Shown: piece after piece, positions 1-64,000 of the stretch | How positions within the stretch are numbered: the first letter of the stretch is position 1 | Layout of the letters: each line of letters opens with the position of its first letter | DNA from: Burkholderiales bacterium | Lineage (GTDB): Bacteria > Pseudomonadota > Gammaproteobacteria > Burkholderiales > Casimicrobiaceae | Assembly (NCBI GenBank): GCA_020851235.1 | Contig: JADZDD010000035.1 | Span: 248,001-312,000, forward strand | Direction: 5' to 3' | Length of the DNA stretch: 64,000 nucleotides | Translations under genes and position numbers: made by a program | The notes under the pieces: generated by a model | The model's database searches: none | The model's input: the letters and a program-made list of their open reading frames with translations, nothing else | What the model was told of the DNA's origin: nothing

Positions 1-238
1 GCGCGGCGACGTACGCGTCTTCCGGCACCTCGCCGCGCAACTCGTGCGAGTTGAAGTCGCAGTACGGGCACTTGCGCAAGCACCACGGCAGGTGCACGTA
101 CAGCGCAAGCGGTGGCAAGGCGATGAACGACGGCCGGGTGAGCGCCGCGGCGACGCGCGACGTGCTGCCGCTGCCGGCGGCGACGTCGCGCCCCGGCGCC
201 CGCCGCGCCGGAGTGCGCAACGAAGCCGGATCATCCAT
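1..238 (-). CDS. hemW: HemW-type radical SAM protein, N-terminal part (cut by window edge)
   Basis: Only the N-terminal ~79 residues are in the window; the gene continues past base 1. HemW proteins are radical-SAM proteins related to coproporphyrinogen III dehydrogenase and are thought to handle heme. The frame contains the run YVHLPWCLRKCPYCDFNSH, with the C-x3-C-x-x-C cluster motif that binds the 4Fe-4S/SAM centre, followed by the N-S-H typical of HemW. About 45 Pro/Ala/Arg-rich residues precede the catalytic domain. The ATG at 238 overlaps the rdgB stop by 8 bases, so it is the last gene of an rph-rdgB-hemW operon, a common proteobacterial order. The family call is firm; the ending cannot be judged. 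Confidence 0.9.
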   Translation of the reverse strand, partial: MDDPASLRTPARRAPGRDVAAGSGSTSRVAAALTRPSFIALPPLALYVHLPWCLRKCPYCDFNSHELRGEVPEDAYVAA

Positions 239-851
239 GTTGCCACGCACGGGCGCCGTCCTGCGTCATGCGCAGTTGCGCGATGAGCTCGCGCATCGCG
301 TGGCCGCGATGCGAGACCGCGTTCTTGCGTTCGAGCGGCAGCTCCGCGCCGGTCATCCCGGTGCCGTCGACCTCGAAATGGGGGTCGTAGCCGAAGCCGC
401 CGCTGCCGCGCGGCACGTCGACGATGCGCCCGTGGCAGTACCCCTGCGCGATGAACGGCTCGGGATCGTCGGCATGGCGCACGAGCACGAGGACGCAGGT
501 GTAATGCGCGCGCCGATTCGTCTGCCCGGCGAGTGCCGCGACGAGCTTCGCGTTGTTGCGCGCGTCCGAGCGCGGATCACCCGCGTAGCGCGCCGATTGC
601 ACGCCCGGTGCGCCGCCGAGCGCGGCCACGCACACGCCGGAGTCGTCGGCGAGCGCCGGCAACCCGGCGTGGCGGCTCGCGTGCCGTGCCTTCGCCAGCG
701 CGTTCTCGACGAAGGTGACGTGCGGCTCGTCGGCCTCGGCGATCCCGAGTTCGTCCTGCGCGACGACGTCGATCCCGAGCGGCGTGAGGAGCCGCCGGAA
801 CTCGCGCAGCTTGCCGGCGTTGCCCGAGGCGAGCACGAGCCGCTCGATCAT
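231..851 (-). CDS. rdgB: RdgB/HAM1 non-canonical purine NTP pyrophosphatase
   Basis: This 206-residue protein is a house-cleaning enzyme that hydrolyses dITP, ITP and XTP to monophosphates and so keeps deaminated purines out of DNA and RNA. The start [14 protein letters not shown] is the substrate-binding signature, followed by ADDSGV (metal/catalytic Asp pair), [15 protein letters not shown] and SHRG near the C-terminus, all in family order and at normal length. Its ATG overlaps the rph stop by 4 bases (ATGA) and its own stop overlaps the start of hemW, so translation of the three genes is probably coupled. Confidence 0.95.
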
Positions 852-1570
852 GCGGCGAGCGCCGCCTCTTGCGCCGCGACGAGCTGCGCGATCCCCGTCG
901 CGCCGAGCGCGAGCAGTGCATCGAGCTCGTCACGCGTGAACGGCGCCCCTTCCGCCGTCCCCTGCACCTCGACGATTCCCCCCGACGCGGTCATCACCAC
1001 GTTCATGTCGGTGTCGCACGCGGAGTCCTCGGCGTAGTCGAGGTCGAGCACCGGCGTGCCGCCGACGATGCCCACCGACACCGCGGCCACGAACTCGCGC
1101 AGCGGCGACTGCGCGACGAGCCCTTGCGCGCGACACCAGGCGAGCGCATCCGCCACGGCAACGCAGGCACCGCTGATGGCAGCGCAGCGCGTGCCACCGT
1201 CCGCCTGCAGCACGTCGCAGTCGATCTTGATCGTGCGCTCGCCAAGCGCCGCGAGATCGACGACCGCGCGCAGGCTGCGGCCGATGAGGCGCTGGATCTC
1301 CTGCGTGCGCCCGCTCTGCCTGCCTTCGACCGCCTCGCGACGCCCGCGCGTGTGCGTGGCACGCGGCAACATCCCGTACTCCGCGGTGAGCCAGCCCTGG
1401 CCGCGGCCCTTGAGGAAGGTCGGCACGCCCTCCTCGACGCTGGCGGTGCACAGGACGTGTGTATCGCCCATGGCGACCAGCACCGAGCCTTCGGCGTGGC
1501 GGGTGAAGCCTCGGGTGAAGCGTAGCGGCCGCAGTTCGTCCTGGCGGCGACCACCGGAGCGGGAGGACAT
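848..1570 (-). CDS. rph: Ribonuclease PH
   Basis: This 240-residue protein is the phosphate-dependent 3' exoribonuclease that trims tRNA 3' ends. Visible family motifs are [20 protein letters not shown] near the N-terminus, the [15 protein letters not shown] run that binds phosphate and [15 protein letters not shown], and the acidic D-x-D-Y-x-E-D-x-x-x-D-T-D-M stretch that holds the metal ligands. I chose the ATG at 1570 because it gives the normal family N-terminus ([15 protein letters not shown]); the frame stays open far upstream only because of high GC. It is the first gene of the rph-rdgB-hemW operon. Confidence 0.95.
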
Positions 1571-1694
1571 GAGCAGGCGAGGCGATGCAAAGTCGTCATT
1601 ATCCCTTGTCGCGTCGTCCGTGCGCGGACCCGCCATCCGCGCGCACCGGCCGCTGCCGCTGCGCCCGCCGCCGTCGCGCCGGCGGCAAGGCGCG

Positions 1695-2702
1695 TCAACG
1701 CGGTGGCCGCTGCCCGACCGCCGCCGCGAGGCCCGTCGCCAGCGACAGCGGCGGCGTCCAGGCAAAGTGCGTGCGAAACGCCGTCGTATCGACCGCGAGC
1801 GACGTGACCAGACGCGCGATGCGTGCGCCGACGCCGGGCAGGTGCGTTGCGGCCCGCAGGAGCGCAGGTGGAAAGGGCACGATGCGCGGCGCAACGTCGA
1901 GTGCGGCCGCGAGCGCGCGCACGAGCTCGGGCGTGGATGGAGCTTCGGCATCGGCGACGAAGTACGCGGCAAAGCGTGCGCCATCGGCGCCATCACCGGC
2001 GGCGGCATCCGCGTGCAGCACGGCAAGCAGCGCCGACGCGAGATTGCCACTGCCAAGAAGGCTGCGCCGATTGACGATGGATGCCACCGGCAGGAGCGCG
2101 CCGCGGTGCACCGCGTGCGCGAGCGCCGCGAAGTTCGCCTTGGCGCCGGGGCCGTAGACGAGCGGCAACCGCAGCGCGGTCACGCGCAATCCGGTTTCGG
2201 CGGCGACCCGGGCAAGGCCCGCTTCGGCGGCCACCTTGCTCGCACCGTACGGATCGGCGGGGGCAAGCGGGTCGTCCTCGCGCAACGCGCGCGCGGCAGG
2301 CGAGGATTCGCCGTGCACCTTGACCGAGCTTGCAAAGACGACGTGGCGCACGCCGGCCGCGGCGGCCGCCGCGGCGAGCCGCACCGGCACGTCGGCATTG
2401 ATGGCGGCGAGCGCGGCACGTGCCGCCGGCCCCGCGCCGTGCGGCCGGTGCGCCTGCGCCGCCAGGTGGATGAGCGTCGTCGATCCGGCGAGTGCATCGC
2501 GTAGTGCGCCGGCGTCGGCGTGCACGAGATCACCGACCGCGCGCTTCACCACGCCGCTGGCGAGATCCTCGCCGGAGGCGCGAACCAGCGCACGCACGCC
2601 GTAGCCCGCGGCGAGCAGCGCCGGCACCACGGCCTGTCCGACGAATCCCCGCGCCCCGGTGACCGCAATCGTTGGCTGCGGTGGCGTCACAGCCACTTCC
2701 AT
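1695..2702 (-). CDS. NAD-dependent epimerase/dehydratase (extended SDR, nucleotide-sugar type)
   Basis: The 335-residue product starts with a Rossmann motif, [12 protein letters not shown], has the catalytic Ser in [10 protein letters not shown] and the Tyr-x3-Lys pair in YGASKVAAE. These are the marks of extended short-chain dehydrogenases of the UDP-glucose 4-epimerase/WcaG group that modify nucleotide sugars for surface polysaccharide. The ATG at 2702 overlaps the 3' end of the upstream glycosyltransferase by 16 bases, so the two are translated as a unit and probably serve the same glycan. The exact sugar cannot be read from the sequence. A 124-base gap without a gene separates it from rph. 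Confidence 0.85.
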
Positions 2703-3562
2703 CCATGCCGCCGATAGAAGCGAACCGCGCTGCGCGTGAACAGCGCCACGTGGCGCAGGCCCTTGCGTGCGGCGTGGCCGCCGTGGTGCCCGATGCGCAC
2801 GCTCGGCACGTACGCGGTCTTCGTCACGCGATTGAGCCGCACGCTCCAATCGTAGTCCTCGAAATAGAGGAAGTAGCGCGGATCGAAGCCGCCGGTCTTG
2901 TCGATCGCGGCCCGCCGCACCAGCATGAACGCCCCCGACAACGCCGGAATGCCGACGATGTCCTGATCGGGTGCGGCGGCCAGGACGTCGCGCAGTTCGT
3001 AACGCTCGAGGCGGCGGCGGAACATCCGCCGCAGGACGCCGGGGGCAAAGCCGCGCAGGAAGAGATCGAGGATCGCGGGATAGCGCTTGCACAGGTACAC
3101 GGGCTTGCCGTGGCTGTCGTGCGCCTGCGGCGCGAGCGCGCCGATCTCGGGGTGCTGATCGAGCCAGGTGATCCCGACCGCGAGCGCATCCGAGGCAAGC
3201 TCGACGTCGGGGTTGAGAACCAGGTGATAGTCCGACCCCGTGCCGTGCAACACGAGATTGTGCGCGGCGCCGTAGCCGATGTTCGCGTGCCCGTGGAGGT
3301 AGGTGACGTGCACGCCGGAATCGGCGAAGCGCGCCCGACCGAGTTCGATCACGGCATCGGCGATCGCGGCGTCCTCGCTGTTGTCGATGAGCGCGAGGTG
3401 CACGGTGCGCATCACACCCAGCTCGCGGCCGGCTGCGATCGCCAGCATGAGCTTGCGCAGGCAGCGCTCCAGGAGTTTCAAGTCCGGCCGATACGTGACG
3501 ACGCTGATCTGCAGCGAGGAGGGAAGCACGAAGGGAAGCGAGGGTTGCGGAGGGTCGGGCAC
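2687..3562 (-). CDS. Glycosyltransferase family 2, rhamnosyltransferase-like
   Basis: The 291-residue protein has a GT-A fold signature: ISVVTYRPDLKLLERCL at the start, a DNS and a GYGAAHN segment that bind the nucleotide, LNPDVEL as the DxD-like metal site, and an acceptor-side FLYFEDYDWSVRLNR in which the E-D-x-D motif is typical of WbbL-like rhamnosyltransferases. No membrane segment is evident, so it is probably a cytoplasmic or peripheral enzyme of O-antigen or other surface-glycan assembly. The likely start is GTG at 3562. It overlaps the following epimerase gene. Donor and acceptor are not predictable. Confidence 0.85.
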   Translation of the reverse strand: MPDPPQPSLPFVLPSSLQISVVTYRPDLKLLERCLRKLMLAIAAGRELGVMRTVHLALIDNSEDAAIADAVIELGRARFADSGVHVTYLHGHANIGYGAAHNLVLHGTGSDYHLVLNPDVELASDALAVGITWLDQHPEIGALAPQAHDSHGKPVYLCKRYPAILDLFLRGFAPGVLRRMFRRRLERYELRDVLAAAPDQDIVGIPALSGAFMLVRRAAIDKTGGFDPRYFLYFEDYDWSVRLNRVTKTAYVPSVRIGHHGGHAARKGLRHVALFTRSAVRFYRRHGWKWL

Positions 3563-3682
3563 CCGCGCCGCGGGGGATCGGCGCTGCTAGAATCGTCGGC
3601 GAACCGACGTGAGGCGTCAACCACGATCCCGCGCGTCGTCGCTGCCCCCGCGGTCCGCAACGTTGTTTCCGAGGAGTTTGCC

Positions 3683-4468
3683 GTGAGCGCTGTTGCCACT
3701 GCCCACCCGCTTCGCGCGCGGCTTGCGAGCGGCAGCCCGATCGCCGGAGTGTGGATGGCGTTGCCGACGTCGCAGGCGAGCGCGGTCGTGGCCGCTGCCG
3801 GCTTCGACTTCGTGATCCTCGACTGCGAGCATGGCGCCTTCGACTTCGGCGCGCTCGAGTCCGCCATCGCCGCCTGCGAGGGTGCGGGTGCCGCGCCGCT
3901 CGTGCGTCTTCCCGGTGCCGATCCGTTCTTCGCGCAGCGGGTGCTCGACCTCGGCGCCGACGGCATCGTCGTGCCGCAGATCGGCGATGCGGCGAGTGCC
4001 GAGCGTGCGGTGCGGATGGCGCACTTCGCTCCCCTGGGCACGCGCGGGATGAATCCATTCACACGCGGCGGCAACTACGGCATGCCTCCGCAGCCCAAGT
4101 ACGCCACGGGCTATCCGTTCACCGGCGTCCTGGTGGAATCCCCGGCCGCGGCGAGCGATCTCGCACGCATCGTGGCCGTCCCCGTGCTCGATCTCGTCTA
4201 TCTCGGCGTGTACGACTACGCGGTGGCGATCGGCGCACCGGGACAGGTCGACGACCCGCGCGTGCTCGACTTCGTCGAGCGGGCGTCCCGGCTCGCGCGC
4301 GACGCCGGCAAGGCGGTCGGCACCACGGTGATGTCCGAGCAGCAAGCGCAGCGCTTTATCGCGATGGGTGTCAACGTCCTGCTCTACGGAGCCGACACCT
4401 GGATCCTGGGTCAGGGTGCCAAAGCCGGCCTCGCCCTCTACGAACGCCACGGATGGAAACGGCGATGA
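3683..4468 (+). CDS. HpcH/HpaI family aldolase
   Basis: This 261-residue protein belongs to the metal-dependent class II aldolases that cleave or form 2-oxo-hydroxy acids such as 2-keto-3-deoxy sugar acids or 4-hydroxy-2-oxo-heptanedioate. It shows GVWMALPTSQ, the FVILDCEHGAFDF motif, the phosphate/carboxylate-binding RGMNPFTRGGNYG stretch, the metal-ligand Glu in GVLVESPAAA and LVYLGVYDYAVAIG, which holds the second acidic ligand. The GTG at 3683 is preceded by GAGGAG at 3671-3676, which decides the start. The stop overlaps the next gene by 4 bases (ATGA), so the two are coupled. Substrate unknown. Confidence 0.88.
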   Translation: MSAVATAHPLRARLASGSPIAGVWMALPTSQASAVVAAAGFDFVILDCEHGAFDFGALESAIAACEGAGAAPLVRLPGADPFFAQRVLDLGADGIVVPQIGDAASAERAVRMAHFAPLGTRGMNPFTRGGNYGMPPQPKYATGYPFTGVLVESPAAASDLARIVAVPVLDLVYLGVYDYAVAIGAPGQVDDPRVLDFVERASRLARDAGKAVGTTVMSEQQAQRFIAMGVNVLLYGADTWILGQGAKAGLALYERHGWKRR

Positions 4469-5538
4469 CCGCGAGCGGCACCGCGACCCGTTACGACGCC
4501 ACGGCGCTCGTCGCCTTCGCGCACGCGCTCCTCGTCGGCGCCGGCGTGCGCGACGACATCGGTCGCGACGTCGCAGCCGTGCTCGTGGAGGGCGACCTCC
4601 TCGGCCACACCACGCACGGCCTGCAACTGCTGCCGGCGTATCTCGCACAGCTCGAGAAGGGAACGATGCGCGCGGCCGGCGAGCCGCAGGTGGTGAGCCG
4701 GCGCCCTGCGGTGCAGGCGTGGGACGGCGCGCGCCTGCCGGGTCCGTGGCTCGTGCTGCGCGCGCTCGATGCCGCCCGCGACATGGCGGCGACGTACGGT
4801 TCAGGGACGGTGACGATCCGCCGCTCGCATCACATCGCCTGCCTCGCCGCGTACATGAAGCGCATGACCGACCAGGGTTACGCCGCGATCCTCATGTCGT
4901 CGGACCCATCCACGTGCAGCGTGGCGCCGTTCGGCGGCACCTCGGCCGTGTTCACGCCCAATCCGCTCGCCGCCGGCATCCCGACCTCGGGTGATCCGAT
5001 CCTGCTCGACATTTCCGCGAGCTACACCACCAACGGTCTCACGCAGCGCTTGTTCGACAAGGCGGAGAAGCTGCCGCATCCGTGGGTCCAGGATGCCGCC
5101 GGCAATGCAACCGACGATCCCGCGGTGCTCTTTCGCGACCCGCCGGGAACGCTGCTGCCGCTGGGTGGGCTCGACGCCGGGCACAAGGGCTACGCGCTCG
5201 CGCTCCTCATCGAGGCGTGCACCGCAGGCCTTGCCGGGTTCGGGCGCGCCGACCCCGCCGAAGGCTGGGGTGCCACCGTCTTCGCCCAGGTGCTCGATCC
5301 GGCGGCCTTCGGCGGACGCGAGGCATACCTTCGACAGATGGATTGGCTCGTCGCCGCGTGCCACGACGCGACGCCGCGCCCGGGGGGTCCTGCCGTGCGT
5401 TTGCCCGGGGAGAACGGCATGCGCCGGTATCACGAGCAAACGCGCCGCGGCGTCGAACTCTACGCGGGCATCATGCCCGCGCTCGTGCCGTGGGCGCACA
5501 AGCTGCACGTGCCGGTGCCGGCCGCGCTGACGCGGTAG
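4465..5538 (+). CDS. Ldh2-type malate/L-lactate/ureidoglycolate dehydrogenase family oxidoreductase
   Basis: The 357-residue protein matches the Ldh_2 family, whose members use NAD(P) to oxidise 2-hydroxy acids without a Rossmann fold. Diagnostic stretches are GDLLGHTTHGLQLLPAYL near the N-terminus, IRRSHHIACLAAYMK with the catalytic His, MSSDPSTCSVAPFGG, FTPNPLAAGIPTSGDPILLDIS, LLPLGGLDAGHKGYALALLIE and RLPGENGMRRYHE. I prefer the ATG at 4465, which overlaps the aldolase stop as ATGA, over the in-frame ATG at 4453. Pairing with an aldolase suggests interconversion of a 2-oxo/2-hydroxy acid, but this is inference. Confidence 0.88.
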   Translation: MTASGTATRYDATALVAFAHALLVGAGVRDDIGRDVAAVLVEGDLLGHTTHGLQLLPAYLAQLEKGTMRAAGEPQVVSRRPAVQAWDGARLPGPWLVLRALDAARDMAATYGSGTVTIRRSHHIACLAAYMKRMTDQGYAAILMSSDPSTCSVAPFGGTSAVFTPNPLAAGIPTSGDPILLDISASYTTNGLTQRLFDKAEKLPHPWVQDAAGNATDDPAVLFRDPPGTLLPLGGLDAGHKGYALALLIEACTAGLAGFGRADPAEGWGATVFAQVLDPAAFGGREAYLRQMDWLVAACHDATPRPGGPAVRLPGENGMRRYHEQTRRGVELYAGIMPALVPWAHKLHVPVPAALTR

Positions 5539-5580
5539 CGCGCGCCCACCGCGAGCGCGCGCCGGACAGGCGGATACCGA

Positions 5581-6087
5581 TCAGCCGGACGCCTCGACGA
5601 TCTTCCGATACCCGGTCCGGGCGGCAAGGAAGACGTCGAAGGGAAACTTGATCGGGACGCCTTCGAGCGCGGCCGCCAGCATGTCGAGGTGACCTTCGAA
5701 TCCGGCGCAGGCCTTCGCCGGATCTTCGCCTGCGGGGATGCGCACCGTGAGCGCGAGGCGCGTGCGCGCGCCCTCGGGCGAGAGTTCCCAACGCAGGGGT
5801 CGCGGCGGCTCGCTGCCGCTGCTCCACGAATAGGCAAGGACACGTTGCGGCTCGTACGCCGAGACGCGGCTGTCGATGACGGTTCCGCTGTCGGCAAAGT
5901 CGATCTTCACGGCGCCACCCAGGCGCGGCTCGATCGTGCCGGGCGCGAGCCACTGCGCAAGCGCCGCCGGCTCGGTGAGCATGCGCCACACGGCTTGCGC
6001 GTCGTGTTCGAAAACCCTGCCGAGTCGTCCTTCGAATCCGCCCTCGACCCGTTCGATGCTACCCAGTTGCAACTCGATGTCCGCCAT
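5581..6087 (-). CDS. SRPBCC (AHSA1/START-like) domain protein
   Basis: The 168-residue product reads as a single SRPBCC ligand-binding domain: it has the pattern EGRLGRVFEHDAQAVWRMLTEPAALAQWLAPG near the start, then GGAVKIDF, VLAYSW and GHLDMLAAALEG at the end, as in proteins related to activator of Hsp90 ATPase. Such small cytosolic domains bind hydrophobic ligands or act in stress responses; nothing here identifies a ligand. An alternative GTG start lies at 6114. It is convergent with the Ldh2-type gene and lies upstream of nothing obviously related. Confidence 0.75.
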   Translation of the reverse strand: MADIELQLGSIERVEGGFEGRLGRVFEHDAQAVWRMLTEPAALAQWLAPGTIEPRLGGAVKIDFADSGTVIDSRVSAYEPQRVLAYSWSSGSEPPRPLRWELSPEGARTRLALTVRIPAGEDPAKACAGFEGHLDMLAAALEGVPIKFPFDVFLAARTGYRKIVEASG

Positions 6088-6191
6088 GACTCCACTCGCC
6101 TCGCTGCCGGTCACGATCCTTGGGCAGTGTAGCGCAGGCGACGCGCGCGCCTGAGCTGCCCCGAGCTTGCACGCGCTGCGATCCGACGCCC

Positions 6192-7019
6192 TTACGCGCG
6201 CCGTCCCGCCGCCACGCGCACGATGCCGGCAAGATCGCGCCGACCGACGATGGCCGTGAACCCGGCCGCGCGCAGGAGCGCCTGCACGGCCTCGGCCTGA
6301 TCGAATCCGTGCTCGACGACGAGCGCGCCGCCCGGCACGAGCCGCGCCGCCGCGCCGGCAACGATCGTCTGCAGCGCATCGAGGCCGTCGCGGCCCGACA
6401 CGAGCGCCACCCGCGGTTCATGACGCACGTCGTCCTGGGTCAGGTGCGGGTCGCCGGCGGCCACGTACGGCGGATTGCTCGCGATGAGATCGAACGGCGC
6501 ATCGTCGAGGCTCGCGTACCAGTCCGACACGCGAAACGCGACGTTGCGCAGGCCGAGCGCGTCGGCATTGCGCCGCGCGACGGCGAGCGCGTCGGCGGAC
6601 ACGTCGCTGGCCACGACGCTCGCCTGCGGACGCTCGCGCGCGAGCGCCAGCGCGATCGCGCCCGATCCGGTGCCAAGATCGAGGACCCGCGCGGGCCGAT
6701 CCGCGGGCAACCATTCGAGTGCGAGCTCGACCGCCGTCTCGGTTTCCGGCCGCGGCACGAGCACCGCCGGCGTCACCGCGAGCGTGAGGCCGAAGAACTC
6801 GCGCCGTCCGACGAGATACGCGACGGGCTCACCGGCGCGACGGCGCTCGGCCAGCGCGAAGAAGGCATCCGCGGCTTCGCGCGGGAGCGCGTCGTCGCGA
6901 TGCGCGATGAGCCAGGTCCGATCGCGGCCCAGGACGTGCGCGAGCAGCACCTGGGCGTCGATCGGCGCAAGCCACGCCTGCGCGAGCGCGCCGCCGACGG
7001 TCATAGCGCGCACCGTCAC
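6192..7019 (-). CDS. prmC: Peptide chain release factor N5-glutamine methyltransferase
   Basis: This 275-residue SAM-dependent enzyme methylates the Gln of the GGQ motif in release factors. The N-terminal helical domain carries GEPVAYLVGRREFFGL, and the Rossmann domain has VLDLGTGSGAIALALA for SAM and the catalytic SNPPYV, which grips the target glutamine. The gene follows prfA, its substrate's gene, after 9 bases on the same strand, a classic arrangement. The start is GTG at 7019 or the in-frame ATG at 7004. Confidence 0.95.
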   Translation of the reverse strand: MTVRAMTVGGALAQAWLAPIDAQVLLAHVLGRDRTWLIAHRDDALPREAADAFFALAERRRAGEPVAYLVGRREFFGLTLAVTPAVLVPRPETETAVELALEWLPADRPARVLDLGTGSGAIALALARERPQASVVASDVSADALAVARRNADALGLRNVAFRVSDWYASLDDAPFDLIASNPPYVAAGDPHLTQDDVRHEPRVALVSGRDGLDALQTIVAGAAARLVPGGALVVEHGFDQAEAVQALLRAAGFTAIVGRRDLAGIVRVAAGRRA

Positions 7020-7028
7020 CCGTCACGC

Positions 7029-8114
7029 TCACGAGGCCTCGCCCGCGAGGGCGGCAAGCTGCTCGGCCTGGTACTCCTGCGTGAGCGCGCTCACGATCTC
7101 GTCGAGCTCGCCGTCCATGATCGCGTCGATCTTGTACAGCGTGAGGTTGATGCGGTGATCGGTCACCCGGCCCTGCGGAAAGTTGTACGTGCGGATGCGC
7201 TCGCTGCGGTCCCCCGAACCGATGAGCGACTTGCGATGCGCGGCTTCCTTGCTCTGCCGCTCGTTCCGTTCGCGATCGAGCAGGCGCGAGGCGAGCACCG
7301 CCATCGCCTGCGCGCGATTGCGGTGCTGCGAGCGATCGTCCTGGCATTCGACGACGAGCCCGGTCGGCAGGTGCGTGATGCGCACCGCGGAATCGGTCCG
7401 GTTGACGTGCTGCCCGCCGGCCCCCGAGGCGCGAAACGTGTCGATCTTGAGCTCGGCCGGATTGATCGCGATGTCGGCAATGGGGTCCGCCTCGGCGATC
7501 ACCGCCACGGTGCACGCCGACGTGTGGATGCGGCCCTGCGCCTCGGTCTCCGGCACGCGCTGCACGCGATGGCCTCCCGATTCGAACTTGAGCGCCGAGT
7601 GCACGCCCTGCCCGGCGACGCGCGCGATCACTTCCTTGTAGCCGCCGAGCTCCGATGCCGATGCCGACACGATCTCGGTCGTCCAGCGATGGCGCTCGGC
7701 GTAGCGCAGGTACATGCGCAGGAGGTCCGCGGCAAACAGCGTCGACTCGTCGCCGCCGGTGCCGGCGCGAATCTCCAGGAACACGTTGCGTCCGGCGTCG
7801 GGATCCCGGGGCAGGAGCGCCGCCTGCAGCTCGCCCTCGAGTTCGGTGATGCGCGCCTGCGCGCTCGCGCGCTCCTCCGCGGCGAACTCGCGCAGCGACG
7901 GATCCTGCGCGAGCTCGTCGGCGGCGTGCAGGTCGGCTTCCGCGCGCTGGAACTCGGCGAAGCGCGCCACCACCGGGGCGAGGTCCGCGTGCTCCTTGGT
8001 GAGCGCGCGATAGCGCTCCATGTCGTGCGTGACGTCGGGCGAACCCAGAAGGCCGTCGAGCTCGGCCAAGCGGGCGGAAAGCTGCTCGAGCTTGCTTCGG
8101 AGTGACGGCTTCAT
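7029..8114 (-). CDS. prfA: Peptide chain release factor 1
   Basis: The 361-residue protein terminates translation at UAA and UAG. It shows the peptidyl-tRNA hydrolysis motif in [15 protein letters not shown], the codon-reading P-x-T tripeptide as P-E-T in [14 protein letters not shown], and the RF1-typical start [16 protein letters not shown]. Length and motif spacing are normal. It lies between hemA and prmC on the same strand, the conserved proteobacterial order. Confidence 0.97.
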
Positions 8115-8207
8115 GCGGAAGGTGCGAACCTGCGGAGGTGGGATGCGCCGCGCCGCACTCGCGGCGACGAGGCGGGCGGCGAGCGTGCCGCCGCGGGGAA
8201 CGCGGCG

Positions 8208-9473
8208 CTAGAGCGCGTCGTCGCGCCGGGTGGCGAGGCCGTACAACCGCTGCAGCGCGGCGGCGAGCTGCGCGCGCTCGGCATCCCCCACGGCGTTGAG
8301 TGCTGCCACCGTCGGCGCAAGGAGTTCGCGCGTGATGCCCTGCGCGAGGGCGGCAAGCGCTGCCTCCGGGTCGGCGCCGCGGGCGAGCATCGCGCGGGCC
8401 CGCGCGAGCTCGGCGGCGCGCACCGTCTCGTGATGGCTCGACAACGCCTCGATCGTCGGCACGATCGCGCGGCCGTCGAGCCAGCGCAGGAATGCCGACG
8501 CCTGGTCGGCGATCATCGCTTCCGCCTGCTGCACGGCGCCGTCGCGAATCGTCTGGTTCTCGCGCACGATGACCACGAGGTCGTCGAGCGAATACAGGAA
8601 GACGTCGTCGAGGTCGGCCGCCTCGGCTTCGACGTCGCGCGGCACGCCGAGATCGACGATGAAGATCGGCGCGTGCTTGCGCTGCTTCACCACGCGCTCC
8701 AATAACCCCTTGCCGATGATGGGCAGCGAACTCGCGGTGCAGGTGACGACGATGTCGAACTCGCGCAGGCGGTCGGGCAGCTCGTTTAGCGTCATCTCGG
8801 CCGCGCCGCTGCGCGACGCGAGGCTGCGCCCGCGTTCGAGCGTCCGGTTGGCGACCGTGACCGAGCGCGGCTGCCGCGCGAGGAAGTGCTGCGCCGCGAG
8901 CTCGATCATCTCGCCCGATCCCACGAGCAGCACGTGCTGCGTCGCGATCGACGGAAAGATCCGCTGCGCGAGCGTGACCGCGGCCGCCGCCATCGAAACC
9001 GACGTGCTGCCGATGTCGGTGCGCGTGCGCACGTCGTGCGCGACCTCGAGCGTGCGCGTGAACAGGCGATCGAGGATGAGGCCCAACGACCCCGCCGCCT
9101 CGGCCGTACGCATCGCCTGCTTCACCTGGCCCATGATCTGCGGCTCGCCCAGCACCATCGATCCCAGGCCGCTCGCAACGCGGAAGGCGTGCGGCACCGC
9201 GCGGTCGCGCGGCAACGTGTAGACGTACGGTGCGAGCGATGCCTCCGGCAGGCCGTGGACGCCTTCCAGCCACTGCGCGACCGGCGCCGGCTCGCCGCCC
9301 GCGAAATACACCTCGGTGCGTGTCGGGGTGGACAGGATCGCCGCCTCGCCGACGCGACCGGTCGCGGCGAGATCGCGCAGCGCCGCGTTGACCGTATCCG
9401 GCGCGAACGCGACCTTCTCGCGCACGTCGAGCGGAGCGGTGGTGTGATCGAGGCCGAGGGTGTAGAGGGACAT
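8208..9473 (-). CDS. hemA: Glutamyl-tRNA reductase homologue with the catalytic Cys replaced by Pro
   Basis: The 421-residue protein aligns over its whole length with glutamyl-tRNA reductase, the first enzyme of C5 tetrapyrrole synthesis: LGLDHTTAPLDVREKVAF, LGEPQIMGQVKQA, VRTRTDIGSTSVS, the NADPH domain with VLLVGSGEMIELAA and SLPIIGKGLLERV, and PRDVEAEAADLDDVFLYSLDDL. The oddity is the catalytic loop. The family motif S-T-C-N-R-T-E reads S-T-P-T-R-T-E here, so Pro50 sits where the thioester-forming Cys50 of E. coli HemA is, and the next motif GLDS reads GLGS (Gly104). I re-read the bases at 9322-9333 and the codons are ACC CCG ACA CGC. Position before prfA-prmC is canonical. The start is the ATG at 9473 (MSLYTLGLD). 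Family certain; activity doubtful. Confidence 0.88.
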   Translation of the reverse strand: MSLYTLGLDHTTAPLDVREKVAFAPDTVNAALRDLAATGRVGEAAILSTPTRTEVYFAGGEPAPVAQWLEGVHGLPEASLAPYVYTLPRDRAVPHAFRVASGLGSMVLGEPQIMGQVKQAMRTAEAAGSLGLILDRLFTRTLEVAHDVRTRTDIGSTSVSMAAAAVTLAQRIFPSIATQHVLLVGSGEMIELAAQHFLARQPRSVTVANRTLERGRSLASRSGAAEMTLNELPDRLREFDIVVTCTASSLPIIGKGLLERVVKQRKHAPIFIVDLGVPRDVEAEAADLDDVFLYSLDDLVVIVRENQTIRDGAVQQAEAMIADQASAFLRWLDGRAIVPTIEALSSHHETVRAAELARARAMLARGADPEAALAALAQGITRELLAPTVAALNAVGDAERAQLAAALQRLYGLATRRDDAL

Positions 9474-9582
9474 GGGATGGATCGTCACGCGCACCGGGCG
9501 GCGAGCGCGCCGCCGACCCGATGGACAGCGGACATTTTACCTCCCGCCCCGGCGAGCGTGCCGTGGTGACCTTGATCCAGAT

Positions 9583-9606
9583 GAAGAAAGGCCGCAAACG
9601 CCGGCC
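9583..9606 (-). terminator. Rho-independent terminator downstream of recG
   Basis: On the minus strand a GGCCG/CGGCC stem (9602-9606 with 9590-9594) encloses a 7-base loop and is followed by TTTCTTC. It sits 22 bases past the recG stop, which makes a transcription terminator likely. The remaining bases up to hemA (9473) contain nothing I can identify. Confidence 0.65.
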
Positions 9607-9628
9607 CCGACCCCGCCAAAGGCGCTGC

Positions 9629-11698
9629 CTACGCCTTGATGAACTCGGCGCGCCCGCCCAACCAGCGCACGAGGTGCGCCTGCGCGGCCTCCGGCTCGCG
9701 GGCCAGGAGCTGCGCCGCGGTTTCCTGGACCGGCCCGATGAGCGAGGCATCGCGTTCGGGGTCGGCAAAGCGCAGCAACGGCACGCCGGACTGGCGGGCG
9801 CCCAGGAACTCGCCGGGGCCGCGGATCATAAGATCCTGCCGGGCGATCTCGAAGCCGTCGGTCGTCTCGAAGATGACCTTCAGGCGTTGTTTCGCGATCG
9901 CGCCGACCGGCTCCTCGAAGAGGAGAACGCACGTCGACTCGGTCGCCCCGCGTCCCACGCGGCCACGCAGCTGATGCAGCTGCGCGAGACCGAAGCGCTC
10001 GGCATGCTCGATCACCATCGACGACGCGTTGGGCACGTCCACCCCGACCTCGATCACCGTCGTCGCCACGAGCACGTCGATCTCCGCGCGGGCGAAGGCG
10101 TCCATCGTCGCCGCCTTCTCGTCGGGCTTTTGCCTGCCGTGGATGAGGCCGATGCGAAGCTCGGGCAGCGCAGCCGTGAGCTCGGCGTGCAGCGCCACCG
10201 CGGTTTGCAGCTCGAGCTTCTCCGACTCCTCGATCAGCGGGCACACCCAGTACGCCTGACGCCCTTGCGCGCCCTGCTTGCCGATCCAACGCACGATCTC
10301 GTCGCGCCGCTTCTCGTTGACGAGCCGGGTGACCACCGGCGTGCGTCCCGGCGGCATCTCGTCGATCACCGAGACGTCGAGGTCGGCGTAGAACGTCATC
10401 GCGAGCGTGCGCGGGATCGGCGTTGCGCTCATCATGAGCTGGTGTGCCTCGGTGTCGCCCTTGCCACGCAGCGCGAGCCGCTGCGCGACGCCGAAGCGGT
10501 GCTGCTCGTCGACGATCGCGAGGGCGAGGCGCGGAATCTCCACGCCCTCCTGGAAGAGCGCGTGCGTGCCCACGGCAAACTGCACCGTGCCGCTGGCGAG
10601 CTCCTCGCGCGCTTGCCGTCGCGCCTTCGCCGGAACCGACCCCGTGAGCCAGGCCATGCGCACGCCGAGCCCGTCGAGCCAGAGGGAGAGCTTGCGATAG
10701 TGCTGCTCGGCGAGGATCTCCGTCGGCGCCATGAACGCGACCTGCATGCCGCTCTCGATCGCCTGCAACGCCGCGAGAGCGGCCACCACCGTCTTGCCCG
10801 AGCCGACGTCGCCTTGCAGGAGGCGCTGCATCGGGATCGGTTGCCGAAGGTCGTGCGCGATCTCGCGCCACACCCTGCGCTGCGCCGCGGTGAGCGCGAA
10901 ACCCGCCCGCGCGACGAGCGCCGCGGTGAGTTCGCCGGTGCCGGCGAGCGCGGGTGCCGCGCGCGCGGCGCGTGCCTGCCGGTGGGCCTTGAGCGAGAGC
11001 TGCTGCGCCAGGAGTTCGTCGAACTTGAGCCGCGTCCACGCCGGATGCGTGCGCTCGTCGAGCGCGCGCAGCGCGGCCGCGCCCAGATGCGGCGGCGGCG
11101 CGTGCAGGAAGCGGACCGCATCACCGAAGGGCCACAGCTTGCGTCGCGCCACGACGCTCGCGGGCAGCGTGTCCGCCGTGCGACTCGCATCGCCCGCAAG
11201 CGCCCGTGCGACGAGCTTGCGCAGCGCCTCCTGCGTGAGGCCCGCCGTGGTCGGGTACACCGGCGTGAGGCTGGTTGGCAACGCGAGGTCGGCAGCGAGC
11301 ACCTTCCACTGCGGATGCACCATCTCCGCACCGTGGTACCCCGGCCGCACGTCACCGAAGACACGCACGCGCGCGCCCGGCGTCAGCGCCTTCTGCTGAT
11401 TCGGATAGAACGTGAAGAAGCGCAGCACGAGCTGCGCGCTGCGATCGTTCGGATCGGCGAGGAGGCACGTCAGTTGCCGCCGCGGCCGGTACTGGATTTC
11501 CGTGTTGACGACGACGCCCTCGGTCTGCACTCCGAGTCCCGGCGCGAGCGAGGTGAGCGGCGTCAGGCGCGTGTGATCCTCGTAGCGCAACGGCAGGTGC
11601 AAGACGAGGTCCGCGTCACGCGTGATCCCGAGGCGCGCGAGGAGATCGGCAAGTCCGCGCGACTTCCCCGGGCTTGCCGCGGTTCGCTGCATCGGCAC
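9629..11698 (-). CDS. recG: ATP-dependent DNA helicase RecG
   Basis: The 689-residue protein is the branch-migrating helicase that regresses stalled forks. It has an N-terminal wedge/OB region (LRYEDHTRLTPLTSL, then RVRVFGDVRPGYHGAEMVHP), Walker A in LLQGDVGSGKTVVAA, the IVDEQHRFGVAQR box, MSATPIPRTLAM (motif III), and motifs IV-VI ending with QLRGRVGRG. Length and order match the family. The gene is followed by a likely terminator and preceded by a RidA-family gene on the same strand after 38 bases. Confidence 0.97.
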   Translation of the reverse strand: MPMQRTAASPGKSRGLADLLARLGITRDADLVLHLPLRYEDHTRLTPLTSLAPGLGVQTEGVVVNTEIQYRPRRQLTCLLADPNDRSAQLVLRFFTFYPNQQKALTPGARVRVFGDVRPGYHGAEMVHPQWKVLAADLALPTSLTPVYPTTAGLTQEALRKLVARALAGDASRTADTLPASVVARRKLWPFGDAVRFLHAPPPHLGAAALRALDERTHPAWTRLKFDELLAQQLSLKAHRQARAARAAPALAGTGELTAALVARAGFALTAAQRRVWREIAHDLRQPIPMQRLLQGDVGSGKTVVAALAALQAIESGMQVAFMAPTEILAEQHYRKLSLWLDGLGVRMAWLTGSVPAKARRQAREELASGTVQFAVGTHALFQEGVEIPRLALAIVDEQHRFGVAQRLALRGKGDTEAHQLMMSATPIPRTLAMTFYADLDVSVIDEMPPGRTPVVTRLVNEKRRDEIVRWIGKQGAQGRQAYWVCPLIEESEKLELQTAVALHAELTAALPELRIGLIHGRQKPDEKAATMDAFARAEIDVLVATTVIEVGVDVPNASSMVIEHAERFGLAQLHQLRGRVGRGATESTCVLLFEEPVGAIAKQRLKVIFETTDGFEIARQDLMIRGPGEFLGARQSGVPLLRFADPERDASLIGPVQETAAQLLAREPEAAQAHLVRWLGGRAEFIKA

Positions 11699-11736
11699 GC
11701 TCCCGGGCGATGCGCGCGGCCGCGAACGCAGATCGA

Positions 11737-12186
11737 CTACTGCCCCTTCGTCTGGTCGAAGGCCTCGAGCGGGCCGGTCTGCGATTCGCCCGGAATCGGC
11801 GCCACCGGTTTCAGGACGACGATCCCCTCGACCTCGATCAGCGCGCCGCGCGGCAAGGCGGCCACCTGATACGTCGCCCGCGCGGGATACGGCTCGACGA
11901 AGTATTCCTTCATGATGTCGTTCACCTTGCCGAAACCGCCGAGATCGACCATGAGGACCGAGATCTTCACGAGATCATCGAGCGACCCGCCCGCCGCCTG
12001 CGCCACCGCGCGCAGGTTGCGAAAGACCTGATGCGCCTGCGCCTCCAACCCTTCGACGAGATTCATCGTCGCCGGATCGAGCCCGATCTGCCCGGACAGG
12101 TACACGGTATCGCCGGCGCGAATCGCCTGTGAATAGGGACCGATCGCCGCAGGTGCGTGCGGCGAGTGGAGTGGAAGCTTCGTCAT
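11737..12186 (-). CDS. RidA family enamine/imine deaminase
   Basis: The 149-residue protein has the RidA features [20 protein letters not shown], the central [12 protein letters not shown] and the active-site Arg in [20 protein letters not shown]. RidA proteins hydrolyse reactive 2-aminoacrylate and related enamines released by PLP enzymes. About 20 extra residues after the core ([20 protein letters not shown]) are unusual but short. The ATG overlaps the stop of the upstream DedA-rhodanese gene by 4 bases, implying coupled translation. Confidence 0.92.
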
Positions 12187-13163
12187 GACGTCGCCTTTTC
12201 GACTTGCAACGGCACCACTTTAGCATCACCGACCTCCGCCGCTTCCACCGGGAACCCCGCCGCCTTCCACGCGTCGATCCCACCCAGCAGCGGACGCACG
12301 CGCTTGAGCCCGTGCTGCATCAGGACCTTCGCCACCTTGGCCGCCGTGAATTCGTTCGGGCACGCGCAGTACAGGACGACCTCGGCGTTCGGGTCCACTG
12401 CAACCGACGCAACCCGGATGTGTTCCGGATCGATCGTGATCGCGCCGGGAATGCGTCCGGTGAGCGCCTGCACCATCGGCGAGCGCACGTCGACGATCTT
12501 GCCGATGCGCTTCGTGTCGATGAGCGCGTGCAACTCCTCGGCCGTCACGCGATCCATGCGCAACTGCCGCAGCAGACGCTCGCGCTGCCACCACTTGCCC
12601 GCGATGTACAGCGTGAACAACGTGACGATGATCACGAGGCCGATCCGGCCGAGCGACTCGAACACCGCGAGCACGTCGTTGATCGCCCCGCTCAGCGCGT
12701 AGCCGACGCCGATCGCCACCCCCGACCAGAGCAGCGCACCGATCGCGTCGAAGCCGAGGAAAGTGCGGATCGGCATGCGCATCACGCCCGCCATCGAGGT
12801 GGCCACCGTGGCGAAACCGGGGACGAACTTCGCAACCGCCAGCGACCGTGCGCCCCAGCGTGCGAAGATCGATTCCGTCTGACGCACGCACGAATCCGGC
12901 GACAGCGACACGCGGCAGATCGTCGTCAGCACGCGACCGCCGAAACGGCGCCCCGCGTGGTACCAGCCAAGGTCGGCGATCAGCGCCGCGACCACCGCGA
13001 CGGCCACGAGCGCGGGTATCGACGCGCCATTCGTCGCCGCCAGCGCGCCGGTGATGATGAGCGTCGGGTACGCCGGCACCGGCAGCCCCGCCTGGAGCAT
13101 CAGGACGTTGGCGAAGACGAAGAGAAGCCCGTAGTGCTGGATGAGGTCGACGAGGGTTTGCAT
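12183..13163 (-). CDS. DedA/VTT-domain membrane protein fused to a C-terminal rhodanese domain
   Basis: The 326-residue protein has two parts. Residues ~1-200 are a DedA (VTT) membrane domain with hydrophobic segments around [29 protein letters not shown], the G-W-Y-H-A-G-R segment and the F-V-P-G-F-A-T-V motif; DedA proteins are linked to lipid scrambling and membrane potential. Residues ~210-310 form a rhodanese fold with [19 protein letters not shown], the loop [17 protein letters not shown] and [13 protein letters not shown]. The loop contains a Cys-x-Cys-Pro arrangement rather than the usual Cys followed by Arg, so sulfurtransferase activity is uncertain. I chose the ATG at 13163, which starts just before the first membrane segment. 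Confidence 0.87.
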
Positions 13164-13293
13164 GGGGTGCACCCGGTGCCGGCGCGGCCCACGTGCGGCG
13201 CGCGCGAGTTCGTTAGTTGGGCCCGCGGCCCGGGAAGCCAACCCCCGGGGACCCGATCGTCACCGCCCCCGACCCGCCCGCTCGGGCGCGGCG

Positions 13294-13324
13294 GTGACCG
13301 CAGCGAGCCGGTTCCGGCTATAAT
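13294..13324 (+). promoter_or_regulatory. Promoter of the tRNA-Ala gene
   Basis: A perfect TATAAT at 13319-13324 lies 12 bases before the tRNA 5' end, with a weak GTGACC at 13294-13299 as the -35 element (19-base spacer). Position fits transcription starting a few bases upstream of the mature tRNA. Confidence 0.6.
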
Positions 13325-13336
13325 GGCCGGCCTCGT

Positions 13337-13412
<76 letters not shown>

Positions 13413-13417
13413 TATAC

Positions 13418-13450
13418 AAGGGCTCGGATACTCTCCGGGCCCTTTTTCTT
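13418..13450 (+). terminator. Rho-independent terminator after tRNA-Ala
   Basis: A 10-base-pair stem (13418-13427 AAGGGCTCGG with 13435-13444 CCGGGCCCTT, one T-G wobble) with a 7-base loop is followed by a T-rich run. It ends the tRNA transcript. From here to 13690 I see no gene. Confidence 0.85.
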
Positions 13451-13693
13451 GCCTGAGATCCCCGCGTGGCGCGGGGCTGTGGCCATCACTGCTGCGGGTG
13501 GCCACCAGCCGAAACGCCCGAAATCGGCCACTTTCTCGGCCAGAGCCGTCTCTTTTCTCTGTTTGGCCTGCGGGTAGGCGCAGATGGCAGTCTTGCAAAA
13601 TCAACAGCTTGCGCGCAGCGGTTCATCGTCAACTGTCAACCACGGCCACCGGTCATCGAACGCCATCAGAGCATCGTCAGCGGTTGCTTGTCT

Positions 13694-13711
13694 GTATCGC
13701 AATCGAGATAC
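13694..13711. promoter_or_regulatory. Inverted repeat upstream of the relB-like gene, possible operator
   Basis: GTATC and GATAC half-sites are separated by 8 bases and lie 27 bases before the antitoxin ATG. RelB-type antitoxins repress their own operon at such palindromes. The arms are short, so this is tentative. Confidence 0.35.
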
Positions 13712-13738
13712 GTCATTGTGGAAACGGAGGATCTGACC

Positions 13739-14041
13739 ATGGCCCATTCCACGATGCTGCACGTCCGGGTGGACGACGAGATCAAGACGCAAGCCAGCGA
13801 GGCGCTCGCAGCCATGGGGCTGTCCGTGTCCGACGCTGTTCGCATCCTGCTCACGCGCGTGGTCAATGACCAAGCGTTTCCGCTGGAGTTGAAGGTGCCC
13901 AACGCCCAGACTCGTGCAGCGATGATCGAGGCCCGCGCCATGGCCAAGGCCCGTGCTGCCCGATTTGACTCTGCCGATGCCCTGATCGATGACCTCGAAA
14001 ACGCCAGTTTCGGCGCAACCCAAAAAGTCCGCCAGCAGTAA
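13739..14041 (+). CDS. RelB/DinJ family antitoxin
   Basis: The 100-residue protein starts MAHSTMLHVRVDDEIKTQASEAL and continues MGLSVSDAVRILLTRVVNDQAFPLEL, the ribbon-helix-helix DNA-binding domain of RelB/DinJ antitoxins; the charged C-terminal half would wrap the toxin. A GGAGG at 13726-13730, 8 bases before the ATG, sets the start. It overlaps the toxin gene by 53 bases, so the pair is one transcription and translation unit. The pair autoregulates in related systems. Confidence 0.9.
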   Translation: MAHSTMLHVRVDDEIKTQASEALAAMGLSVSDAVRILLTRVVNDQAFPLELKVPNAQTRAAMIEARAMAKARAARFDSADALIDDLENASFGATQKVRQQ

Positions 14042-14336
14042 GCGGGCACCGCCGCCCAAGGCGTGCGATTACACCAAGACTTTCCGCAAGGACTGGGAGC
14101 GCCTCTCGCGCTCAGGCCGATACGACCTGAAGCGCCTAAAGGAGGAGGCGATGCTGCTGCTCATTGGCAACGATGCGCCGCTGGGCCCCGAATGGCTGGA
14201 CCACCCGCTCAAGGGCGATTGGGCCGATCACCGGGAATGTCACATCGGCGGCGACTTCTTGCTCATCTACCGTCTGGACGGCAACGCCATCATCTTTGTG
14301 CGGGCTGGCACGCACTCTGAATTGTTCGAGGAATAG
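13989..14336 (+). CDS. YafQ-type mRNA interferase toxin (RelE superfamily)
   Basis: The 115-residue product has the YafQ core: YTKTFRKDWERLSRSGRYDLKRL, then PLGPEWLDHPLKGDW, RECHIGGDFLLIYRL and the C-terminal FVRAGTHSELF. The His residues of D-H-P-L, R-E-C-H and R-x-G-T-H correspond to the catalytic and structural histidines of ribosome-dependent YafQ RNases. About 25 Ser/Lys/Pro-rich residues precede the core, so translation may start inside the antitoxin gene as annotated or at a later codon. All key residues are present, so the toxin looks intact. Confidence 0.88.
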   Translation: MTSKTPVSAQPKKSASSKRAPPPKACDYTKTFRKDWERLSRSGRYDLKRLKEEAMLLLIGNDAPLGPEWLDHPLKGDWADHRECHIGGDFLLIYRLDGNAIIFVRAGTHSELFEE

Positions 14337-14349
14337 TTTTTACGCATCA

Positions 14350-14738
<389 letters not shown>

Positions 14739-14753
14739 ACACCATGCCGGATC

Positions 14754-15353
14754 ATGGACACGACCGCCGACAAGCTGCTGGAGCTGGTGCGCAGGCAGGG
14801 ATTGCTGCGCCCGCACGATCTGGCCCCTCTGGGCATCCCACGGGTGGCCCTGACGCGAGCCGTGCGGCGCGGGCAACTGGAGCGCGTCGGGCGCGGCCTG
14901 TACGGCCTCACGGCGCGTCCGGTCTCGGCCCACGGCACACTGGCCGAGGTCGCCCGACGCGTGCCCAAGGGCGTGGTGTGCCTGCTGTCGGCGCTGCGGT
15001 TTCATGATCTGACCACGCAGGCCCCGTTCGAGGTCTGGCTGGCCATCGACAACAAGGCCGCCACCCCCAAGCTCGACTACCCGCCGCTGCGCCTCGTGCG
15101 CTTTTCCGGGGCGGCGCTGACCGAGGGCGTCGAGGAACACGTCGTCGACGGCGTCACCGTGCGCGTCACCGGCGTCGCCAAGACCGTGGCCGACTGCTTC
15201 AAGTACCGCAATAAGATCGGCCTCGACGTGGCGCTGGAAGCACTGCGCGAGGCATGGAACGGCAAGCGCATGACCAGCGATCAAATCTGGCACTACGCGA
15301 AAATCGACCGCGTGGCCAACGTGATGCAGCCCTATCTGGAAAGCCTCGCATGA
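14754..15353 (+). CDS. AbiEi-type antitoxin (type IV toxin-antitoxin)
   Basis: The 199-residue protein has the winged-helix start ADKLLELVRRQGLLRPHDL with GIPRVALTRAVRRGQLERVGRGLYGL, then LAEVARRVPKGVVCLLSALRFHDLTTQ and a C-terminal AKTVADCFKYRNKIGLDVALEAL, the standard layout of the AbiEi antitoxin, which antagonises the toxin without stable contact and represses the operon. The ATG at 14754 follows a credible promoter; its stop overlaps the toxin start as ATGA. The pair is bracketed by decayed IS3-family ends. Confidence 0.9.
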   Translation: MDTTADKLLELVRRQGLLRPHDLAPLGIPRVALTRAVRRGQLERVGRGLYGLTARPVSAHGTLAEVARRVPKGVVCLLSALRFHDLTTQAPFEVWLAIDNKAATPKLDYPPLRLVRFSGAALTEGVEEHVVDGVTVRVTGVAKTVADCFKYRNKIGLDVALEALREAWNGKRMTSDQIWHYAKIDRVANVMQPYLESLA

Positions 15354-16294
15354 ACCAGCGCAACATCGCCGCGTCGGTTCGCGCCCGGCTGCTCAACAAG
15401 GCCCGCACCGAAAAGCTCGACTTCAATCTGCTGCTGACGCGCTACGCGCTGGAGCGGATGCTGTACCGCCTGAGCGTTTCGGAACAGCGCGGGCAGTTCC
15501 TGCTGAAAGGCGCGCTGCTGTTCGACATCTGGTTCGACGTGCCGCATCGCCCAACGCACGATGCTGACCTGCTTGGGTTCGGCTCCACCGAAATCCCACA
15601 TCTGGAAAAGCTGTTCCGCGAGGTCAGCCAGCTCGCGGTCGAGGACGGCATCGCGTTTCAGGCCGACACGGTGAAGGCCGCCGAAATCCGCAAGGAGGCC
15701 AACTACGCAGGCGTGCGCGTCACGCTGCTTGGCCTGCTGGACAACGCGCGCTGCCCGGTGCAGATCGACATCGGCTTCGGCGACGTCGTCACGCCCGCGC
15801 CGGAGAACGTGCAGTATCCGGTCATCCTCGACGACATGCCGCAACCGCAACTGCGCGTCTATCCCCGCTACACGGTCGTCGCCGAAAAGCTCGAAGCGAT
15901 GGCCAAGCTCGGCATCCTCAACAGCCGGATGAAGGATTACTTCGACCTGTGGGTGCTGTCGCGGCATTCCGACTTCGACGGCGCGGTGCTGGTGCAGGCG
16001 ATCCGCGCCACGTTCGAGCGCCGGGGCACGGACATGCCGCCGGGCCTGCCGTCCGGCCTCACCGACGAATTCGCCCGGCACGAGCAGAAGAACATGCAGT
16101 GGGCAGGCTTCCAGCGCAAGAACGCCTTGGAGCCGATGTCACTGGCGGCGGTGATCGATGCGCTGCGCGAATTCCTCCTGCCGGTGCTGACGGCGCTCGC
16201 AGCAGGCGACGGCTTCAACCGGCAGTGGCGGGCGAGCGCAGGATGGGATGCAGCCCGACGTCAGGCCAGTGCGCCAGTTCGATTCCGTGTTTGA
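15350..16294 (+). CDS. AbiEii-type nucleotidyltransferase toxin
   Basis: The 314-residue protein belongs to the AbiEii/MenT nucleotidyltransferase toxins that add nucleotides to tRNA or block growth during phage infection. Visible are FLLKGALLFDIWFDVPHRPTHDADLLGFG, with the G-A/S and D-x-D motif that binds nucleotide and metal, VQIDIGFGDVVTP with the third acidic residue, YPRYTVVAEKLEAM with the conserved Lys, and MKDYFDLWVL. All motif residues are intact. It overlaps abiEi by 4 bases. Such pairs act as abortive-infection systems. Confidence 0.9.
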   Translation: MNQRNIAASVRARLLNKARTEKLDFNLLLTRYALERMLYRLSVSEQRGQFLLKGALLFDIWFDVPHRPTHDADLLGFGSTEIPHLEKLFREVSQLAVEDGIAFQADTVKAAEIRKEANYAGVRVTLLGLLDNARCPVQIDIGFGDVVTPAPENVQYPVILDDMPQPQLRVYPRYTVVAEKLEAMAKLGILNSRMKDYFDLWVLSRHSDFDGAVLVQAIRATFERRGTDMPPGLPSGLTDEFARHEQKNMQWAGFQRKNALEPMSLAAVIDALREFLLPVLTALAAGDGFNRQWRASAGWDAARRQASAPVRFRV

Positions 16295-16485
16295 GGATCG
16301 AACCGCAGACCGCGACAGGGCGAAGCAGTTGTTCCGTTTCTCCCCCCAATGCGAGGATTTGCTGCGTATGACGGCGATGTTGACCGCCGATGTCGACGAT
16401 GCTGACCGCGCCGAAGGCGCGATGCGCGGGATTCAGAGTTTGGTCGTGTCCCAGGAAGTGGTGCAGGAAGTCGTTGAGGTTGTCG
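16295..16485. other. Unassigned 191-base stretch between AbiEii toxin and IS3 fragment
   Basis: No gene is supported here. A minus-strand reading frame passes through (SDDNLNDFLHHFLGHD within it) but lacks a credible start signal and known family. It holds most of one copy of a 47-base imperfect direct repeat, whose other copy lies at 17989. The sequence may be debris of another mobile element. Confidence 0.4.
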
Positions 16486-16488
16486 TCG
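16442..16488 (+). repeat. 47-base imperfect direct repeat, copy 1
   Basis: This segment begins GGTCGTGTCCCAGGAAGTGG and matches 17989-18035 at 43 of 47 positions by hand count, in the same orientation. On the minus strand both copies keep the amino-acid pattern D-D-N-x-N-D-F-L-H-x-F-x-G-H-D, hinting at a shared former coding sequence. Confidence 0.7.
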
Positions 16489-16685
16489 CTCCGTGGCGGC
16501 GCCTCGACGCGGTCGAATGCGCCACGCCGGAATGGGCCGACTGGCTCGATCATCGCCGCCTGCTGGCGCCGATCGGCAACGTGCCGCCGGCCGAACTCGA
16601 GGCGTCGTACTATCAGTCCACGGGTCAGTTGCCGATGGCGGCCTGACTCAAACCCGGAGATCTCCTGAAAATCCGGGGCGGTTCA
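16486..16685 (+). mobile_element. IS3-family remnant B: 3' end of OrfB plus terminal repeat
   Basis: The plus strand encodes PWRRLDAVECATPEWADWLD and [21 protein letters not shown] up to the stop after LPMAA, the C-terminus of the same transposase type as remnant A, with several substitutions relative to it. It ends at 16685 in GGGGCGGTTCA, the inverse of the terminus at 14367. Everything upstream of this C-terminal part is missing. Confidence 0.85.
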
Positions 16686-17690
16686 GCCGTCGCATGCGGC
16701 ACCTCCTTCCTTGACGATCTGCTTTATGCCCTTCTTCACGCCCATCGCATTGCCCGGATGGCCTTCGGTGGGCTCACTCAACGCGGCCACAGCGTCCCAG
16801 CGATGGCACATGGGCAAGGTGCGGAAGTTGCTGCCAATGGCCTCGAAGAACCATGCAGTGCACGACTTGTCGTCGTTGCACAATTTCTGGCAGGCGCGCG
16901 CATCGGCGTTCGGGCCCATTTCAATGCTGTCAAAGAGTTTGGCCTGTGCTGTCTTGCTGGCGTTCTCACCCGTTGTCCAGGTGCTGAGATTCATGGCGAA
17001 TTCGGGGCCCTCCACAAACTTGCCGCAAGCCTCTGGCGGCGCCGCAGGTGCCTGTGCCACTTCGCGCAACGCCTTGTTCAGCTCTCCTGCGTCCTTGGCA
17101 TCCAGATAGCGCCCGCCTGTACTGCGGGCCAGGCATTGAAGTTGTGCCTTGGCCTTGGGGTTCTTGTCGATATCGAAGCCCACAACGTGGGCGGTGAAGT
17201 CCACGCCCATCTTTTCCAATTCCTTGCCCACGGCACAGGGGTCGGCGTCGCAGGTTTCCTCACCGTCGCTCACCAGGATGACGGTGGCCTTGCGCTCGCT
17301 GAACTTCAGGTGCTCCGCCGCCATGCGCACCGAGGCGGAAATCGGCGTCATGCCTTTGGGTTGCAAGGCGTTCACCGCATGCTGAAAGCTGCCCTTATCC
17401 AGCGCGCCGGGGGCCTTCAGCATCTGGATATCTGCGCAATCGCCCTTGCTGCGGTGGCCGTAGGCCATCAGACCCAACTCCTGGCCCGCGGGCCAGGTAG
17501 CGAGCATGCTGCCCACGGCTTCGCGGGCGATTTCGATCTTGGCCTTGCCGCCGACCTGGCCCCACATGGAGCCGGATGCGTCAAGCACCAGCATGGATTG
17601 GCCGGGGCCTTGCGGCGGGGTTTGCGCGGAGGCACCCATGGCGCAGGCCAATAGCGTCGTCGTGAGGACAGATACGATTCTTCTTGACAT
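16683..17690 (-). CDS. Secreted von Willebrand factor type A protein with C-terminal PAN/apple-like region
   Basis: The 335-residue product begins with a signal peptide (MSRRIVSVLTTTLLACAMGASAQ), then a VWA domain with the MIDAS motif in MLVLDASGSMWGQ, the Thr of GMTPIS and LVSDGEETC. From about residue 225 a Cys-rich part (CGKFVEGPEF, then C-x3-C-x5-C-x-A-W-F and a later Cys before H-R-W) looks like a PAN/apple module that binds protein or sugar. GC content is lower than in neighbours. The stop codon TGA is the first triplet of the IS3 terminal repeat, so the original C-terminus was probably altered by the insertion. Confidence 0.82.
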   Translation of the reverse strand: MSRRIVSVLTTTLLACAMGASAQTPPQGPGQSMLVLDASGSMWGQVGGKAKIEIAREAVGSMLATWPAGQELGLMAYGHRSKGDCADIQMLKAPGALDKGSFQHAVNALQPKGMTPISASVRMAAEHLKFSERKATVILVSDGEETCDADPCAVGKELEKMGVDFTAHVVGFDIDKNPKAKAQLQCLARSTGGRYLDAKDAGELNKALREVAQAPAAPPEACGKFVEGPEFAMNLSTWTTGENASKTAQAKLFDSIEMGPNADARACQKLCNDDKSCTAWFFEAIGSNFRTLPMCHRWDAVAALSEPTEGHPGNAMGVKKGIKQIVKEGGAACDG

Positions 17691-18063
17691 GGAAGCATTT
17701 CCTGTAAACACGGGGGATAGGCGTGCATCGACTGCACCGATCATGCTGCGTTCCTCAGCCGTAGTGATGTCAGCAACCGCAACAGATCTGGGCGATGCAT
17801 AGGTACGGCGCTGGAGTCGCGGCAGGCAAAGGATACTTGGATCGTCGGGCGTTACGCGCCGGTTGGCTTCCAGGGATCGGGCGCGGTTTCCAGCACGCGC
17901 TCGCGAGCTGACTGACCGTGCCCGGCCCGGTCATCCAGTGATTGCGCGGTGATGGCGACAGCACACCGTGGACGCATGCCAATGAGGAGGTCGTGTCCCT
18001 GGAAGGGGTGTAGGAAGTCGTTGCGGTTGTCGTCGGTTCTTCCGCTTGGATTGTTTCCTTACA
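17691..18063. other. 373-base region without a recognisable gene
   Basis: I see no supported gene between the VWA gene and the IS256 remnant. The stretch presumably contains the VWA promoter at its left side. The only structure noted is the second copy of the 47-base direct repeat at 17989-18035. Confidence 0.5.
17989..18035 (+). repeat. 47-base imperfect direct repeat, copy 2
   Basis: This segment begins GGTCGTGTCCCTGGAAGGGG and matches 16442-16488 at 43 of 47 positions. It lies beside the IS256 remnant as copy 1 lies beside an IS3 remnant. Confidence 0.7.
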
Positions 18064-18345
18064 TCAAGCCAACGCCGGTGCCACCGGCAACCTGATCGGC
18101 GGATCCTCGCTCATTGCCGCCAACGACTCGAGACTCATGTAGCGCTTCTGCATCGCGTACTCGTCGTTCCGCTCGAGCAGCAGCGCCCCAGCCAGTCGCC
18201 GGATTGCAGCTTCGTTGGGAAAGATGCCGACCACGGCGGCGCGTCGCTTGATCTCGCCATTGAGACGTTCGAGCACGTTGTTCGAGTGGATCTTCACGCG
18301 GCGGCCTTGGGGAAGACCACGAACGTGAGCACCGCGTGCTCCGCG
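18064..18345 (-). mobile_element. IS256-family (Mutator-type) transposase remnant
   Basis: Reading leftwards, AVLTFVVFPKA is followed by a stop and frame change and then KIHSNNVLERLNGEIKRRA and VVGIFPNEAAIRRLAGALLLE. These are the C-terminal region of IS256-family transposases (family form: FP-x-x-H-W-x-K-x-x-S-T-N-x-x-E-R-L-N-G-E-I-K-R-R). The D-D-E catalytic part is absent, so the element is dead. The left boundary is approximate. From here to 18475 I recognise nothing further. Confidence 0.8.
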
Positions 18346-18475
18346 CCGCCCATCATGGCCGCGGCAACGGCACCGGCGGCAGGAAGCCGCCGCGTCGGAT
18401 GGTCGTTAGGGCCGAGGTCGCGGACGTTGACGATCGGCGGAAGGAAAAACCAATGCCCGAGCGACGGCAGGCGAT

Positions 18476-19786
18476 CTATCGAACATCACTAATCAGACCG
18501 ACGGCGAGCGTCGGGAAGATCGCAACGAGCGCGAGCACGACGAGCATGATCACGACGTAGGGAAGCGCGCCGACGATGATTCGCTCGAGACTGACGTCAC
18601 GCACGACACCCTGGACGACGAACAGGTTGAGGCCGACGGGTGGTGTAATCAACGCCATCTCCATGTTGATCGTGAGGATGATCCCAAACCAGATGAGGTC
18701 CCAACCGAACACCGTAATGATCGGGATCAAGATCGGCGTGGTGATGACGATGATCGACAGCGTCTCCATGAAGCAGCCGAGAAAGATCAAGAGGAGGTTG
18801 ATCGCGATGAAGACGAGCCATGGCGACACGTCGAGCTGCGCGACCGTACGGGACAGGACGGGTGCCACCTGGGTCGCCGTCATCGCATAACCAAAGACCA
18901 TCGCACCGGCGATGATCATCAGCACCATCACGCTTCCTCGTGCGGTCTCCTCCAGGATGGTCCGCAGCTTCTGGAGGCTGAGCTCGCGATAGATCGCCCC
19001 CGACAGGATCAGGCTTGCGAATGCGCCGAGCGCCGCAGCCTCGGTGGGCGTTGCGATTCCCTGGTAGATCGAACCCAGGATGATCCAGATGAGAACGGCA
19101 ATCGGGCCGACGTGTCGCAATGCGAGCAACCGATCGCGCCACGTGACGCGGGCATCTGCCGTTGGATGCCTGAACTGCGCCCGCTCGCGGAATGCGTTGA
19201 TGATCTGGTAGCTGATGAATGCTCCAGCCATCAGGAGACCGGGCACGATCCCCGCAATGAAGAGTTTCCCGATCGACTGCTCGGCGACGATCCCGTAGAC
19301 GATCATCGGGATGCTCGGCGGTATCAGGATGCCCAAAGTGCCACCGGCAGCGACCGCGCCGCACGACGTGCTGTCGCGATAACCGAAACGGCGCATCTCG
19401 TTGACGGAGAATCGGCCGATAGCCCCGGCGGTGGCGACGCTCGACCCGGAGACGGCAGCCATGATGGTGCAGGCGAGCGTGGTGGCGACGATGAGGCCAC
19501 CGGGAACTCCGTGCATCAGGGTGGCGAGCGAGCTGTAGAGGCGTGAGCCCATCCCCGACACGGAGATGATCGCCCCCATCAGGATGAACAGGGGTACGGC
19601 CGTCAGGGTGAAGCTCGTGATGGAGCCCCACAGCGTGGGCGCGATGAGGCCGAGGGCGTCGACGCCACCCCCTTGGAGAAACAGTGCGGCAATCCCCACG
19701 GCAAACAGACCGAACGCAACCGGGACACCGATGGCGAGCAGCGCGATGAGCGCCCCAAACATCGCCAAGCCGACCCAGATCTCCAT
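18476..19786 (-). CDS. dctM: TRAP transporter large permease (DctM type)
   Basis: The 436-residue, highly hydrophobic protein is the 12-helix channel subunit of a tripartite ATP-independent periplasmic transporter, driven by sodium or proton gradient. It carries VPVAFGLFAVGIAALFL, PLFILMGAIIS, GTLGILIPPSIPMIVYG, IYQGIATPTEAAALGAFASL and LLIFLGCFMETLSIIVITTPIL, all typical DctM stretches. It is the last gene of the leftward mutase operon, 37 bases after dctQ, and its end is close to the IS256 remnant. Confidence 0.95.
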   Translation of the reverse strand: MEIWVGLAMFGALIALLAIGVPVAFGLFAVGIAALFLQGGGVDALGLIAPTLWGSITSFTLTAVPLFILMGAIISVSGMGSRLYSSLATLMHGVPGGLIVATTLACTIMAAVSGSSVATAGAIGRFSVNEMRRFGYRDSTSCGAVAAGGTLGILIPPSIPMIVYGIVAEQSIGKLFIAGIVPGLLMAGAFISYQIINAFRERAQFRHPTADARVTWRDRLLALRHVGPIAVLIWIILGSIYQGIATPTEAAALGAFASLILSGAIYRELSLQKLRTILEETARGSVMVLMIIAGAMVFGYAMTATQVAPVLSRTVAQLDVSPWLVFIAINLLLIFLGCFMETLSIIVITTPILIPIITVFGWDLIWFGIILTINMEMALITPPVGLNLFVVQGVVRDVSLERIIVGALPYVVIMLVVLALVAIFPTLAVGLISDVR

Positions 19787-19823
19787 GCGATCTTCCCGTG
19801 AACTCGATCGGCTGCGCGATTGC

Positions 19824-20357
19824 TCAGATGGTGCCGCTTCGTTCGCGAGCGATGATCAAGACGACCTGCATGAGAAGCAGCCACGCCATGCCAACTGCCA
19901 GGAACGAGTACGGAATCCACAGCGCGACTTCGACGAGGCCCCACGATTTCTCGCCGCTGGTGTAGGCGTCCCACCAGAACATGCCGCTCAGCCAGGTCAG
20001 GGTCGCCAGGGTTGCGATGACGACGACGTCGGCGGTGCGCACGAGCGCGCGTCTCGTGCGCGGTCCGACCCGCGTCAGCACGACGTCGACGTGGACGTGC
20101 GCGCCCTGGGAGAGGGCGTATGCCGCACCCACGAATGTGATGAATGCCATCAGGTACACCGACAGGTCATTGACCCATGCCGTCGTTATCCCCAACAGCG
20201 TGCGGTTGATGACTTCGATGGTGACGAGGACGGCGATCAGGAAGGCGGCGGCGCCGACGGCAACTCCAGACATTCGCGTGGCGCGAGCAAACCACCCCCG
20301 ACCCTCACTGCCATCGGGGGCGGCGTCGGTACCGCCGTCTGTCACGTTGACGGTCAC
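19824..20357 (-). CDS. dctQ: TRAP transporter small permease (DctQ type)
   Basis: The 177-residue protein has four predicted membrane segments (around AVGAAAFLIAVLVTIEVINR, LSVYLMAFITFVGAAYAL, VVVIATLATLTWLSGMFWW and IPYSFLAVGMAWLLLMQVVL) and the DctQ signature W-V-N-D-L-S-V-Y-L with G-A-H-V-H-V-D. It scaffolds the large permease. Its ATG overlaps the dctP stop by 4 bases. Confidence 0.92.
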   Translation of the reverse strand: MTVNVTDGGTDAAPDGSEGRGWFARATRMSGVAVGAAAFLIAVLVTIEVINRTLLGITTAWVNDLSVYLMAFITFVGAAYALSQGAHVHVDVVLTRVGPRTRRALVRTADVVVIATLATLTWLSGMFWWDAYTSGEKSWGLVEVALWIPYSFLAVGMAWLLLMQVVLIIARERSGTI

Positions 20358-21367
20358 TTCGTGAACCGGCTGCTGTCGCGGATCAACTCTTCGCCACCGG
20401 GAATGTCCTTCGCAAACTTGGTGAAGCTGTGCTGGGCGAACCAGGCTTGCCAGTTCTTCCAGTCGACCTCGCTCATCTTCTCGACCTTGACGCCCTTGTC
20501 GGCAAACAGCTTGGCGACACGGGAGTCCTCCCTCTTGGCTCCCTCGAGAGCCGCCTGTTCGAGGCTCGCGCCGACCTCCAGCATGATCTTCTGCTGCTCA
20601 GGGCTGAGCTTGTTCCACGTCTTCATGCTGATGGCGATGGGCTCGATCGTGAAGTAGACACTGAAGTCCTCCGGTGAGACGTAATACTTCGCCACCTCGT
20701 AGATCCGATACGCCCCAAACGAACCGGACGACGTCCACATGCCGTCGAGGAGCCCGAGTTGCATCGCGCTGTAGTTCTCGGACGAGGGCATCGAAACGGT
20801 ACTGGCCCCTGCCTGTTGCAGGGCATACTCCATGAACTTGCCTGCCGCACGAAGCTTCAATCCGGACACGTCCTCGTGCTTGTGGATCGCCTTCTTCGTC
20901 GACGCCACACCACCCGAAATCTGGATCCACGACAGCGTCTTGAAACCGAATGCCTCGGCCTTCTGTTCGAGCCGCTTCCACGCCTCGGAGGTGCGAAATG
21001 CGAAGACGTCGTCATGTGTCTTCCAAAGCCCGGGGAGCAACACCAGATTCATCTCCGGAATGGCTCCTGCTGCGTAGATATACGGGTACACCGCGAGGTC
21101 GACCGTCCCGTTCTTGAGGGCCGTGTGTGTGGCTCCGGCCTTCACGAGAGACTCCGCCGGAAACACCGTGATCTTGATCTGCCCGTTCGAGCGCTTCTCG
21201 ACCTCCTGAACGAACTTGGTGGCAGTCGCGATCACATAGTCTGCTTCGTCTTGCGGCCACTGGTGCGCCAGCTTGAGGTTCAGGACCTGCGCCGAAGCGG
21301 CCCCGCACATCGCCAGCATCGCAGTTGCGAGGAACCCCCGAACCGTCATGCGAAATCTCGTGCTCAT
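20354..21367 (-). CDS. dctP: TRAP transporter solute receptor (DctP type)
   Basis: The 337-residue periplasmic receptor has a signal peptide ending near GAASAQ, then the DctP pattern LNLKLAHQWPQDEADYVIATATKF, IKITVFPAESLVKAGATHTALKNG and a C-terminal helix rich in charged residues. The arginine in LRAAGKF corresponds to the residue that usually pairs with the ligand carboxylate, so an organic acid is the likely cargo. GGAGG at 21373-21377 picks ATG 21367 over an ATG 12 bases upstream. It follows the MeaB-type gene after 38 bases and is the cargo-binding part of the mutase operon's importer. Confidence 0.92.
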   Translation of the reverse strand: MSTRFRMTVRGFLATAMLAMCGAASAQVLNLKLAHQWPQDEADYVIATATKFVQEVEKRSNGQIKITVFPAESLVKAGATHTALKNGTVDLAVYPYIYAAGAIPEMNLVLLPGLWKTHDDVFAFRTSEAWKRLEQKAEAFGFKTLSWIQISGGVASTKKAIHKHEDVSGLKLRAAGKFMEYALQQAGASTVSMPSSENYSAMQLGLLDGMWTSSGSFGAYRIYEVAKYYVSPEDFSVYFTIEPIAISMKTWNKLSPEQQKIMLEVGASLEQAALEGAKREDSRVAKLFADKGVKVEKMSEVDWKNWQAWFAQHSFTKFAKDIPGGEELIRDSSRFTK

Positions 21368-21405
21368 GTGTGCCTCCATCGTGTCGCGGTTGAAAAATAC
21401 CAGCG

Positions 21406-22317
21406 TTAGCCTCGTCCTCTCGGTGATTCGATCAGACGCGTGAGCAGATCGCGGTAGACGATCGCCGGGTGCTCGGCGAAACGGGACGCGGGCAGGCTGC
21501 CCAGGACTTCGCTTAGCCGGCGCACGGCGAGCATGTGCACCCGGTAGCGGTTGAAGCGGCACCGACGCTCGAGCTCGCCACCCGATCGCACGCTCTTCGC
21601 AAGGGCGTCGTCGATCATTCCGCTCAACTCGTGCAGGCCCTTGTCGTCGTCGTGGCGGACGAGAACGATGGGTGGCGAGGATCTCGCCCGCCGGCGCCCG
21701 AGCACCGATCGAAGGTCGTTTGCGGTCGCTTCCGCACCGGGGAGATCCGCCTTGTTCACCACGATCACGTCGGCGGTCTCGATGATCCCGGCTTTCATCG
21801 CCTGAACGACATCCCCCGAGCCCGGCATCAGGACGAGAAGCTCGACGTCCGCCAGTTGGCGTATCGCGTATTCGGACTGGCCAACTCCGACCGTCTCGAT
21901 GATGATCTCCGCAAAGCCAAAGCCATCGATCGTCGCAAGGACCTCGGGCAGGTTGTCGCTCAGGCCATCCTGCGTCTGCCCACTCGCCAGCGAACGGATA
22001 TAGATTCGCGGATCGTCCGCGACGGTATCCATGCGGATCCGATCCCCGAGAAGAGACCCACGGCTGTTTGGGCTGGTGGGGTCGATCGCGATCACGGCCA
22101 AGGGGGCCACGCGCTCCACCCGATGGCGTGCGAGTCTCGCAACGAGCGAACTCTTGCCCACCCCCGGGGGGCCGGTCACGCCGATGCGGGGCGCTGCCGA
22201 GTGGGAGACTTCGGCGTCCTGCAGCGTCGCGTCGACACTCGCGCGCACCACCTGACTCAACGAACGCGCGAGCGCACGACGGTCGATGCCCAGCGGTGTC
22301 GATGTTTCGTCGCTCAT
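21406..22317 (-). CDS. MeaB/ArgK-type G-protein chaperone of a B12-dependent mutase
   Basis: The 303-residue P-loop GTPase has Walker A in GVTGPPGVGKSSLVARL, the DPTSPNSRGSLLGDRIRM run with the switch residues, ETVGVGQSEYAI (Walker B region) and NKADLPGAEA for guanine. MeaB proteins load and protect the adenosylcobalamin cofactor of acyl-CoA mutases. Its gene overlaps the CoA transferase gene by 4 bases and shares the operon with both mutase subunits, so it is surely dedicated to that mutase. Confidence 0.95.
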   Translation of the reverse strand: MSDETSTPLGIDRRALARSLSQVVRASVDATLQDAEVSHSAAPRIGVTGPPGVGKSSLVARLARHRVERVAPLAVIAIDPTSPNSRGSLLGDRIRMDTVADDPRIYIRSLASGQTQDGLSDNLPEVLATIDGFGFAEIIIETVGVGQSEYAIRQLADVELLVLMPGSGDVVQAMKAGIIETADVIVVNKADLPGAEATANDLRSVLGRRRARSSPPIVLVRHDDDKGLHELSGMIDDALAKSVRSGGELERRCRFNRYRVHMLAVRRLSEVLGSLPASRFAEHPAIVYRDLLTRLIESPRGRG

Positions 22318-23438
22318 TCTGCACGATTCAAGACAGCGCCATCGTGTTCCCCCAACTTCGGAGGTGCCCGGTACTCATCTGTCACGCCTGAAAGCTTGAT
22401 CGGATTGCCAACGACTCGAATCTTCCCTTCGCCGGATGCAATGTCCGCAACCATCCCGCGTGCACGCGTGTGCTCGCTCGCCAGCGCGAGGTCGAGGCTT
22501 TCGACGTCCGCCACGACGATGCCAAGCGGTGCGAGCCTCGATACCCAGTGCCTGGCGGTGTCCGCGGCAAGCACTTCGGCGATCTGCTCCAGAACGAGCG
22601 CGCGATTTGCGCGTCGGGCCTGCATCGTCGCGAAACACGAGTCGTCGATCCATTCCGGCTTCTTGATCTCCTCGCAGAAGAGCTTCCAGAAGCGGTCATG
22701 CGTGATGAACAGCGTGAGCCAGCCGTCCTGGGTAGGGAAGATCTGGGCGGGGACGATGTAAGGATGCGCCGAGTTCGCGTGGCGCTCCGGTCGCTCGGCA
22801 ACATTCAACCAGGCCCCCGCCAAGTAGTTCAGCTGGGAGAGCATCACGTCATACATCGCGATGTCGACTTGCCCGCCCTTTCCCTCCACGAGCTTCGCCA
22901 GGAGGCCGACCGCCCCCATGATCCCGGCCGAATTGTCGACCGCGGAGTAACCGGTCTTGGTCGGTGGGTCGTCGGGATCTCCGGTCAGCGCCATGACGCC
23001 GGTCAGCGCCTGGATGACATAGTCGTAGGCGGGTCGCTCGGCAAAGGGGCTGTCCAACCCATAGCCCGTGAGGGCCACGCAGACGATCCTCGGGTTCGCG
23101 GATTTCAGTGTGTCGTAGGTCAAGCCAAGCTTGCGAATCGCACCCGGACGAAGGTTGGTGATCAATCCAGCAGCCGTCCGCGCGAGATCGAAAAGATCAG
23201 CCCGGCCGCGCTCGGACGCAAGGTCCAGGACGATGCTCTTCTTGTTGCGATTGAGACTCGCGAAGTACATGTCGTGACCACCGACACGATGCGGACTGAT
23301 CGACCTCGCGATATCTCCCTCCCGCGGCTCGATCTTGATGACTTCGGCCCCGAGGTCGGCAAGAAGCATCCCGCAGTACGGTCCCATCAGCATGTGGCCG
23401 ACTTCGATGATCCGCTTGCCGGTGAGCGGGCGGCTCAT
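22314..23438 (-). CDS. CaiB/BaiF family (class III) CoA transferase, mutase operon
   Basis: The 374-residue protein starts IIEVGHMLMGPYCGMLLADLGAEVIKIEP, the family hallmark, and has SLNRNKKSIVLDL, TNLRPGAIRKLGL, and the Asp nucleophile region YSAVDNSAGIMGA. Class III CoA transferases move CoA between carboxylic acids through an aspartyl anhydride. It sits between the mutase small subunit and MeaB with 4-base overlaps on both sides, so it probably makes the mutase's acyl-CoA substrate from the acid delivered by the TRAP system, or recovers CoA from the product. Confidence 0.93.
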   Translation of the reverse strand: MSRPLTGKRIIEVGHMLMGPYCGMLLADLGAEVIKIEPREGDIARSISPHRVGGHDMYFASLNRNKKSIVLDLASERGRADLFDLARTAAGLITNLRPGAIRKLGLTYDTLKSANPRIVCVALTGYGLDSPFAERPAYDYVIQALTGVMALTGDPDDPPTKTGYSAVDNSAGIMGAVGLLAKLVEGKGGQVDIAMYDVMLSQLNYLAGAWLNVAERPERHANSAHPYIVPAQIFPTQDGWLTLFITHDRFWKLFCEEIKKPEWIDDSCFATMQARRANRALVLEQIAEVLAADTARHWVSRLAPLGIVVADVESLDLALASEHTRARGMVADIASGEGKIRVVGNPIKLSGVTDEYRAPPKLGEHDGAVLNRAE

Positions 23439-23854
23439 GACAGCAGCTCGGCCACACTGGCGATGACGTCGTCGAGTGGAATCTCGCTGGTGTAAACGCC
23501 GCGCACGCCCTTCGCTCGGAGCGTGCTCTGGTCGTCGGCGGGGATCGTACCCCCGACGAACACGGGAATGTCTTCGGCACCGAGCGTGCGGAGCTCCTCG
23601 AGGGTCTGCGTGACGAGCTCGTTGTGGCTCCCCGAAAGAATGGACAGGCCCACGGCATCGACGTCCTCGTCGACCGCCACCCGGGCGATGAAGCCCGGCG
23701 CCTTGCGCAGACCGGTATAGATAACGTCGGCGCCGGCGTCGCGCAGCGCGAGCGCGATCACCTTGGCCCCCACATCGTGCCCGTCGAGGCCGGGCTTCGC
23801 AATGAGGATTCGCTTGCCCTGCAACGACGGTGGCCTGGCGGCTGTGGCGTTCAT
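23435..23854 (-). CDS. Acyl-CoA mutase small subunit, cobalamin-binding
   Basis: The 139-residue protein is a stand-alone B12-binding domain: RILIAKPGLDGHDVGAKVIA contains the D-x-H-x-x-G motif whose His replaces dimethylbenzimidazole as lower axial ligand, followed by LSILSGSHNELV and IPVFVGGTIPADDQ, which line the nucleotide-tail pocket. I chose the ATG at 23854, which overlaps the large-subunit stop as ATGA. Together the two genes encode a mutase split in the manner of archaeal methylmalonyl-CoA, isobutyryl-CoA and 2-hydroxyisobutyryl-CoA mutases. Confidence 0.95.
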   Translation of the reverse strand: MNATAARPPSLQGKRILIAKPGLDGHDVGAKVIALALRDAGADVIYTGLRKAPGFIARVAVDEDVDAVGLSILSGSHNELVTQTLEELRTLGAEDIPVFVGGTIPADDQSTLRAKGVRGVYTSEIPLDDVIASVAELLS

Positions 23855-25476
23855 AGGCGGACCGGCTCCCGAAACTCTCCCCACTGCGCCTTCAGGCGAG
23901 CGACCATTTCACCCACCGTGGCATACGCATGGCAGCAGTCGATCAAGTACGGCATGAGGTTCTCCTCGTCCTTGACGCAGGCCGCTTCGAGGCGGTCGAG
24001 CGTTCGCGTGACGGCGGTCGCGTCGCGGCGGTGGCGGGTGACGTCCAGCTTCTCGAGCACCCGGCGGCTCACTTCAGGGTCGAGGTGAAATACTTCACCC
24101 GGCGCGGCGGACTGGTCGTCGCGGCGGAAGCAGTTCACCCCGACCACGGGCAGGGCGCCGCTGTCGATCTGCTGCTTTCTCTCGTGCGCGCGCTGAGCAA
24201 CGCGCTGCTGCATCCAGCCATCCTCGATGGCCTTGATCGTTCCACCGTAATCGTCGACTTCCTTCATGAGCGCGTCGATGCAGCGCTCCATCTCATCGGT
24301 CAGGTACTCGGTGTAGTAACTGCCGCCGAGCGGATCGACCGTACGTGCGATGCCGCTCTCGTGCGCGACGATCTGCTGCGTGCGTAATGCAAGCTCGGCT
24401 GCGAACTCGGTGGGAATCTGAAACGGCTCGTCGTAGGCGCAGGTGAAGATCGACTGCGCGCCACCAAGGACCGCAGCCATCGTCTCGATCGATACGCGGA
24501 CCACGTTGTTGTAGGGCTGCGGCGCGACCAGGGACGAGCCCCCGCAGACAACGCCGAAGCGGAACATCTGGGCCTTCGGATCGGTAACCGCGTACCGCTC
24601 CCGCAGCAGCCGGGCCCAGACGCGCCGCCCTGCCCGGAACTTCGCGACCTCCTCGAAGAGGTCCATGTGCACGTAGAAGAAGAACGACAGCCGTTTCGCA
24701 AAGCTGTCGACCTCGCCACCGCGGCGCAACAACTCGTCGACGTAGGCGAGTCCGTTGGACAGCGTGAATGCCATCTCCTCCGCCGCGGTGCACCCGGCAT
24801 CGCGCATGTGCGCGCCGGCGATGGAAATGGTGTTGAAACGCGGCGTCTCGCGATTGCCAAAGAGGATCGTGTCCGCGATCAAGCGCATCGACGGCGCCAC
24901 CGGGAAAATCCATGTGCCGCGCGCAACGTATTCCTTCAAGATGTCGTTCTGTATGGTGCCGGTCAGCCTCTCGCGCGGGATGCCGTTTCGGTCGGCGCAC
25001 GCGATGTACATGGCGTAGATGATCGCTGCCGTTCCATTGATGGTGAACGACGTCGAAATCCGGGACAGATCGATTCCCGCGAACAGGAGTTCCATCTCCG
25101 AGAGATTCGACAGCGAGACGCCGACCTTTCCGATCTCGGGTCGCGCCATCGGATCGGAGGGATCCAATCCGCATTGTGTCGGCAGGTCCAGCGCCACCGA
25201 CAGGCCGGTTTGGCCGCGATCGAGCAAGAATCGGTAACGCGCGTTGGATTCCTCCGGCGTACCGAAGCCGGAGTATTGGCGCATCGTCCACATGCGCCCA
25301 CGGTAGCCGTCGGGGAATATCCCGCGGGTGAACGGATAGCGCCCGGGCAGGCCTGAGTCCCGCGTCCGCGGCGTGTCAGGCGTCGCAACGACAGGCGCCT
25401 CGATTCCCGAGCGATTGGATGACGATGACACCTGCGACTCGCCGCCCGCGGCGGCACGATCCTTGGCAGCGCTCAT
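23851..25476 (-). CDS. B12-dependent acyl-CoA mutase large subunit with atypical active site
   Basis: The 541-residue protein is the TIM-barrel subunit of the methylmalonyl-CoA mutase family: MWTMRQYSGFGTPEESNARY, GLSVALDLPTQCGLD, TGTIQNDILKEYVARGTW, AHMRDAG, KRLSFFF and TVDPLGGSYYTEYLTDEME. Compared with P. shermanii MutB from memory, Tyr68 (MutB Tyr89), Arg186 (Arg207), His223 (His244), Arg262/Ser264 (Arg283/Ser285) and Gln341 (Gln361) are kept. However Tyr243 is Ala222, His328 is Gly308, Gln330 is Val310, and the S-L-H-T-N motif reads S-I-F-T-C. The pocket is therefore remodelled, and the substrate is unlikely to be plain methylmalonyl-CoA. A 40-residue variable N-terminus precedes the core. 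It overlaps both neighbours by 4 bases. Confidence 0.93.
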   Translation of the reverse strand: MSAAKDRAAAGGESQVSSSSNRSGIEAPVVATPDTPRTRDSGLPGRYPFTRGIFPDGYRGRMWTMRQYSGFGTPEESNARYRFLLDRGQTGLSVALDLPTQCGLDPSDPMARPEIGKVGVSLSNLSEMELLFAGIDLSRISTSFTINGTAAIIYAMYIACADRNGIPRERLTGTIQNDILKEYVARGTWIFPVAPSMRLIADTILFGNRETPRFNTISIAGAHMRDAGCTAAEEMAFTLSNGLAYVDELLRRGGEVDSFAKRLSFFFYVHMDLFEEVAKFRAGRRVWARLLRERYAVTDPKAQMFRFGVVCGGSSLVAPQPYNNVVRVSIETMAAVLGGAQSIFTCAYDEPFQIPTEFAAELALRTQQIVAHESGIARTVDPLGGSYYTEYLTDEMERCIDALMKEVDDYGGTIKAIEDGWMQQRVAQRAHERKQQIDSGALPVVGVNCFRRDDQSAAPGEVFHLDPEVSRRVLEKLDVTRHRRDATAVTRTLDRLEAACVKDEENLMPYLIDCCHAYATVGEMVARLKAQWGEFREPVRL

Positions 25477-26261
25477 GCACGACCTCGCCCGATCTGATCC
25501 AGCAAACGGTCCGCGGCTTCCCAATGGTCGGGGTGAATCCAGGTACGGACGAAACTCGTGCGCTCGACCTCCTCTCGCTCGACGCGGGGCAATCCACGAC
25601 GTCCACTTGCGGCGACCGCCTTGAATGCACGAAGGACCTGGGGCGCCTGGGCGCGCATCGGTCCCAGGAAACGTGCGAGGCACGCAGCGAGGGATTCGGC
25701 GCTGTCAGCCACCACGTCGATGAGTCCGATCCGCTTCGCCTCGGGCGCGTCGATGATTCTTGCCTCCACCAGGAGCGACAGTGCAGTGCGGGGTCCGACC
25801 AGATCGACCAGATCGGCTCCCCCACCGAAGCCCGTCGAGATGTTGAGGCGCCCTTGGACAAATCCGATCGTGGCGTGCGCTGCAGCAACGCGGAAGTCGC
25901 ACGCCATGGCCAGTTCTGCACCGCCGCCGACCGCGGTGCCGTTGAGCGCCGCGACCACGGGAACGGGGAACCATCGGATCGCTGCCAACGCGTCATTGCC
26001 GTGCCGGTACAGCGTTGCCGCCTCCTCCTCGCTGCGAAACGCCGCGAACTCCTTCAAATCGCCGCCGGCGGCGAAGCTCTTGTCGCCGGATCCGGTCACG
26101 ACGGCGGCGTGCAGCGACGCGTCGGTCGCGTACGCCTCGAATACCTGCCGAAGCTCCCCGAGGACCGCGCGACTGAGCGGGTTGCGCTTCTCCGGGCGAT
26201 CGACGCGAACGTGCAGCACGCGATCGACAACCTCCACATGGAGACACTCCGGCCGGGTCAT
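25473..26261 (-). CDS. Enoyl-CoA hydratase/isomerase family protein, possibly decarboxylase-like
   Basis: The 262-residue crotonase-fold protein has RPEKRNPLSRAVLGEL, the oxyanion-hole stretch SFAAGGDLKEF and LNGTAVGGGAELAMACDF, with the first catalytic Glu retained. In place of the second catalytic Glu region it reads GFVQGRLNISTGFGGGADLV, which resembles the ethylmalonyl/methylmalonyl-CoA decarboxylase branch (ECHDC1-like: F-x-Q-x-R-L-x-x-x-T-G-x-G-G-G) more than true hydratases. A role beside a mutase would parallel ScpB of the E. coli scpA-argK-scpB-scpC operon. The decarboxylase idea is inference. It overlaps iclR and the mutase gene by 4 bases each. Confidence 0.85.
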   Translation of the reverse strand: MTRPECLHVEVVDRVLHVRVDRPEKRNPLSRAVLGELRQVFEAYATDASLHAAVVTGSGDKSFAAGGDLKEFAAFRSEEEAATLYRHGNDALAAIRWFPVPVVAALNGTAVGGGAELAMACDFRVAAAHATIGFVQGRLNISTGFGGGADLVDLVGPRTALSLLVEARIIDAPEAKRIGLIDVVADSAESLAACLARFLGPMRAQAPQVLRAFKAVAASGRRGLPRVEREEVERTSFVRTWIHPDHWEAADRLLDQIGRGRA

Positions 26262-27001
26262 TGTGGAAAGATCCTTGCGATGGTCCGCTGCGCGTCGAGA
26301 AGGTCGGCGGCATTGGCGTCGATTCGCGTATTCATCCGATGCGTCGGGCCCGCGATCGCGAGACCAAAGACCTCGCCGTGGATGGCAAGGATCACCGCGA
26401 GCGCCGCCACGTCGGAGACGTTCTCACCGTCGGTCATGAAGTAACCGCGCGATCGGCTAAGCGCGAGATCCGCCTCCAGACGCTTCGTGTCGACAAGCGT
26501 CCGGGCGGTGATCGCTGGCAGGCGGTGCGTGCGCAGCCAACCGGCAAGCGCATCCGGCGCAAGCGCGCCGAGCAACGCCTTGCCGATCGAACTCGAATGA
26601 AGAGGCTTGAATTCGCCGGGACTTGCCATGTAGCGAACGGTGTGCAGCCCGGGAATCACCTCGAGATAGAGCACCTGATCGCCCTGCCGCTTGCCGAGGA
26701 TGATCGTCTCGCGCGTCCGGTCGCGCAGCGCGTGCAGGACGGACGCGATGCGCTCCAGGAGAGGATCGTGCCGCACGATCGTTTCGGCAACGTCGAGAAG
26801 GCGCCGCGTCGGATACACGTCCTTGCGGCGTCCGAGCGAGTACAGATACCCGCGATCGAGCAACGTGCGCACGAGGCCATGGCAGCTGCTGACGGGAATG
26901 TGGGCCCGACCTGCGAGTTCCGTGAGCGCCATGGGTCGCCGCGCGATCTCGAAGGCTTCGAAAACCGCAAGCGTGCGATCGGCGGTGCGAACGTAGGCCA
27001 T
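26258..27001 (-). CDS. IclR family transcriptional regulator of the mutase operon
   Basis: The 247-residue protein has the N-terminal winged helix (RTLAVFEAFEIARRPMALTELA, then IPVSSCHGLVRTLLDRGYL) and the C-terminal IclR effector domain (TVRYMASPGEFKPLHSSSIGKALLGAL, and SRSRGYFMTDGENVSDVAALAV). It is the first gene of the operon that runs to dctM, coupled to the next gene by a 4-base overlap. Two palindromes lie just upstream of its ATG, so it probably controls itself and the whole operon in response to the pathway substrate or a CoA ester. Confidence 0.92.
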   Translation of the reverse strand: MAYVRTADRTLAVFEAFEIARRPMALTELAGRAHIPVSSCHGLVRTLLDRGYLYSLGRRKDVYPTRRLLDVAETIVRHDPLLERIASVLHALRDRTRETIILGKRQGDQVLYLEVIPGLHTVRYMASPGEFKPLHSSSIGKALLGALAPDALAGWLRTHRLPAITARTLVDTKRLEADLALSRSRGYFMTDGENVSDVAALAVILAIHGEVFGLAIAGPTHRMNTRIDANAADLLDAQRTIARIFPQ

Positions 27002-27006
27002 TTACG

Positions 27007-27042
27007 CTTTCAGCATGCTGAAAGTTATGTTCAACTATTGAA
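27007..27042. promoter_or_regulatory. Two palindromes upstream of iclR, likely IclR operator
   Basis: A perfect 18-base palindrome CTTTCAGCATGCTGAAAG occupies 27007-27024, six bases from the iclR start codon, and a second inverted repeat TTCAA-CTA-TTGAA occupies 27030-27042. A TTGACA on the minus strand lies just upstream (27050-27055), so both palindromes cover the core promoter and leader. This placement fits autorepression. The first palindrome could also fold in the mRNA next to the ribosome-binding site. Confidence 0.65.
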
Positions 27043-27104
27043 TGGGGCGTGTCAAGCGTCCGAGGCTGGCAGCGTCCGGTGCCTCGGCCGGCCCCACGGG
27101 CCGG

Positions 27105-27524
27105 TCAGTTCCTGGGGTCGAGGACCTTCCAGATCCCGCTCGCCGAAGCGACGGGTCGCTCGCCCGCCGTGAGGACGCCACGGAGGAAGAGAAGAGCGCG
27201 CGTCTGCCGGACGAGCTCGGGTTCGACTTCGATGAACTCGCCGATGCGCGCTGCGGAGAGGAACATCATGTCGAACTGCACCGTGACACAGGGCCTGCCC
27301 CCTGTCGCATCCCAGGCACGCAGGCCGAGCGCACGATCTCCAAACGTCATCAGCATGCCGCCTTGCACGACACCAATGAGATTCGCGTGGTGTTTGGCGG
27401 CGAGGAAGCCGAAGCGATACTGCCTGGCATCGCGCTTCGACCATATCGGTCCGACGCGATCGATGAAGCCCTCGTCCGTCGACGCCGTCCAGCCGTCAGC
27501 AGCAAGATCGCGCATCGGCGACAC
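27105..27524 (-). CDS. PaaI-type hotdog thioesterase
   Basis: The 139-residue protein has the hotdog pattern FGFLAAKHHANLIGVVQGGMLMTFGDRALGL, where the usual H-G-G-x-x-x-x-x-x-D helix reads Q-G-G-M-L-M-T-F-G-D, followed by CVTVQFDMMFLSAARIGEF. Members hydrolyse acyl-CoA thioesters. The gene lies 103 bases upstream of iclR on the same strand and is divergent from the 27695 enoyl-CoA hydratase gene. A role in recycling CoA from pathway intermediates is inference. Confidence 0.82.
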   Translation of the reverse strand: MSPMRDLAADGWTASTDEGFIDRVGPIWSKRDARQYRFGFLAAKHHANLIGVVQGGMLMTFGDRALGLRAWDATGGRPCVTVQFDMMFLSAARIGEFIEVEPELVRQTRALLFLRGVLTAGERPVASASGIWKVLDPRN

Positions 27525-27574
27525 CCATTGGAGAAATTGAAAGCGCAGTGCGCGTCATGGATCGACGGTATCGG

Positions 27575-27604
27575 TTGCCCTCGATGGCCGGCCTTTGCGA
27601 TAGT
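27575..27604 (+). promoter_or_regulatory. Possible promoter of the 27695 enoyl-CoA hydratase gene
   Basis: TTGCCC at 27575-27580 and GATAGT at 27599-27604, with an 18-base spacer, give a moderate sigma-70 match about 90 bases before the start codon. Tentative. Confidence 0.3.
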
Positions 27605-27694
27605 GTGAATCCGCCGTGTCGCGGACCCCTTGCGCGTGACCGCGAGCCGACTCGGTCGAGCATCATTACATACGAGGCAACAAGGAGCTTGTTC

Positions 27695-28501
27695 ATGGGC
27701 ACTCCAGCAAATGAGATTCTCGAAGACGCACCCGTGGTGACATCCCGGGCCAACGGCATCCTCTCGATCACGCTGAATCGGCCGAAACGCAGAAATGCCC
27801 TGTCGATCGAGGTCATACAGGCGTTGCAGAAACTGTTCGACGATGCCGCGGGTGACGAGACGATCCGCGTGCTCGTCCTCGGAGCGACGGGAACCGTCTT
27901 TTGTGCGGGATACGACTTGCAGGAGTCGCGCGAGAACAGCGGCAATGTGGAGTTCATTCGGCGCCGGGCCGTCCTTGGCGTTCGCATGACACAGGCGATG
28001 ATGGCGTTGCCGCAGCCGGTCATTGCCAAGATCGGCGGCGTAGCCACGGCGGCAGGCTGCCAGCTCGTTGCGGCGTCCGATCTCGCGATTGCATCGACCG
28101 ACGCTCGCTTCGGCACACCTGGCGTCAACATCGGCACGTGGTGCGCCGCGCCGATGGTGGCCTTGAGCAGGGTCGTGCATCGCAAACATGCACTCCAGTT
28201 CCTGTTGACCGGGCAGCTGCACGATGCTGCGACCGCGCAGCGGATGGGGCTCGTCAACGACGTGGTGGCTCCCGACGAACTGGACGATGCTGTCGAACGG
28301 CTGGCGTCCTTGATCGCCAGCAAGTCGCCCTACGCAGTCGCACTGGGCAAGAGGGCCTTCTACCATCAGTTGGAGATGGGAATTTCTCATGCCTACGAAT
28401 ACGTGACCGAGCTCTCCGCTCGAAACTCGACTGCCTACGATGCGCGGGAAGGCGTCGCGGCATTCCTCGAAAAGAGGGAACCTCGGTGGGCGGGGCGATA
28501 G
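27695..28501 (+). CDS. Enoyl-CoA hydratase/isomerase family protein
   Basis: The 268-residue crotonase-fold protein has ITLNRPKRRNALSIEVIQAL, oxyanion-hole stretches VFCAGYDLQES and IGGVATAAGCQLVAASDLAIAS, and FGTPGVNIGTWCAAPMVALSR. The usual first catalytic Glu position (G-C-E-L) is Gln (G-C-Q-L), and the second Glu region lacks Glu as well, so classical hydration is doubtful; isomerase or another acyl-CoA reaction is possible. AAGGAG seven bases before the ATG sets the start. Its 3' end faces the MmgE/PrpD gene across 20 bases. Confidence 0.85.
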   Translation: MGTPANEILEDAPVVTSRANGILSITLNRPKRRNALSIEVIQALQKLFDDAAGDETIRVLVLGATGTVFCAGYDLQESRENSGNVEFIRRRAVLGVRMTQAMMALPQPVIAKIGGVATAAGCQLVAASDLAIASTDARFGTPGVNIGTWCAAPMVALSRVVHRKHALQFLLTGQLHDAATAQRMGLVNDVVAPDELDDAVERLASLIASKSPYAVALGKRAFYHQLEMGISHAYEYVTELSARNSTAYDAREGVAAFLEKREPRWAGR

Positions 28502-28521
28502 GCTGTCCGGACCGAGCTCGA

Positions 28522-29877
28522 TCAGCCCTGCACATGCGCGAGCAACTCGCCCAGGTCCTGCGCGGTATCGAGCCCGCGAACGGCGCGAATGATGCCGTCG
28601 CGATCCTCGGATGTGACGAGGCCCGTGGCCAACTCCATGAACTTTGCCTCGACGACAGCCCACTTGTCGGCAGCCGTCGCCGTACGACGGCGAAGGTCGA
28701 CGTGGGACGATAGCTGTCGGCCGTCCACCAGGTGCAACGTGGCGATGGCCTCGGGCCAGGCGAGCGTCGCGTTCTCGCTGATGCCAGCCACCGTTCGCAA
28801 ATCCCGCAAGAGTGGCTCGCGAACGCGATCATCGGAAAAATCCGCGACCCGGGCATGACCGTAGGCAACGGCCTGTGCCATCGCGTGGGGCAGGCTGAAT
28901 TTTGCCTCGAGGCCAGTGACCGGCTCCGGGATGGGTGCGTTCTGGATCGAGAGGGGGCCAACCTCTCCGCGCATCGTCGTCACGTCACGTGCTTGCAACC
29001 CGTGCTTCGCCCTCAAGTCCAGCACGGCCTCGATCAGTGCCTGGGTACAAAACGAAGACGCATGCGTCTTGTAGAGTATTTCGGTGATCGCCCATGGGCG
29101 CCGCCCTGCATTCCAGTCCTCCAGCAGGAAGTCCCACACCGGCGCGTCGCACATGACGTGGCCGAATCCGTTCGGTCCGCCCAGAATGTCGGCGGCACTG
29201 GTGAAACCGCGCACCGCAAGCAACGCGGCCGTGACGCCGTTTCGTGCGGCAATCCCCGCGTGGAGCGGCTTCGTCATCGATCCGAAGGTCTCTTTCAAGC
29301 CGCCGGATTGCGTCCCGGCAATCCCGAGCGCGGCAACGGTCTGCCGCGGGTCGAGCCCCAGAAGGTGGGCCGCCGCCACGGCCGACCCGAAATGCCCGAG
29401 CGTCGCGGTTGCGTGCCACCCACGCTGGTAATGACTGGGGTTGACCGCCATGCCGATCCGGAGCTCTGCCTCGATGCCCAGCGCGATGGCGCGCAGGACC
29501 AAAGCGCCCGGGGTACCCTGCGTCTCGGCGAGGGCGAGCGCCGCGGCGACGACCGGAGCACTGGGGTGCATGGCCGACTCGATGTGCATGTCGTCAAAAT
29601 CGAGCGCATGCGCGGCGGCCCCGTTGATGAGTGCCGCCTCGTGGGTCGGAATTCGACGGCGACGAAACCACAGGGTCGACTGCCTTGCGGCCTGCGACGA
29701 CCCCTGGACCTCATCGAGTATCGCGACCAGTGGCTCCCGACTGCCGGGGATGGCCACGCCAAGCGTGTCCAACAGGCAGGCCCTGGCCGTCTCGATCGCT
29801 TCGCCTGGGAGTGGGACCGATGCCGCTTTCGCGATGGTCTCGGCGAGGCGAAGAGTGATGTTGTTTGCCGCGATCAT
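28522..29877 (-). CDS. MmgE/PrpD family protein
   Basis: The 451-residue protein belongs to the family of 2-methylcitrate dehydratase (PrpD) and cis-aconitate decarboxylase. Family stretches include ARACLLDTLGVAIPGS, AALINGAAAHALDFDDMH, HPSAPVVAAALALAE, GYQRGW-like YQRGWHATATLGHFGSA, GTQSGGLKETFGSMTKPLHAG and YKTHASSFCTQALIEA. The D-F-D-D active-site Asp pair is present. Members act on small tricarboxylic or dicarboxylic acids. It may be the distal gene of the CaiB-carrier-carboxyltransferase operon, 221 bases downstream with no terminator that I can see. That gap contains nothing else recognisable. Confidence 0.9.
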   Translation of the reverse strand: MIAANNITLRLAETIAKAASVPLPGEAIETARACLLDTLGVAIPGSREPLVAILDEVQGSSQAARQSTLWFRRRRIPTHEAALINGAAAHALDFDDMHIESAMHPSAPVVAAALALAETQGTPGALVLRAIALGIEAELRIGMAVNPSHYQRGWHATATLGHFGSAVAAAHLLGLDPRQTVAALGIAGTQSGGLKETFGSMTKPLHAGIAARNGVTAALLAVRGFTSAADILGGPNGFGHVMCDAPVWDFLLEDWNAGRRPWAITEILYKTHASSFCTQALIEAVLDLRAKHGLQARDVTTMRGEVGPLSIQNAPIPEPVTGLEAKFSLPHAMAQAVAYGHARVADFSDDRVREPLLRDLRTVAGISENATLAWPEAIATLHLVDGRQLSSHVDLRRRTATAADKWAVVEAKFMELATGLVTSEDRDGIIRAVRGLDTAQDLGELLAHVQG

Positions 29878-30098
29878 GTTCAGTCGAGGGGATGTCCGAC
29901 GTGCTTCCTGAACGTCGTGCAATGCGGGCCATCGAGACGTCTCGTCGCGAGGCGGTGGGGGCCAGGCATGTTCGCCGATGATGCGGCCCGTCTACGTGAC
30001 GGGTCCACTGTACCACCTGGAGGTCGTGGCAGCCCTCCCTGCATGTCGTCCGCCTCATGGGTAGTGGGCAATCGAAGCCCGTCGCCCCCACACGCGAC

Positions 30099-31661
30099 CT
30101 ACGGCGCGACGCCCGCCCGGTGCTTGACGCCGAGGTCGGTGGCAAGGCGCCCCTGCATCGCGTCGACGAAGCGGCAAAGGTACGGCCGGGTTTCGCGCGG
30201 ATCGATCACGTCCTCGACCGCGAATGCCTCCGCGGTCAGGAACGGCGATGCCAGCGCGCGAAGCTCGGCCTCGATCTGCGCGAGGCGCTGCTGCGGATCG
30301 GCCGCCGCCTCGATCTCGCGACGAAACGCGGCTGCGGCGCCTCCCTCGACCGGCAACGAGCCCCATTCCGCCGAAGGCCACGCGACCTTGAAGTCGAGGC
30401 CGTTCTTGTCGGTGGTTGCCATGCCCGCCATGCCGTAGCACTTGCGGATGACGACGGTGAGCATCGGCACGCGCGCCTGCAACGCGGTGTAGACGCTGCG
30501 CATGCCTTCGCGCAACGTTGCCGCCTGCTCCGCTTGCAGGCCGACCATGAAGCCGGGAACGTCGACCAGGAAGATGAGCGGAATGTGGAACGTGTCGCAC
30601 AGCGTGATGAAGTGCGTCTGCTTGCGCGCGGCCTTCACGTCCATGGCGCCGCCGTTGACCATCGGATTGTTGGCGATGAAGCCGACGACCTTGCCGTTCA
30701 TGCGCCCGAACGCGGTGATGAGCGCGCGGCCGAAGGTCGGCTGGATCTCGAACAGCGAATCGCGATCGGCGACCATCGCGACGAGCTTCTTCATGTTGTA
30801 CGGGCGCCGGCGTTCGCGCGGAACGATGGACAACAGCGCCTCGTCACGCCGTTCGGGGTCGTCGCCGGTGTCCACGACCGGAGGCAGGCTCCACACGTTC
30901 TGCGGCATGTAGGAGAGGTACCTGCGAATCATCGCAAAGCAGTCGGAGTCGCTGTCCGCGGCGTTGTCGATGGTTCCGGCCATGTCGACCGCGATGGCCG
31001 CGCCGCCCAGGGCTTCCTTGTCGATCTTCTGTCCAAGCGAGCGCTCGACCACGGGCGGGCCGGCGGCGAACACCTGGCTCGTGCCCTTCACCATCACCGA
31101 CCAATGCGCAAGGATCGCGCGACCTGCCGGTCCGCCAGCGGCGGTGCCCATCACGGCACACACCACGGGAACTTCGGACATGAGCTCGACCGAACGCTCG
31201 AAGCCGTGCACGCCGGGAAACACGGTATAGCCTCGGCGCGTCGCCGAGGTGACGGTCCCGCCCGCGCCGTCGATGAGGTTCACGAGCGGGATGCGGTACT
31301 CATGCGCGAGATCCTCGACGAAGCCGCCCTGCCCACCCTTGCGGCGATCGCTTCCCCAACTCGTGCCGCCGCGCACGGTGAAGTCCTCGCCGCCGACGGC
31401 CACGGGGCGTCCATCGATGGTCGCGAGCCCCATCACGTACGGCGCGGGAACCACCTTCACGAGCTTTCCGCTGTCGTAAGTGGCCTTCCCGGCCAGGCCG
31501 CCGACCTCGCGGAACGAACCCGGGTCGCAAAGGCCGTCGATGCGCTCGCGAACCGTCAGCCGTCCGCGACTGTGATGCTTCGCGATCGCCTCCGCTCCGC
31601 CCAGCGCGTCCGCGAACCCGCGCCTCGCGACGATCTCGTCGGCTTCCGGTTTCCAGCTCAT
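30099..31661 (-). CDS. Acyl-CoA carboxyltransferase subunit, PccB type (first of two)
   Basis: The 520-residue protein has both crotonase-like halves of biotin-dependent carboxyltransferases. The N-half has KHHSRGRLTVRERIDGLCDPG, VNLIDGAGGTVTSATR and MGTAAGGPAGRAILAHWSVMVKG. The C-half has RMNGKVVGFIANNPMVNGGAMDVKAARKQ, LVDVPGFMVGLQAEQ and VVIRKCYGMAGMA. It would transfer CO2 from carboxybiotin to an acyl-CoA. The start ATG at 31661 lies 11 bases after the biotin carrier gene. A second, different carboxyltransferase gene lies on the divergent operon. No biotin carboxylase domain is present, so the complex must use the separately encoded parts. Confidence 0.92.
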   Translation of the reverse strand: MSWKPEADEIVARRGFADALGGAEAIAKHHSRGRLTVRERIDGLCDPGSFREVGGLAGKATYDSGKLVKVVPAPYVMGLATIDGRPVAVGGEDFTVRGGTSWGSDRRKGGQGGFVEDLAHEYRIPLVNLIDGAGGTVTSATRRGYTVFPGVHGFERSVELMSEVPVVCAVMGTAAGGPAGRAILAHWSVMVKGTSQVFAAGPPVVERSLGQKIDKEALGGAAIAVDMAGTIDNAADSDSDCFAMIRRYLSYMPQNVWSLPPVVDTGDDPERRDEALLSIVPRERRRPYNMKKLVAMVADRDSLFEIQPTFGRALITAFGRMNGKVVGFIANNPMVNGGAMDVKAARKQTHFITLCDTFHIPLIFLVDVPGFMVGLQAEQAATLREGMRSVYTALQARVPMLTVVIRKCYGMAGMATTDKNGLDFKVAWPSAEWGSLPVEGGAAAAFRREIEAAADPQQRLAQIEAELRALASPFLTAEAFAVEDVIDPRETRPYLCRFVDAMQGRLATDLGVKHRAGVAP

Positions 31662-31672
31662 CGCGCGCTCCG

Positions 31673-31894
31673 TCACACGTCCAGCACGGCGACGACCTGA
31701 CCCTCGGTCACGGGCTCGTTCTCGCGCACGCAGATCTGCGCCACCTTCCCCTTCGCTTCGGCGAGCACGGGGATCTCCATCTTCATCGACTCGAGGATCA
31801 TCAAGGCGTCGTCCTCCTCCACGGCATCTCCGGGCTGCTTGACGATCTTCCACACCGATCCGGTGATCTCCGACTTCACGTCCCTCGTCGCCAT
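31673..31894 (-). CDS. Stand-alone biotin carboxyl carrier domain
   Basis: The 73-residue protein is a single biotinyl domain; LMILESMKMEIPVLAE contains the M-K-M biotinylation lysine, and the barrel ends VTEGQVVAVLDV. It is about the minimal size of a free carrier. It lies between the CaiB gene (30 bases away) and the carboxyltransferase gene, and supplies the swinging arm between the biotin carboxylase encoded at 35662 and the carboxyltransferase(s). Confidence 0.95.
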   Translation of the reverse strand: MATRDVKSEITGSVWKIVKQPGDAVEEDDALMILESMKMEIPVLAEAKGKVAQICVRENEPVTEGQVVAVLDV

Positions 31895-31923
31895 GCCTGC
31901 TTTCCTTGTCTGGGTTCGTTATC

Positions 31924-33183
31924 TCACGCCGCGCCTGCGCGCGAGACGGCCGGCTCGCGCGCCATCGCCTCGCAGGCGATCACGCGGGCGGCCTCGAGGC
32001 GCGTGATCTGCGCCGCATCCATGCCGAGGAGCTCGGTGAGCACCCGGCGCGTGTCCTGGCCGACCCTGCCTCCCGCGTGGTGGATCGCCCCGGGTGTTGC
32101 GGACAGGCGCGGCACCGGCGCTGCCATCGCCACCGCGCCGAGTTCATCGTCGGGAGCATGGGCGATGGCGCCGCGTGCGGCGTAGTGCGGATCGGCAAAG
32201 ATGTCCGCCATCGTGAAAATGCGGGTGGCCGGCACGTCGGCGACCCGCAGTTTCGTCTCGAGCGCGTCGAGATCGTGCGCCGCGGTCCAGCGGCCGATGC
32301 GGTCGTCGATGTCCTCATGGTGGGCCGAGCGCGCCACCGCATCCTTGAACCGCACGTCCTCGGCGAGCTCCGGCGCGCCCATGCAGGCGGCGAGGCGCCG
32401 GAACACCGCGTCGCCCATGGCGGTGATGTGGATGAACTGGCCGTCGCGGCTTGCGTAGAGGTTGTTCGGCGTGCTGTCCGGCAGGCGCGAGCCGGCGCGA
32501 TTGGCCACGACCGCGAGCTTGTCGAACGCGGGAATGTGCGGCTCCATGAAACTGAACGCGCACTCGTAGAGCGCGCTGTCGATGTACTGGCCACGGCCCG
32601 TCCTGGTGCGCGAAAGGAGCGCCATGACGGCGCCGAAGGCGGCGTACAGGCCCGTGATGTAGTCGGTGATCGAAACCGCGACACGCGAAGGAGGGCGTTC
32701 CGGCTCGCCCGTGATGTGGCGCAGCCCGCTCACTGCCTCGCCGATCACGCCGTAGCCCGCGCGATCGCTGTACGGCCCGGTCTGCCCGAAGCCGCTGATG
32801 CGCACCATGACGAGGCCCGGGTTGTCGGCAGAAAGCGCCGCGTACCCGAGGCCCCACTTCTCGAGCGCGCCGGGGCGGAAGTTCTCGACCACGGCGTCGC
32901 ACTTCGCCGCGATCGCCCGCGCGATCGCCTGCCCCTCGGGCTTGCGCAGGTCGATCGAAACGAGCGCCTTGTTGCGAAAGATGCTTGCGGCGTAGAGCGA
33001 TCGGCCGTGAAAGCGCTTGCCCATCGTGCGCACCGGATCACCTTCGGCGGGCTCGACCTTGATCACCTCGGCGCCGAAGTCGGCGAGCAGGCGCCCGCAG
33101 AACGGCCCGGCCACCGTCGATCCCATCTCGAGCACGCGGTAGCCGGTGAGGGGGCCGGCGGGTGCCGCCTGCGCTTGCGTCAT
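31924..33183 (-). CDS. CaiB/BaiF family CoA transferase, carboxylase operon
   Basis: The 419-residue protein has YRVLEMGSTVAGPFCGRLLADFGAEVIKVEP, VENFRPGALEKWGLGY, MVRISGFGQTGPYSDRAGYG and the Asp-containing SITDYITGLYAAFGA. It is the first gene of the leftward operon with biotin carrier and carboxyltransferase, so it probably makes the acyl-CoA that is then carboxylated. It is clearly a different paralogue from the CaiB protein at 22314. The CoA donor and acid are unknown. Confidence 0.93.
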   Translation of the reverse strand: MTQAQAAPAGPLTGYRVLEMGSTVAGPFCGRLLADFGAEVIKVEPAEGDPVRTMGKRFHGRSLYAASIFRNKALVSIDLRKPEGQAIARAIAAKCDAVVENFRPGALEKWGLGYAALSADNPGLVMVRISGFGQTGPYSDRAGYGVIGEAVSGLRHITGEPERPPSRVAVSITDYITGLYAAFGAVMALLSRTRTGRGQYIDSALYECAFSFMEPHIPAFDKLAVVANRAGSRLPDSTPNNLYASRDGQFIHITAMGDAVFRRLAACMGAPELAEDVRFKDAVARSAHHEDIDDRIGRWTAAHDLDALETKLRVADVPATRIFTMADIFADPHYAARGAIAHAPDDELGAVAMAAPVPRLSATPGAIHHAGGRVGQDTRRVLTELLGMDAAQITRLEAARVIACEAMAREPAVSRAGAA

Positions 33184-33248
33184 CTCGCTTCCTCGTTACG
33201 CGTCGACGTTCATTCTGCGATTCATCGACAGGCGCGTCAACAGCTTTG

Positions 33249-33290
33249 TATGCATATTTGTTGACACGTGTTGCGAAGCGGGTGTACGGT
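33249..33290. promoter_or_regulatory. Divergent promoter/operator region between caiB-like and gntR genes
   Basis: An AT-rich island contains the palindrome TATGCATA at 33249-33256, a TTGACA at 33261-33266 that can serve as a -35 for the rightward gntR gene (TACGGT at 33285-33290 as a weak -10), and the short palindrome ACACGTGT at 33264-33271. In this GC-rich setting it is the evident control region for both divergent operons and the likely GntR target. Confidence 0.5.
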
Positions 33291-33330
33291 CGCATGACAC
33301 CGCCCGCTCGCGACGGTGCGAATCGCGGGC

Positions 33331-34065
33331 ATGACCCCAGCACGCGAGACGAGCTTGCCCAATCCCTCACCGACGTCGAAGACCGCCCGCCGCAGCAAGG
33401 CGGCGCGCGCGAGCCCGCGCGAGGCCAGGAGTGCGGCGGAGATCTTCGGCGTGCTGCGCATCCGGATCGCGCAGCAGCAGATCGCGCCCGGCGCGAAGTT
33501 GCGCGAGACCGACCTCGCGGAGGAATTCGGCGTGTCGCGTGCGCGCATCCGCGACGCGTTGGGCGCGCTCGAGCAGCGCGGTCTCGTCGAGCGCATTCCC
33601 AACCGCGGTGCCGTCGTCACGCGCCTCGACCTGTCGCAGGTGTTCCACATCTACGACATCCGCGAGGTCCTGGAGGGCCTCGCGGCGCGACTCGCCACGC
33701 AGAACGTGCCGAACGCGACGTGGAAGGAGGACTTTGCGCGCTTCCAGGGTCCGCTCAAGGAGCTCATCGAACGCGGCGAGCTCACGGAATACGTCGAGCA
33801 CTACGAGCGCCTGCGCCGCAAGATCATCGAGGCGGCAGGCAACCCCCTGCTCGCCGAGATGCTCGACATCATCTTCGAGAAAACGCAGGTCCTCATCCGC
33901 CGCATCATCATCCTGCCCGGACGTCCGGAGATCGGTCGAAGGCAGCACGCCGCGATGCTGCAGGCCATGTGTCGTGGCGCAGCCGAGGAGGCCGAAACGA
34001 TCCGGCGCAACGGCTTGCGCAGTGCCCGCCTTTCGCTCGAGAAGTACCAGCACTTCATCCTATGA
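33331..34065 (+). CDS. GntR family regulator, FCD (FadR-like) subgroup
   Basis: The 244-residue protein has an N-terminal winged helix (IRIAQQQIAPGAKLRETDLAEEFGVSRARIRDAL and GLVERIPNRGAVVTRLD) and an all-helical FCD effector domain (VFHIYDIREVLEGLAARLAT, YERLRRKIIEAAGNPLLAEML, RRQHAAMLQAM) with the usual acidic and His metal-ligand candidates. It is divergent from the CaiB operon and translationally coupled (ATGA) to the carboxyltransferase gene, so it probably regulates both. The start could also be GTG at 33316. Confidence 0.9.
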   Translation: MTPARETSLPNPSPTSKTARRSKAARASPREARSAAEIFGVLRIRIAQQQIAPGAKLRETDLAEEFGVSRARIRDALGALEQRGLVERIPNRGAVVTRLDLSQVFHIYDIREVLEGLAARLATQNVPNATWKEDFARFQGPLKELIERGELTEYVEHYERLRRKIIEAAGNPLLAEMLDIIFEKTQVLIRRIIILPGRPEIGRRQHAAMLQAMCRGAAEEAETIRRNGLRSARLSLEKYQHFIL

Positions 34066-35660
34066 GCCTTGACCCTGCCCAACCCGCCGTGACCATGCCG
34101 GATGCGCCACCGACCGATCCGCTCGACGAGCGCCGCCTGCGCATCGAGCGCGAGTTCACCGCACGCGAAGCGCGAGCGCTCGCCATGGGCGGCGCGAAGA
34201 AGCTCGCGACGCGCAACGCCAACGGCGTCCTCGACGCACGCGCAAGACTGGATCGCCTCTTCGATCCGGGCACCTACATCGAGTCGGGGCTCTTCTCCAC
34301 CTCGGCGCACCCCGGGGATCGCGACAAGTCTCCGTGCGACGGCAAGATCGCGGGCTTCGGCCGGATTGCCGGGCGGATGACCGCGGCGGTGTCCAACGAC
34401 TTCACGGTCATGGGCGCGTCGAGCGGTGCGACCAACGGTCGCAAGATCGCGCACATGAAGCGCGTGGCCACCGAGCGCGGCATGCCGCTCGTCTTCCTCG
34501 GCGAGTCCTCCGGCGCGCGCATGCCCGACCACATGGGTTCGCGCGGCATGGGCGCCCTCCTCGGCAACGACGGCCTGCAGTACCGGCGCATGCGCGAGGT
34601 GCCATGGGCGTCGGCGACGCTCGGCCTGTCCTACGGCTCCGCGACCTGGTACGCGGTGCTGTCCGACTTCAACGTGATGCGCAAGGGTGCGGTGCTCGCG
34701 GTGTCGAGTGCGCTTCTCGCCTCGCTTGCGATCCGCGAGGATGTCGACCCGCAGGCGCTCGGCGGCTGGGAGTTGCACGCCGAGATCACCGGCTTCGCCG
34801 ACCTCGTGGTGGACACCGACGAGGAGGCGATCGAGGCGATCAAGCGCTTCCTGTCCTATCTTCCGAGCCACCACAACGAGGAGCCGCCGGTGGCTCCCGT
34901 GCCCGCCGGCTCGGGGGCGCGGATGCGCGACATCCTGCGTCTGCTTCCGCTGTCGCGCACGCAGGTCTACGACGTCCGCAAGGTGGTGCGCGCGATCGTC
35001 GACGAGGACAGCTACTTCGAGCTCAAGGCGCGTTTCGGCAAGGGTGTCACGACGGGCCTTGCGCGCCTGGACGGCCGCACCGTCGGCATCGCCGCCAACA
35101 ACCCGCTCTACAAGGGCGCGGCGATGGATACCGATGCCTGCGAGAAGCTCACGAGCCTGCTCGTGCTGTGCGACTCGTTCAACATTCCGGTCGTGATGCT
35201 GGTGGACACGCCCGGCTTCGTGATCGGCACCGAAGCCGAGAAGCGCAGGGCTCCGGGCCGGATCATGAATCACATGAACGCGCTGTCGCTCGTCACCATG
35301 CCGAAGCTCTCGGTGATCCTGCGCAAGAGCTACGGGCAGGCGTATCTCAACATGGGCGGCGGACGCAATTCCGACGAAGTCGCGGCGTGGCCGACCGCCG
35401 AGGTGAGCTTCATGGATCCGGCATTTGCGGTGCGGATCGTGCACGGCCTTGCACCCGACGATCCCGGGTTCGAGGACGCGGTCGAGGCGATGAATCGCGA
35501 CAGCGAGCCGTGGGACATGGCGTCGATCTATGCGGCGCAAGCGGTGATCCGTCCGGAAGACACGCGCGACTACCTCATTCGCATGCTCGATGTGCATCGG
35601 CTGCGGACGAGCCACGGCGTGGGTCAGCACCTGATGCGCGCGTGGCCGACGAGCTTCTAG
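34062..35660 (+). CDS. Acyl-CoA carboxyltransferase subunit, PccB type (second of two)
   Basis: The 532-residue protein has the two crotonase-like halves: LGESSGARMPDHMGSRGMG with the G-A-R oxyanion element, LSYGSATWYAVLSDFNVMRKG, then RLDGRTVGIAANNPLYKGAAMDTDACEKL, LVDTPGFVIGTEAEKR and VILRKSYGQAYLNMGGG. It differs throughout from the carboxyltransferase at 30099. The adjacent biotin carboxylase gene starts 1 base after its stop. It may form a mixed carboxyltransferase with the other subunit or serve a second substrate. Confidence 0.92.
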   Translation: MSLDPAQPAVTMPDAPPTDPLDERRLRIEREFTAREARALAMGGAKKLATRNANGVLDARARLDRLFDPGTYIESGLFSTSAHPGDRDKSPCDGKIAGFGRIAGRMTAAVSNDFTVMGASSGATNGRKIAHMKRVATERGMPLVFLGESSGARMPDHMGSRGMGALLGNDGLQYRRMREVPWASATLGLSYGSATWYAVLSDFNVMRKGAVLAVSSALLASLAIREDVDPQALGGWELHAEITGFADLVVDTDEEAIEAIKRFLSYLPSHHNEEPPVAPVPAGSGARMRDILRLLPLSRTQVYDVRKVVRAIVDEDSYFELKARFGKGVTTGLARLDGRTVGIAANNPLYKGAAMDTDACEKLTSLLVLCDSFNIPVVMLVDTPGFVIGTEAEKRRAPGRIMNHMNALSLVTMPKLSVILRKSYGQAYLNMGGGRNSDEVAAWPTAEVSFMDPAFAVRIVHGLAPDDPGFEDAVEAMNRDSEPWDMASIYAAQAVIRPEDTRDYLIRMLDVHRLRTSHGVGQHLMRAWPTSF

Positions 35661-35661
35661 G

Positions 35662-37032
35662 ATGGCGATCTTCAACAAGGTTCTCGTCGCCAACCGTGGA
35701 GCGGTCGCCTCGCGCGTCCTCCGCGCCTGCAACACGCTCGGCATCCCGTGCGCGGCGATCTATTCCGATGCCGACCGCGGCGCACCGTGGCTCGCCCTTG
35801 CCGGCGAGACCGTGCACATCGGCGCGTCGCCGGCGCGGGAGAGCTATCTCAACCAGGCGACGATCCTGCGCGTCGCGCGCGAGCTGCATTGCGACGCACT
35901 GCATCCAGGCTACGGTTTCCTGTCCGAACACGCGGGCTTTGCGGACGCGGTCGAGCGCTCGGGTCTGCGCTTCATCGGACCCGCGCCGCGCTGGATCGAG
36001 GCGATGGGCCACAAGACCCGGGCGCGCGAACTCGCTGCCGCCGAAGGATTGCCCGTGGGTCGTGGCTCGACCGTGCTCTCGGGCACGCGCGAGGCGATGC
36101 TCGCGACCGCACAGGACATCGGCTATCCGCTCCTGGTGAAGGCAGCCTCAGGCGGTGGCGGCATCGGCATGCTGCCGGTGCGTAACCGCGACGAGCTGCT
36201 CGCCGCGGTCGAGCGCGCCGGTGCGATGGCCGAGCGCAGCTTTGCCAACGGCGAGGTCTACCTCGAGCGCCTCATCGAGCGGCCGAGGCACGTCGAAATG
36301 CAGCTTCTCGGCGATCGCCACGGGCGCCTCATGCACGTGTTCGAGCGGGATTGCTCGGTGCAGCGGCGCCACCAGAAGATCATCGAGGAGGCGCCCGCTC
36401 CGCGGGTGGATCGTGCGCGCGTGCAGGCCCTCCTCGCGCAGACCGCATCGACGTTCGAGCGCCTCGGCTACGACAACCTCGGCACGGTCGAGATGCTGCT
36501 CACGCCCGACGGCGAGTTTCGCTTTCTCGAGATGAACACGCGCCTGCAGGTCGAGCACGGGGTCACCGAGGAGGTCACGGGCATCGACCTCGTCGCGGCG
36601 CAGCTTTCCTCGTCGGCAGGCAAGGCGCTCGACGAGATCGTCCCCGAAGCCCCGCGCCTTCACGGGCACGCGATCGAGGCCCGGGTCTACGCCGAGGACC
36701 CGAAGCGCTTCCTGCCCTCGCCCGGGACGCTGGTCGAGTTCGCGCCGCCGGCAGGGCCCGGCATCCGCGTGGAGACGGGCTACGCCGCGGGACGCGAGGT
36801 CACACCGTACTACGACCCCCTGCTCGCCAAGGTGATCGCACGGGCAGACCACCGGGGCGCCGCGATCGATCGGCTGATCGATGCACTGCAGGCGTTCCGC
36901 ATCGGAGGCGTCAAACACAACGTGCCCGCGCTCGTCGCGATCCTCGATTCCGGGGAGTTTCGCGACGGGCGCGTCCACACCGAACTTGCGACGGAAGTCG
37001 TAAGCCGAGGCCCCGTCGCCACCGTCAGGTGA
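35662..37032 (+). CDS. Biotin carboxylase subunit
   Basis: The 456-residue ATP-grasp enzyme carboxylates biotin with bicarbonate and ATP. It has KVLVANRGAVASRVLRACN (family usual N-R-G-E-I-A, here N-R-G-A-V-A), HPGYGFLSEHAGFADAVE, KAASGGGGIGMLPV (ATP-grasp loop), ERDCSVQRRHQKIIEEAP and FLEMNTRLQVEHGVTEEVTGIDLV with the catalytic Glu/Asn/Arg set. It has no biotinyl domain of its own and so depends on the 73-residue carrier at 31673. The frame starts one base after the carboxyltransferase stop. Confidence 0.95.
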   Translation: MAIFNKVLVANRGAVASRVLRACNTLGIPCAAIYSDADRGAPWLALAGETVHIGASPARESYLNQATILRVARELHCDALHPGYGFLSEHAGFADAVERSGLRFIGPAPRWIEAMGHKTRARELAAAEGLPVGRGSTVLSGTREAMLATAQDIGYPLLVKAASGGGGIGMLPVRNRDELLAAVERAGAMAERSFANGEVYLERLIERPRHVEMQLLGDRHGRLMHVFERDCSVQRRHQKIIEEAPAPRVDRARVQALLAQTASTFERLGYDNLGTVEMLLTPDGEFRFLEMNTRLQVEHGVTEEVTGIDLVAAQLSSSAGKALDEIVPEAPRLHGHAIEARVYAEDPKRFLPSPGTLVEFAPPAGPGIRVETGYAAGREVTPYYDPLLAKVIARADHRGAAIDRLIDALQAFRIGGVKHNVPALVAILDSGEFRDGRVHTELATEVVSRGPVATVR

Positions 37033-37082
37033 GACGAGGACAGCCCGCAAGCGCAGCTGCAACGAGAAGACCGGAGGAGACG

Positions 37083-38093
37083 ATGAGACAGCTGAAGTTA
37101 CTGGTGGCAACCGTGGGAGCCATTGGCGTTGCGACGTGCAACCTCGCCGCGGCCGAGGTGACCGAGCTCAAGATGATGTCGCAGTACGGCATCGGCTACA
37201 TGGGGCTCACGATCATGAAACACGACAAGCTGATCGACAAGCACCTGAAAGCCGCCGGGCTCGCCGACACCAAGATCTCCTGGATGACGCTCGGCGCAGG
37301 CGCGGCGGCAAACGATGCGCTGCTCTCGGGGAGCCTGCACTTCGCGGCGGGCGGCACGGGTCCTGCCATCATCCTGTGGAACCGCACCAAGGGCACGCCG
37401 GTCGCCGTCCGCGGCGTCGCCGCGCTCTCGTCGATGCCCAACCTCCTCATCTCGCGCGATCCGAAGGTCAAGACGATTGCCGATTTCAGCGACCAGGACC
37501 GCATCGCGATGGCCGGCGCCGGATCGTCCGTGCAGACGATCTACCTGCAGATGGCAGCGGCCAAGCAGTGGGGGGACGCGAACTACAAGAAGCTCAGCCC
37601 GCTCATGGTCAATCTGCCGCATCCGGAAGGCCTGCGCGCACTCCTTTCTGGTTCGGGAGAGATCACGGCGCAGTTCACCTCACCGCCATTCCAGAACATC
37701 GCGCTGGAGAACCCGGCGATCCACACGGTGCTCAACTCCTACGACGTGATGGGGGGCGCCAACACCTTCCTCATGCTTTGGACCACGGAGAAGTTCCGCC
37801 AGGAGAACCCCAAGACCTACAAGGCGGTGTTCGATGCGCTCACCGAGGCGATGGCGTCGATCAACGCCGACAAGAAACGCGCGGCCGAGATCTACGCCCA
37901 GGAAGGCGGCGGCAAGGAGAAGGTGGAGTTCCTGTTGAAGATCATGGAGGACCCGCAGATCCACTACACGCTCGCACCCGAGCGCCTCCTGCCGTTTGCG
38001 CGCTTCATGCACAAGGTCGGCGTGATCAAGAACGACCCTGCGTCGTGGAAGGACCTGTTCTTTCCCGAGGTGCACGGCCTGCCCGGAAGCTGA
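37083..38093 (+). CDS. ABC importer solute receptor (NMT1/TauA-like)
   Basis: The 336-residue protein has a signal peptide (MRQLKLLVATVGAIGVATCNLAAA) and the two-lobe NMT1-like fold pattern: GYMGLTIMKHDKLIDKHLKAAG, TLGAGAAANDALLSGSLHFAAGG, IADFSDQDRIAMAGAGSSVQTIYL and LPHPEGLRALLSGSGEITAQF. GGAGGAGACG precedes the ATG. It starts 50 bases after the biotin carboxylase gene and begins a TauABC-like importer, so it probably supplies the carboxylase pathway substrate. Ligands of this fold range from sulfonates to aromatic acids; this one is unknown. Confidence 0.9.
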   Translation: MRQLKLLVATVGAIGVATCNLAAAEVTELKMMSQYGIGYMGLTIMKHDKLIDKHLKAAGLADTKISWMTLGAGAAANDALLSGSLHFAAGGTGPAIILWNRTKGTPVAVRGVAALSSMPNLLISRDPKVKTIADFSDQDRIAMAGAGSSVQTIYLQMAAAKQWGDANYKKLSPLMVNLPHPEGLRALLSGSGEITAQFTSPPFQNIALENPAIHTVLNSYDVMGGANTFLMLWTTEKFRQENPKTYKAVFDALTEAMASINADKKRAAEIYAQEGGGKEKVEFLLKIMEDPQIHYTLAPERLLPFARFMHKVGVIKNDPASWKDLFFPEVHGLPGS

Positions 38094-38095
38094 CG

Positions 38096-38881
38096 ATGGC
38101 GCAGTCCACCCCCATCCTCACGGTGCAGGGTGTGACCCTGCAGTACAAGACGCGCGAGCATCTCGTTACGGCCACCTACCGCGTGAGTTTCGACGTGCTG
38201 CCTTCGGACCGGTTCGTCCTGCTCGGTCCGTCGGGCTGCGGCAAGTCGACGCTGCTCAAGGCGGTAGGCGGGTATTTGAAGCCCGTCGAGGGCGTGATTC
38301 ACGTGCAGGGCGCGGAGGTGCAGCGTCCGGGTCCGGACCGGGTCATGGTGCTCCAGGAGTTCGACCAGTTGCTGCCGTGGAAAACGGTGAAGCAGAACGT
38401 CCTGTTCGCCCTCGAGGCGTCGGGAAAGTTCAGCGGACGCGAAGCCGAGGATCGCGCCATGACCTACATCGAGAAGGTCAACCTCGCGAAGTTCGCGGAC
38501 GCGTTTCCGCATACGCTGTCCGGAGGCATGAAGCAGCGTGTGGCCATCGCCCGTGGCATGGCGATGGAGCCCACGATCCTGCTCATGGACGAGCCCTTCG
38601 CGTCGCTCGACGCGCTCACCCGCCGCAAGATGCAAGACGAGCTGTTGCAACTGTGGGAGGAGACGAAGTTCACCGTGCTCTTCGTCACGCACTCGATTCC
38701 GGAAGCGGTGCGCGTCGGCAATCGGATCCTGCTCCTGACGCCGCATCCGGGGCAGGTGAAGGGCGAGCTCAACAGCGACGGGACCGACGCCGAGGACGCG
38801 ACCGGCACGCGGCTGTCGGACCGCATCCACGCCGTGCTCTTCCCCGGCAGTCAGGCCCGGGCGGAGGTCGCCCATGTCTAG
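38096..38881 (+). CDS. ABC importer ATPase (TauB/SsuB-like)
   Basis: The 261-residue ATPase has Walker A FVLLGPSGCGKSTLLKAV, Q-loop VLQEFDQLLPWKTV, signature LSGGMKQRVAIARG, Walker B ILLMDEPFASLD and switch His in LFVTHSIPEAVRV. It starts 3 bases after the receptor gene stop and overlaps the permease gene by 8 bases, in one operon with them. Confidence 0.96.
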   Translation: MAQSTPILTVQGVTLQYKTREHLVTATYRVSFDVLPSDRFVLLGPSGCGKSTLLKAVGGYLKPVEGVIHVQGAEVQRPGPDRVMVLQEFDQLLPWKTVKQNVLFALEASGKFSGREAEDRAMTYIEKVNLAKFADAFPHTLSGGMKQRVAIARGMAMEPTILLMDEPFASLDALTRRKMQDELLQLWEETKFTVLFVTHSIPEAVRVGNRILLLTPHPGQVKGELNSDGTDAEDATGTRLSDRIHAVLFPGSQARAEVAHV

Positions 38882-39731
38882 CCGCCCGGAGTACATCCGG
38901 GACGACGTGCAGGAGCACGACTTCGGCGTCGTGAACAAGCCGCTCACGATGTGGGAGCGCGTCTACGGCAGCGCGGGCGTGCGCAAGCTCTTCATCCTCG
39001 TGATGCTCGCCCTCCTGTGGCAGGGTTACGCGGCACGCCTCAACAACCCGCTCATCTTTCCCACCTTCGGCGATACGATGACCTCGTTCCTGCAGCGGGT
39101 CGTCAGCGGCGAGCTCCCGCAGAAGGCGTGGTTTTCGGTCGAGGTGCTGCTCATGGGCTACGGCCTCGGCCTCGTGCTTGCGCTCGTCATCACCATGATC
39201 GCGATGACCAGCCGGCTCGGCGACGATCTGCTCGAGACGCTCACCGCGATGCTCAATCCGCTTCCGGCGATCGCGCTGCTGCCGGTCGCGCTGATCTGGT
39301 TCGGGTTGGGCAACGGCAGCGTCGTCTTCGTGCTGGTGCACGCGGTGATGTGGCCGATCGCGCTCGCCACGCACTCCGGGTTTCTCGGGGTCTCGAACAA
39401 CCTGCGCGTGGTCGGGCGCAACTACGGGCTGCGCGGCTTCACCTACGTGCGCCGGATCCTCATCCCGGCGGCGTTTCCGAGCATCCTCTCCGGGTTGAAG
39501 ATCGGCTGGGCCTTCGCCTGGCGCACGCTCATTGCGGCGGAGCTCGTCTTCGGTGCAACGTCCGGCTCCGGTGGTCTGGGCTGGTTCATCTACGAGAACA
39601 AGAACGTGCTCGACATTCCCGCCGTATTCGCGGGCCTGTTCACGGTGATCCTGATCGGGCTCCTGGTCGAGAATCTTTTCTTCCGGACGATCGAGCGCAA
39701 GACCGTGCAGCGGTGGGGGATGCACTCCTGA
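38874..39731 (+). CDS. ABC importer permease (TauC/SsuC-like)
   Basis: The 285-residue protein has six or so membrane segments and the cytoplasmic coupling loop near VVGRNYGLRGFTYVRRILIPAAFPSILSGLKIGWAFAWRT, with the conserved I-L-I-P-A-A-F-P and the W-x-x-x-x-A-A-E-L motif. Another family stretch is NPLPAIALLPVALIWFGLG. An N-terminal ~30-residue polar part precedes the first helix. It forms the channel of the importer with the preceding two gene products. Confidence 0.94.
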   Translation: MSSRPEYIRDDVQEHDFGVVNKPLTMWERVYGSAGVRKLFILVMLALLWQGYAARLNNPLIFPTFGDTMTSFLQRVVSGELPQKAWFSVEVLLMGYGLGLVLALVITMIAMTSRLGDDLLETLTAMLNPLPAIALLPVALIWFGLGNGSVVFVLVHAVMWPIALATHSGFLGVSNNLRVVGRNYGLRGFTYVRRILIPAAFPSILSGLKIGWAFAWRTLIAAELVFGATSGSGGLGWFIYENKNVLDIPAVFAGLFTVILIGLLVENLFFRTIERKTVQRWGMHS

Positions 39732-41065
39732 GCGACGCGTGGAGCGAGCGCGTCGCGCGGCCTTCGGGAGTCCTGCTCGCCGGCGTGTGGATCGGCGGGC
39801 TCGTCGAACTCGTACACCCGATGCGGCCGCTCGCCATCGTCGTCGGGGTGGCGCTTGCCGTATTCCTCGGGCTCGCCGCGCTGCGCGCCAGCGCGCATAT
39901 CCGCGTCCTCTTCGGCTTCGTCGTCGGACTGGCCGCGGTGCTCGCGTGGTGGCACGGCCTGCCCGGCACGCTGCTCGACGGCTTTCGCCGCTCGCAGATC
40001 TTCGGCGCGTTCCTGCCCTCGGTGCTGTTCCTGCGCGCAACCGCGGAATCGAGCCCGCGGCTCGCGCGCCTGCGTCGTGGCATGGGTGACCTCGATCGCG
40101 CCGGAGCCCAGAACTGGACGCTCTACGGCTCGCATGTCCTGGGCGCCGTGCTCAACGTCGGCGCGATGTCGGTCCTGGCGCCGGTCGTCGCCCAGGGCGC
40201 GGACAGCGCCCGACGCCGCGCGCTCGCCGCAAGCTCGGCGCGCGGCGTCGGCACCGCGGTCATGTGGTCGCCGTTCTTCGTGGCCATGGGCTTCACGAGC
40301 CAGCTCGTGCCGCAGGTCCCGATCTGGCAGATCATGGCAGTGGGCTCGGGGCTCGCCGTCGTCTGCCTCGTCGTCTCGCACGTCATGTTCACGCCCACGC
40401 TGGGCGCGCATGCCTTCGCGCAAAGCCTCGCCCGGCTGCGGCCGATCGCCGCCCCGATGACCGTCGTCATCGTCGCGGTCGTCGGGGCCAACGCGATGCT
40501 CGGCTGGAGCGGCCTGCAATCGGTGTCGCTGATGGTGCCGCTGTGCTGCGTGCTCTACATCGCGATCCTCGGCGCGACGAGCGCGCGCCAGGTCGCGCGA
40601 CGCACGCTCGCGAGCTTCGCGCGGCTTGCCGACGAGCTGCTGATCGTGACCGGCGCAACGATGCTCGCCACCGTCGTCGCCGCGCTTCCCGAGGCACACG
40701 CGATGGGGGCGGGGCTCGATCCGGGATTCGCTTCCGGCGTCGCGCTCATCGCCGCGCTCATCGTCGTCCTCGTCGCCCTCGGTCTCGCCGGGCTGCACCC
40801 GATGATCGGCGCGGGCATCGTGCTGCCGGTCATTGCCGCCGGATCATTCGGCATCTGCCCCGCCGTGCTCGTCGCCGCTGCGGTGTTCGCGTGGGGGCTG
40901 AGCGCCTCCATCTCCCCCTGGACGCTGCCGATCGTCGCGGCGTCGCTCAACTTCCAGGTGCCGGTGCGCGAACTCGTGTCGCGCCAGATGCTGCTCTTCG
41001 GGCTCGCCTGCGCCACAGGCGGCATCGCCTATCTCGGCCTCGTCAATGCGCTATGCAACGGGTAG
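39713..41065 (+). CDS. Uncharacterised multi-pass membrane protein, transporter-like
   Basis: The ~450-residue protein is strongly hydrophobic with roughly 10-12 candidate membrane segments, including VVGVALAVFLGLAALRA, VLGAVLNVGAMSVLAPVV, TVVIVAVVGANAML and GLHPMIGAGIVLPVIAAGSFG. Two half-repeats each end in a small-residue-rich loop (ARGVGTAVMWSPFFVAMG; LSASISPWTLPIVAAS), reminiscent of ion-transporter-superfamily carriers, but I cannot name a family. The likely start is GTG at 39713, overlapping the ABC permease by 19 bases, so it is translated with the importer and probably moves a related compound. Confidence 0.7.
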   Translation: MGDALLSDAWSERVARPSGVLLAGVWIGGLVELVHPMRPLAIVVGVALAVFLGLAALRASAHIRVLFGFVVGLAAVLAWWHGLPGTLLDGFRRSQIFGAFLPSVLFLRATAESSPRLARLRRGMGDLDRAGAQNWTLYGSHVLGAVLNVGAMSVLAPVVAQGADSARRRALAASSARGVGTAVMWSPFFVAMGFTSQLVPQVPIWQIMAVGSGLAVVCLVVSHVMFTPTLGAHAFAQSLARLRPIAAPMTVVIVAVVGANAMLGWSGLQSVSLMVPLCCVLYIAILGATSARQVARRTLASFARLADELLIVTGATMLATVVAALPEAHAMGAGLDPGFASGVALIAALIVVLVALGLAGLHPMIGAGIVLPVIAAGSFGICPAVLVAAAVFAWGLSASISPWTLPIVAASLNFQVPVRELVSRQMLLFGLACATGGIAYLGLVNALCNG

Positions 41066-41091
41066 CGCGGTCCGGCCCGCGCAGCGCCGGA

Positions 41092-41586
41092 TCAACCCGC
41101 TGACGCGCCCGACTTGAGCTCGGCAATGGCCGACTGCAGGTAGTTCTGCATGCCGAGCTTGTCGATGAGTTCGAGCTGCGTCTCGAGAAAGTCGATGTGC
41201 TCCTCCTCGGACTCGAGGATCGACTCGAACAGCTCGCGCGACACGTAGTCCTGCACGCTCTCGCAGTGCGCGATCGCCGCCTTGAGCGCCGGGTACGCAT
41301 CGCGCTCGAGAGCGAGGTCGCAGGTGAGCGCCTCCTTCACGTCCTCGCCGACGCGAACCTTGTGCAGGTCCTGCAGGTTGGGCAGGCCCTCGAGGAAGAG
41401 GATCCGCGCGATCAGCTGGTCGGCGTGCTTCATCTCGTCGATCGACTCGTCGCGCTCGAGGTCGGCAAGACGCGCGAAGCCCCAATGCTGGAACATCTTC
41501 GCGTGCAGGAAGTATTGATTGATCGCGGTGAGCTCGTTGGTGAGCACCGCGTTCAGGTGCTTGATGACCTGGCGATCGCCTTTCAT
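41092..41586 (-). CDS. bfr: Bacterioferritin
   Basis: The 164-residue protein is a ferritin-like iron-storage subunit: [45 protein letters not shown] with ferroxidase Glu and His and the heme-ligand Met in E-M-K-H-A, and [22 protein letters not shown] with the remaining metal ligands. It lies 74 bases downstream of the ferredoxin gene on the same strand and shares its Fur-box promoter region. Confidence 0.97.
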
Positions 41587-41660
41587 GGGGGGATCCTTGC
41601 TGTCGAACGTCCGAACAGCAAGTCTAGCCGACCCCGACGACGGTCGGGAGTTCGTCGCGG

Positions 41661-41855
41661 TCAGTCGCCGCCGGCCGCGCAGGCGCAATGCGCGTCGAGC
41701 GCACTCGCCAGGACCCCGCGGGCACAGTCGGCGCAGCGCCCGCAGCAGGTGGCGACGCCGAGCGAGGCCTGCAGATCCTCGATCGTCCGCGCGCCGAGGT
41801 CCGCGGCGGCGCAGATCTCGCGGTCGGTGATGGCATTGCACACGCACACGTACAT
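41661..41855 (-). CDS. bfd: Bacterioferritin-associated ferredoxin
   Basis: The 64-residue protein starts [20 protein letters not shown] and has [15 protein letters not shown], giving the C-x-C and C-x2-C ligands of a 2Fe-2S cluster in the BFD fold. Bfd reduces and mobilises iron from bacterioferritin. It is upstream of bfr in one operon and behind a Fur-like box. Confidence 0.95.
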
Positions 41856-41910
41856 GGGGACGGGGAAAGCGAGGAGTGCGATGTGCGCATCGTAATCCCA
41901 AATTCGGTCG

Positions 41911-41929
41911 AATGCAAATCATTCGCATT
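41911..41929 (-). promoter_or_regulatory. Fur box upstream of bfd-bfr
   Basis: AATGCAAATCATTCGCATT is a near-perfect 19-base inverted repeat closely resembling the Fur consensus, 56 bases before the bfd start codon, in an AT-rich patch of otherwise GC-rich DNA. Iron-loaded Fur would repress bfd-bfr here. Confidence 0.85.
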
Positions 41930-41979
41930 CACAATCTTCCGGCCGGGAAGGCGGGGCGCGACACCGCCCCCGCAGGCCC

Positions 41980-42486
41980 TCAGCGCCTGATCCCCGTCGT
42001 GACGACGGGAGCGCTGTCGTCCGGAAAGCCCCGCATGAACTTGCACCAGGCAAGGCCGATCAGCGCTCCCAGCGGCAGCGTCAGCCAGCCGTACGCGACG
42101 AGGCTGAACGCCCCGTAGAGCGCGGCGCCAAGGAGGCTACCGACGATCGGATCGGCCGGCGGCAGGGGGAGGCTGCCGACCTGGTGCCCAAGGATCCAGT
42201 AGTCGAAATTCGCGACGATGAACACGAGGTACCAGGTGAAGCCGTGCGCGAGGATCGCCCCCGCGACGCCGATCGTCGCGGCTCGCAGCGCGGTGATCTT
42301 CCGTTTGCGCTCGATGAGAAAGAACCAAAGCAGTGCCGGCATCACGAATGCGGCGACGCCGGCATAGTAGGGAAACTCGCGGTAGTCGCCGATCGCAATG
42401 AAGCGCACGTGCAACCCGATGCCGACGCCGACAGGGGCATTGGAAAGACCATAGAGGCAGGCGCGGCGCAAGGATCGGGTCGACAT
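41980..42486 (-). CDS. Small multi-pass membrane protein of unknown function
   Basis: The 168-residue product has about four hydrophobic segments (GVAAFVMPALLWFFLIERKRK, TIGVAGAILAHGFTWYLVFIVA, SLLGAALYGAFSLVAYGWLTL and LGALIGLAWC). I do not recognise a family. The start at ATG 42486 gives a normal bacterial membrane-protein N-terminus. It is divergent from the DUF2252 gene; the 266 bases between them presumably hold both promoters but no clear element. Confidence 0.65.
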   Translation of the reverse strand: MSTRSLRRACLYGLSNAPVGVGIGLHVRFIAIGDYREFPYYAGVAAFVMPALLWFFLIERKRKITALRAATIGVAGAILAHGFTWYLVFIVANFDYWILGHQVGSLPLPPADPIVGSLLGAALYGAFSLVAYGWLTLPLGALIGLAWCKFMRGFPDDSAPVVTTGIRR

Positions 42487-42752
42487 CTTCCTGGTGGTCC
42501 CGGTCGGGTGAGGCGTAAGGATAGGAAGGTCCACGATGCTTCCGCAAGCCAGAGCGACCGCCGTCGCCGGTGCAGGGTCCAATGCCGCCGCCTCGTCGTT
42601 CGCCGATGCGGATTGGCGCGTAAGCCGTCTCGAGCGCTGCGCCGCGTTGGGTGCTAGGATTTCGACTCCCACTGCGCGACGCCGCCTGCCGGTCGTCCTG
42701 GCTGCACGTCACGCTTCGTCGTTCGTCACAAGACAAGACCAAGAGGCGCGTG

Positions 42753-44189
42753 ATGGCGGATGTTCGTCTGCAACGGCAACGCCAGGACAAGGCGCGCAAG
42801 TACATCGAGCGTTTCGTCGCGGCGCGCCCGACGTGCGAGGAGCGCCTGGCCGCCGGCAAGGCGCTGCGCGACAAGCTGCCGCGCGAGGAGCACGCGGTCT
42901 ATTCACCCGGCCCGCGGCGCGACGATCCGGTGCGCATTCTCGAGCGGCAAAACGCAAGTCGCCTGCCGCAACTCGTTCCGGTGCGCTACGCGCGCATGCT
43001 GGAGTCGCCGTTCGCCTTCCTGCGCGGCTCGGCCGCCGTCATGGCCGCCGACCTGGCCCCGACACCGACCACCGGCATCATGGTGCAGGCCTGCGGCGAC
43101 ATGCACGTCTCGAATTTCGGCGTCTATGCCTCGGCCGAGCGACGGCTGGTGTTCGGCATCAACGACTTCGACGAGACCTTCCCCGGGCCCTGGGAGTGGG
43201 ACCTGAAGCCCCTGGCGGCGAGCGCCGCCGTCGTTGCGCGCAGCTTGGGCTACGACGATGGGCTCGCCGCCGACGCGGCGCGGCACATCGTCCAATCGTA
43301 CCGGCAGCACATCCGCGACTACGCGCGCATGGGCTACCTCGAGACCTGGTACACGACCATCGACGAGAAGGCCGTGCTGGCCGCCGTCTCCGACGAGGCG
43401 CGCCGCCGCGGCGAGAAGATCATGGCCAAGGCGAGGCAACGCACGCACAACCAGGTGCTCGAGAAGATGACCGACCTCATCGACGACCAGCACCGCATCG
43501 TCGAGCAGCGGCCGTTCATCGTGCGTGAGACCCACACCGAGCACGGGCAATCGGTGTTCGAGGCGCTCGACGACTTCCTGCAGTCGTACCTGGAGTCGCT
43601 GGGCTGGGATCGCCGGCGCCTGCTCGATCGCTACCAGATCATCGACGTTGCGCGCAAGGTCGTCGGCGTGGGCAGTGTCGGCACGCGCTGCTGGGTGATC
43701 CTCCTCAAAGGCATCGACGACGACGACCCGCTCTTCCTGCAGATCAAGGAGGCGCAGCCCTCGGTATTGCAACCGTACGCCCCGCGGGTGGCGCCGATCG
43801 ACAACGAGGGGCACCGCGTCGTCGCCGGACAGCGCATGATCCAGGGCTCGCCCGACATCTTCCTCGGTTGGGGCGAACTGCGCGGCGTGCAGTTCTACGT
43901 CCGCCAGTTGCGCGACATGAAAGGCGGCAACGAGTTTCGGGAGGGGCGCACCGACCGCGACACCTTGCCCGACTACTGTCACGTCTGCGGCTGGGCCCTG
44001 GCGCTGGCGCATGCGAAGTCCGGCGACCCGGCGCTCATCGCCGGCTACGTCGGCAAGAGCGAAGCCCTCGACGACGCGATCGCCACCTTCGCGCTGGCCT
44101 ACGCCGACCAGACCGAGCGCGACTACGGATTGCTCGTGAAGGCCGCGAAGAGCGGGCGCATCGAAGTCGCCCGGGGTGAAGCGCAGTGA
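42753..44189 (+). CDS. DUF2252 family protein (kinase-like fold)
   Basis: The 478-residue protein carries the DUF2252 hallmarks VQACGDMHVSNFGVYAS and LVFGINDFDETFPGPWEWDLKPL, the H-x-x-N and D-F-D motifs that recall the catalytic and metal sites of aminoglycoside-phosphotransferase-like kinases, plus FLRGSAAVMAADL and a C-terminal AHAKSGDPALIAGYVGKSEALDDAI. The substrate of this family is not established to my knowledge. No signal peptide or membrane segment is seen. Confidence 0.88.
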   Translation: MADVRLQRQRQDKARKYIERFVAARPTCEERLAAGKALRDKLPREEHAVYSPGPRRDDPVRILERQNASRLPQLVPVRYARMLESPFAFLRGSAAVMAADLAPTPTTGIMVQACGDMHVSNFGVYASAERRLVFGINDFDETFPGPWEWDLKPLAASAAVVARSLGYDDGLAADAARHIVQSYRQHIRDYARMGYLETWYTTIDEKAVLAAVSDEARRRGEKIMAKARQRTHNQVLEKMTDLIDDQHRIVEQRPFIVRETHTEHGQSVFEALDDFLQSYLESLGWDRRRLLDRYQIIDVARKVVGVGSVGTRCWVILLKGIDDDDPLFLQIKEAQPSVLQPYAPRVAPIDNEGHRVVAGQRMIQGSPDIFLGWGELRGVQFYVRQLRDMKGGNEFREGRTDRDTLPDYCHVCGWALALAHAKSGDPALIAGYVGKSEALDDAIATFALAYADQTERDYGLLVKAAKSGRIEVARGEAQ

Positions 44190-44246
44190 GACGGGTCACG
44201 AAGTTGCGGCAGGCACGGCGGCGCGCGCGGGTTGCAGCCTGCCCGC

Positions 44247-45122
44247 ATGCGCTCCGATGACGTCGCCCGCCTGACGACCATGCCCACCGCCGCGCCGCGA
44301 CCCGACCCGGTGGGCCCGGACCTGCTCTTCCCTCCCATCTTCGTCGGCGGCGCCGGCCGCTCCGGCACGACGCTGTTGCGGGTGATCCTCGATTCGCATT
44401 CGCGCATCGCCTGCGGCCCCGAGCTCAAGGTGTTGCCGCAGATCGCGCAGCTATGGGGCGAGATGCGGTCGATCCACGCGCCGCATCTGGCCGAATCGCA
44501 CGTCCTGCCGGCCGACATCGACCGTGCGGCGCGGGCGATGATCGCCGCGCTCCTGGGTGCCGCCCGGCGCAAGTCCGGGAAGCCGCGCATCGCCGAGAAG
44601 TCGCCCAACAACGTGTTCTTCTTCCGCCACCTGCACGCCATGTTCCCGCACGCGGCGTACGTGCACATGGTGCGCGATGGCCGTGACGTGGTCGCCTCGC
44701 TGCTGTCGATGGACTGGCGCACCCCCGACGGCAAGCGCGTCGACTACACGACGGATGCCGGTGCCGCCGCGCGCTACTGGGCGAACGCGATCAGGCTCGG
44801 CCGCAGCTTTGCCGAAGCCACGCGCGGACGCAGCCGCTACTGCGAGCTTCGCTACGAAACGCTCATCGCGCAGCCGGAACCGGTGCTGCGAAGCCTGTTC
44901 GAATTCCTGGGCGAGCCGTGGGAACCGGCGGTGCTCGACTATCACCGGCGCGACCACGCGCTGGGCAACGAGTCGAGCGCGCAGGCCGTGACGCGTCCCT
45001 TGTACGCAACGGCGCAGGGCCGGTGGCAGCGCGACCTGACGCAAGCGCAGCGCGACGCCGTCAAGGCCGAGGCCGGCGCGACGCTGATCGAGCTCGGCTA
45101 CTGCAGCGATCTTTCCTGGTAG
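44247..45122 (+). CDS. Sulfotransferase family protein
   Basis: The 291-residue protein has the PAPS-binding 5'-phosphosulfate loop FVGGAGRSGTTLLRVIL, the KSPNNVFFF stretch, and the 3'-phosphate motif VHMVRDGRDVVASLLSMDW, with RYCELRYETLIAQPEPVLRSL as the later family motif. It would transfer sulfate from PAPS to a hydroxyl or amine acceptor. A TTG 15 bases upstream is a less likely start. It follows the DUF2252 gene on the same strand and precedes an unknown secreted protein gene. Confidence 0.9.
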   Translation: MRSDDVARLTTMPTAAPRPDPVGPDLLFPPIFVGGAGRSGTTLLRVILDSHSRIACGPELKVLPQIAQLWGEMRSIHAPHLAESHVLPADIDRAARAMIAALLGAARRKSGKPRIAEKSPNNVFFFRHLHAMFPHAAYVHMVRDGRDVVASLLSMDWRTPDGKRVDYTTDAGAAARYWANAIRLGRSFAEATRGRSRYCELRYETLIAQPEPVLRSLFEFLGEPWEPAVLDYHRRDHALGNESSAQAVTRPLYATAQGRWQRDLTQAQRDAVKAEAGATLIELGYCSDLSW

Positions 45123-45146
45123 CCGGGCGCGATGGCGAGGTGACGC

Positions 45147-46289
45147 ATGCGCGCTGACGCCGCATCGGCGATTTGCACCGCGGCGATCGCCTTCGCGCTG
45201 GCGGACCATGTCGACGCGACGACGCTCGGCTTGCCCGGCGGACCCGAGCCCGAGGGGATCGGGCAGGTGGCGACCATCCTGCACGCGGATCCGTACGACA
45301 TGGAGCTATTGATCAGCTTCGGCACGTCCAAGGGCGGGTCCGCGGGGCACCTTGCGCTCGCGCTGCGTGGCGAAGGCAAGGGTGACGACATCGTCTACTC
45401 GGCCAATTTCTATGCGGACCGGTCGAGCGAGCACGCACAAGGGTTCTACACCAAGGACCTCATGCTCGCGATCCCCAAGCTCGAGTACCTGTACGGAACC
45501 CATTCCTCGCTCGGCGAGAACGCGACGTTCGGGCTCGACTACGGCGAAGCCTACAAGCGCTCGGTCATCGGCGTGCGCGTCTACGGCGTACCGGACGCGG
45601 AGAAGGCCGCCCTCGTCGCCTTCATGCGGCGCATCAACGAGGATTACCACGCACACCGTCGTGCCACCGAGTATCACGACGCGGAGGTCAGGTACGACTA
45701 TCTCCAGTTCAACTGCGCGAAGAGCATCGGTTCAGCCTTCAAGTACGGCGCCGGCTACACGGATCTGGAGATTGCGAGTTCGAGATTGTCGTCGCGGCGC
45801 AAGCTCGCATCGGCGCTCAACGCCAACATTCCCACCGAGATGGCGATGAAGCTCATCGACCAGTGGAACGCGCGCGGCTATCGCATGGACGTCGTGCTCT
45901 ACCGAAAGTACGCCGCGTCGACTTACGTCGATCCACACGACGAGAGCAGGATCGCCTTCAAGGATCTGCCCGATCGCTTTCCGTCGGTGCTCTCGCGCGA
46001 CTACCTGAGGGAGAAGGGGCAGTATCGGGACTTCGACAATCTCTACGCGATGTACGTCCTCTACAACATGGGCCGCTACGCCGTGCGTGTCGACGACACC
46101 CGCGGCAGCCTCGTGATCGAAACGCTCAAGATACCGATGCCATACGCGCAGGCCTCGGAACGCGCCATCGCGGATGCCTCCGTCGACAGCCGGCGCTTTC
46201 GTGTCCGTCTTCCATTCGTACCCGCCGGAAAGACGCTCGCAGGAAATTCCGCCGCGCCCCGTGAGTCCGCGGAGCCGGCCAGCCCGTAG
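45147..46289 (+). CDS. Secreted DUF4105-like protein, putative Cys/His hydrolase or acyltransferase fold
   Basis: The 380-residue protein has a short hydrophobic N-terminus (AICTAAIAFALADHVDA) that could be a signal peptide. It then has LLISFGTSKGGSAGHLALAL with His68, YSANFYADRSSEHAQGFYTKD, a Y-x-R-x-x-I-x-V-R-V-Y strand and YDYLQFNCAKSIG with Cys190. This order (G-H near a Phe/Gly strand, then Y-x-x-x-x-N-C) recalls DUF4105/Lnb-type enzymes of the NlpC/P60-related fold, but the match is by eye only. The C-terminal 150 residues are unassigned. Function unknown. Confidence 0.6.
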   Translation: MRADAASAICTAAIAFALADHVDATTLGLPGGPEPEGIGQVATILHADPYDMELLISFGTSKGGSAGHLALALRGEGKGDDIVYSANFYADRSSEHAQGFYTKDLMLAIPKLEYLYGTHSSLGENATFGLDYGEAYKRSVIGVRVYGVPDAEKAALVAFMRRINEDYHAHRRATEYHDAEVRYDYLQFNCAKSIGSAFKYGAGYTDLEIASSRLSSRRKLASALNANIPTEMAMKLIDQWNARGYRMDVVLYRKYAASTYVDPHDESRIAFKDLPDRFPSVLSRDYLREKGQYRDFDNLYAMYVLYNMGRYAVRVDDTRGSLVIETLKIPMPYAQASERAIADASVDSRRFRVRLPFVPAGKTLAGNSAAPRESAEPASP

Positions 46290-46328
46290 CGCGATCTCGA
46301 CACCACCGCACGAACAAGGGTCACCCCG

Positions 46329-47132
46329 ATGCCGTTCCTCGCCGCGCTGACCTACGCCCTCCTCATGGGCGCGATTCCGCTCGTCGAAGTGATCTGGAGT
46401 GGACGCTCACCGGCGACGCTGGTGCTGCTGTTCTGGTTCGAGACCGTGCTCGGGGTCGTCACCGGCGCGATCCGCATCGTCGTGCACCGGCGCGCGACGG
46501 GGATGACGGGCCACCACGCACCGATCACGGCGACGTCCAACAAGGACACGGGTGCCGCCGACGTGATCCGCGAACTCGGCGACGAGAACACGTACCTGCG
46601 ACACTTCCTCGGCATCACGACGCTCTTCACGTTCGCGCACGGCGTGTTCGTGCTGGCGCTCGTGTTCGTGTTCAGGATCGGCGGGCCGCTCACGTGGGGT
46701 GACGCGCAAGTCGCGCTCGCCTGGGTCGCCGGCGTGCAGATCTTCTTCCTCGTCGTCGACTTGCCACGCATCCCGTCGTGGAAGTTCGCCGACCTCGGCA
46801 ATAGCGTCGGCCAGGTTTCGATCCGCGTGCTGGTGACGCAGCTGGGGCTCATCTTCGGCATTCCTGCGGCGGGCCTCTTTGGCCCCTGGGGCCTCGCCGG
46901 CATGCTCGTCGCGCTGCGCGCACTCACCGACGCGGTGATCACCTGGCTCACGGGGCTGCTCAAGCAGCGCGACCTGCCGCCCGGCCTGCGCGCCTTCCTC
47001 GCGCGCAGCGGCAAGCAGTCGGAGGCCTCGGTCGAGGCGGAGTTCGACGCGATCAAGGCGAAGGGCCACGAAGTCGAGACGCTGCTCGAGCGTCCGTTCG
47101 CCGAGGTGTGCACGCAGGCTCCGACGCGCTGA
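46329..47132 (+). CDS. DUF6498-like membrane protein
   Basis: The 267-residue protein has about six hydrophobic segments. The start region LLMGAIPLVEVIWSGRSPATLVLLFWFETVLGVVTGAIRI matches the F-W-F-E motif of DUF6498 proteins, followed by FLGITTLFTFAHGVFVLALVFVFR and a cytoplasmic charged tail. No function is known. It begins 39 bases after the DUF4105-like gene and may share its operon. Confidence 0.7.
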   Translation: MPFLAALTYALLMGAIPLVEVIWSGRSPATLVLLFWFETVLGVVTGAIRIVVHRRATGMTGHHAPITATSNKDTGAADVIRELGDENTYLRHFLGITTLFTFAHGVFVLALVFVFRIGGPLTWGDAQVALAWVAGVQIFFLVVDLPRIPSWKFADLGNSVGQVSIRVLVTQLGLIFGIPAAGLFGPWGLAGMLVALRALTDAVITWLTGLLKQRDLPPGLRAFLARSGKQSEASVEAEFDAIKAKGHEVETLLERPFAEVCTQAPTR

Positions 47133-47180
47133 ACGCGCGCCGCGCGCAACGTTTCCCTCCACCCATCCATTCGCTCTCCC

Positions 47181-47591
47181 ATGCAGCATTTCGAACCGCG
47201 GACCCCAATCACTGCGAAAGCCCCGGCCCCCGCATCCCTGGAGCCGCCGCGCCGCATCGAGGTCGCCTTCATCTGCGCGACGTGGTGCGCCACCTGTCGT
47301 GAGTTCCTTCCGCAAGTCCAGCGTCTGGCGGATGCGAACCCGCATGTCGGCTTTCTCGCCCTGGACGTCGAGGCCGACGCCGACCTTCTGGGGGATGTCG
47401 ACGTCGACGACTTCCCGACGCTCGTCGTCGCGCACCCGCGAGGCGTGCTGTACTACGGCACGACGCTCCCGCAGGTGCCGGTGGTCCAGCGCCTGCTCGA
47501 CGATCTCCTCGGACGCGACGCCGCACCACTCGACTCGGCGGAAGCGCAGGCGTTGGCGCAGCGCATCCGCGCGGCCGACAACGACGGATGA
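47181..47591 (+). CDS. Thioredoxin-like protein
   Basis: The 136-residue protein has a thioredoxin fold: VAFICATWCATCREFLPQV with Cys36-x-x-Cys39 as W-C-A-T-C, FLALDVEADADLLGDVDVDDFPTLVVAHP with the cis-Pro after Phe, and a final helix. About 25 proline-rich residues precede the fold, with no clear signal peptide. It would act as a cytosolic thiol-disulfide protein. It ends 25 bases from the convergent UbiA gene. Confidence 0.85.
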   Translation: MQHFEPRTPITAKAPAPASLEPPRRIEVAFICATWCATCREFLPQVQRLADANPHVGFLALDVEADADLLGDVDVDDFPTLVVAHPRGVLYYGTTLPQVPVVQRLLDDLLGRDAAPLDSAEAQALAQRIRAADNDG

Positions 47592-47616
47592 GTACCGGGC
47601 TGACGTGAGCCGTGGC

Positions 47617-48657
47617 CTAACGCCAGAACCCCGGCACGAAGGCGCGCAGCAGGGTATCGAGAGCGAGGCCCACGACGAACCAGTTGCCGAACGCTGCGCT
47701 GAAGCGCAGGCAATCGGCAAAAAACCACATCGGCCACGCCGGATGATCCTTGGGGACTTCGCTCGGCTTGGGTCGCAGGAGATGCTCGATCGTGGGCAGC
47801 GTCGACGTCAGCGCCAGAAGCACGAGCAGCATCGCCGGCGTGAAGTAGCGATTGCCGAAGACGAGGTAGATCGTGATGAGATAGCACAGCACGATCGCCA
47901 CGATCGTCACCCAGCGCGCGGCGACGTCGCCGATCAGCACCGGCAACGTGTGCACGCCCTTGCGTGCATCCTCGACCCGCTTGTCGAGGTGCTCGGCGTT
48001 GTTGGCCGCACCGACACTGAGGCCGAATGGAAGGGTGGCAAGCACGGCATTCCAGCTCCAGCTTCCGGCCAGCACGTAGTACACGCCCATGATCATGAGC
48101 GGCCCCCAGATGAGGAAGATCGAGACCTCGCCGAGACCGATGTGCTTGAGCGGCCAGGTGTACAGCGCGAGGATCGCGGCGCCCGCGACGAAGAGCCAGA
48201 AGACCACGCTCGAATAGCCGCTGTAGTGCCAGGCGTAGAGCCCCGACGCAACGGCGATCGCACTGCTCACCCAGAAGTAGACCGCGTGCTTGCGCTTGCT
48301 CATGAAGCCCTGCAGGAGCGGATGCGTCGTGTAATGCGTACGGAAGTAATTGTCGGAGTCCACGCCGCGGCTGAAGTCGACGTAGTCGTTGATGAGGTTG
48401 CTCGCGCCGTGCGCGACGAAGAGGCCGACGGTCATCACGATCCAGACCGGCAGATCCATGCGCCCTCCCGTGCTCGCGAGATGCCCCCACGCCAGCAGGC
48501 CGCCGATGAGGCAGGAATGGAACGACAGCGTCGAGATCGATGCGCGCGTAGCGATGAACCACTTCGACAGGAGGTCGAGCGCGTCCCATTCCGGCCGGGT
48601 TGCGATCTTGACCGACTGGGTGAGCGACTTGCGCCACATGGCGAGATTGGCGGTCAT
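47617..48657 (-). CDS. UbiA family prenyltransferase
   Basis: The 346-residue membrane protein has the two Asp-rich motifs of UbiA/MenA prenyltransferases: ASNLINDYVDFSRGVDSD and AEHLDKRVEDARKGVHTLPVLIG, with seven to nine helices. Such enzymes attach a prenyl chain to an aromatic or quinone precursor, for example in menaquinone synthesis. The start ATG at 48657 follows the Bug receptor gene on the same strand by 50 bases. The acceptor cannot be predicted. Confidence 0.88.
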   Translation of the reverse strand: MTANLAMWRKSLTQSVKIATRPEWDALDLLSKWFIATRASISTLSFHSCLIGGLLAWGHLASTGGRMDLPVWIVMTVGLFVAHGASNLINDYVDFSRGVDSDNYFRTHYTTHPLLQGFMSKRKHAVYFWVSSAIAVASGLYAWHYSGYSSVVFWLFVAGAAILALYTWPLKHIGLGEVSIFLIWGPLMIMGVYYVLAGSWSWNAVLATLPFGLSVGAANNAEHLDKRVEDARKGVHTLPVLIGDVAARWVTIVAIVLCYLITIYLVFGNRYFTPAMLLVLLALTSTLPTIEHLLRPKPSEVPKDHPAWPMWFFADCLRFSAAFGNWFVVGLALDTLLRAFVPGFWR

Positions 48658-48707
48658 TGGGGTGTGGGCAGGGTGATGGAAGAGGCGTCGAGCCCTCAGG
48701 AATACGA

Positions 48708-49685
48708 TCAATCGGCCTTCGCACCAACTCGCTTCGCGATTGCCGACCACTTGGCAATCTCCGCGCGAATGAAGCGCCCGAACTCCTCGGAGGAGTCACC
48801 AACGACGTCGAGGCCGCCGCTACCAAGCTTGTCGCGCACGGCGGGCATTGCCATCACCTTGACGAACGCCGCGTTGAGCTTCGCCACGATGTCCGGCGGG
48901 AGCCCCGGTGGCCCCACCAATCCGTTCCACGCGGTTGCCTCAAAGCCCGGCAGTGTCTCGGCGATCGTCGGCAATTCTGGAGCATTCGGCGAGCGTCTCG
49001 GGCTCGCGACGGCGAGTGCGCGCAGCTTCCCGCTCTTCCCGTGCGGCATCAGGTTTGCCTGATCGGCGATCGCCATCTGCACCGTACCCCCGAGGAGGTC
49101 GGTGACCATCGGACCTCCGCCCTTGTACGGAACGTGAATGATGTCGGTCCCGGTCTCGGCCTTGAAGCTCTCGGTAGCAAGATGGGGAAGGCTGCCGGAC
49201 CCGGCCGATCCGTACGTGAGCTTCCCGGGATTGGCCTTCGCGTAGGCGACGAGTTCGGCCACGGTCTTCACCGGTACCGACGGATGCACGACGAGGACGT
49301 AGTTGACATCAATCGTATGCGTGATCGGGGTCAGGTCCTTGGCGGGGTCATACGGCATCTTGTCGTAAATGCCGGCATTGATCGCCAGCGAAGCGATGTT
49401 GCCGAGTCCGATCGTGTAGCCGTCGGGAGCTGCCTTGGCGACTGCATCGATGCCGAGCATGCCGGACGCTCCGGCCTTGTTCTCGATGACCACCTGTTGG
49501 CCCAGCGCTTCGAACAACGGCTGTTGCACGACCCGCGCGTAGAAGTCCACCGCGCCGCCGGGCGGGAACGGAACGATGAGTCGAATCGGCTTCGATGGGT
49601 AGGCTTGTCCAGCGGCGATACCGGCAACGGCGAACGTCAGTATCGCAAGCGCGACACGCCACGTCATGACGCGATGACTGCGCAT
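48708..49685 (-). CDS. Bug-type (TctC) periplasmic solute receptor
   Basis: The 325-residue protein has a signal peptide (ALAILTFAVAGIAAGQA) and the TctC/Bug pattern YPSKPIRLIVPFPPGGAVDFYAR, ENKAGASGMLGIDAVAKAAPDGYTI, LTYGSAGSGSLPHLATESFK, VPYKGGGPMVTDLLGG and LRALAVASPRRSPNAPELPT. Bug receptors bind carboxylic acids and amides and are very numerous in Burkholderiales. No TctA/TctB membrane partners are encoded nearby, so it is an orphan receptor. It is divergent from the enolase-superfamily gene. Confidence 0.94.
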   Translation of the reverse strand: MRSHRVMTWRVALAILTFAVAGIAAGQAYPSKPIRLIVPFPPGGAVDFYARVVQQPLFEALGQQVVIENKAGASGMLGIDAVAKAAPDGYTIGLGNIASLAINAGIYDKMPYDPAKDLTPITHTIDVNYVLVVHPSVPVKTVAELVAYAKANPGKLTYGSAGSGSLPHLATESFKAETGTDIIHVPYKGGGPMVTDLLGGTVQMAIADQANLMPHGKSGKLRALAVASPRRSPNAPELPTIAETLPGFEATAWNGLVGPPGLPPDIVAKLNAAFVKVMAMPAVRDKLGSGGLDVVGDSSEEFGRFIRAEIAKWSAIAKRVGAKAD

Positions 49686-49751
49686 TGCTCCTCCCTTCCT
49701 CGTGCTTCTTAGTAAGATTCGGCATTGTCACACGACGTCCCCAGACGAACC

Positions 49752-50867
49752 ATGACGACGATCAGCGACATCGAGTGCCACGTCTACCGCGCCCCGATCA
49801 ATGTGCCGCTGGCGAACGCGTTTGGTGCAATGACGAACCGGCCCGCGGTGTTCCTGCGCCTCGGCGCGAGTGACGGCGCCTTCGGCTGGGGCGAGGTCTT
49901 CAGCAACTTCCCGCAGGTTGGCGCCGAGCATCGCAAGCGGCTCGTCGACAGCCTGTTCGTCCCGATCATGCTGGGGGCGCCGGCGGACGATCCGGCAGGG
50001 GTCAGGGCGATGCTTGAACGGCAGACCCGCGCGATGGCGATCCAGTGTGGCGAACCCGGTCCGTTCGCGCAGATTGCCGGTGCGATCGACCAGGCGCTCT
50101 GGGACATGTCCGCCAGGCGCGCACGCCAACCACTGTGGAAGCACTTGGGCGGCACGTCGCCGCAGGTTCGCGTTTACGCGAGCGGCATCGGCCCGGACCG
50201 CGTGGTCGATGTCGCGCTCGCCAAGCGCGAGGAAGGCTACCGGGCGTTCAAGCTGAAGGTCGGCTTCGGTGCCGAACGCGATTGCGCGAATCTCGGTGCA
50301 CTGCGTGCGGCACTCGGCGATAACGCAATCATCATGGTCGACGCGAACCAGGCGTGGTCACCCGTCGACGCCACGAAGCGCATCGCCGAGCTCGCGCCCT
50401 TTCGGCCACATTGGATCGAAGAACCCATTCTCGCCGATGAGCCGCCCGAAGCGTGGTGCGCCGTCGCACATGCGAGCGCCATTCCACTTGCCGCAGGCGA
50501 GAACATCCGTGGCGCCGACGGCTTCCGCACCATGATCGACCGAAAGGTGCTGCGCTTCGTGCAGCCGGATGTCGGCAAGTGGGGCGGCATCTCGGGCGGA
50601 ATGGAGGTCGCTCGCCACGCAGCCCGACACGACGTCGCCGTATGCCCGCATTGGCTCGCCGGGGGGATCGGCCTTGCGGCATCGATGCACCTCGTCGCGG
50701 CCATCGGCGGAATGGGGAGTTATCTCGAAGTCGACGCGAATCCGAATCCATTGCGCGAAGACGTCGCCCCGCTGACGGTACGTGACGGCATCGCGCTGTT
50801 GTCGGACACACCAGGTCTTGGCATCGAACCGGATCTCGCGAAACTCGAGCGCTACGTGGTCGCATGA
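49752..50867 (+). CDS. Enolase-superfamily enzyme, mandelate racemase/muconate lactonizing group
   Basis: The 371-residue protein has an N-terminal capping domain and a modified TIM barrel with the K-x-K base (FKLKVGFG), metal ligands in IMVDANQAW, WIEEPILAD and AAGENIRG, and VCPHWLAGGIGLAASMHL with the conserved His as second base. The overall pattern resembles sugar-acid dehydratases or racemases. The ATG at 49752 is preferred over 49725. A divergent Bug receptor suggests use of an imported carboxylate, which is inference. Confidence 0.88.
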   Translation: MTTISDIECHVYRAPINVPLANAFGAMTNRPAVFLRLGASDGAFGWGEVFSNFPQVGAEHRKRLVDSLFVPIMLGAPADDPAGVRAMLERQTRAMAIQCGEPGPFAQIAGAIDQALWDMSARRARQPLWKHLGGTSPQVRVYASGIGPDRVVDVALAKREEGYRAFKLKVGFGAERDCANLGALRAALGDNAIIMVDANQAWSPVDATKRIAELAPFRPHWIEEPILADEPPEAWCAVAHASAIPLAAGENIRGADGFRTMIDRKVLRFVQPDVGKWGGISGGMEVARHAARHDVAVCPHWLAGGIGLAASMHLVAAIGGMGSYLEVDANPNPLREDVAPLTVRDGIALLSDTPGLGIEPDLAKLERYVVA

Positions 50868-50977
50868 CCTATCGGACGCAAGACGTCGGAGCAAGCCGGG
50901 TATCGCGCCGACTCGATCGGGTACGCTGCCACAGCATGTGTGTACCAATCCGCCTGCCGGTACCTGGCGCCGCCTGA

Positions 50978-51943
50978 ATGTCCCACGTCTGCGTCTTCGG
51001 CGCCGGAGCGATCGGTGGCCACCTGGCCGCCCGGCTCGCGCATGCCGGGCATCGCGTGCACGTCGTCGCGCGCGGCGCGCATCTCGCCGCGATGCGCGAG
51101 CGAGGGTTGCGCCTCCTCCTCCCGGAGCAGGAGATCCACGCCACCGTCGAAGCCACCGCCGATGCCAACGAGATTGCCGCACCCGACGTCGTGCTCGTCA
51201 CGCTGAAGGCCAACGCGCTCGCCGCGGCGGCGTCCGCCCTCGCGGATCTCGCCCGGCGCGCCGCTGCGATCGCCTTCGTCACCAACGGCATCCCCTGGTG
51301 GTACGCGCTGCAACGCGTTGCGCCGCTGTCTGCGGCAGCAAGTGCGTGTCTCGATCCGGGAGGGCTTGCGCACACCCTTGCGGCGCACCGCGTCGTCGGT
51401 GCCGTCGCCTATTCGCCGAACACGGTGGTCGCCCCGGGGGTGGTGCGTTGTGCGGCGGCAACGAGCCGGTTCGAGCTCGGGCCGGCAACGCCGGCGGGCG
51501 TGGCTGCGACGCAGGCCGTCCACGAGCTCCTCGCGAGCGCCGGAATCGAGGCGCCGATCGATCCCGACATCCGTCTTCGGGTGTGGCGCAAGCTCGCGCT
51601 CAACGTCGCGTTGAGCCCGGTGAGCACGCTCACCGGAGCCGGCAATCGACAGGTGACGGCGGACCCGACGTTGCATCGGCTGTGCCTCGACCTCATGCGC
51701 GAAGTGGCCGCGGTCGCGACGGCGCAGGGCGTGCCGATGTCTGTCGATGCGTCGACCCTCGATCCGGGCAAACTCTCCCCGCACAAGCCCTCGATGCTGC
51801 AGGATCTCGAGGCCGGGCGACCGCTCGAAACGCAGAGCATCCTGCGCGCGGTGCAGGTGCTTGGGCGCGACGCGGGTGTCGCGACACCCCAGCTCGACGT
51901 CGTCACGGCACTGGTCGAGATGCGCGCGCAAACGCGGGCGTGA
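50978..51943 (+). CDS. 2-dehydropantoate 2-reductase family protein (PanE/ApbA-like)
   Basis: The 321-residue protein has the NADPH-binding VCVFGAGAIGGHLAARLA, VVARGAHLAAM, VLVTLKANALAAAA and FVTNGIPWW of PanE-like reductases, and a C-terminal helical domain with the catalytic Lys in RVWRKLALNVALSPVSTLTG and KPSMLQDLEAGRPLE. It would reduce a 2-oxo acid such as ketopantoate. Whether it serves pantothenate synthesis or a peripheral pathway is not clear from the neighbours. Confidence 0.85.
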   Translation: MSHVCVFGAGAIGGHLAARLAHAGHRVHVVARGAHLAAMRERGLRLLLPEQEIHATVEATADANEIAAPDVVLVTLKANALAAAASALADLARRAAAIAFVTNGIPWWYALQRVAPLSAAASACLDPGGLAHTLAAHRVVGAVAYSPNTVVAPGVVRCAAATSRFELGPATPAGVAATQAVHELLASAGIEAPIDPDIRLRVWRKLALNVALSPVSTLTGAGNRQVTADPTLHRLCLDLMREVAAVATAQGVPMSVDASTLDPGKLSPHKPSMLQDLEAGRPLETQSILRAVQVLGRDAGVATPQLDVVTALVEMRAQTRA

Positions 51944-52079
51944 TCGACGGTCCTCGGGGTCGGAGCGTCCCCTGCCGTCGACGGCGGGGCAAGCCGTACT
52001 CGCCGCCGCCGGCCGCGATACCATGCGGCAAACGATGACCTGCGAGCGGCATTCACCCGCAGCGTGAAAGGAGGCGACG

Positions 52080-52523
52080 TTGACCCGCAGCGCTGATCCC
52101 CACTTCGCCGCGCGCGTCCGGGAGAGTTTCCAGCGGCAGAGCGCGATGCAACTCATTCGCGCGACGCTCGCGGTCGTCGAACACGGTCGCACCGAGATCC
52201 ACCTGCCGCACTGGCCGGGGATCGAGCAGCAGCACGGTTTCGTGCACGGCGCGATCGTGGGCGCGATCGCCGATTCGGCGGCGGGCTATGCGGCGATGAC
52301 GGTGGTCCCCGCCGACGCGTCGGTCCTGTCGGTGGAGTACAAGGTGAACTTCCTCGCGCCGGCCGCCGGACAATCGCTCATCGCGCGCGGCCGCGTCGTG
52401 CGCCCGGGTCGCACGCTGATCGTCGCCACGGCCGAGGTCGTCGCAGTTGCGGACGGCAAGGAGACAGCGTGCGCGCTCATGCAGCAAACCATCATGGTCA
52501 TGCACGGCAAGGGCGAGAGATAG
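52080..52523 (+). CDS. PaaI family hotdog thioesterase (TTG start)
   Basis: The 147-residue protein has the PaaI-type helix HGFVHGAIVGAIADSAAGYAA, with H-G and the acidic catalytic Asp, and VEYKVNFLAPAAGQSLIARGRV. It likely hydrolyses small aryl- or acyl-CoA esters. The start is TTG at 52080, supported by a perfect AAAGGAGG five bases upstream (52067-52074). It converges on the HpaB-like gene across 52 bases. Confidence 0.87.
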   Translation: MTRSADPHFAARVRESFQRQSAMQLIRATLAVVEHGRTEIHLPHWPGIEQQHGFVHGAIVGAIADSAAGYAAMTVVPADASVLSVEYKVNFLAPAAGQSLIARGRVVRPGRTLIVATAEVVAVADGKETACALMQQTIMVMHGKGER

Positions 52524-52575
52524 GCGCCAGCCGATCACCAGAGCGCCGGCGGCCCCGCCGCCGCTTCGAGGTCAC

Positions 52576-54204
52576 CTAGTCAGGACGCTTCGACGTCCGC
52601 CGGCTCGCCGGAAGCGCCACCATCATCGGCTGGCCCGGTGCCGTGCAGCCCGCGTCGCAGCACTTGCCCGGCTGGTGATTCCTGGTGATCGCGCGTTTGT
52701 CGTCGTGCACGAGGCCGCGATCGAGCAGCCGCTCGACCAGTTCCACCTTCGAGCCGACCGGATAGTTGCGCCAGATCTCCTGCTTCATCGCCGCGGGCGA
52801 ACCGCCGCCGTGCAGGCTGATCACCGAATACCAGCCGCCCTGGTACGACGCCGTCAGATCCTCGATCAGGCGCGCGGTCTGGATGCGCTTGTCGTAGGGG
52901 GCGTCGGGCGCCGCCTGCAAGACTTCGGCGAGCGTCGCCGCGGTGGCGGGATTGTGATCCTCGTCGGGCCCCGGCAGCGTGACGATGAGCCCGCCGGACA
53001 CCTCGTGCGCGAGGCGGTGCATGTCGTAGATCTTGGTCGCGAGCAGCAGCTTGCCGATGTTGGCGAAGACGGGATCCGGCATGAACGAGTCGCTGTGCGG
53101 GTCGCGCTCGGCGTAAACGCTCGCCGCGACGCCGCAGGCAAAGAAGCTCTCGGTGATCGTGATGAGCTCGACCATCGGCTCGCGCAGGCTGCTCTTGCGC
53201 CCCGGGTCCAGGCCATTGGCCTCGCACATCAATGCGCCGGCGCCGATGAGCAGATCACCGAAGCCGGCCCGCGCCGCGATGCAGGTGTGGCGATGGTGCG
53301 TCGCGTAGCTGTAGGTCAGCACGTGGCTGTGCTCCCAGTCGCCGGCAACGAAGACGCGCTCCCATGGAACGAAGACGCGATCGAAGATCACGACGGCGGT
53401 CGCCTGCCCGTACTTGCGCGAGAAGGGCGCGTCGCCGTGCTCGAGATCCTCGCCGGGGCGCCCCGCGGGGCGCGACACGATCGTGATGCCGGGCGCGTCG
53501 ACGCGAACCGCGCAACACAGCGCGAAGTCGGCGTCCTCCGGCCCCATGTTGCGACTGGGCATGACGAGCAGCTCGTGCATGTACGGCGCGCCGGTGACGA
53601 TCGCCTTCGTGCCACCGATGACGATGCCCTTCGCGTTGCGTTCGACGATGTGCACGTAGGCGTCGCGGTTGGCCTGCTGGTGCGGCTTCCGGCTGCGATC
53701 GCCCTTCGCGTCGGTCATCGCGATGCCGAGCGTGAGGTCGTTGTCCTGCACGTGCGCGAGGTACGCGTCGAAGCGCTCGCCATGCTCGCGCGTGCCCTTC
53801 GCATCGTCGATGCGCGCGGTCACCTGCGCGAGGCCGTTGAGCGCGTCGTGCGCGAGGTAGCGCTGCGCACAGCCCGTTTCCTGGCACAGCAGGCGCACCA
53901 TCTCGAGCTTGTTCAGCAGATCGCCCGCCGACTCGTTGACGTGCGTCATGCGGTTCACGATCCGGTTGCGGCGCGTCTGCGTGGCGAGCGCGATCGGCTC
54001 GAGATCGGCGCGCAGCGCGCTGTCGTACGTGAAGGCGAGCGCGTTGACGCCCGGGCGCAGCGCGGGCTCGTCGACGACACTCGCAACCTCGCGTCCATCG
54101 ACGAAAACCCGGGGTCGGTAGCCGCGCAGCGACTCGCGGTAAGCGTCGCCCGTCATGAGCTCCACCTTGCTCACGGCAGGCGCCTCGGCGATGAGATCGG
54201 ACAT
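52576..54204 (-). CDS. HpaB / 4-hydroxybutyryl-CoA dehydratase superfamily flavoprotein
   Basis: The 542-residue protein belongs to the superfamily of 4-hydroxyphenylacetate 3-monooxygenase and 4-hydroxybutyryl-CoA dehydratase: GDAYRESLRGYRPRVFVDGR, CQETGCAQRYLAHDALN, GIVIGGTKAIVTGAPYMHEL, FDRVFVPWERVFV, AGFGDLLIGAGALMCEANG and HEVSGGLIVTLPGPDED. Of the dehydratase's iron-sulfur ligands as I recall them, the C-x-x-x-C pair reads C-A-Q-R-Y and the later Cys position is Ala, so a 4Fe-4S dehydratase looks unlikely and a reduced-flavin oxygenase or related enzyme more likely. It is 33 bases downstream of the acyl-CoA dehydrogenase gene, in the TetR operon. Confidence 0.82.
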   Translation of the reverse strand: MSDLIAEAPAVSKVELMTGDAYRESLRGYRPRVFVDGREVASVVDEPALRPGVNALAFTYDSALRADLEPIALATQTRRNRIVNRMTHVNESAGDLLNKLEMVRLLCQETGCAQRYLAHDALNGLAQVTARIDDAKGTREHGERFDAYLAHVQDNDLTLGIAMTDAKGDRSRKPHQQANRDAYVHIVERNAKGIVIGGTKAIVTGAPYMHELLVMPSRNMGPEDADFALCCAVRVDAPGITIVSRPAGRPGEDLEHGDAPFSRKYGQATAVVIFDRVFVPWERVFVAGDWEHSHVLTYSYATHHRHTCIAARAGFGDLLIGAGALMCEANGLDPGRKSSLREPMVELITITESFFACGVAASVYAERDPHSDSFMPDPVFANIGKLLLATKIYDMHRLAHEVSGGLIVTLPGPDEDHNPATAATLAEVLQAAPDAPYDKRIQTARLIEDLTASYQGGWYSVISLHGGGSPAAMKQEIWRNYPVGSKVELVERLLDRGLVHDDKRAITRNHQPGKCCDAGCTAPGQPMMVALPASRRTSKRPD

Positions 54205-54237
54205 GGCTCTTCCTCCGGCCTTCGAGCGCCCGCCGCG

Positions 54238-55953
54238 CTACCGGTGCGCGACCATCGACCGCTCCATCACCTTGCGTGCCGCGGCCTGCGTGATCGATCC
54301 GGCCATCGTGCCGTAGTGCGCACCCCACACGCCGAACCCGGTCGCGGCGCGCGTGGCGAAGAACATGTCGACGACTTCCGGCGTGCTGTAGCGAATGAGC
54401 TCGGCCGCCTGGAGAACGCGCGCGACGGCGTCGCTCATCGGGCGGGCGAGAAACTCGTCTTCGACCGCGCCGCGGATGAGGCGCTCGGTGTGCCCGACCA
54501 TGGTCGCAAGGCGCGCATCCTGGCTTGCGACGGGGCGTACCTCGTCGAGCAGCGCGTCGATCGTCTGCGGCAGGCGCAGCATCGCGCGGCGCACGTCCAT
54601 GCACATCATGTTCGCGGTGCCTTCCCAGACGCTGTTGAGCGGCGACTCGCGGAACAGCCGCGCCATCGGGTTCTCCTCGATGAAGCCGTTGCCGCCGTGG
54701 CATTGCAGCGCCTCGTTGGCGATCGTCGGCGCCCGCGAGCAATTGAAGTACTTGGCGGCCGGGGTGGCCACGCGCGCGAGCAGCCGCTCGTGCTCGCTCT
54801 TGCCCATGGCGTCGGTCGCCTTGGCGATGCGCAGCGCCATGAGCGTCGCGGCCTCCACCTCGACCGCCATGTCGGCCAGGACGTTGGTCATCATCGGCCG
54901 CTCGGCGATCGAGGTCCCGAACGCACTGCGCGTCGTGGTGTGCACCTGCGCGAGCGTCAGCGCCTGGCGCATGAGGCCGGCGGAGCCGATCGCGAAGTCG
55001 AGACGGGTGAGGTGCGAATGCGTCAGGATCTCGCGAATGCCGTGCGCCTCCTCGCCGACGCGAATCGCGAGCGTGCCGGCGAACTCGACTTCGCTCGAGG
55101 CATTGGAGCGATTGCCGGCCTTGTCCTTCAACCGCTGCACGAAGAACCGATTGAAGCTGCCGTCCGGCAGCGTGCGCGGCAGGAAGAAGCACGTGACGCC
55201 GCCGTCGACCTTGGCCAGCGTGAAGAAGCCGTCGGACTGCGGCACCGAGCAGAACCACTTGTGGCCGGTGAGCTCGTACCAGTGCGCCGGCGCCCCGTGG
55301 TAGTCGGCGATGTGCGAGAAGCGTGCCGTCGTCTGCGTCTGCCGCAGGTCCGAGCCGCCCTGTTTCTCGGTCATCGCGTAACCGATCACCACCGACGGCT
55401 TGTCGGCCACCTCCCGGCGGCTGAACTCGTACACGGTCCCCTTCGACTTCTCGGCCCAGATGGCAAGCGACGGCTCGACGGTGAAGCCCGCGTACGACGC
55501 ATACGCCATCCCGGTCGGGCAGGCGGTTCCCTGCTCGACCTGATTCCACAGGTAGGTCAACACGGCGCGCGCGAAATGGCCGCCCTTCTCGCTCGTGCGC
55601 CAGGAGAGGTTGGGGACCTCGTGCTTCCATGCGAGCGCCATGAGCTCGTGCCAGCTCGGATGGAACTCGACCCAGTCGACGCGGTTGCCGAAGCGGTCGT
55701 GCGTCTTGAGCTCGGGGAGGTTGCGGTTGGCGAGCCGCGCGAGTTCCTGCGTGGCCTCGTCGCCGACCACTTCGCCGAGCGCGTCGCAGCGCGCCGCGGC
55801 CCACGGCGCTTCGCGCTCGATCGCCGCGCGGGCGACGACGTCGGCCGCAAAGGCGTTGAAGTCGCTCGCCGGCGCGGCCTGGTTGCGCACCTCGTGCGTC
55901 ACGTGACGATCGGCGGGGACTTCGAGGATGCTGGCGGGAACGGGCTTGTTCAT
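54238..55953 (-). CDS. Acyl-CoA dehydrogenase family protein, AidB-like
   Basis: The 571-residue protein is an acyl-CoA dehydrogenase-fold flavoprotein of the long AidB-type subgroup: GYAMTEKQGGSDLRQTQTTA (FAD/substrate motif), YELTGHKWFCSVPQSDGF, GIREILTHSHLTRLDFAIGSA, ALQCHGGNGFIEENPMARLFRE and SVWEGTANMMCMDVRRA. The R-x-x-Q/G-H-G-G-x-G motif near the FAD is present. E. coli AidB is part of the alkylation response, but many homologues serve catabolism. It overlaps the TetR gene by 4 bases. Confidence 0.9.
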   Translation of the reverse strand: MNKPVPASILEVPADRHVTHEVRNQAAPASDFNAFAADVVARAAIEREAPWAAARCDALGEVVGDEATQELARLANRNLPELKTHDRFGNRVDWVEFHPSWHELMALAWKHEVPNLSWRTSEKGGHFARAVLTYLWNQVEQGTACPTGMAYASYAGFTVEPSLAIWAEKSKGTVYEFSRREVADKPSVVIGYAMTEKQGGSDLRQTQTTARFSHIADYHGAPAHWYELTGHKWFCSVPQSDGFFTLAKVDGGVTCFFLPRTLPDGSFNRFFVQRLKDKAGNRSNASSEVEFAGTLAIRVGEEAHGIREILTHSHLTRLDFAIGSAGLMRQALTLAQVHTTTRSAFGTSIAERPMMTNVLADMAVEVEAATLMALRIAKATDAMGKSEHERLLARVATPAAKYFNCSRAPTIANEALQCHGGNGFIEENPMARLFRESPLNSVWEGTANMMCMDVRRAMLRLPQTIDALLDEVRPVASQDARLATMVGHTERLIRGAVEDEFLARPMSDAVARVLQAAELIRYSTPEVVDMFFATRAATGFGVWGAHYGTMAGSITQAAARKVMERSMVAHR

Positions 55954-56621
55954 GACGGCCTCCGGATGAAAGGACGAACATTGGGTGGGGGCGAGGCGAC
56001 GCTCGCGCAGGCGAGCGTCGCGATTTCGTCGGCGAGGGTGGCGACCTCCCGCCGATAGCCTTCGGTGTCTTGCCGCTGCCGGCGGCCCAACGGCGACAGG
56101 GGGCCGATCAGGCCTTCCATGAATCCGCCGACGATGACCGTTGCGGCGAGGTCGGGGGCGACGTCCTTGCGCAGCGACCCGGCCGCCTGGCCCGATGCGA
56201 TCACCGCGCGGATGACCTCGCTGATCGCCGCGCGGTACGTGAGCCTCGCCTCGTCGATCTCCTTGTCGCACGGCTCGGCGATGAGCGCGTAGGCGAGCCG
56301 CGGATTGCGCATCGCCCGCTGCACGAAGGTCGACACCGCCGTGTGCAGGCGCTCCAGCGCGCCTTCGCTCGACGCGGCAATGGCCGCCAGGACGTCGACC
56401 TCGCGTTGCGAGACCGCGGACAGGACTTCGGCGAAGAGTTCGGCTTTCGACGGGAAATAGCGGTAGACCGTACCCGTGGCCATGCCGGCGGCCGCGGCGA
56501 CGCTTGCGACCTGCGCTTCCTTCCAGCCGCCTTCGCTGACGAGGCGACGCGCGGCGGCGAGGATGCGACTGCGGTTGTCGTGCAAACGCGCTTCCACCAA
56601 TGCGGTTTGTCGATACGCCAT
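55950..56621 (-). CDS. TetR family transcriptional regulator
   Basis: The 223-residue protein has an N-terminal TetR helix-turn-helix: RLHDNRSRILAAARRLVSEGGWKEAQVASVAAAAGMATGTVYRYFPSKAELFAEVL. The C-terminal ligand domain is specific. It is the first gene of the operon with the acyl-CoA dehydrogenase and the HpaB-like gene, and an AT-rich palindrome sits 29 bases before its ATG, so autorepression is likely. The inducer would be a pathway acyl compound, by inference. Confidence 0.92.
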   Translation of the reverse strand: MAYRQTALVEARLHDNRSRILAAARRLVSEGGWKEAQVASVAAAAGMATGTVYRYFPSKAELFAEVLSAVSQREVDVLAAIAASSEGALERLHTAVSTFVQRAMRNPRLAYALIAEPCDKEIDEARLTYRAAISEVIRAVIASGQAAGSLRKDVAPDLAATVIVGGFMEGLIGPLSPLGRRQRQDTEGYRREVATLADEIATLACASVASPPPNVRPFIRRPS

Positions 56622-56649
56622 GCCACGGCTCCCGGCTCGCCTGATGGAG

Positions 56650-56663
56650 TGAATTGTAATTCA
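56650..56663. promoter_or_regulatory. Palindrome upstream of the tetR gene, likely operator
   Basis: TGAATT-GT-AATTCA is an inverted repeat in a short AT-rich island of the 248-base divergent region between the TetR gene and the DUF302 gene. Its location close to the regulator start suggests the TetR binding site. The rest of the region holds nothing recognisable. Confidence 0.55.
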
Positions 56664-56869
56664 TTTCTTCGGACGATGCAAGCGCGCACCGTCTTCGCTG
56701 CAGAGGGCGCGGCGCGGCGCACGCGCGGCACCACGTTGCCCCACGCCCGATCGACCCCATGTGTCGCATGACGTCCCTGCCGTGCACGAGACCGCGCGGC
56801 GTGACGTCCGCGCGACGCCGCGACCGCCGCGGCCCGCTTCGCTTCTGCCACAGCTTCGGAGTGACCTCC

Positions 56870-57256
56870 ATGAACTATCACTTCACCAAGTCGTGCTCCC
56901 TTCCTTTCGACCAGGCGATCACCCGCGTCACCGACGCGCTCAAGGCGGAAGGCTTCGGCGTGCTCACCGAGATCGACGTCAAGGCGACGCTCAAGCACAA
57001 GCTCGACGTCGATTTCCGGAAGTACCGGATCCTCGGCGCCTGCAATCCGGCGTTCGCGTACCGGGCGCTGCAGACCGAAGACAAGATCGGCACCATGCTG
57101 CCGTGCAATGTCATCGTTCAGGAACGCGCCGACGGCAAGGTCGAGGTCTCCGCGGTCGATCCCGTCGCCTCGATGCTCGCCATCGACAATCCCGAGCTCG
57201 GCAGCATCGCCGAAGAGGTGCGCGGGAAGTTGCGCAACGTCATCGCCACGCTGTAA
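56870..57256 (+). CDS. DUF302 family protein
   Basis: The 128-residue protein matches DUF302: YHFTKSCSLPFDQAITRVTDALKAEGFGVLTEIDVKATLKHKLDVDF, YRILGACNPAFAYRALQTEDKIGTMLPCNVIVQE and a C-terminal acidic helix. The family is small, cytosolic and of unproven function, often linked to stress or metal and sulfur metabolism. It lies 87 bases upstream of a CoA-disulfide-reductase-like gene. Confidence 0.85.
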   Translation: MNYHFTKSCSLPFDQAITRVTDALKAEGFGVLTEIDVKATLKHKLDVDFRKYRILGACNPAFAYRALQTEDKIGTMLPCNVIVQERADGKVEVSAVDPVASMLAIDNPELGSIAEEVRGKLRNVIATL

Positions 57257-57343
57257 CGCGTCGCGCGTCGTGACGTTCGACGCCGGCGGGGAGCCGGCGT
57301 CGGGGTATGCTTGCGGCGGATTTTCGATCACTACGGAGGGGCC

Positions 57344-58696
57344 GTGTCCAGGGTCGTCATCATCGGTGGTGATGCTGCGGGAATGTCGGCCGCGGCCGTG
57401 GCCAGTCGCGGTGCACGGCCGGTCGAACTCGTGGTGTTCGAGCGCGGCGAGTACACCTCGTTTGCCGCGTGCGGACTGCCGTACTTCGTGGGCGGGCAGG
57501 TGACGGACGCCCAGGCGCTGGTCGCGCGTTCGCCGGAGAAGCACCGCGCCAACGGCATCGACGTGCGCACGGGACACGAGGTCATGGCCATCGACACCGC
57601 CGCGCGCCGCGTCACCGTACGCTCGCATGCAGCGGCGCGCGAATTCACCGAGCCCTTCGATCATCTCGTGATCGCGACCGGCGCAGCACCGATCCGCCCA
57701 CCGTTCCCCAACGTCGAGGCGAAGGGCATCCACGTCATCCACACGATCCCGAACGCCGTCGCCATCGACGCGATGATCCGCGACCGCCGTCCGCGCCGCG
57801 CGGTCGTCGTCGGCGCCGGCTACATCGGGATCGAAGTCGTCGAGGCACTGGTCCAGCGCGGCCTCGAAGTCACCGTCGTCGAAAAACTCGCGACGCCGAT
57901 GGCAACGCTCGATCCCGACATGGGCGAGCGGGTCGCGGCAGCGATGCGCGCGATGGGCGTGGAGCTCAAGCTCGGAATCGGCGTCGAAGGCTTCGAGGTC
58001 GACGGTGACGGCTGGGTGCGTGGCGTCGTGACGAGCGGCGGTGACGTGCCCGCCGAACTCGTCGTGCTCGGCCTGGGCGTGCGACCCAACGTCGCCCTCG
58101 CGCGCGACGCGGGAATCGCACTTGGCCCGACCGGAGCCATTGCCACCGACGCGCGCATGGCAACCGCCGTCGACGGGGTGTGGGCCGCGGGGGACTGTGC
58201 CGAGAGCTTCCATCGCGTGAGCGAGCGGCCGACGTGGATCGCCTTGGGGACGCATGCCAACAAGCAAGGGCGCGTGGTCGGCTCGAACGTGAGCGGCACG
58301 CACGCGCGATTCCCCGGGGTCATCGGCACGGCGGTGACCCGGGTCGGCACCACCGAGATCGGACTCACCGGCTTGAACGAGCGCGCCGCGCGCGCCGCGG
58401 GATTCGACGTCGTGGCGGAGTCGATCGAGGCGCTCACCCGCGCGCACTACTACCCCGACGCGGCGAAGATCGCGGTGAAGCTCGTGGCCGAGCGCGGCAG
58501 TGGCCGACTCCTGGGCGCGCAGATCGTCGGCGGCCCCGAATCGGCGAAGCGCATCGACGCGCTGGCGGTCGCCGTCTGGAATGCAATGACCGCCGACGCC
58601 TTCGCCCAGCTCGACCTGGGCTACGCGCCGCCGTTGTCGCCGGTGTGGGATCCGACGCTGATCGCCGCGCGGCTCGCCGCGAGCAAGGCGCGCTGA
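57344..58696 (+). CDS. CoA-disulfide reductase / NADH oxidase-like flavoprotein
   Basis: The 450-residue FAD- and NAD(P)H-binding protein starts VVIIGGDAAGMSAAAVASR, has the single redox cysteine in YTSFAACGLPYFVGG, NAD site AVVVGAGYIGIEVVEAL, and VWAAGDCAESFH for the second FAD contact, with a C-terminal dimer domain ending LGYAPPLSPVWDP. The lone Cys in A-A-C-G-L-P fits CoA-disulfide reductases, NADH oxidases and polysulfide reductases; no rhodanese domain follows. The GTG at 57344 with an upstream GGAGGGG sets the start. Confidence 0.87.
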   Translation: MSRVVIIGGDAAGMSAAAVASRGARPVELVVFERGEYTSFAACGLPYFVGGQVTDAQALVARSPEKHRANGIDVRTGHEVMAIDTAARRVTVRSHAAAREFTEPFDHLVIATGAAPIRPPFPNVEAKGIHVIHTIPNAVAIDAMIRDRRPRRAVVVGAGYIGIEVVEALVQRGLEVTVVEKLATPMATLDPDMGERVAAAMRAMGVELKLGIGVEGFEVDGDGWVRGVVTSGGDVPAELVVLGLGVRPNVALARDAGIALGPTGAIATDARMATAVDGVWAAGDCAESFHRVSERPTWIALGTHANKQGRVVGSNVSGTHARFPGVIGTAVTRVGTTEIGLTGLNERAARAAGFDVVAESIEALTRAHYYPDAAKIAVKLVAERGSGRLLGAQIVGGPESAKRIDALAVAVWNAMTADAFAQLDLGYAPPLSPVWDPTLIAARLAASKAR

Positions 58697-58776
58697 TCCG
58701 CGGGCGCGCGGCGCGCATCCGGCAGGCGCGCGCGACAACGACAAAGCCTCACCCCCGATCCCTTCCCCGCACGCCC

Positions 58777-59967
58777 ATGTCCCTCGAATCGATGCACCGG
58801 CAGGTGCTGCTGCTCGCCGCCGCACAGGCGCTCTTCCAGATCGCATCGGTGATGGTGATGACGATCGGCGGCCTCGCCGGCGCGCAGATCGCCGCCTCGC
58901 CCCGCTGGGCGACGCTGCCGATCGCCACGATGTTCCTCGGTACCGCGTGCGCGATGTTCCCGGCGTCGATGTGGATGGCGCGCGTCGGCCGCCGTGCGGG
59001 TTTTCTCCTCGGCACGGTGCTAGGCGCGGTGGGCGGCGGCGTCGCGGCGCTGGGCATCGTCGCTGGCTCGCTCGCCCTCCTTTCGCTCGGCACGTTCATG
59101 GTCGGCGCCTACCAGGCATTCGCCCAGTTCTACCGCTTCGCGGCAAGCGAGATCGCCGATGCCGCGTTCCGCCCGCGCGCCATCTCGTGGGTGATGGCCG
59201 GCGGTGTCGTCGCGGCGGTCCTCGGGCCGTGGCTCGCCCGGATCGGCGGCCCGCTCATGACGCCGGAGTATCTGGGATCGTTCGTCCTGCTCGTCGTGGT
59301 GGCGTTGCTCGCCACGGGGCTGTTGACCGGATTGCGCATGCCGCCGGAGCACGCGAGCGCCGCCGACAGCGCGAAGGCCCGACCGTGGCGCGCGGTGGTC
59401 TTGCAGCCGGCGTATCTCGTCGCGCTCTTCGGTGCGGCGACCGGCTACGGGATCATGATCCTCGCCATGACGGCCACCCCGATCGCGATGCTCGAGCACC
59501 GGCACGACCTCGGTGCGGCCGCCGCGGTGATCCAGCTCCACGTTCTCGGCATGTTCCTCCCGTCGTTCGTCACCGGCGCGCTCATCGTGCGCTTCGGCGT
59601 CCTGCGCATCATGTTCACCGGCGGGATCATCCTCGCCGGACACATCGTCATGACGCTCACCGGAACCGGGTTCGGCTCGTTCGCGACCGCGCTCGTGCTC
59701 CTCGGTGTCGGCTGGAATTTCCTCTACATCGGCGGCACGACGCTGCTCACCAGCACGTACACCGCCGCCGAGCGCGCCCGCGCGCAGGCGATCAACGACC
59801 TCACGATCTTCGTGGTCGGCGTGGGCTCGTCGTTCGCGGCCGGCGCACTCCTGGCGAGCCTGGGCTGGGTGCGGATGAATCTCGTGCTCCTGCCGTGGCT
59901 CATCGCGGCGCTGCTGTCCATCGCGTGGTTGGGAACCCGGCGTCGCACCGCCGGCAATCGGGGCTAG
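58777..59967 (+). CDS. Major facilitator superfamily transporter
   Basis: The 396-residue protein has about 12 membrane segments and an MFS-type A-like loop between helices 2 and 3 (SMWMARVGRRAGFLLG), with FGVLRIMFTGGII as the equivalent in the second half. Segments such as LGSFVLLVVVALLATGLL and YGIMILAMTATPIAML are visible. Its substrate is not predictable. It is 80 bases downstream of the flavoprotein gene and 57 bases before the phnD-like gene, on the same strand. Confidence 0.87.
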   Translation: MSLESMHRQVLLLAAAQALFQIASVMVMTIGGLAGAQIAASPRWATLPIATMFLGTACAMFPASMWMARVGRRAGFLLGTVLGAVGGGVAALGIVAGSLALLSLGTFMVGAYQAFAQFYRFAASEIADAAFRPRAISWVMAGGVVAAVLGPWLARIGGPLMTPEYLGSFVLLVVVALLATGLLTGLRMPPEHASAADSAKARPWRAVVLQPAYLVALFGAATGYGIMILAMTATPIAMLEHRHDLGAAAAVIQLHVLGMFLPSFVTGALIVRFGVLRIMFTGGIILAGHIVMTLTGTGFGSFATALVLLGVGWNFLYIGGTTLLTSTYTAAERARAQAINDLTIFVVGVGSSFAAGALLASLGWVRMNLVLLPWLIAALLSIAWLGTRRRTAGNRG

Positions 59968-60024
59968 AATCACGGTCGCCGTCGATCGGGCGACCCATAC
60001 GCCCGACGCGAGGAGGAGCCTTTC

Positions 60025-61023
60025 ATGTCGATCCGTGCCATCCCCATCCACGCCCTGGCGTGGATCGCGCTTGCGTTTGCGTCGTGCCTGCCGGCGACCG
60101 CGCAGACCTGCGCCAACCGCGGTGACCTCGACGCCCGCTACTGCGACGACAATCGCGACCTCGTCGCCGATACGCCGAAGAGTCCCAAGGATTGGCAGGA
60201 CCCGGCGACGCTCGTCTTCTCGTACACGCCCGTCGAGGACCCGTCGGTGTACGAGAACGTCTTCGACGGGCTCATGCAGCACATCGCCAAGGTCACCGGC
60301 AAGCGCGTGAAGTGGTTTCCGGCCGAGTCGTACGCGGCACAGGTCGAGGCGATGCGCTCGGGACGGTTGCACATCGCCGGGGTCGCCGCGGGACCCACGC
60401 CGTACGCGGTCAACCTCGCGGGCTTCGTGCCGCTGGTCGCGATGCAGCACGCCGACGGCACGATCGGCTACACGCTGCAGCTCATCGTGCGCAAGGACAG
60501 CCCGATCACCAAGGTCGCCGACCTGAAGGGCAAGCGGGTCGCGCACGTCTCGCCGTCGTCGAACTCGGGCGACACCGCGCCGCGCGTGCTCTTCAAGCAG
60601 CAGGGCATCGAGCCCGGCAAGGACTACGAGATCGTCTACTCGGGCAAGCACGACAACTCGGTGATGGGCGTGGTCAACGGCGACTACGACGCCGCTCCCA
60701 TCGCGTCCTCGGTCAAGGATCGGATGCAGGCGCGCGGCATGTTCAAGGCCGATGCGCTGCGCGTGGTCTACGAGTCGCAGCCATTCCCGCGCACCGCGTA
60801 CGGCGTCGCGTACAACCTCCCGCCCGAGCTCATCGCGAAGATCAAGGAGGCGTTCCTGACGTACGACTTCAAGAATTCCGCGCTTGCCAAGGAATTCAAG
60901 GACGTCTCCGGCTTCAAGGCCGTCGACTACGCGAGCGGCTGGAAGGACATCCGCTTGATCCAGGCACAGTCGGGCATCCGCTACACGCAAGACAGCCTCT
61001 CGAAGCTCGGCACCAAGGAATAG
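60025..61023 (+). CDS. phnD: PhnD-type phosphonate/phosphate/phosphite solute receptor
   Basis: The 332-residue periplasmic receptor has a signal peptide ([16 protein letters not shown]) and the PhnD pattern [78 protein letters not shown] (anion loop) and [24 protein letters not shown]. It binds phosphonates, phosphite or phosphate. AGGAGGAG precedes the ATG. It opens a five-gene run with an ATPase, two permeases and a HAD phosphatase. Confidence 0.92.
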
Positions 61024-61024
61024 G

Positions 61025-61915
61025 GTGGCGCGGGCGAATGCGAAGGCGCCCCCGGAGGGGGGCGTCGGCGGTGAGCGCGAGCGCCTGCGCGTTGCCGGCC
61101 TGACGAAGGTCTATCCCACCGGCAAGCGTGCCCTCGATGGCGTCGACTTCGTCATCGCGACGTCGGGCGTCACCGCGGTGATCGGCTCGTCGGGCGCGGG
61201 CAAGAGCACGTTCATCCGCTGCATCAATCGCCTGGTCGAGCCGACGTCCGGGCGCATCCTTCTCGACGGCGTCGATCTCGTCGGCCTCGATCGCGCGGGC
61301 CTGCGCGCGGCGCGCCGGCGCATCGGCATGATCTTCCAGGAATTCAACCTGGTCGAGCGACTCACCGTGATGGAAAACGTGCTCGCCGGCCGCCTCGGCC
61401 ACGTCGGCCTCATCGATACGCTGCGTCGCCGCTTCGCGCCGGCCGACGTCGACGCCGCCTTCGAGCTCCTCGCCCGCGTCGGTCTCGACGGCTTCCACGA
61501 CCGGCGCGCCGACGCGCTGTCGGGCGGGCAACGCCAGCGGGTGGGCATCGCGCGCGCGCTCATCCAGCGCCCCGATCTGCTGCTCGTCGACGAGCCGACG
61601 GCAAGCCTCGATCCGCGCACGGCGCGACAGATCATGCGCCTCGTGCGCGAGCTCGCGACCGAGCGGGCGACGCCCGCCATCGTCAACCTGCACGACGTCG
61701 CGCTGGCGCGCGAGTTTGCCGACCGCATCGTCGCGTTCAGCGCCGGGCGCATCGTCTTCGATGACGCTCCGGCAGCGCTCGATGCGGCGACGCTCGATCG
61801 CATCTACGGCGGCGAGGATTGGAGCGCCAGCGCGGCGGCGGACGACGACGCACCGCCGGCAGCGCCTGCGGTGCGCGGCCGCGTCCTCGGGGACGACGCC
61901 GGGGTCGCCGGATGA
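61025..61915 (+). CDS. phnC: PhnC-type ABC ATPase
   Basis: The 296-residue ATPase begins with GTG 1 base after the phnD stop and has Walker [52 protein letters not shown], signature [15 protein letters not shown] and Walker [14 protein letters not shown], the standard PhnC order. A ~30-residue Ala/Pro-rich tail follows the fold. It powers the PhnD-PhnE importer. Confidence 0.94.
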
Positions 61916-61967
61916 GCGAAGCGGCCCACCGGCGGCGCGCCGGGTGGCGTCGCGCGCGCGCTGCGCG

Positions 61968-62771
61968 ATGAGCGGCGCTCTCACCGTACCGCGGCGCTGG
62001 CGGCGCTCGTCGCTCTTCGGCGGACCGTGGCAGCGACGCACGCTCCTCGTCGTGTTTGCCGCGTACTGCGTGTGGTCGGTGCGCGACCTGCCGATCGACT
62101 ACACGCGGGTATGGCGCGGCTTCGGCCGCGCCGCCGACATGCTCGCGCGCATGTGGCCGCCGGACTTCGGCCGCTGGCAGATCCTGGGCAAGGGCATGCT
62201 CGAGAGCGTGCAGATGGCGATCGCCGCGAGCGTCGCCGGGGCGCTGCTGTGCGTGCCGCTCGCACTGTGCGCCGCGCGCAATCTCGTGCCCGCGCCGATC
62301 TACCTCACCGCCCGCGCGCTGATCGTCGTCGGCCGCACCTTCCACGAGGTGATCGTCGCGATCCTCTTCGTCAAGCTCTTCGGCTTCGGCGCCGTGGCAG
62401 GCATGCTGACGCTCGCCTTCTCCTCCGCGGTGTTCCTCGCCAAGATGATCGCCGAGGACATCGAGAACGTGCGGCCGGGTCCGGTCGAAGCGATCCGCGC
62501 CACCGGCGCCCGCTTCGGCCAGGTAGTCGTCTTTGCCATCGTGCCGCAGGTCGTCGTGCGCGCGCTGGGCGTGTTCATCTACCGCATCGACGCCAACCTG
62601 CGTCACTCCACGGTGATCGGCATCGTCGGCGCCGGTGGCATCGGCCAGACGCTGGCAGCGTCGTTCACCCGCTACGACTACGATTTCAGCGCGGCGATCC
62701 TGCTGTGCATCGCGGCGCTGGTGGCGCTCGGCGAATGGTTCAGCGACTGGGTCCGGCGGCGGCTGCGATGA
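61968..62771 (+). CDS. phnE: PhnE-type permease, first copy
   Basis: The 267-residue permease has the PhnE features GKGMLESVQMAIAASVAGALLCVPLAL, LIVVGRTFHEVIVAILFVKLFGFG, the coupling-loop E-A-I-R-A-T-G-A-R and HSTVIGIVGAGGIGQTLAASFTRYDYDFSA. It overlaps the second permease gene by 4 bases. The two permeases probably form a heterodimeric channel. Confidence 0.92.
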   Translation: MSGALTVPRRWRRSSLFGGPWQRRTLLVVFAAYCVWSVRDLPIDYTRVWRGFGRAADMLARMWPPDFGRWQILGKGMLESVQMAIAASVAGALLCVPLALCAARNLVPAPIYLTARALIVVGRTFHEVIVAILFVKLFGFGAVAGMLTLAFSSAVFLAKMIAEDIENVRPGPVEAIRATGARFGQVVVFAIVPQVVVRALGVFIYRIDANLRHSTVIGIVGAGGIGQTLAASFTRYDYDFSAAILLCIAALVALGEWFSDWVRRRLR

Positions 62772-63580
62772 GCAACGCCGCCCCCCCGGACGCCGCGCGC
62801 CGCCGCTGGCAGCGTCACTCACCCGCAGCAACGCTGCGGGCCTGGCTCGCCTTTGCCGCCGCCGCCTTCGTCACCGCGTGGTCGGTGTCGGCGCTCGACA
62901 TCGAATGGGCGTTCTTCCGCGACGCGCACACCCAGGCCGCCGACCTCCTCGGTCGCATGTGGCCGCCGCGCTGGTCGTACTTGCCCAGGATCGTGAAGCC
63001 GCTCGTCGAGACGATCCACATCGCGACGCTCGGTACCGCGATCGCCGTGGCCCTGTCGCTGCCCGTGGCCTTCCTCGCCGCGCGCAACACCACCGCCAAC
63101 CGTTTCACGTGGCTCGTCGGGCGCGGCATCCTCGTGCTCTCGCGCTCGGTCAATACGGTGATCTGGGGGCTCATCTTCGTGGCTATCTTCGGGCCGGGCC
63201 CGGTCGCGGGCATCTGCGCGGTCGCCGCGCGCTCGGTGGGCTTCCTCGCCAAGCTCGTCGCCGAGGCGATCGAGGAGGTCCAGGTCGGACAGGTCGAGGC
63301 GATCACGGCCACCGGCGCGCGCACGTCGCAGGTGTGGGCGATGGCCGTGCTGCCGCAGGTCCTGCCCGTCCTCGTCGGCACCGCCGTCTACCGCTGGGAC
63401 ATCAACGTGCGCGAATCGAGCGTGCTGGGCTTCGTCGGCGCGGGCGGCATCGGCTTGTACCTCTACGCATCGATCAACCAGTTCGCGTGGCAGCAGGTCA
63501 CGGTCATCCTCGTCGCCACGTCGGTGATCGTGCTGGCGAGCGAGGCGCTGTCGGCGTTCGTCCGCTCGCGGATCTCCTGA
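62768..63580 (+). CDS. phnE: PhnE-type permease, second copy
   Basis: The 270-residue permease shares the architecture of the preceding one: VETIHIATLGTAIAVALSLPVAFLAARN, VLSRSVNTVIWGLIFVAIFGPGP, the loop E-A-I-T-A-T-G-A-R and ESSVLGFVGAGGIGLYLYASINQFAWQQ. It has clearly diverged from the first copy and is not a recent tandem duplicate. Its stop TGA shares its last base with the ATG of the following HAD gene. Confidence 0.92.
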   Translation: MSNAAPPDAARRRWQRHSPAATLRAWLAFAAAAFVTAWSVSALDIEWAFFRDAHTQAADLLGRMWPPRWSYLPRIVKPLVETIHIATLGTAIAVALSLPVAFLAARNTTANRFTWLVGRGILVLSRSVNTVIWGLIFVAIFGPGPVAGICAVAARSVGFLAKLVAEAIEEVQVGQVEAITATGARTSQVWAMAVLPQVLPVLVGTAVYRWDINVRESSVLGFVGAGGIGLYLYASINQFAWQQVTVILVATSVIVLASEALSAFVRSRIS

Positions 63581-64000
63581 TGGGTGCACGCTCGACCGGC
63601 CGCGAGCGCGGTGACGCCACCGCCACGCCACCGCGCGAGAAACGCGCGGCGGCGCAACGCACGCAAACGCTCGCCGGAATCCACGAACTCGCCGCACGCT
63701 ACGACGCCTTCCTCCTCGACCAGTGGGGCGTGCTGCACGACGGCGCGCACGCGCTGCCGGGCGCGCTCGACTGCCTCGCGCGGCTTCGAGCCGCGGCGAC
63801 GCGCGTCGTGATCCTCTCCAACTCCGGACGCAGCGGCGAGACGAATGCGCGCGCGATGCGCCGCTTCGGCATCACACCCGACCTCTACGATGCGGTGGTG
63901 ACCGCCGGGGACGACGCCCGCGCAGCCTTTGCCGCGCGCCGTGACCGCTTCCACCGCGCGCTGGGTCGCCGTGCGCTGGTGATCGCGCGCCACGGCGACG
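63580..64000 (+). CDS. HAD superfamily hydrolase (class IIA-type), N-terminal part (cut by window edge)
   Basis: About 140 residues are present before the window ends. After ~35 polar residues the HAD motif I region reads YDAFLLDQWGVLHDGAHALPGA, followed by the motif II Ser/Asn stretch RVVILSNSGRSGE, as in HAD-IIA (NagD-like) phosphatases. It overlaps the permease gene by 1 base, suggesting it dephosphorylates something linked to the imported phosphorus compound, which is inference. Confidence 0.85.
   Translation, partial: MGARSTGRERGDATATPPREKRAAAQRTQTLAGIHELAARYDAFLLDQWGVLHDGAHALPGALDCLARLRAAATRVVILSNSGRSGETNARAMRRFGITPDLYDAVVTAGDDARAAFAARRDRFHRALGRRALVIARHGD

Follow-up and report, generated by a model that had tools for sequence, protein, structure and literature searches.

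The window, meaning the whole stretch of 64,000 nucleotides that was analyzed, contains on its minus strand a predicted operon for an AdoCbl acyl-CoA mutase. Its genes are as follows.

26258..27001, minus strand: IclR-family regulator (PF01614, PF09339)
25473..26261, minus strand: crotonase-fold enzyme, 262 aa (PF00378)
23851..25476, minus strand: mutase large subunit, 541 aa, AdoCbl acyl-CoA mutase barrel domain (PF01642, TIGR00641, fold match)
23435..23854, minus strand: mutase small subunit, 139 aa, B12-binding domain with GLDGHDVG (TIGR00640, 141 bits, cut-off 57.45)
22314..23438, minus strand: family III CoA-transferase, 374 aa, catalytic Asp139 (PF02515)
21406..22317, minus strand: MeaB/ArgK-like GTPase, 303 aa (TIGR00750, 213.7 bits, below the cut-off of 240.75)
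20354..21367, minus strand: TRAP transporter solute-binding protein DctP (PF03480; start set by inspection)
19824..20357, minus strand: TRAP small permease DctQ (PF04290)
18476..19786, minus strand: TRAP large permease DctM (TIGR00786, 371.6 bits, cut-off 268.45)

In profile searches, the large subunit scored 629 bits against PF01642 (curated cut-off 22.1) and 629.5 bits against TIGR00641 (cut-off 303.8), and a structure comparison matched its fold to 4r3u and to MCM structures. The DxHxxG motif of the small subunit was present in 87 of 87 rows, the window included. By its barrel domain and its DxHxxG-bearing subunit, the pair is predicted to be a member of the AdoCbl acyl-CoA mutase superfamily. 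The start of the small subunit is most likely the ATG at 23854, which overlaps the stop of the large subunit, and a GTG at 23884 is disfavored.

The operon of IclR, crotonase, large subunit, small subunit, family III CoA-transferase, MeaB-like GTPase, and transporter genes is conserved. Counted over those of 84 loci that have enough flanking sequence, the small-subunit gene accompanies the large-subunit gene in 84/84, the crotonase gene lies upstream of it on the same strand in 77/80, the CoA-transferase gene lies downstream on the same strand in 73/80, the GTPase gene is downstream in 69/76, and the IclR gene is upstream in 47/71. Asp139 of the CoA-transferase is found in all 79 rows and the P-loop lysine of the GTPase, a probable mutase chaperone, in all 76. 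Neither an epimerase nor an acyl-CoA dehydrogenase was found among the core operon genes. About 3–10 kb past the operon, the window also carries acyl-CoA carboxylase genes, which could belong to a related route. As their occurrence is patchy, other neighbors (2OG oxygenase, TPP decarboxylase, luciferase-like, and TauD genes) give no more than a lead to the substrate.

The crotonase-fold enzyme retains an equivalent of the hydratase Glu144 (E116) in 81 of 81 rows, including the window. At the place of Glu164 (position 136), the same rows contain Gln (73) or His (8) and never Glu; the window enzyme, with Q136, is without the second catalytic glutamate and so does not have the enoyl-CoA hydratase pair. 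The Glu164 equivalent of E. coli ScpB, which shares only 22.6% identity with the window protein, is also not Glu. Based on these residues, the crotonase may be the decarboxylase of a substituted malonyl-CoA product of the mutase. It is unlikely that it instead acts as a hydratase or lyase, with the mutase feeding a hydroxyacyl-CoA or enoyl-CoA route, a change that would affect the last step only: the closest PDB entries are for the most part named as hydratases and the first glutamate is invariant, but the second is replaced in every row and the core genes provide no acyl-CoA dehydrogenase.

Active-site residues of the mutase

The large subunit was aligned with P. shermanii MutB (1req), human MMUT, and the HCM 4r3u, which placed the following features.

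25273..25275, minus strand: Tyr68, equivalent to MutB Tyr89 (86/86 distinct relatives)
25162..25179, minus strand: TQCGLD in place of THRGYD, residues 100–105, MutB 121–126 (translation and alignments)
24919..24921, minus strand: Arg186, equivalent to MutB Arg207 (86/86 distinct relatives)
24808..24816, minus strand: GAH in place of GYH, residues 221–223, MutB 242–244, with His244 kept (alignments)
24538..24555, minus strand: GVVCGG in place of HSQTSG, residues 308–313, MutB 328–333 (alignments)
24439..24453, minus strand: SIFTC in place of SLHTN, residues 342–346, MutB 362–366 (alignments)

Translation and alignment reproduced what an earlier note on this DNA had read from it, namely the retention of Tyr68, Arg186, and His223 (MutB Tyr89, Arg207, and His244), the substitutions GVVCGG, GAH, SIFTC, and TQCGLD, and the D-x-H-x-x-G of the small subunit. 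Gln197 and Glu370 (MutB numbering) are also retained. We take Tyr89 and Arg207 to form the carboxylate side of the active site in MutB and Gln330, Asn366, and Glu370 to contact the adenosyl group. The altered positions presumably sit, in the MutB structure, where the radical carbon of the substrate meets the 5'-deoxyadenosyl group, a location that would point to a substituent on the radical carbon rather than to a generally larger pocket.

An AlphaFold model of the large subunit (mean pLDDT 75) has 4r3u as its best structural match and places the altered stretches on barrel strands (306–311 and 342–345). Its pLDDT falls below 50 at residues 180–189 (including Arg186), 314–319, and 347–355 (including the Glu370 equivalent).

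The comparison set contained 88 rows outside the window (80 + 4 + 4), or 86 distinct relatives, as two genes had entered twice; among these 86, five further pairs are more than 97% alike. Eighty loci were selected by two peptides, FFFYVHM and ALDLPTQC; part of the conservation within these two therefore follows from the selection, in which no other stretch was used. Gly328, Val329, Val330, Cys331, Gly332, and Gly333 are present in 86/86 distinct relatives, as are Ala243, Phe364, Tyr89, Gln197, Arg207, His244, and Glu370, and position 366 is Cys in 73/86 and Ala in 13/86. The retention of the carboxylate and catalytic residues in every relative, together with two loops fixed in a new form, indicates constraint, not decay. 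The retained carboxylate-binding residues agree with the proposal in the earlier note that the substrate may still carry a carboxylate.

At least 80 loci of this class were retained from a single scan, and the class is widespread among proteobacteria. Where annotation of its members was seen (L037–L040), it read only "methylmalonyl-CoA mutase family protein." In three of eight genomes, this mutase was the only PF01642 protein found, which means that it occurs there without a canonical MCM. Such genomes include G277 and G280, which carry loci L101 and L081 and come from Halomonas or Billgrantia strains; the class also has loci in Marinobacter and Paraburkholderia.

Position among mutase classes and state of the loops

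In the trees, the window family forms a clade of its own (support 100/100) outside the MCM, HCM/PCM, ECM, and IaaGH-type clades. The MCM clade is separate from it, each with 100/100, and the ECM clade is also separate (100/100, three rows). This placement, which the earlier note had proposed as a check, puts the large subunit inside none of the characterized clades placed and, with the conserved operon, upholds the claim of a distinct mutase class. MCM was ruled out as the identity of the enzyme by the tree and by GVVCGG and SIFTC versus HxQTSG and SLHTN, and HCM, PCM, and ICM by the tree and by Tyr89 and Arg207 (86/86) versus Ile or Phe at 89 and Gln207. ECM was ruled out by the separate clades and by ccr, which scored over the cut-off in three ECM-bearing genomes and not in the window genome (G000). 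Membership in the IaaGH clade was ruled out once an iaa-type operon had been located and its mutase added to the tree.

A single ECM row lay beside the window clade (support 92) in a quick tree that included the active-site columns; with these columns removed and three ECM rows used, ECM took a weakly supported position next to MCM. A grouping of the window clade with ECM has a p-AU of 0.48, so a sister relation is not rejected. We consider it quite unlikely, though, that the enzyme is an MCM or ECM with drifted loops that performs ordinary propionate or ethylmalonyl-CoA chemistry. Tyr89, Arg207, His244, and Gln197 are the same as in MCM and ECM, the loops of ECM are replaced too, and the grouping with ECM costs almost nothing; against this, the window genome already carries a canonical MCM (L001) and has no ccr above the family cut-off, the core genes lack an epimerase, the new loop is invariant, and ECM is a clade of its own.

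The radical carbon bears a substituent in ECM and IaaGH-type substrates and only hydrogen in MCM, ICM, HCM, and PCM substrates. The earlier note had called H-S-Q-T-S-G (or H-T-Q-T-A-G) near-invariant; in the alignment, near-invariance holds for HxQTxG and SLHTN in MCM, ICM, HCM, and PCM and does not hold across the superfamily. Both motifs are kept in 1req, human MMUT, E. coli ScpA, the HCM 4r3u, an Ilyobacter MCM whose neighbors are epimerase and Na+-decarboxylase genes, and a haloarchaeal MCM adjoining an epimerase gene. Replaced loops are not unique to the window enzyme, as they also mark ECM (represented by two mutases whose genes lie within 2 kb of ccr; loop GVQVNS, Gln330 retained, Asn366 lost) and the IaaG-type group (Gln330 and Asn366 lost). 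In the latter, a hydantoinase B gene lies within 5 kb in five of six genomes, and Cys366, found in 6/6 members, is shared with most of the window class (73/86). One locus (L157) has a full iaa-type operon beside its IaaG-type mutase, in agreement with the IaaGH/IaaL/IaaF scheme in PMC8360864. Three functionally unassigned rows, L005, L035, and L169, are intermediate, their two motifs being changed to unequal degrees. For classes assigned from structure or context, the state of the loops appears to follow the type of substrate, a rule based on just two substituted classes, ECM with its Gln330 and the IaaG type assigned by operon context. The hypothesis that all rows with replaced loops share one origin is not rejected (p-AU 0.31), so they may not count as independent cases.

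That the loops chiefly touch 5'-deoxyadenosyl, and that radical holding or cobamide use has changed with little change of substrate, is distinctly unlikely. The presumed adenosyl contacts Gln330 and Asn366 are lost in the window class, with Glu370 kept, which speaks for this reading; however, the IaaG type has lost the same two residues and ECM has lost Asn366 only, and both act on substituted substrates (background, and passages of PMC8360864). In addition, AdoCbl-supply genes adjoin the operon in just 5 of 85 loci (an adenosyltransferase-family gene next to the mutase). It is very improbable that Arg207 and Tyr89 bind another anionic or polar group, such as a sulfonate, in an organosulfonate-type catabolism: families named from one scanned representative each (sulfopyruvate-decarboxylase-like and beta-hydroxyacid dehydrogenase, 10/85 loci; luciferase-like monooxygenase, 6/85; TauD-like dioxygenase, 6/85) would fit it, but they are patchy, the first two occurring only in alphaproteobacterial MAGs and the third in a few other loci, none lies inside the window operon, and the altered loop is hydrophobic, not basic.

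Proposed pathway and comparison with known systems

From the sequence, its conservation, the clade, and the operon, we infer a reaction type, a role for the loops, a decarboxylation, and a direction, which together give a scheme of import, CoA transfer, rearrangement between an R-substituted succinyl-CoA and a substituted malonyl-CoA, and a crotonase step (probability about 0.5). A dicarboxylic acid would enter the cell, in the case of the window operon via the TRAP transporter, and would be activated by the family III CoA-transferase. The mutase, loaded with AdoCbl by the MeaB-like GTPase, would most likely interconvert R-CH(COSCoA)-CH2-COO- and R-CH2-CH(COO-)-COSCoA, where R is not H. Tyr89 and Arg207 would hold the free carboxylate as in MCM, and the replaced loops 328–333 and 362–366, with Y243A, would give space for R on the carbon that loses hydrogen to the adenosyl radical. 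The crotonase would then most likely decarboxylate the malonyl-CoA product to R-CH2-CH2-CO-SCoA, from which the transferase could recycle CoA, as in E. coli scpA-argK-scpB-scpC.

More tentatively, the operon may be a widespread proteobacterial B12 module that imports a substituted succinate, shifts the thioester on a substituted radical carbon, decarboxylates the product with a dedicated crotonase, and returns CoA by transfer. To our knowledge, few substrate classes of acyl-CoA mutases are known; if this reading is true, a new one, and a new catabolic route, would be legible from two loop motifs. The fixed operon supplies ready assay partners for the mutase class, and if loops 328–333 and 362–366 report a radical-carbon substituent, several other unassigned mutase classes become predictable.

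HCM and PCM share the two-subunit layout of the window mutase, and 4r3u is its closest solved structure (45%). They differ from it in having Ile89 and Gln207, without the carboxylate-binding pair, and intact HxQTAA/SLHTN motifs.

The sleeping beauty mutase operon of E. coli, scpA-argK-scpB-scpC, contains the same four kinds of genes as the window core. However, ScpA has MCM loops, ScpB is distant from the window crotonase, and ScpC belongs to another CoA-transferase family, the family III window protein having no match to it. According to PMC5512728, the E. coli pathway requires an epimerase; its absence from the window core counts against an scp-like scheme.

Two papers describe chemistry like that proposed here, in which the radical carbon carries a substituent: MatB and ActD are hexylmalonyl-CoA mutases with a pentyl substituent (PMC5719088), and mcmLS is a putative alkylsuccinate mutase of anaerobic alkane degraders (PMC6776118). 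MatB/ActD would be a third case for the loop rule, against which we count the placement of ActD in the HCM subclass in PMC5719088.

ECM is like the window enzyme in Tyr89, Arg207, and the GV at 328–329, and unlike it in its loops (GVQVNS and ALQLP, with Gln330 kept), its 35–38% identity, its position beside ccr, and its separate clade. Its substrate is a substituted dicarboxylate. IaaGH is the phenylsuccinyl-CoA/benzylmalonyl-CoA mutase of anaerobic indoleacetate degradation. The IaaGH-type enzymes differ from the window class in their loops (IAGGGG and TMALC), the presence of Tyr243, 43–45% identity, a separate clade, and partner genes for an acyl-CoA dehydrogenase and hydantoinase-type proteins; no hydantoinase-type gene or IaaF was found among the core genes annotated in L037–L040 or the genes scanned in part of the window. 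Like the window enzyme, they are two-subunit AdoCbl mutases with Tyr89 and Arg207, both loops replaced, Cys366, and a family III CoA-transferase as a partner.

Active-site residues and the window-type clade

The earlier note had proposed that this B12-dependent mutase keeps Tyr89, Arg207, and His244 and, in the small subunit, DxHxxG, but has a remodelled active site. In an alignment of the window mutase with reference mutases, the residues that it named were correct and its numbering after P. shermanii MutB (1req), used here, stands. The comparison set comprised 88 rows outside the window, 86 of them distinct (L070 and L124 are the same gene, as are L112 and L125). G328, V329, V330, C331, G332, G333, A243, F364, Tyr89, Gln197, Arg207, His244, and Glu370 were invariant in 86 of 86 distinct relatives, and residue 366 was Cys in 73 of them and Ala in the other 13. 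One genome-contig scan, picking by the peptide patterns FFFYVHM and ALDLPTQC, supplied 80 of the 88 rows, the best 80 of at least 541 relatives at a loose threshold; because these two stretches served as scan patterns, they are no independent evidence of conservation.

To place this window type, a maximum-likelihood tree of 51 rows was built with four active-site stretches left out. The window type (13 rows), methylmalonyl-CoA mutase (MCM, 8), 2-hydroxyisobutyryl- plus pivalyl-CoA mutase (HCM and PCM, 8), the group assigned by gene context to phenylsuccinyl-CoA/benzylmalonyl-CoA mutase (IaaG type, 5), and ethylmalonyl-CoA mutase (ECM, 3) each formed a separate clade with 100/100 support; an initial fast tree (64 rows, active-site columns included) gave the window type a support of 99. 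The window type therefore falls outside every characterised clade placed on the tree, in agreement with the proposal of a distinct mutase class. Forcing together all rows with replaced loops (p-AU 0.31), these rows minus ECM (p-AU 0.29), the window and IaaG types (p-AU 0.10), or the window type and ECM (p-AU 0.48) was not rejected, so the replaced loops may have had one origin or several.

From these results, we conclude that the observation in the earlier note was right and that the window-type class is real, widespread, and as yet unassigned. Judged by record titles, most hosts are alpha-, beta-, or gammaproteobacteria; L091 comes from a MAG titled Singulisphaera, possibly through a binning error. 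Its distribution is scattered: members with at least 67% identity occurred in 3 of 274 sampled genomes of the taxonomic class, the window's own among them, and such a member was present in 3 of 399 Burkholderiales genomes, one being the chosen centre and one split across two contigs. Bradyrhizobium manausense carries two window-type copies (L059 and L060) ∼31 kb apart on one contig. The titles and abstract openings of the open-access papers listed contained no description of this operon or clade.

Gene content of window-type loci

In the window, ATGA overlaps of four bases join successive minus-strand genes from the IclR gene through the GTPase gene.

26258-27001, minus: IclR regulator
25473-26261, minus: crotonase
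23851-25476, minus: mutase large subunit (mutL); NCBIfam acid-CoA mutase N-terminal subfamily, above cut-off
23435-23854, minus: B12-binding small subunit (mutS); NCBIfam acid-CoA mutase C-terminal subfamily, above cut-off
22314-23438, minus: family III CoA-transferase
21406-22317, minus: MeaB/ArgK-like GTPase
18476-21367, minus: TRAP transporter DctP, DctQ, and DctM, next after the GTPase

No NCBIfam equivalog model reached its cut-off for mutL or mutS; both the MCM model and the IcmF model cover longer, fused proteins, and a poor fit is expected for a split subunit. The region 27548-37032, beyond the IclR gene, encodes a second crotonase and a second family III CoA-transferase, along with an MmgE/PrpD protein, two mmdA-like carboxyltransferases, and a biotin carboxylase. 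Members of the MmgE/PrpD family occur at 5 of 85 loci; these 5 include the window and L044, a relative with 90% identity to it.

Operon genes were counted at 84 named loci (85 with the window), using for each gene only loci with sufficient flank. mutS follows mutL in 84/84, a crotonase precedes mutL in 77/80, and a CoA-transferase (73/80) and a GTPase (69/76) come after it. An IclR gene lies upstream in 47/71 loci, on the same strand in 32 and the opposite strand in 15. The motifs of the parts are intact: DxHxxG of mutS in 87/87, Asp139 of the CoA-transferase in 79/79, and the P-loop lysine of the GTPase in 76/76. A corrinoid adenosyltransferase-family gene is near 5/85 loci (one member scanned, one annotated). 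The window-type mutase was the sole PF01642 protein found in 3 of 8 genomes (G277, G279, and G280, completeness not given), so no canonical MCM accompanies it there. The window's own 3.9-Mb genome has six PF01642 proteins, on contigs C38, C4, C35, C13 (two), and C20: an MCM, an HCM-like protein, the window type, members of two other classes (L004 and L005), and an IcmF-like long protein.

Active-site loops and the putative substrate

The motifs HxQT(S/A/G)(G/A) and SLHTN are kept where the radical carbon bears hydrogen alone, namely in MCM (1req, human, and E. coli ScpA) and HCM (4r3u), as well as in the Ilyobacter MCM, which adjoins epimerase and sodium-pumping decarboxylase genes, and a haloarchaeal MCM with an adjoining epimerase gene. 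Rows presumed to be PCM and IcmF also keep both. In the two classes with a substituted radical carbon, the loops are GVQVNS and ALQLP with Gln330 retained (ECM, checked by ccr at most 2 kb away in two genomes) and IAGGGG and TMALC (IaaG type). One IaaG-type locus encodes a thiolase, CoA ligase, hydantoinase A and B, acyl-CoA dehydrogenase, mutase, molybdenum hydroxylase, family III CoA-transferase, and 3HCDH-crotonase fusion, a gene content that matches the iaa scheme of PMC8360864. This content, together with a hydantoinase B gene within 5 kb of the mutase in 5/6 genomes (in the sixth, mutase and hydantoinase matches are on separate contigs), is the basis of the IaaG-type assignment.

In the window type, both loops are replaced (GVVCGG at 328-333 and SIFTC at 362-366), and the carboxylate pair Tyr89/Arg207 is retained; Cys366 is common to the IaaG type and most of the window type. 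In the MutB structure, these positions have the substrate on one side and the 5'-deoxyadenosyl group on the other. Because the loops track substrate type and Tyr89/Arg207 is kept, the putative substrate would be a dicarboxylate with a substituent on the carbon losing hydrogen, by a rule built on a small sample of two substituted classes (ECM and IaaG type). Among rows with no assigned function the split is not clean: loops are intermediate in L005, L035, and L169, and SMHTD or SLHTD occurs in the L004 class and L177. PMC5719088, on matlystatin and actinonin, proposes MatB/ActD as a third mutase of the substituted kind, with a pentyl group.

Both motifs are also absent in the unassigned classes X1 (L015/L016), X2 (L143), X3 (L145/L153), and L168; L143, L145, L153, and L168 retain Arg207 with both loops replaced in other ways. 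Class X1 (L015 and L016; L155 at G268:C78:74000-92000) has loops HSGGDT and SIQLP and Ala243 as in the window type, and the L155/L015/L016 locus encodes two large and one small mutase subunits, a CoA-transferase, a GTPase, and a crotonase with a ScpB-like active-site stretch.

An isopenicillin N synthase-type 2OG-Fe(II) oxygenase is encoded near 16/85 loci (L038, L052, L107, and 13 more). In alphaproteobacterial MAGs it lies upstream, in betaproteobacteria downstream, with 51-58% identity between the two groups; among solved structures it is best matched by an ethylene/succinate-forming enzyme. Transporter genes differ among loci (TRAP, TAXI-TRAP, TTT, ABC, and MFS). Sulfopyruvate-decarboxylase-like and beta-hydroxyacid dehydrogenase families, named from one scanned representative each, face the operon in 10/85 loci, all of them alphaproteobacterial MAGs by title (L052, L055, L057, L061, L062, L072, L075, L078, L096, and L100). 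As the oxygenase, the transporters, and the window MmgE/PrpD, CoA-transferase, and carboxylase genes point to no single compound, the substrate is named by type alone.

Comparison with the E. coli scp operon

In the crotonase, the equivalent of hydratase Glu144 is invariant (81/81), and that of Glu164 is Gln in 73, His in 8, and never Glu. E. coli ScpB, a methylmalonyl-CoA decarboxylase, likewise lacks Glu at this place. The sequence argues against a normal hydratase, and a decarboxylase would fit. The window crotonase is only 22.6% identical to ScpB, and its best solved-structure matches are mostly named hydratases. The operon core has the same four gene kinds as E. coli scpA-argK-scpB-scpC (mutase, GTPase, crotonase-fold enzyme, and CoA-transferase), with a family III CoA-transferase where E. 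coli has ScpC. The E. coli pathway requires an epimerase, according to PMC5512728, and an epimerase gene is absent from the window-type operon core. The window type probably carries out a modified form of known chemistry on a putative substituted dicarboxylate.
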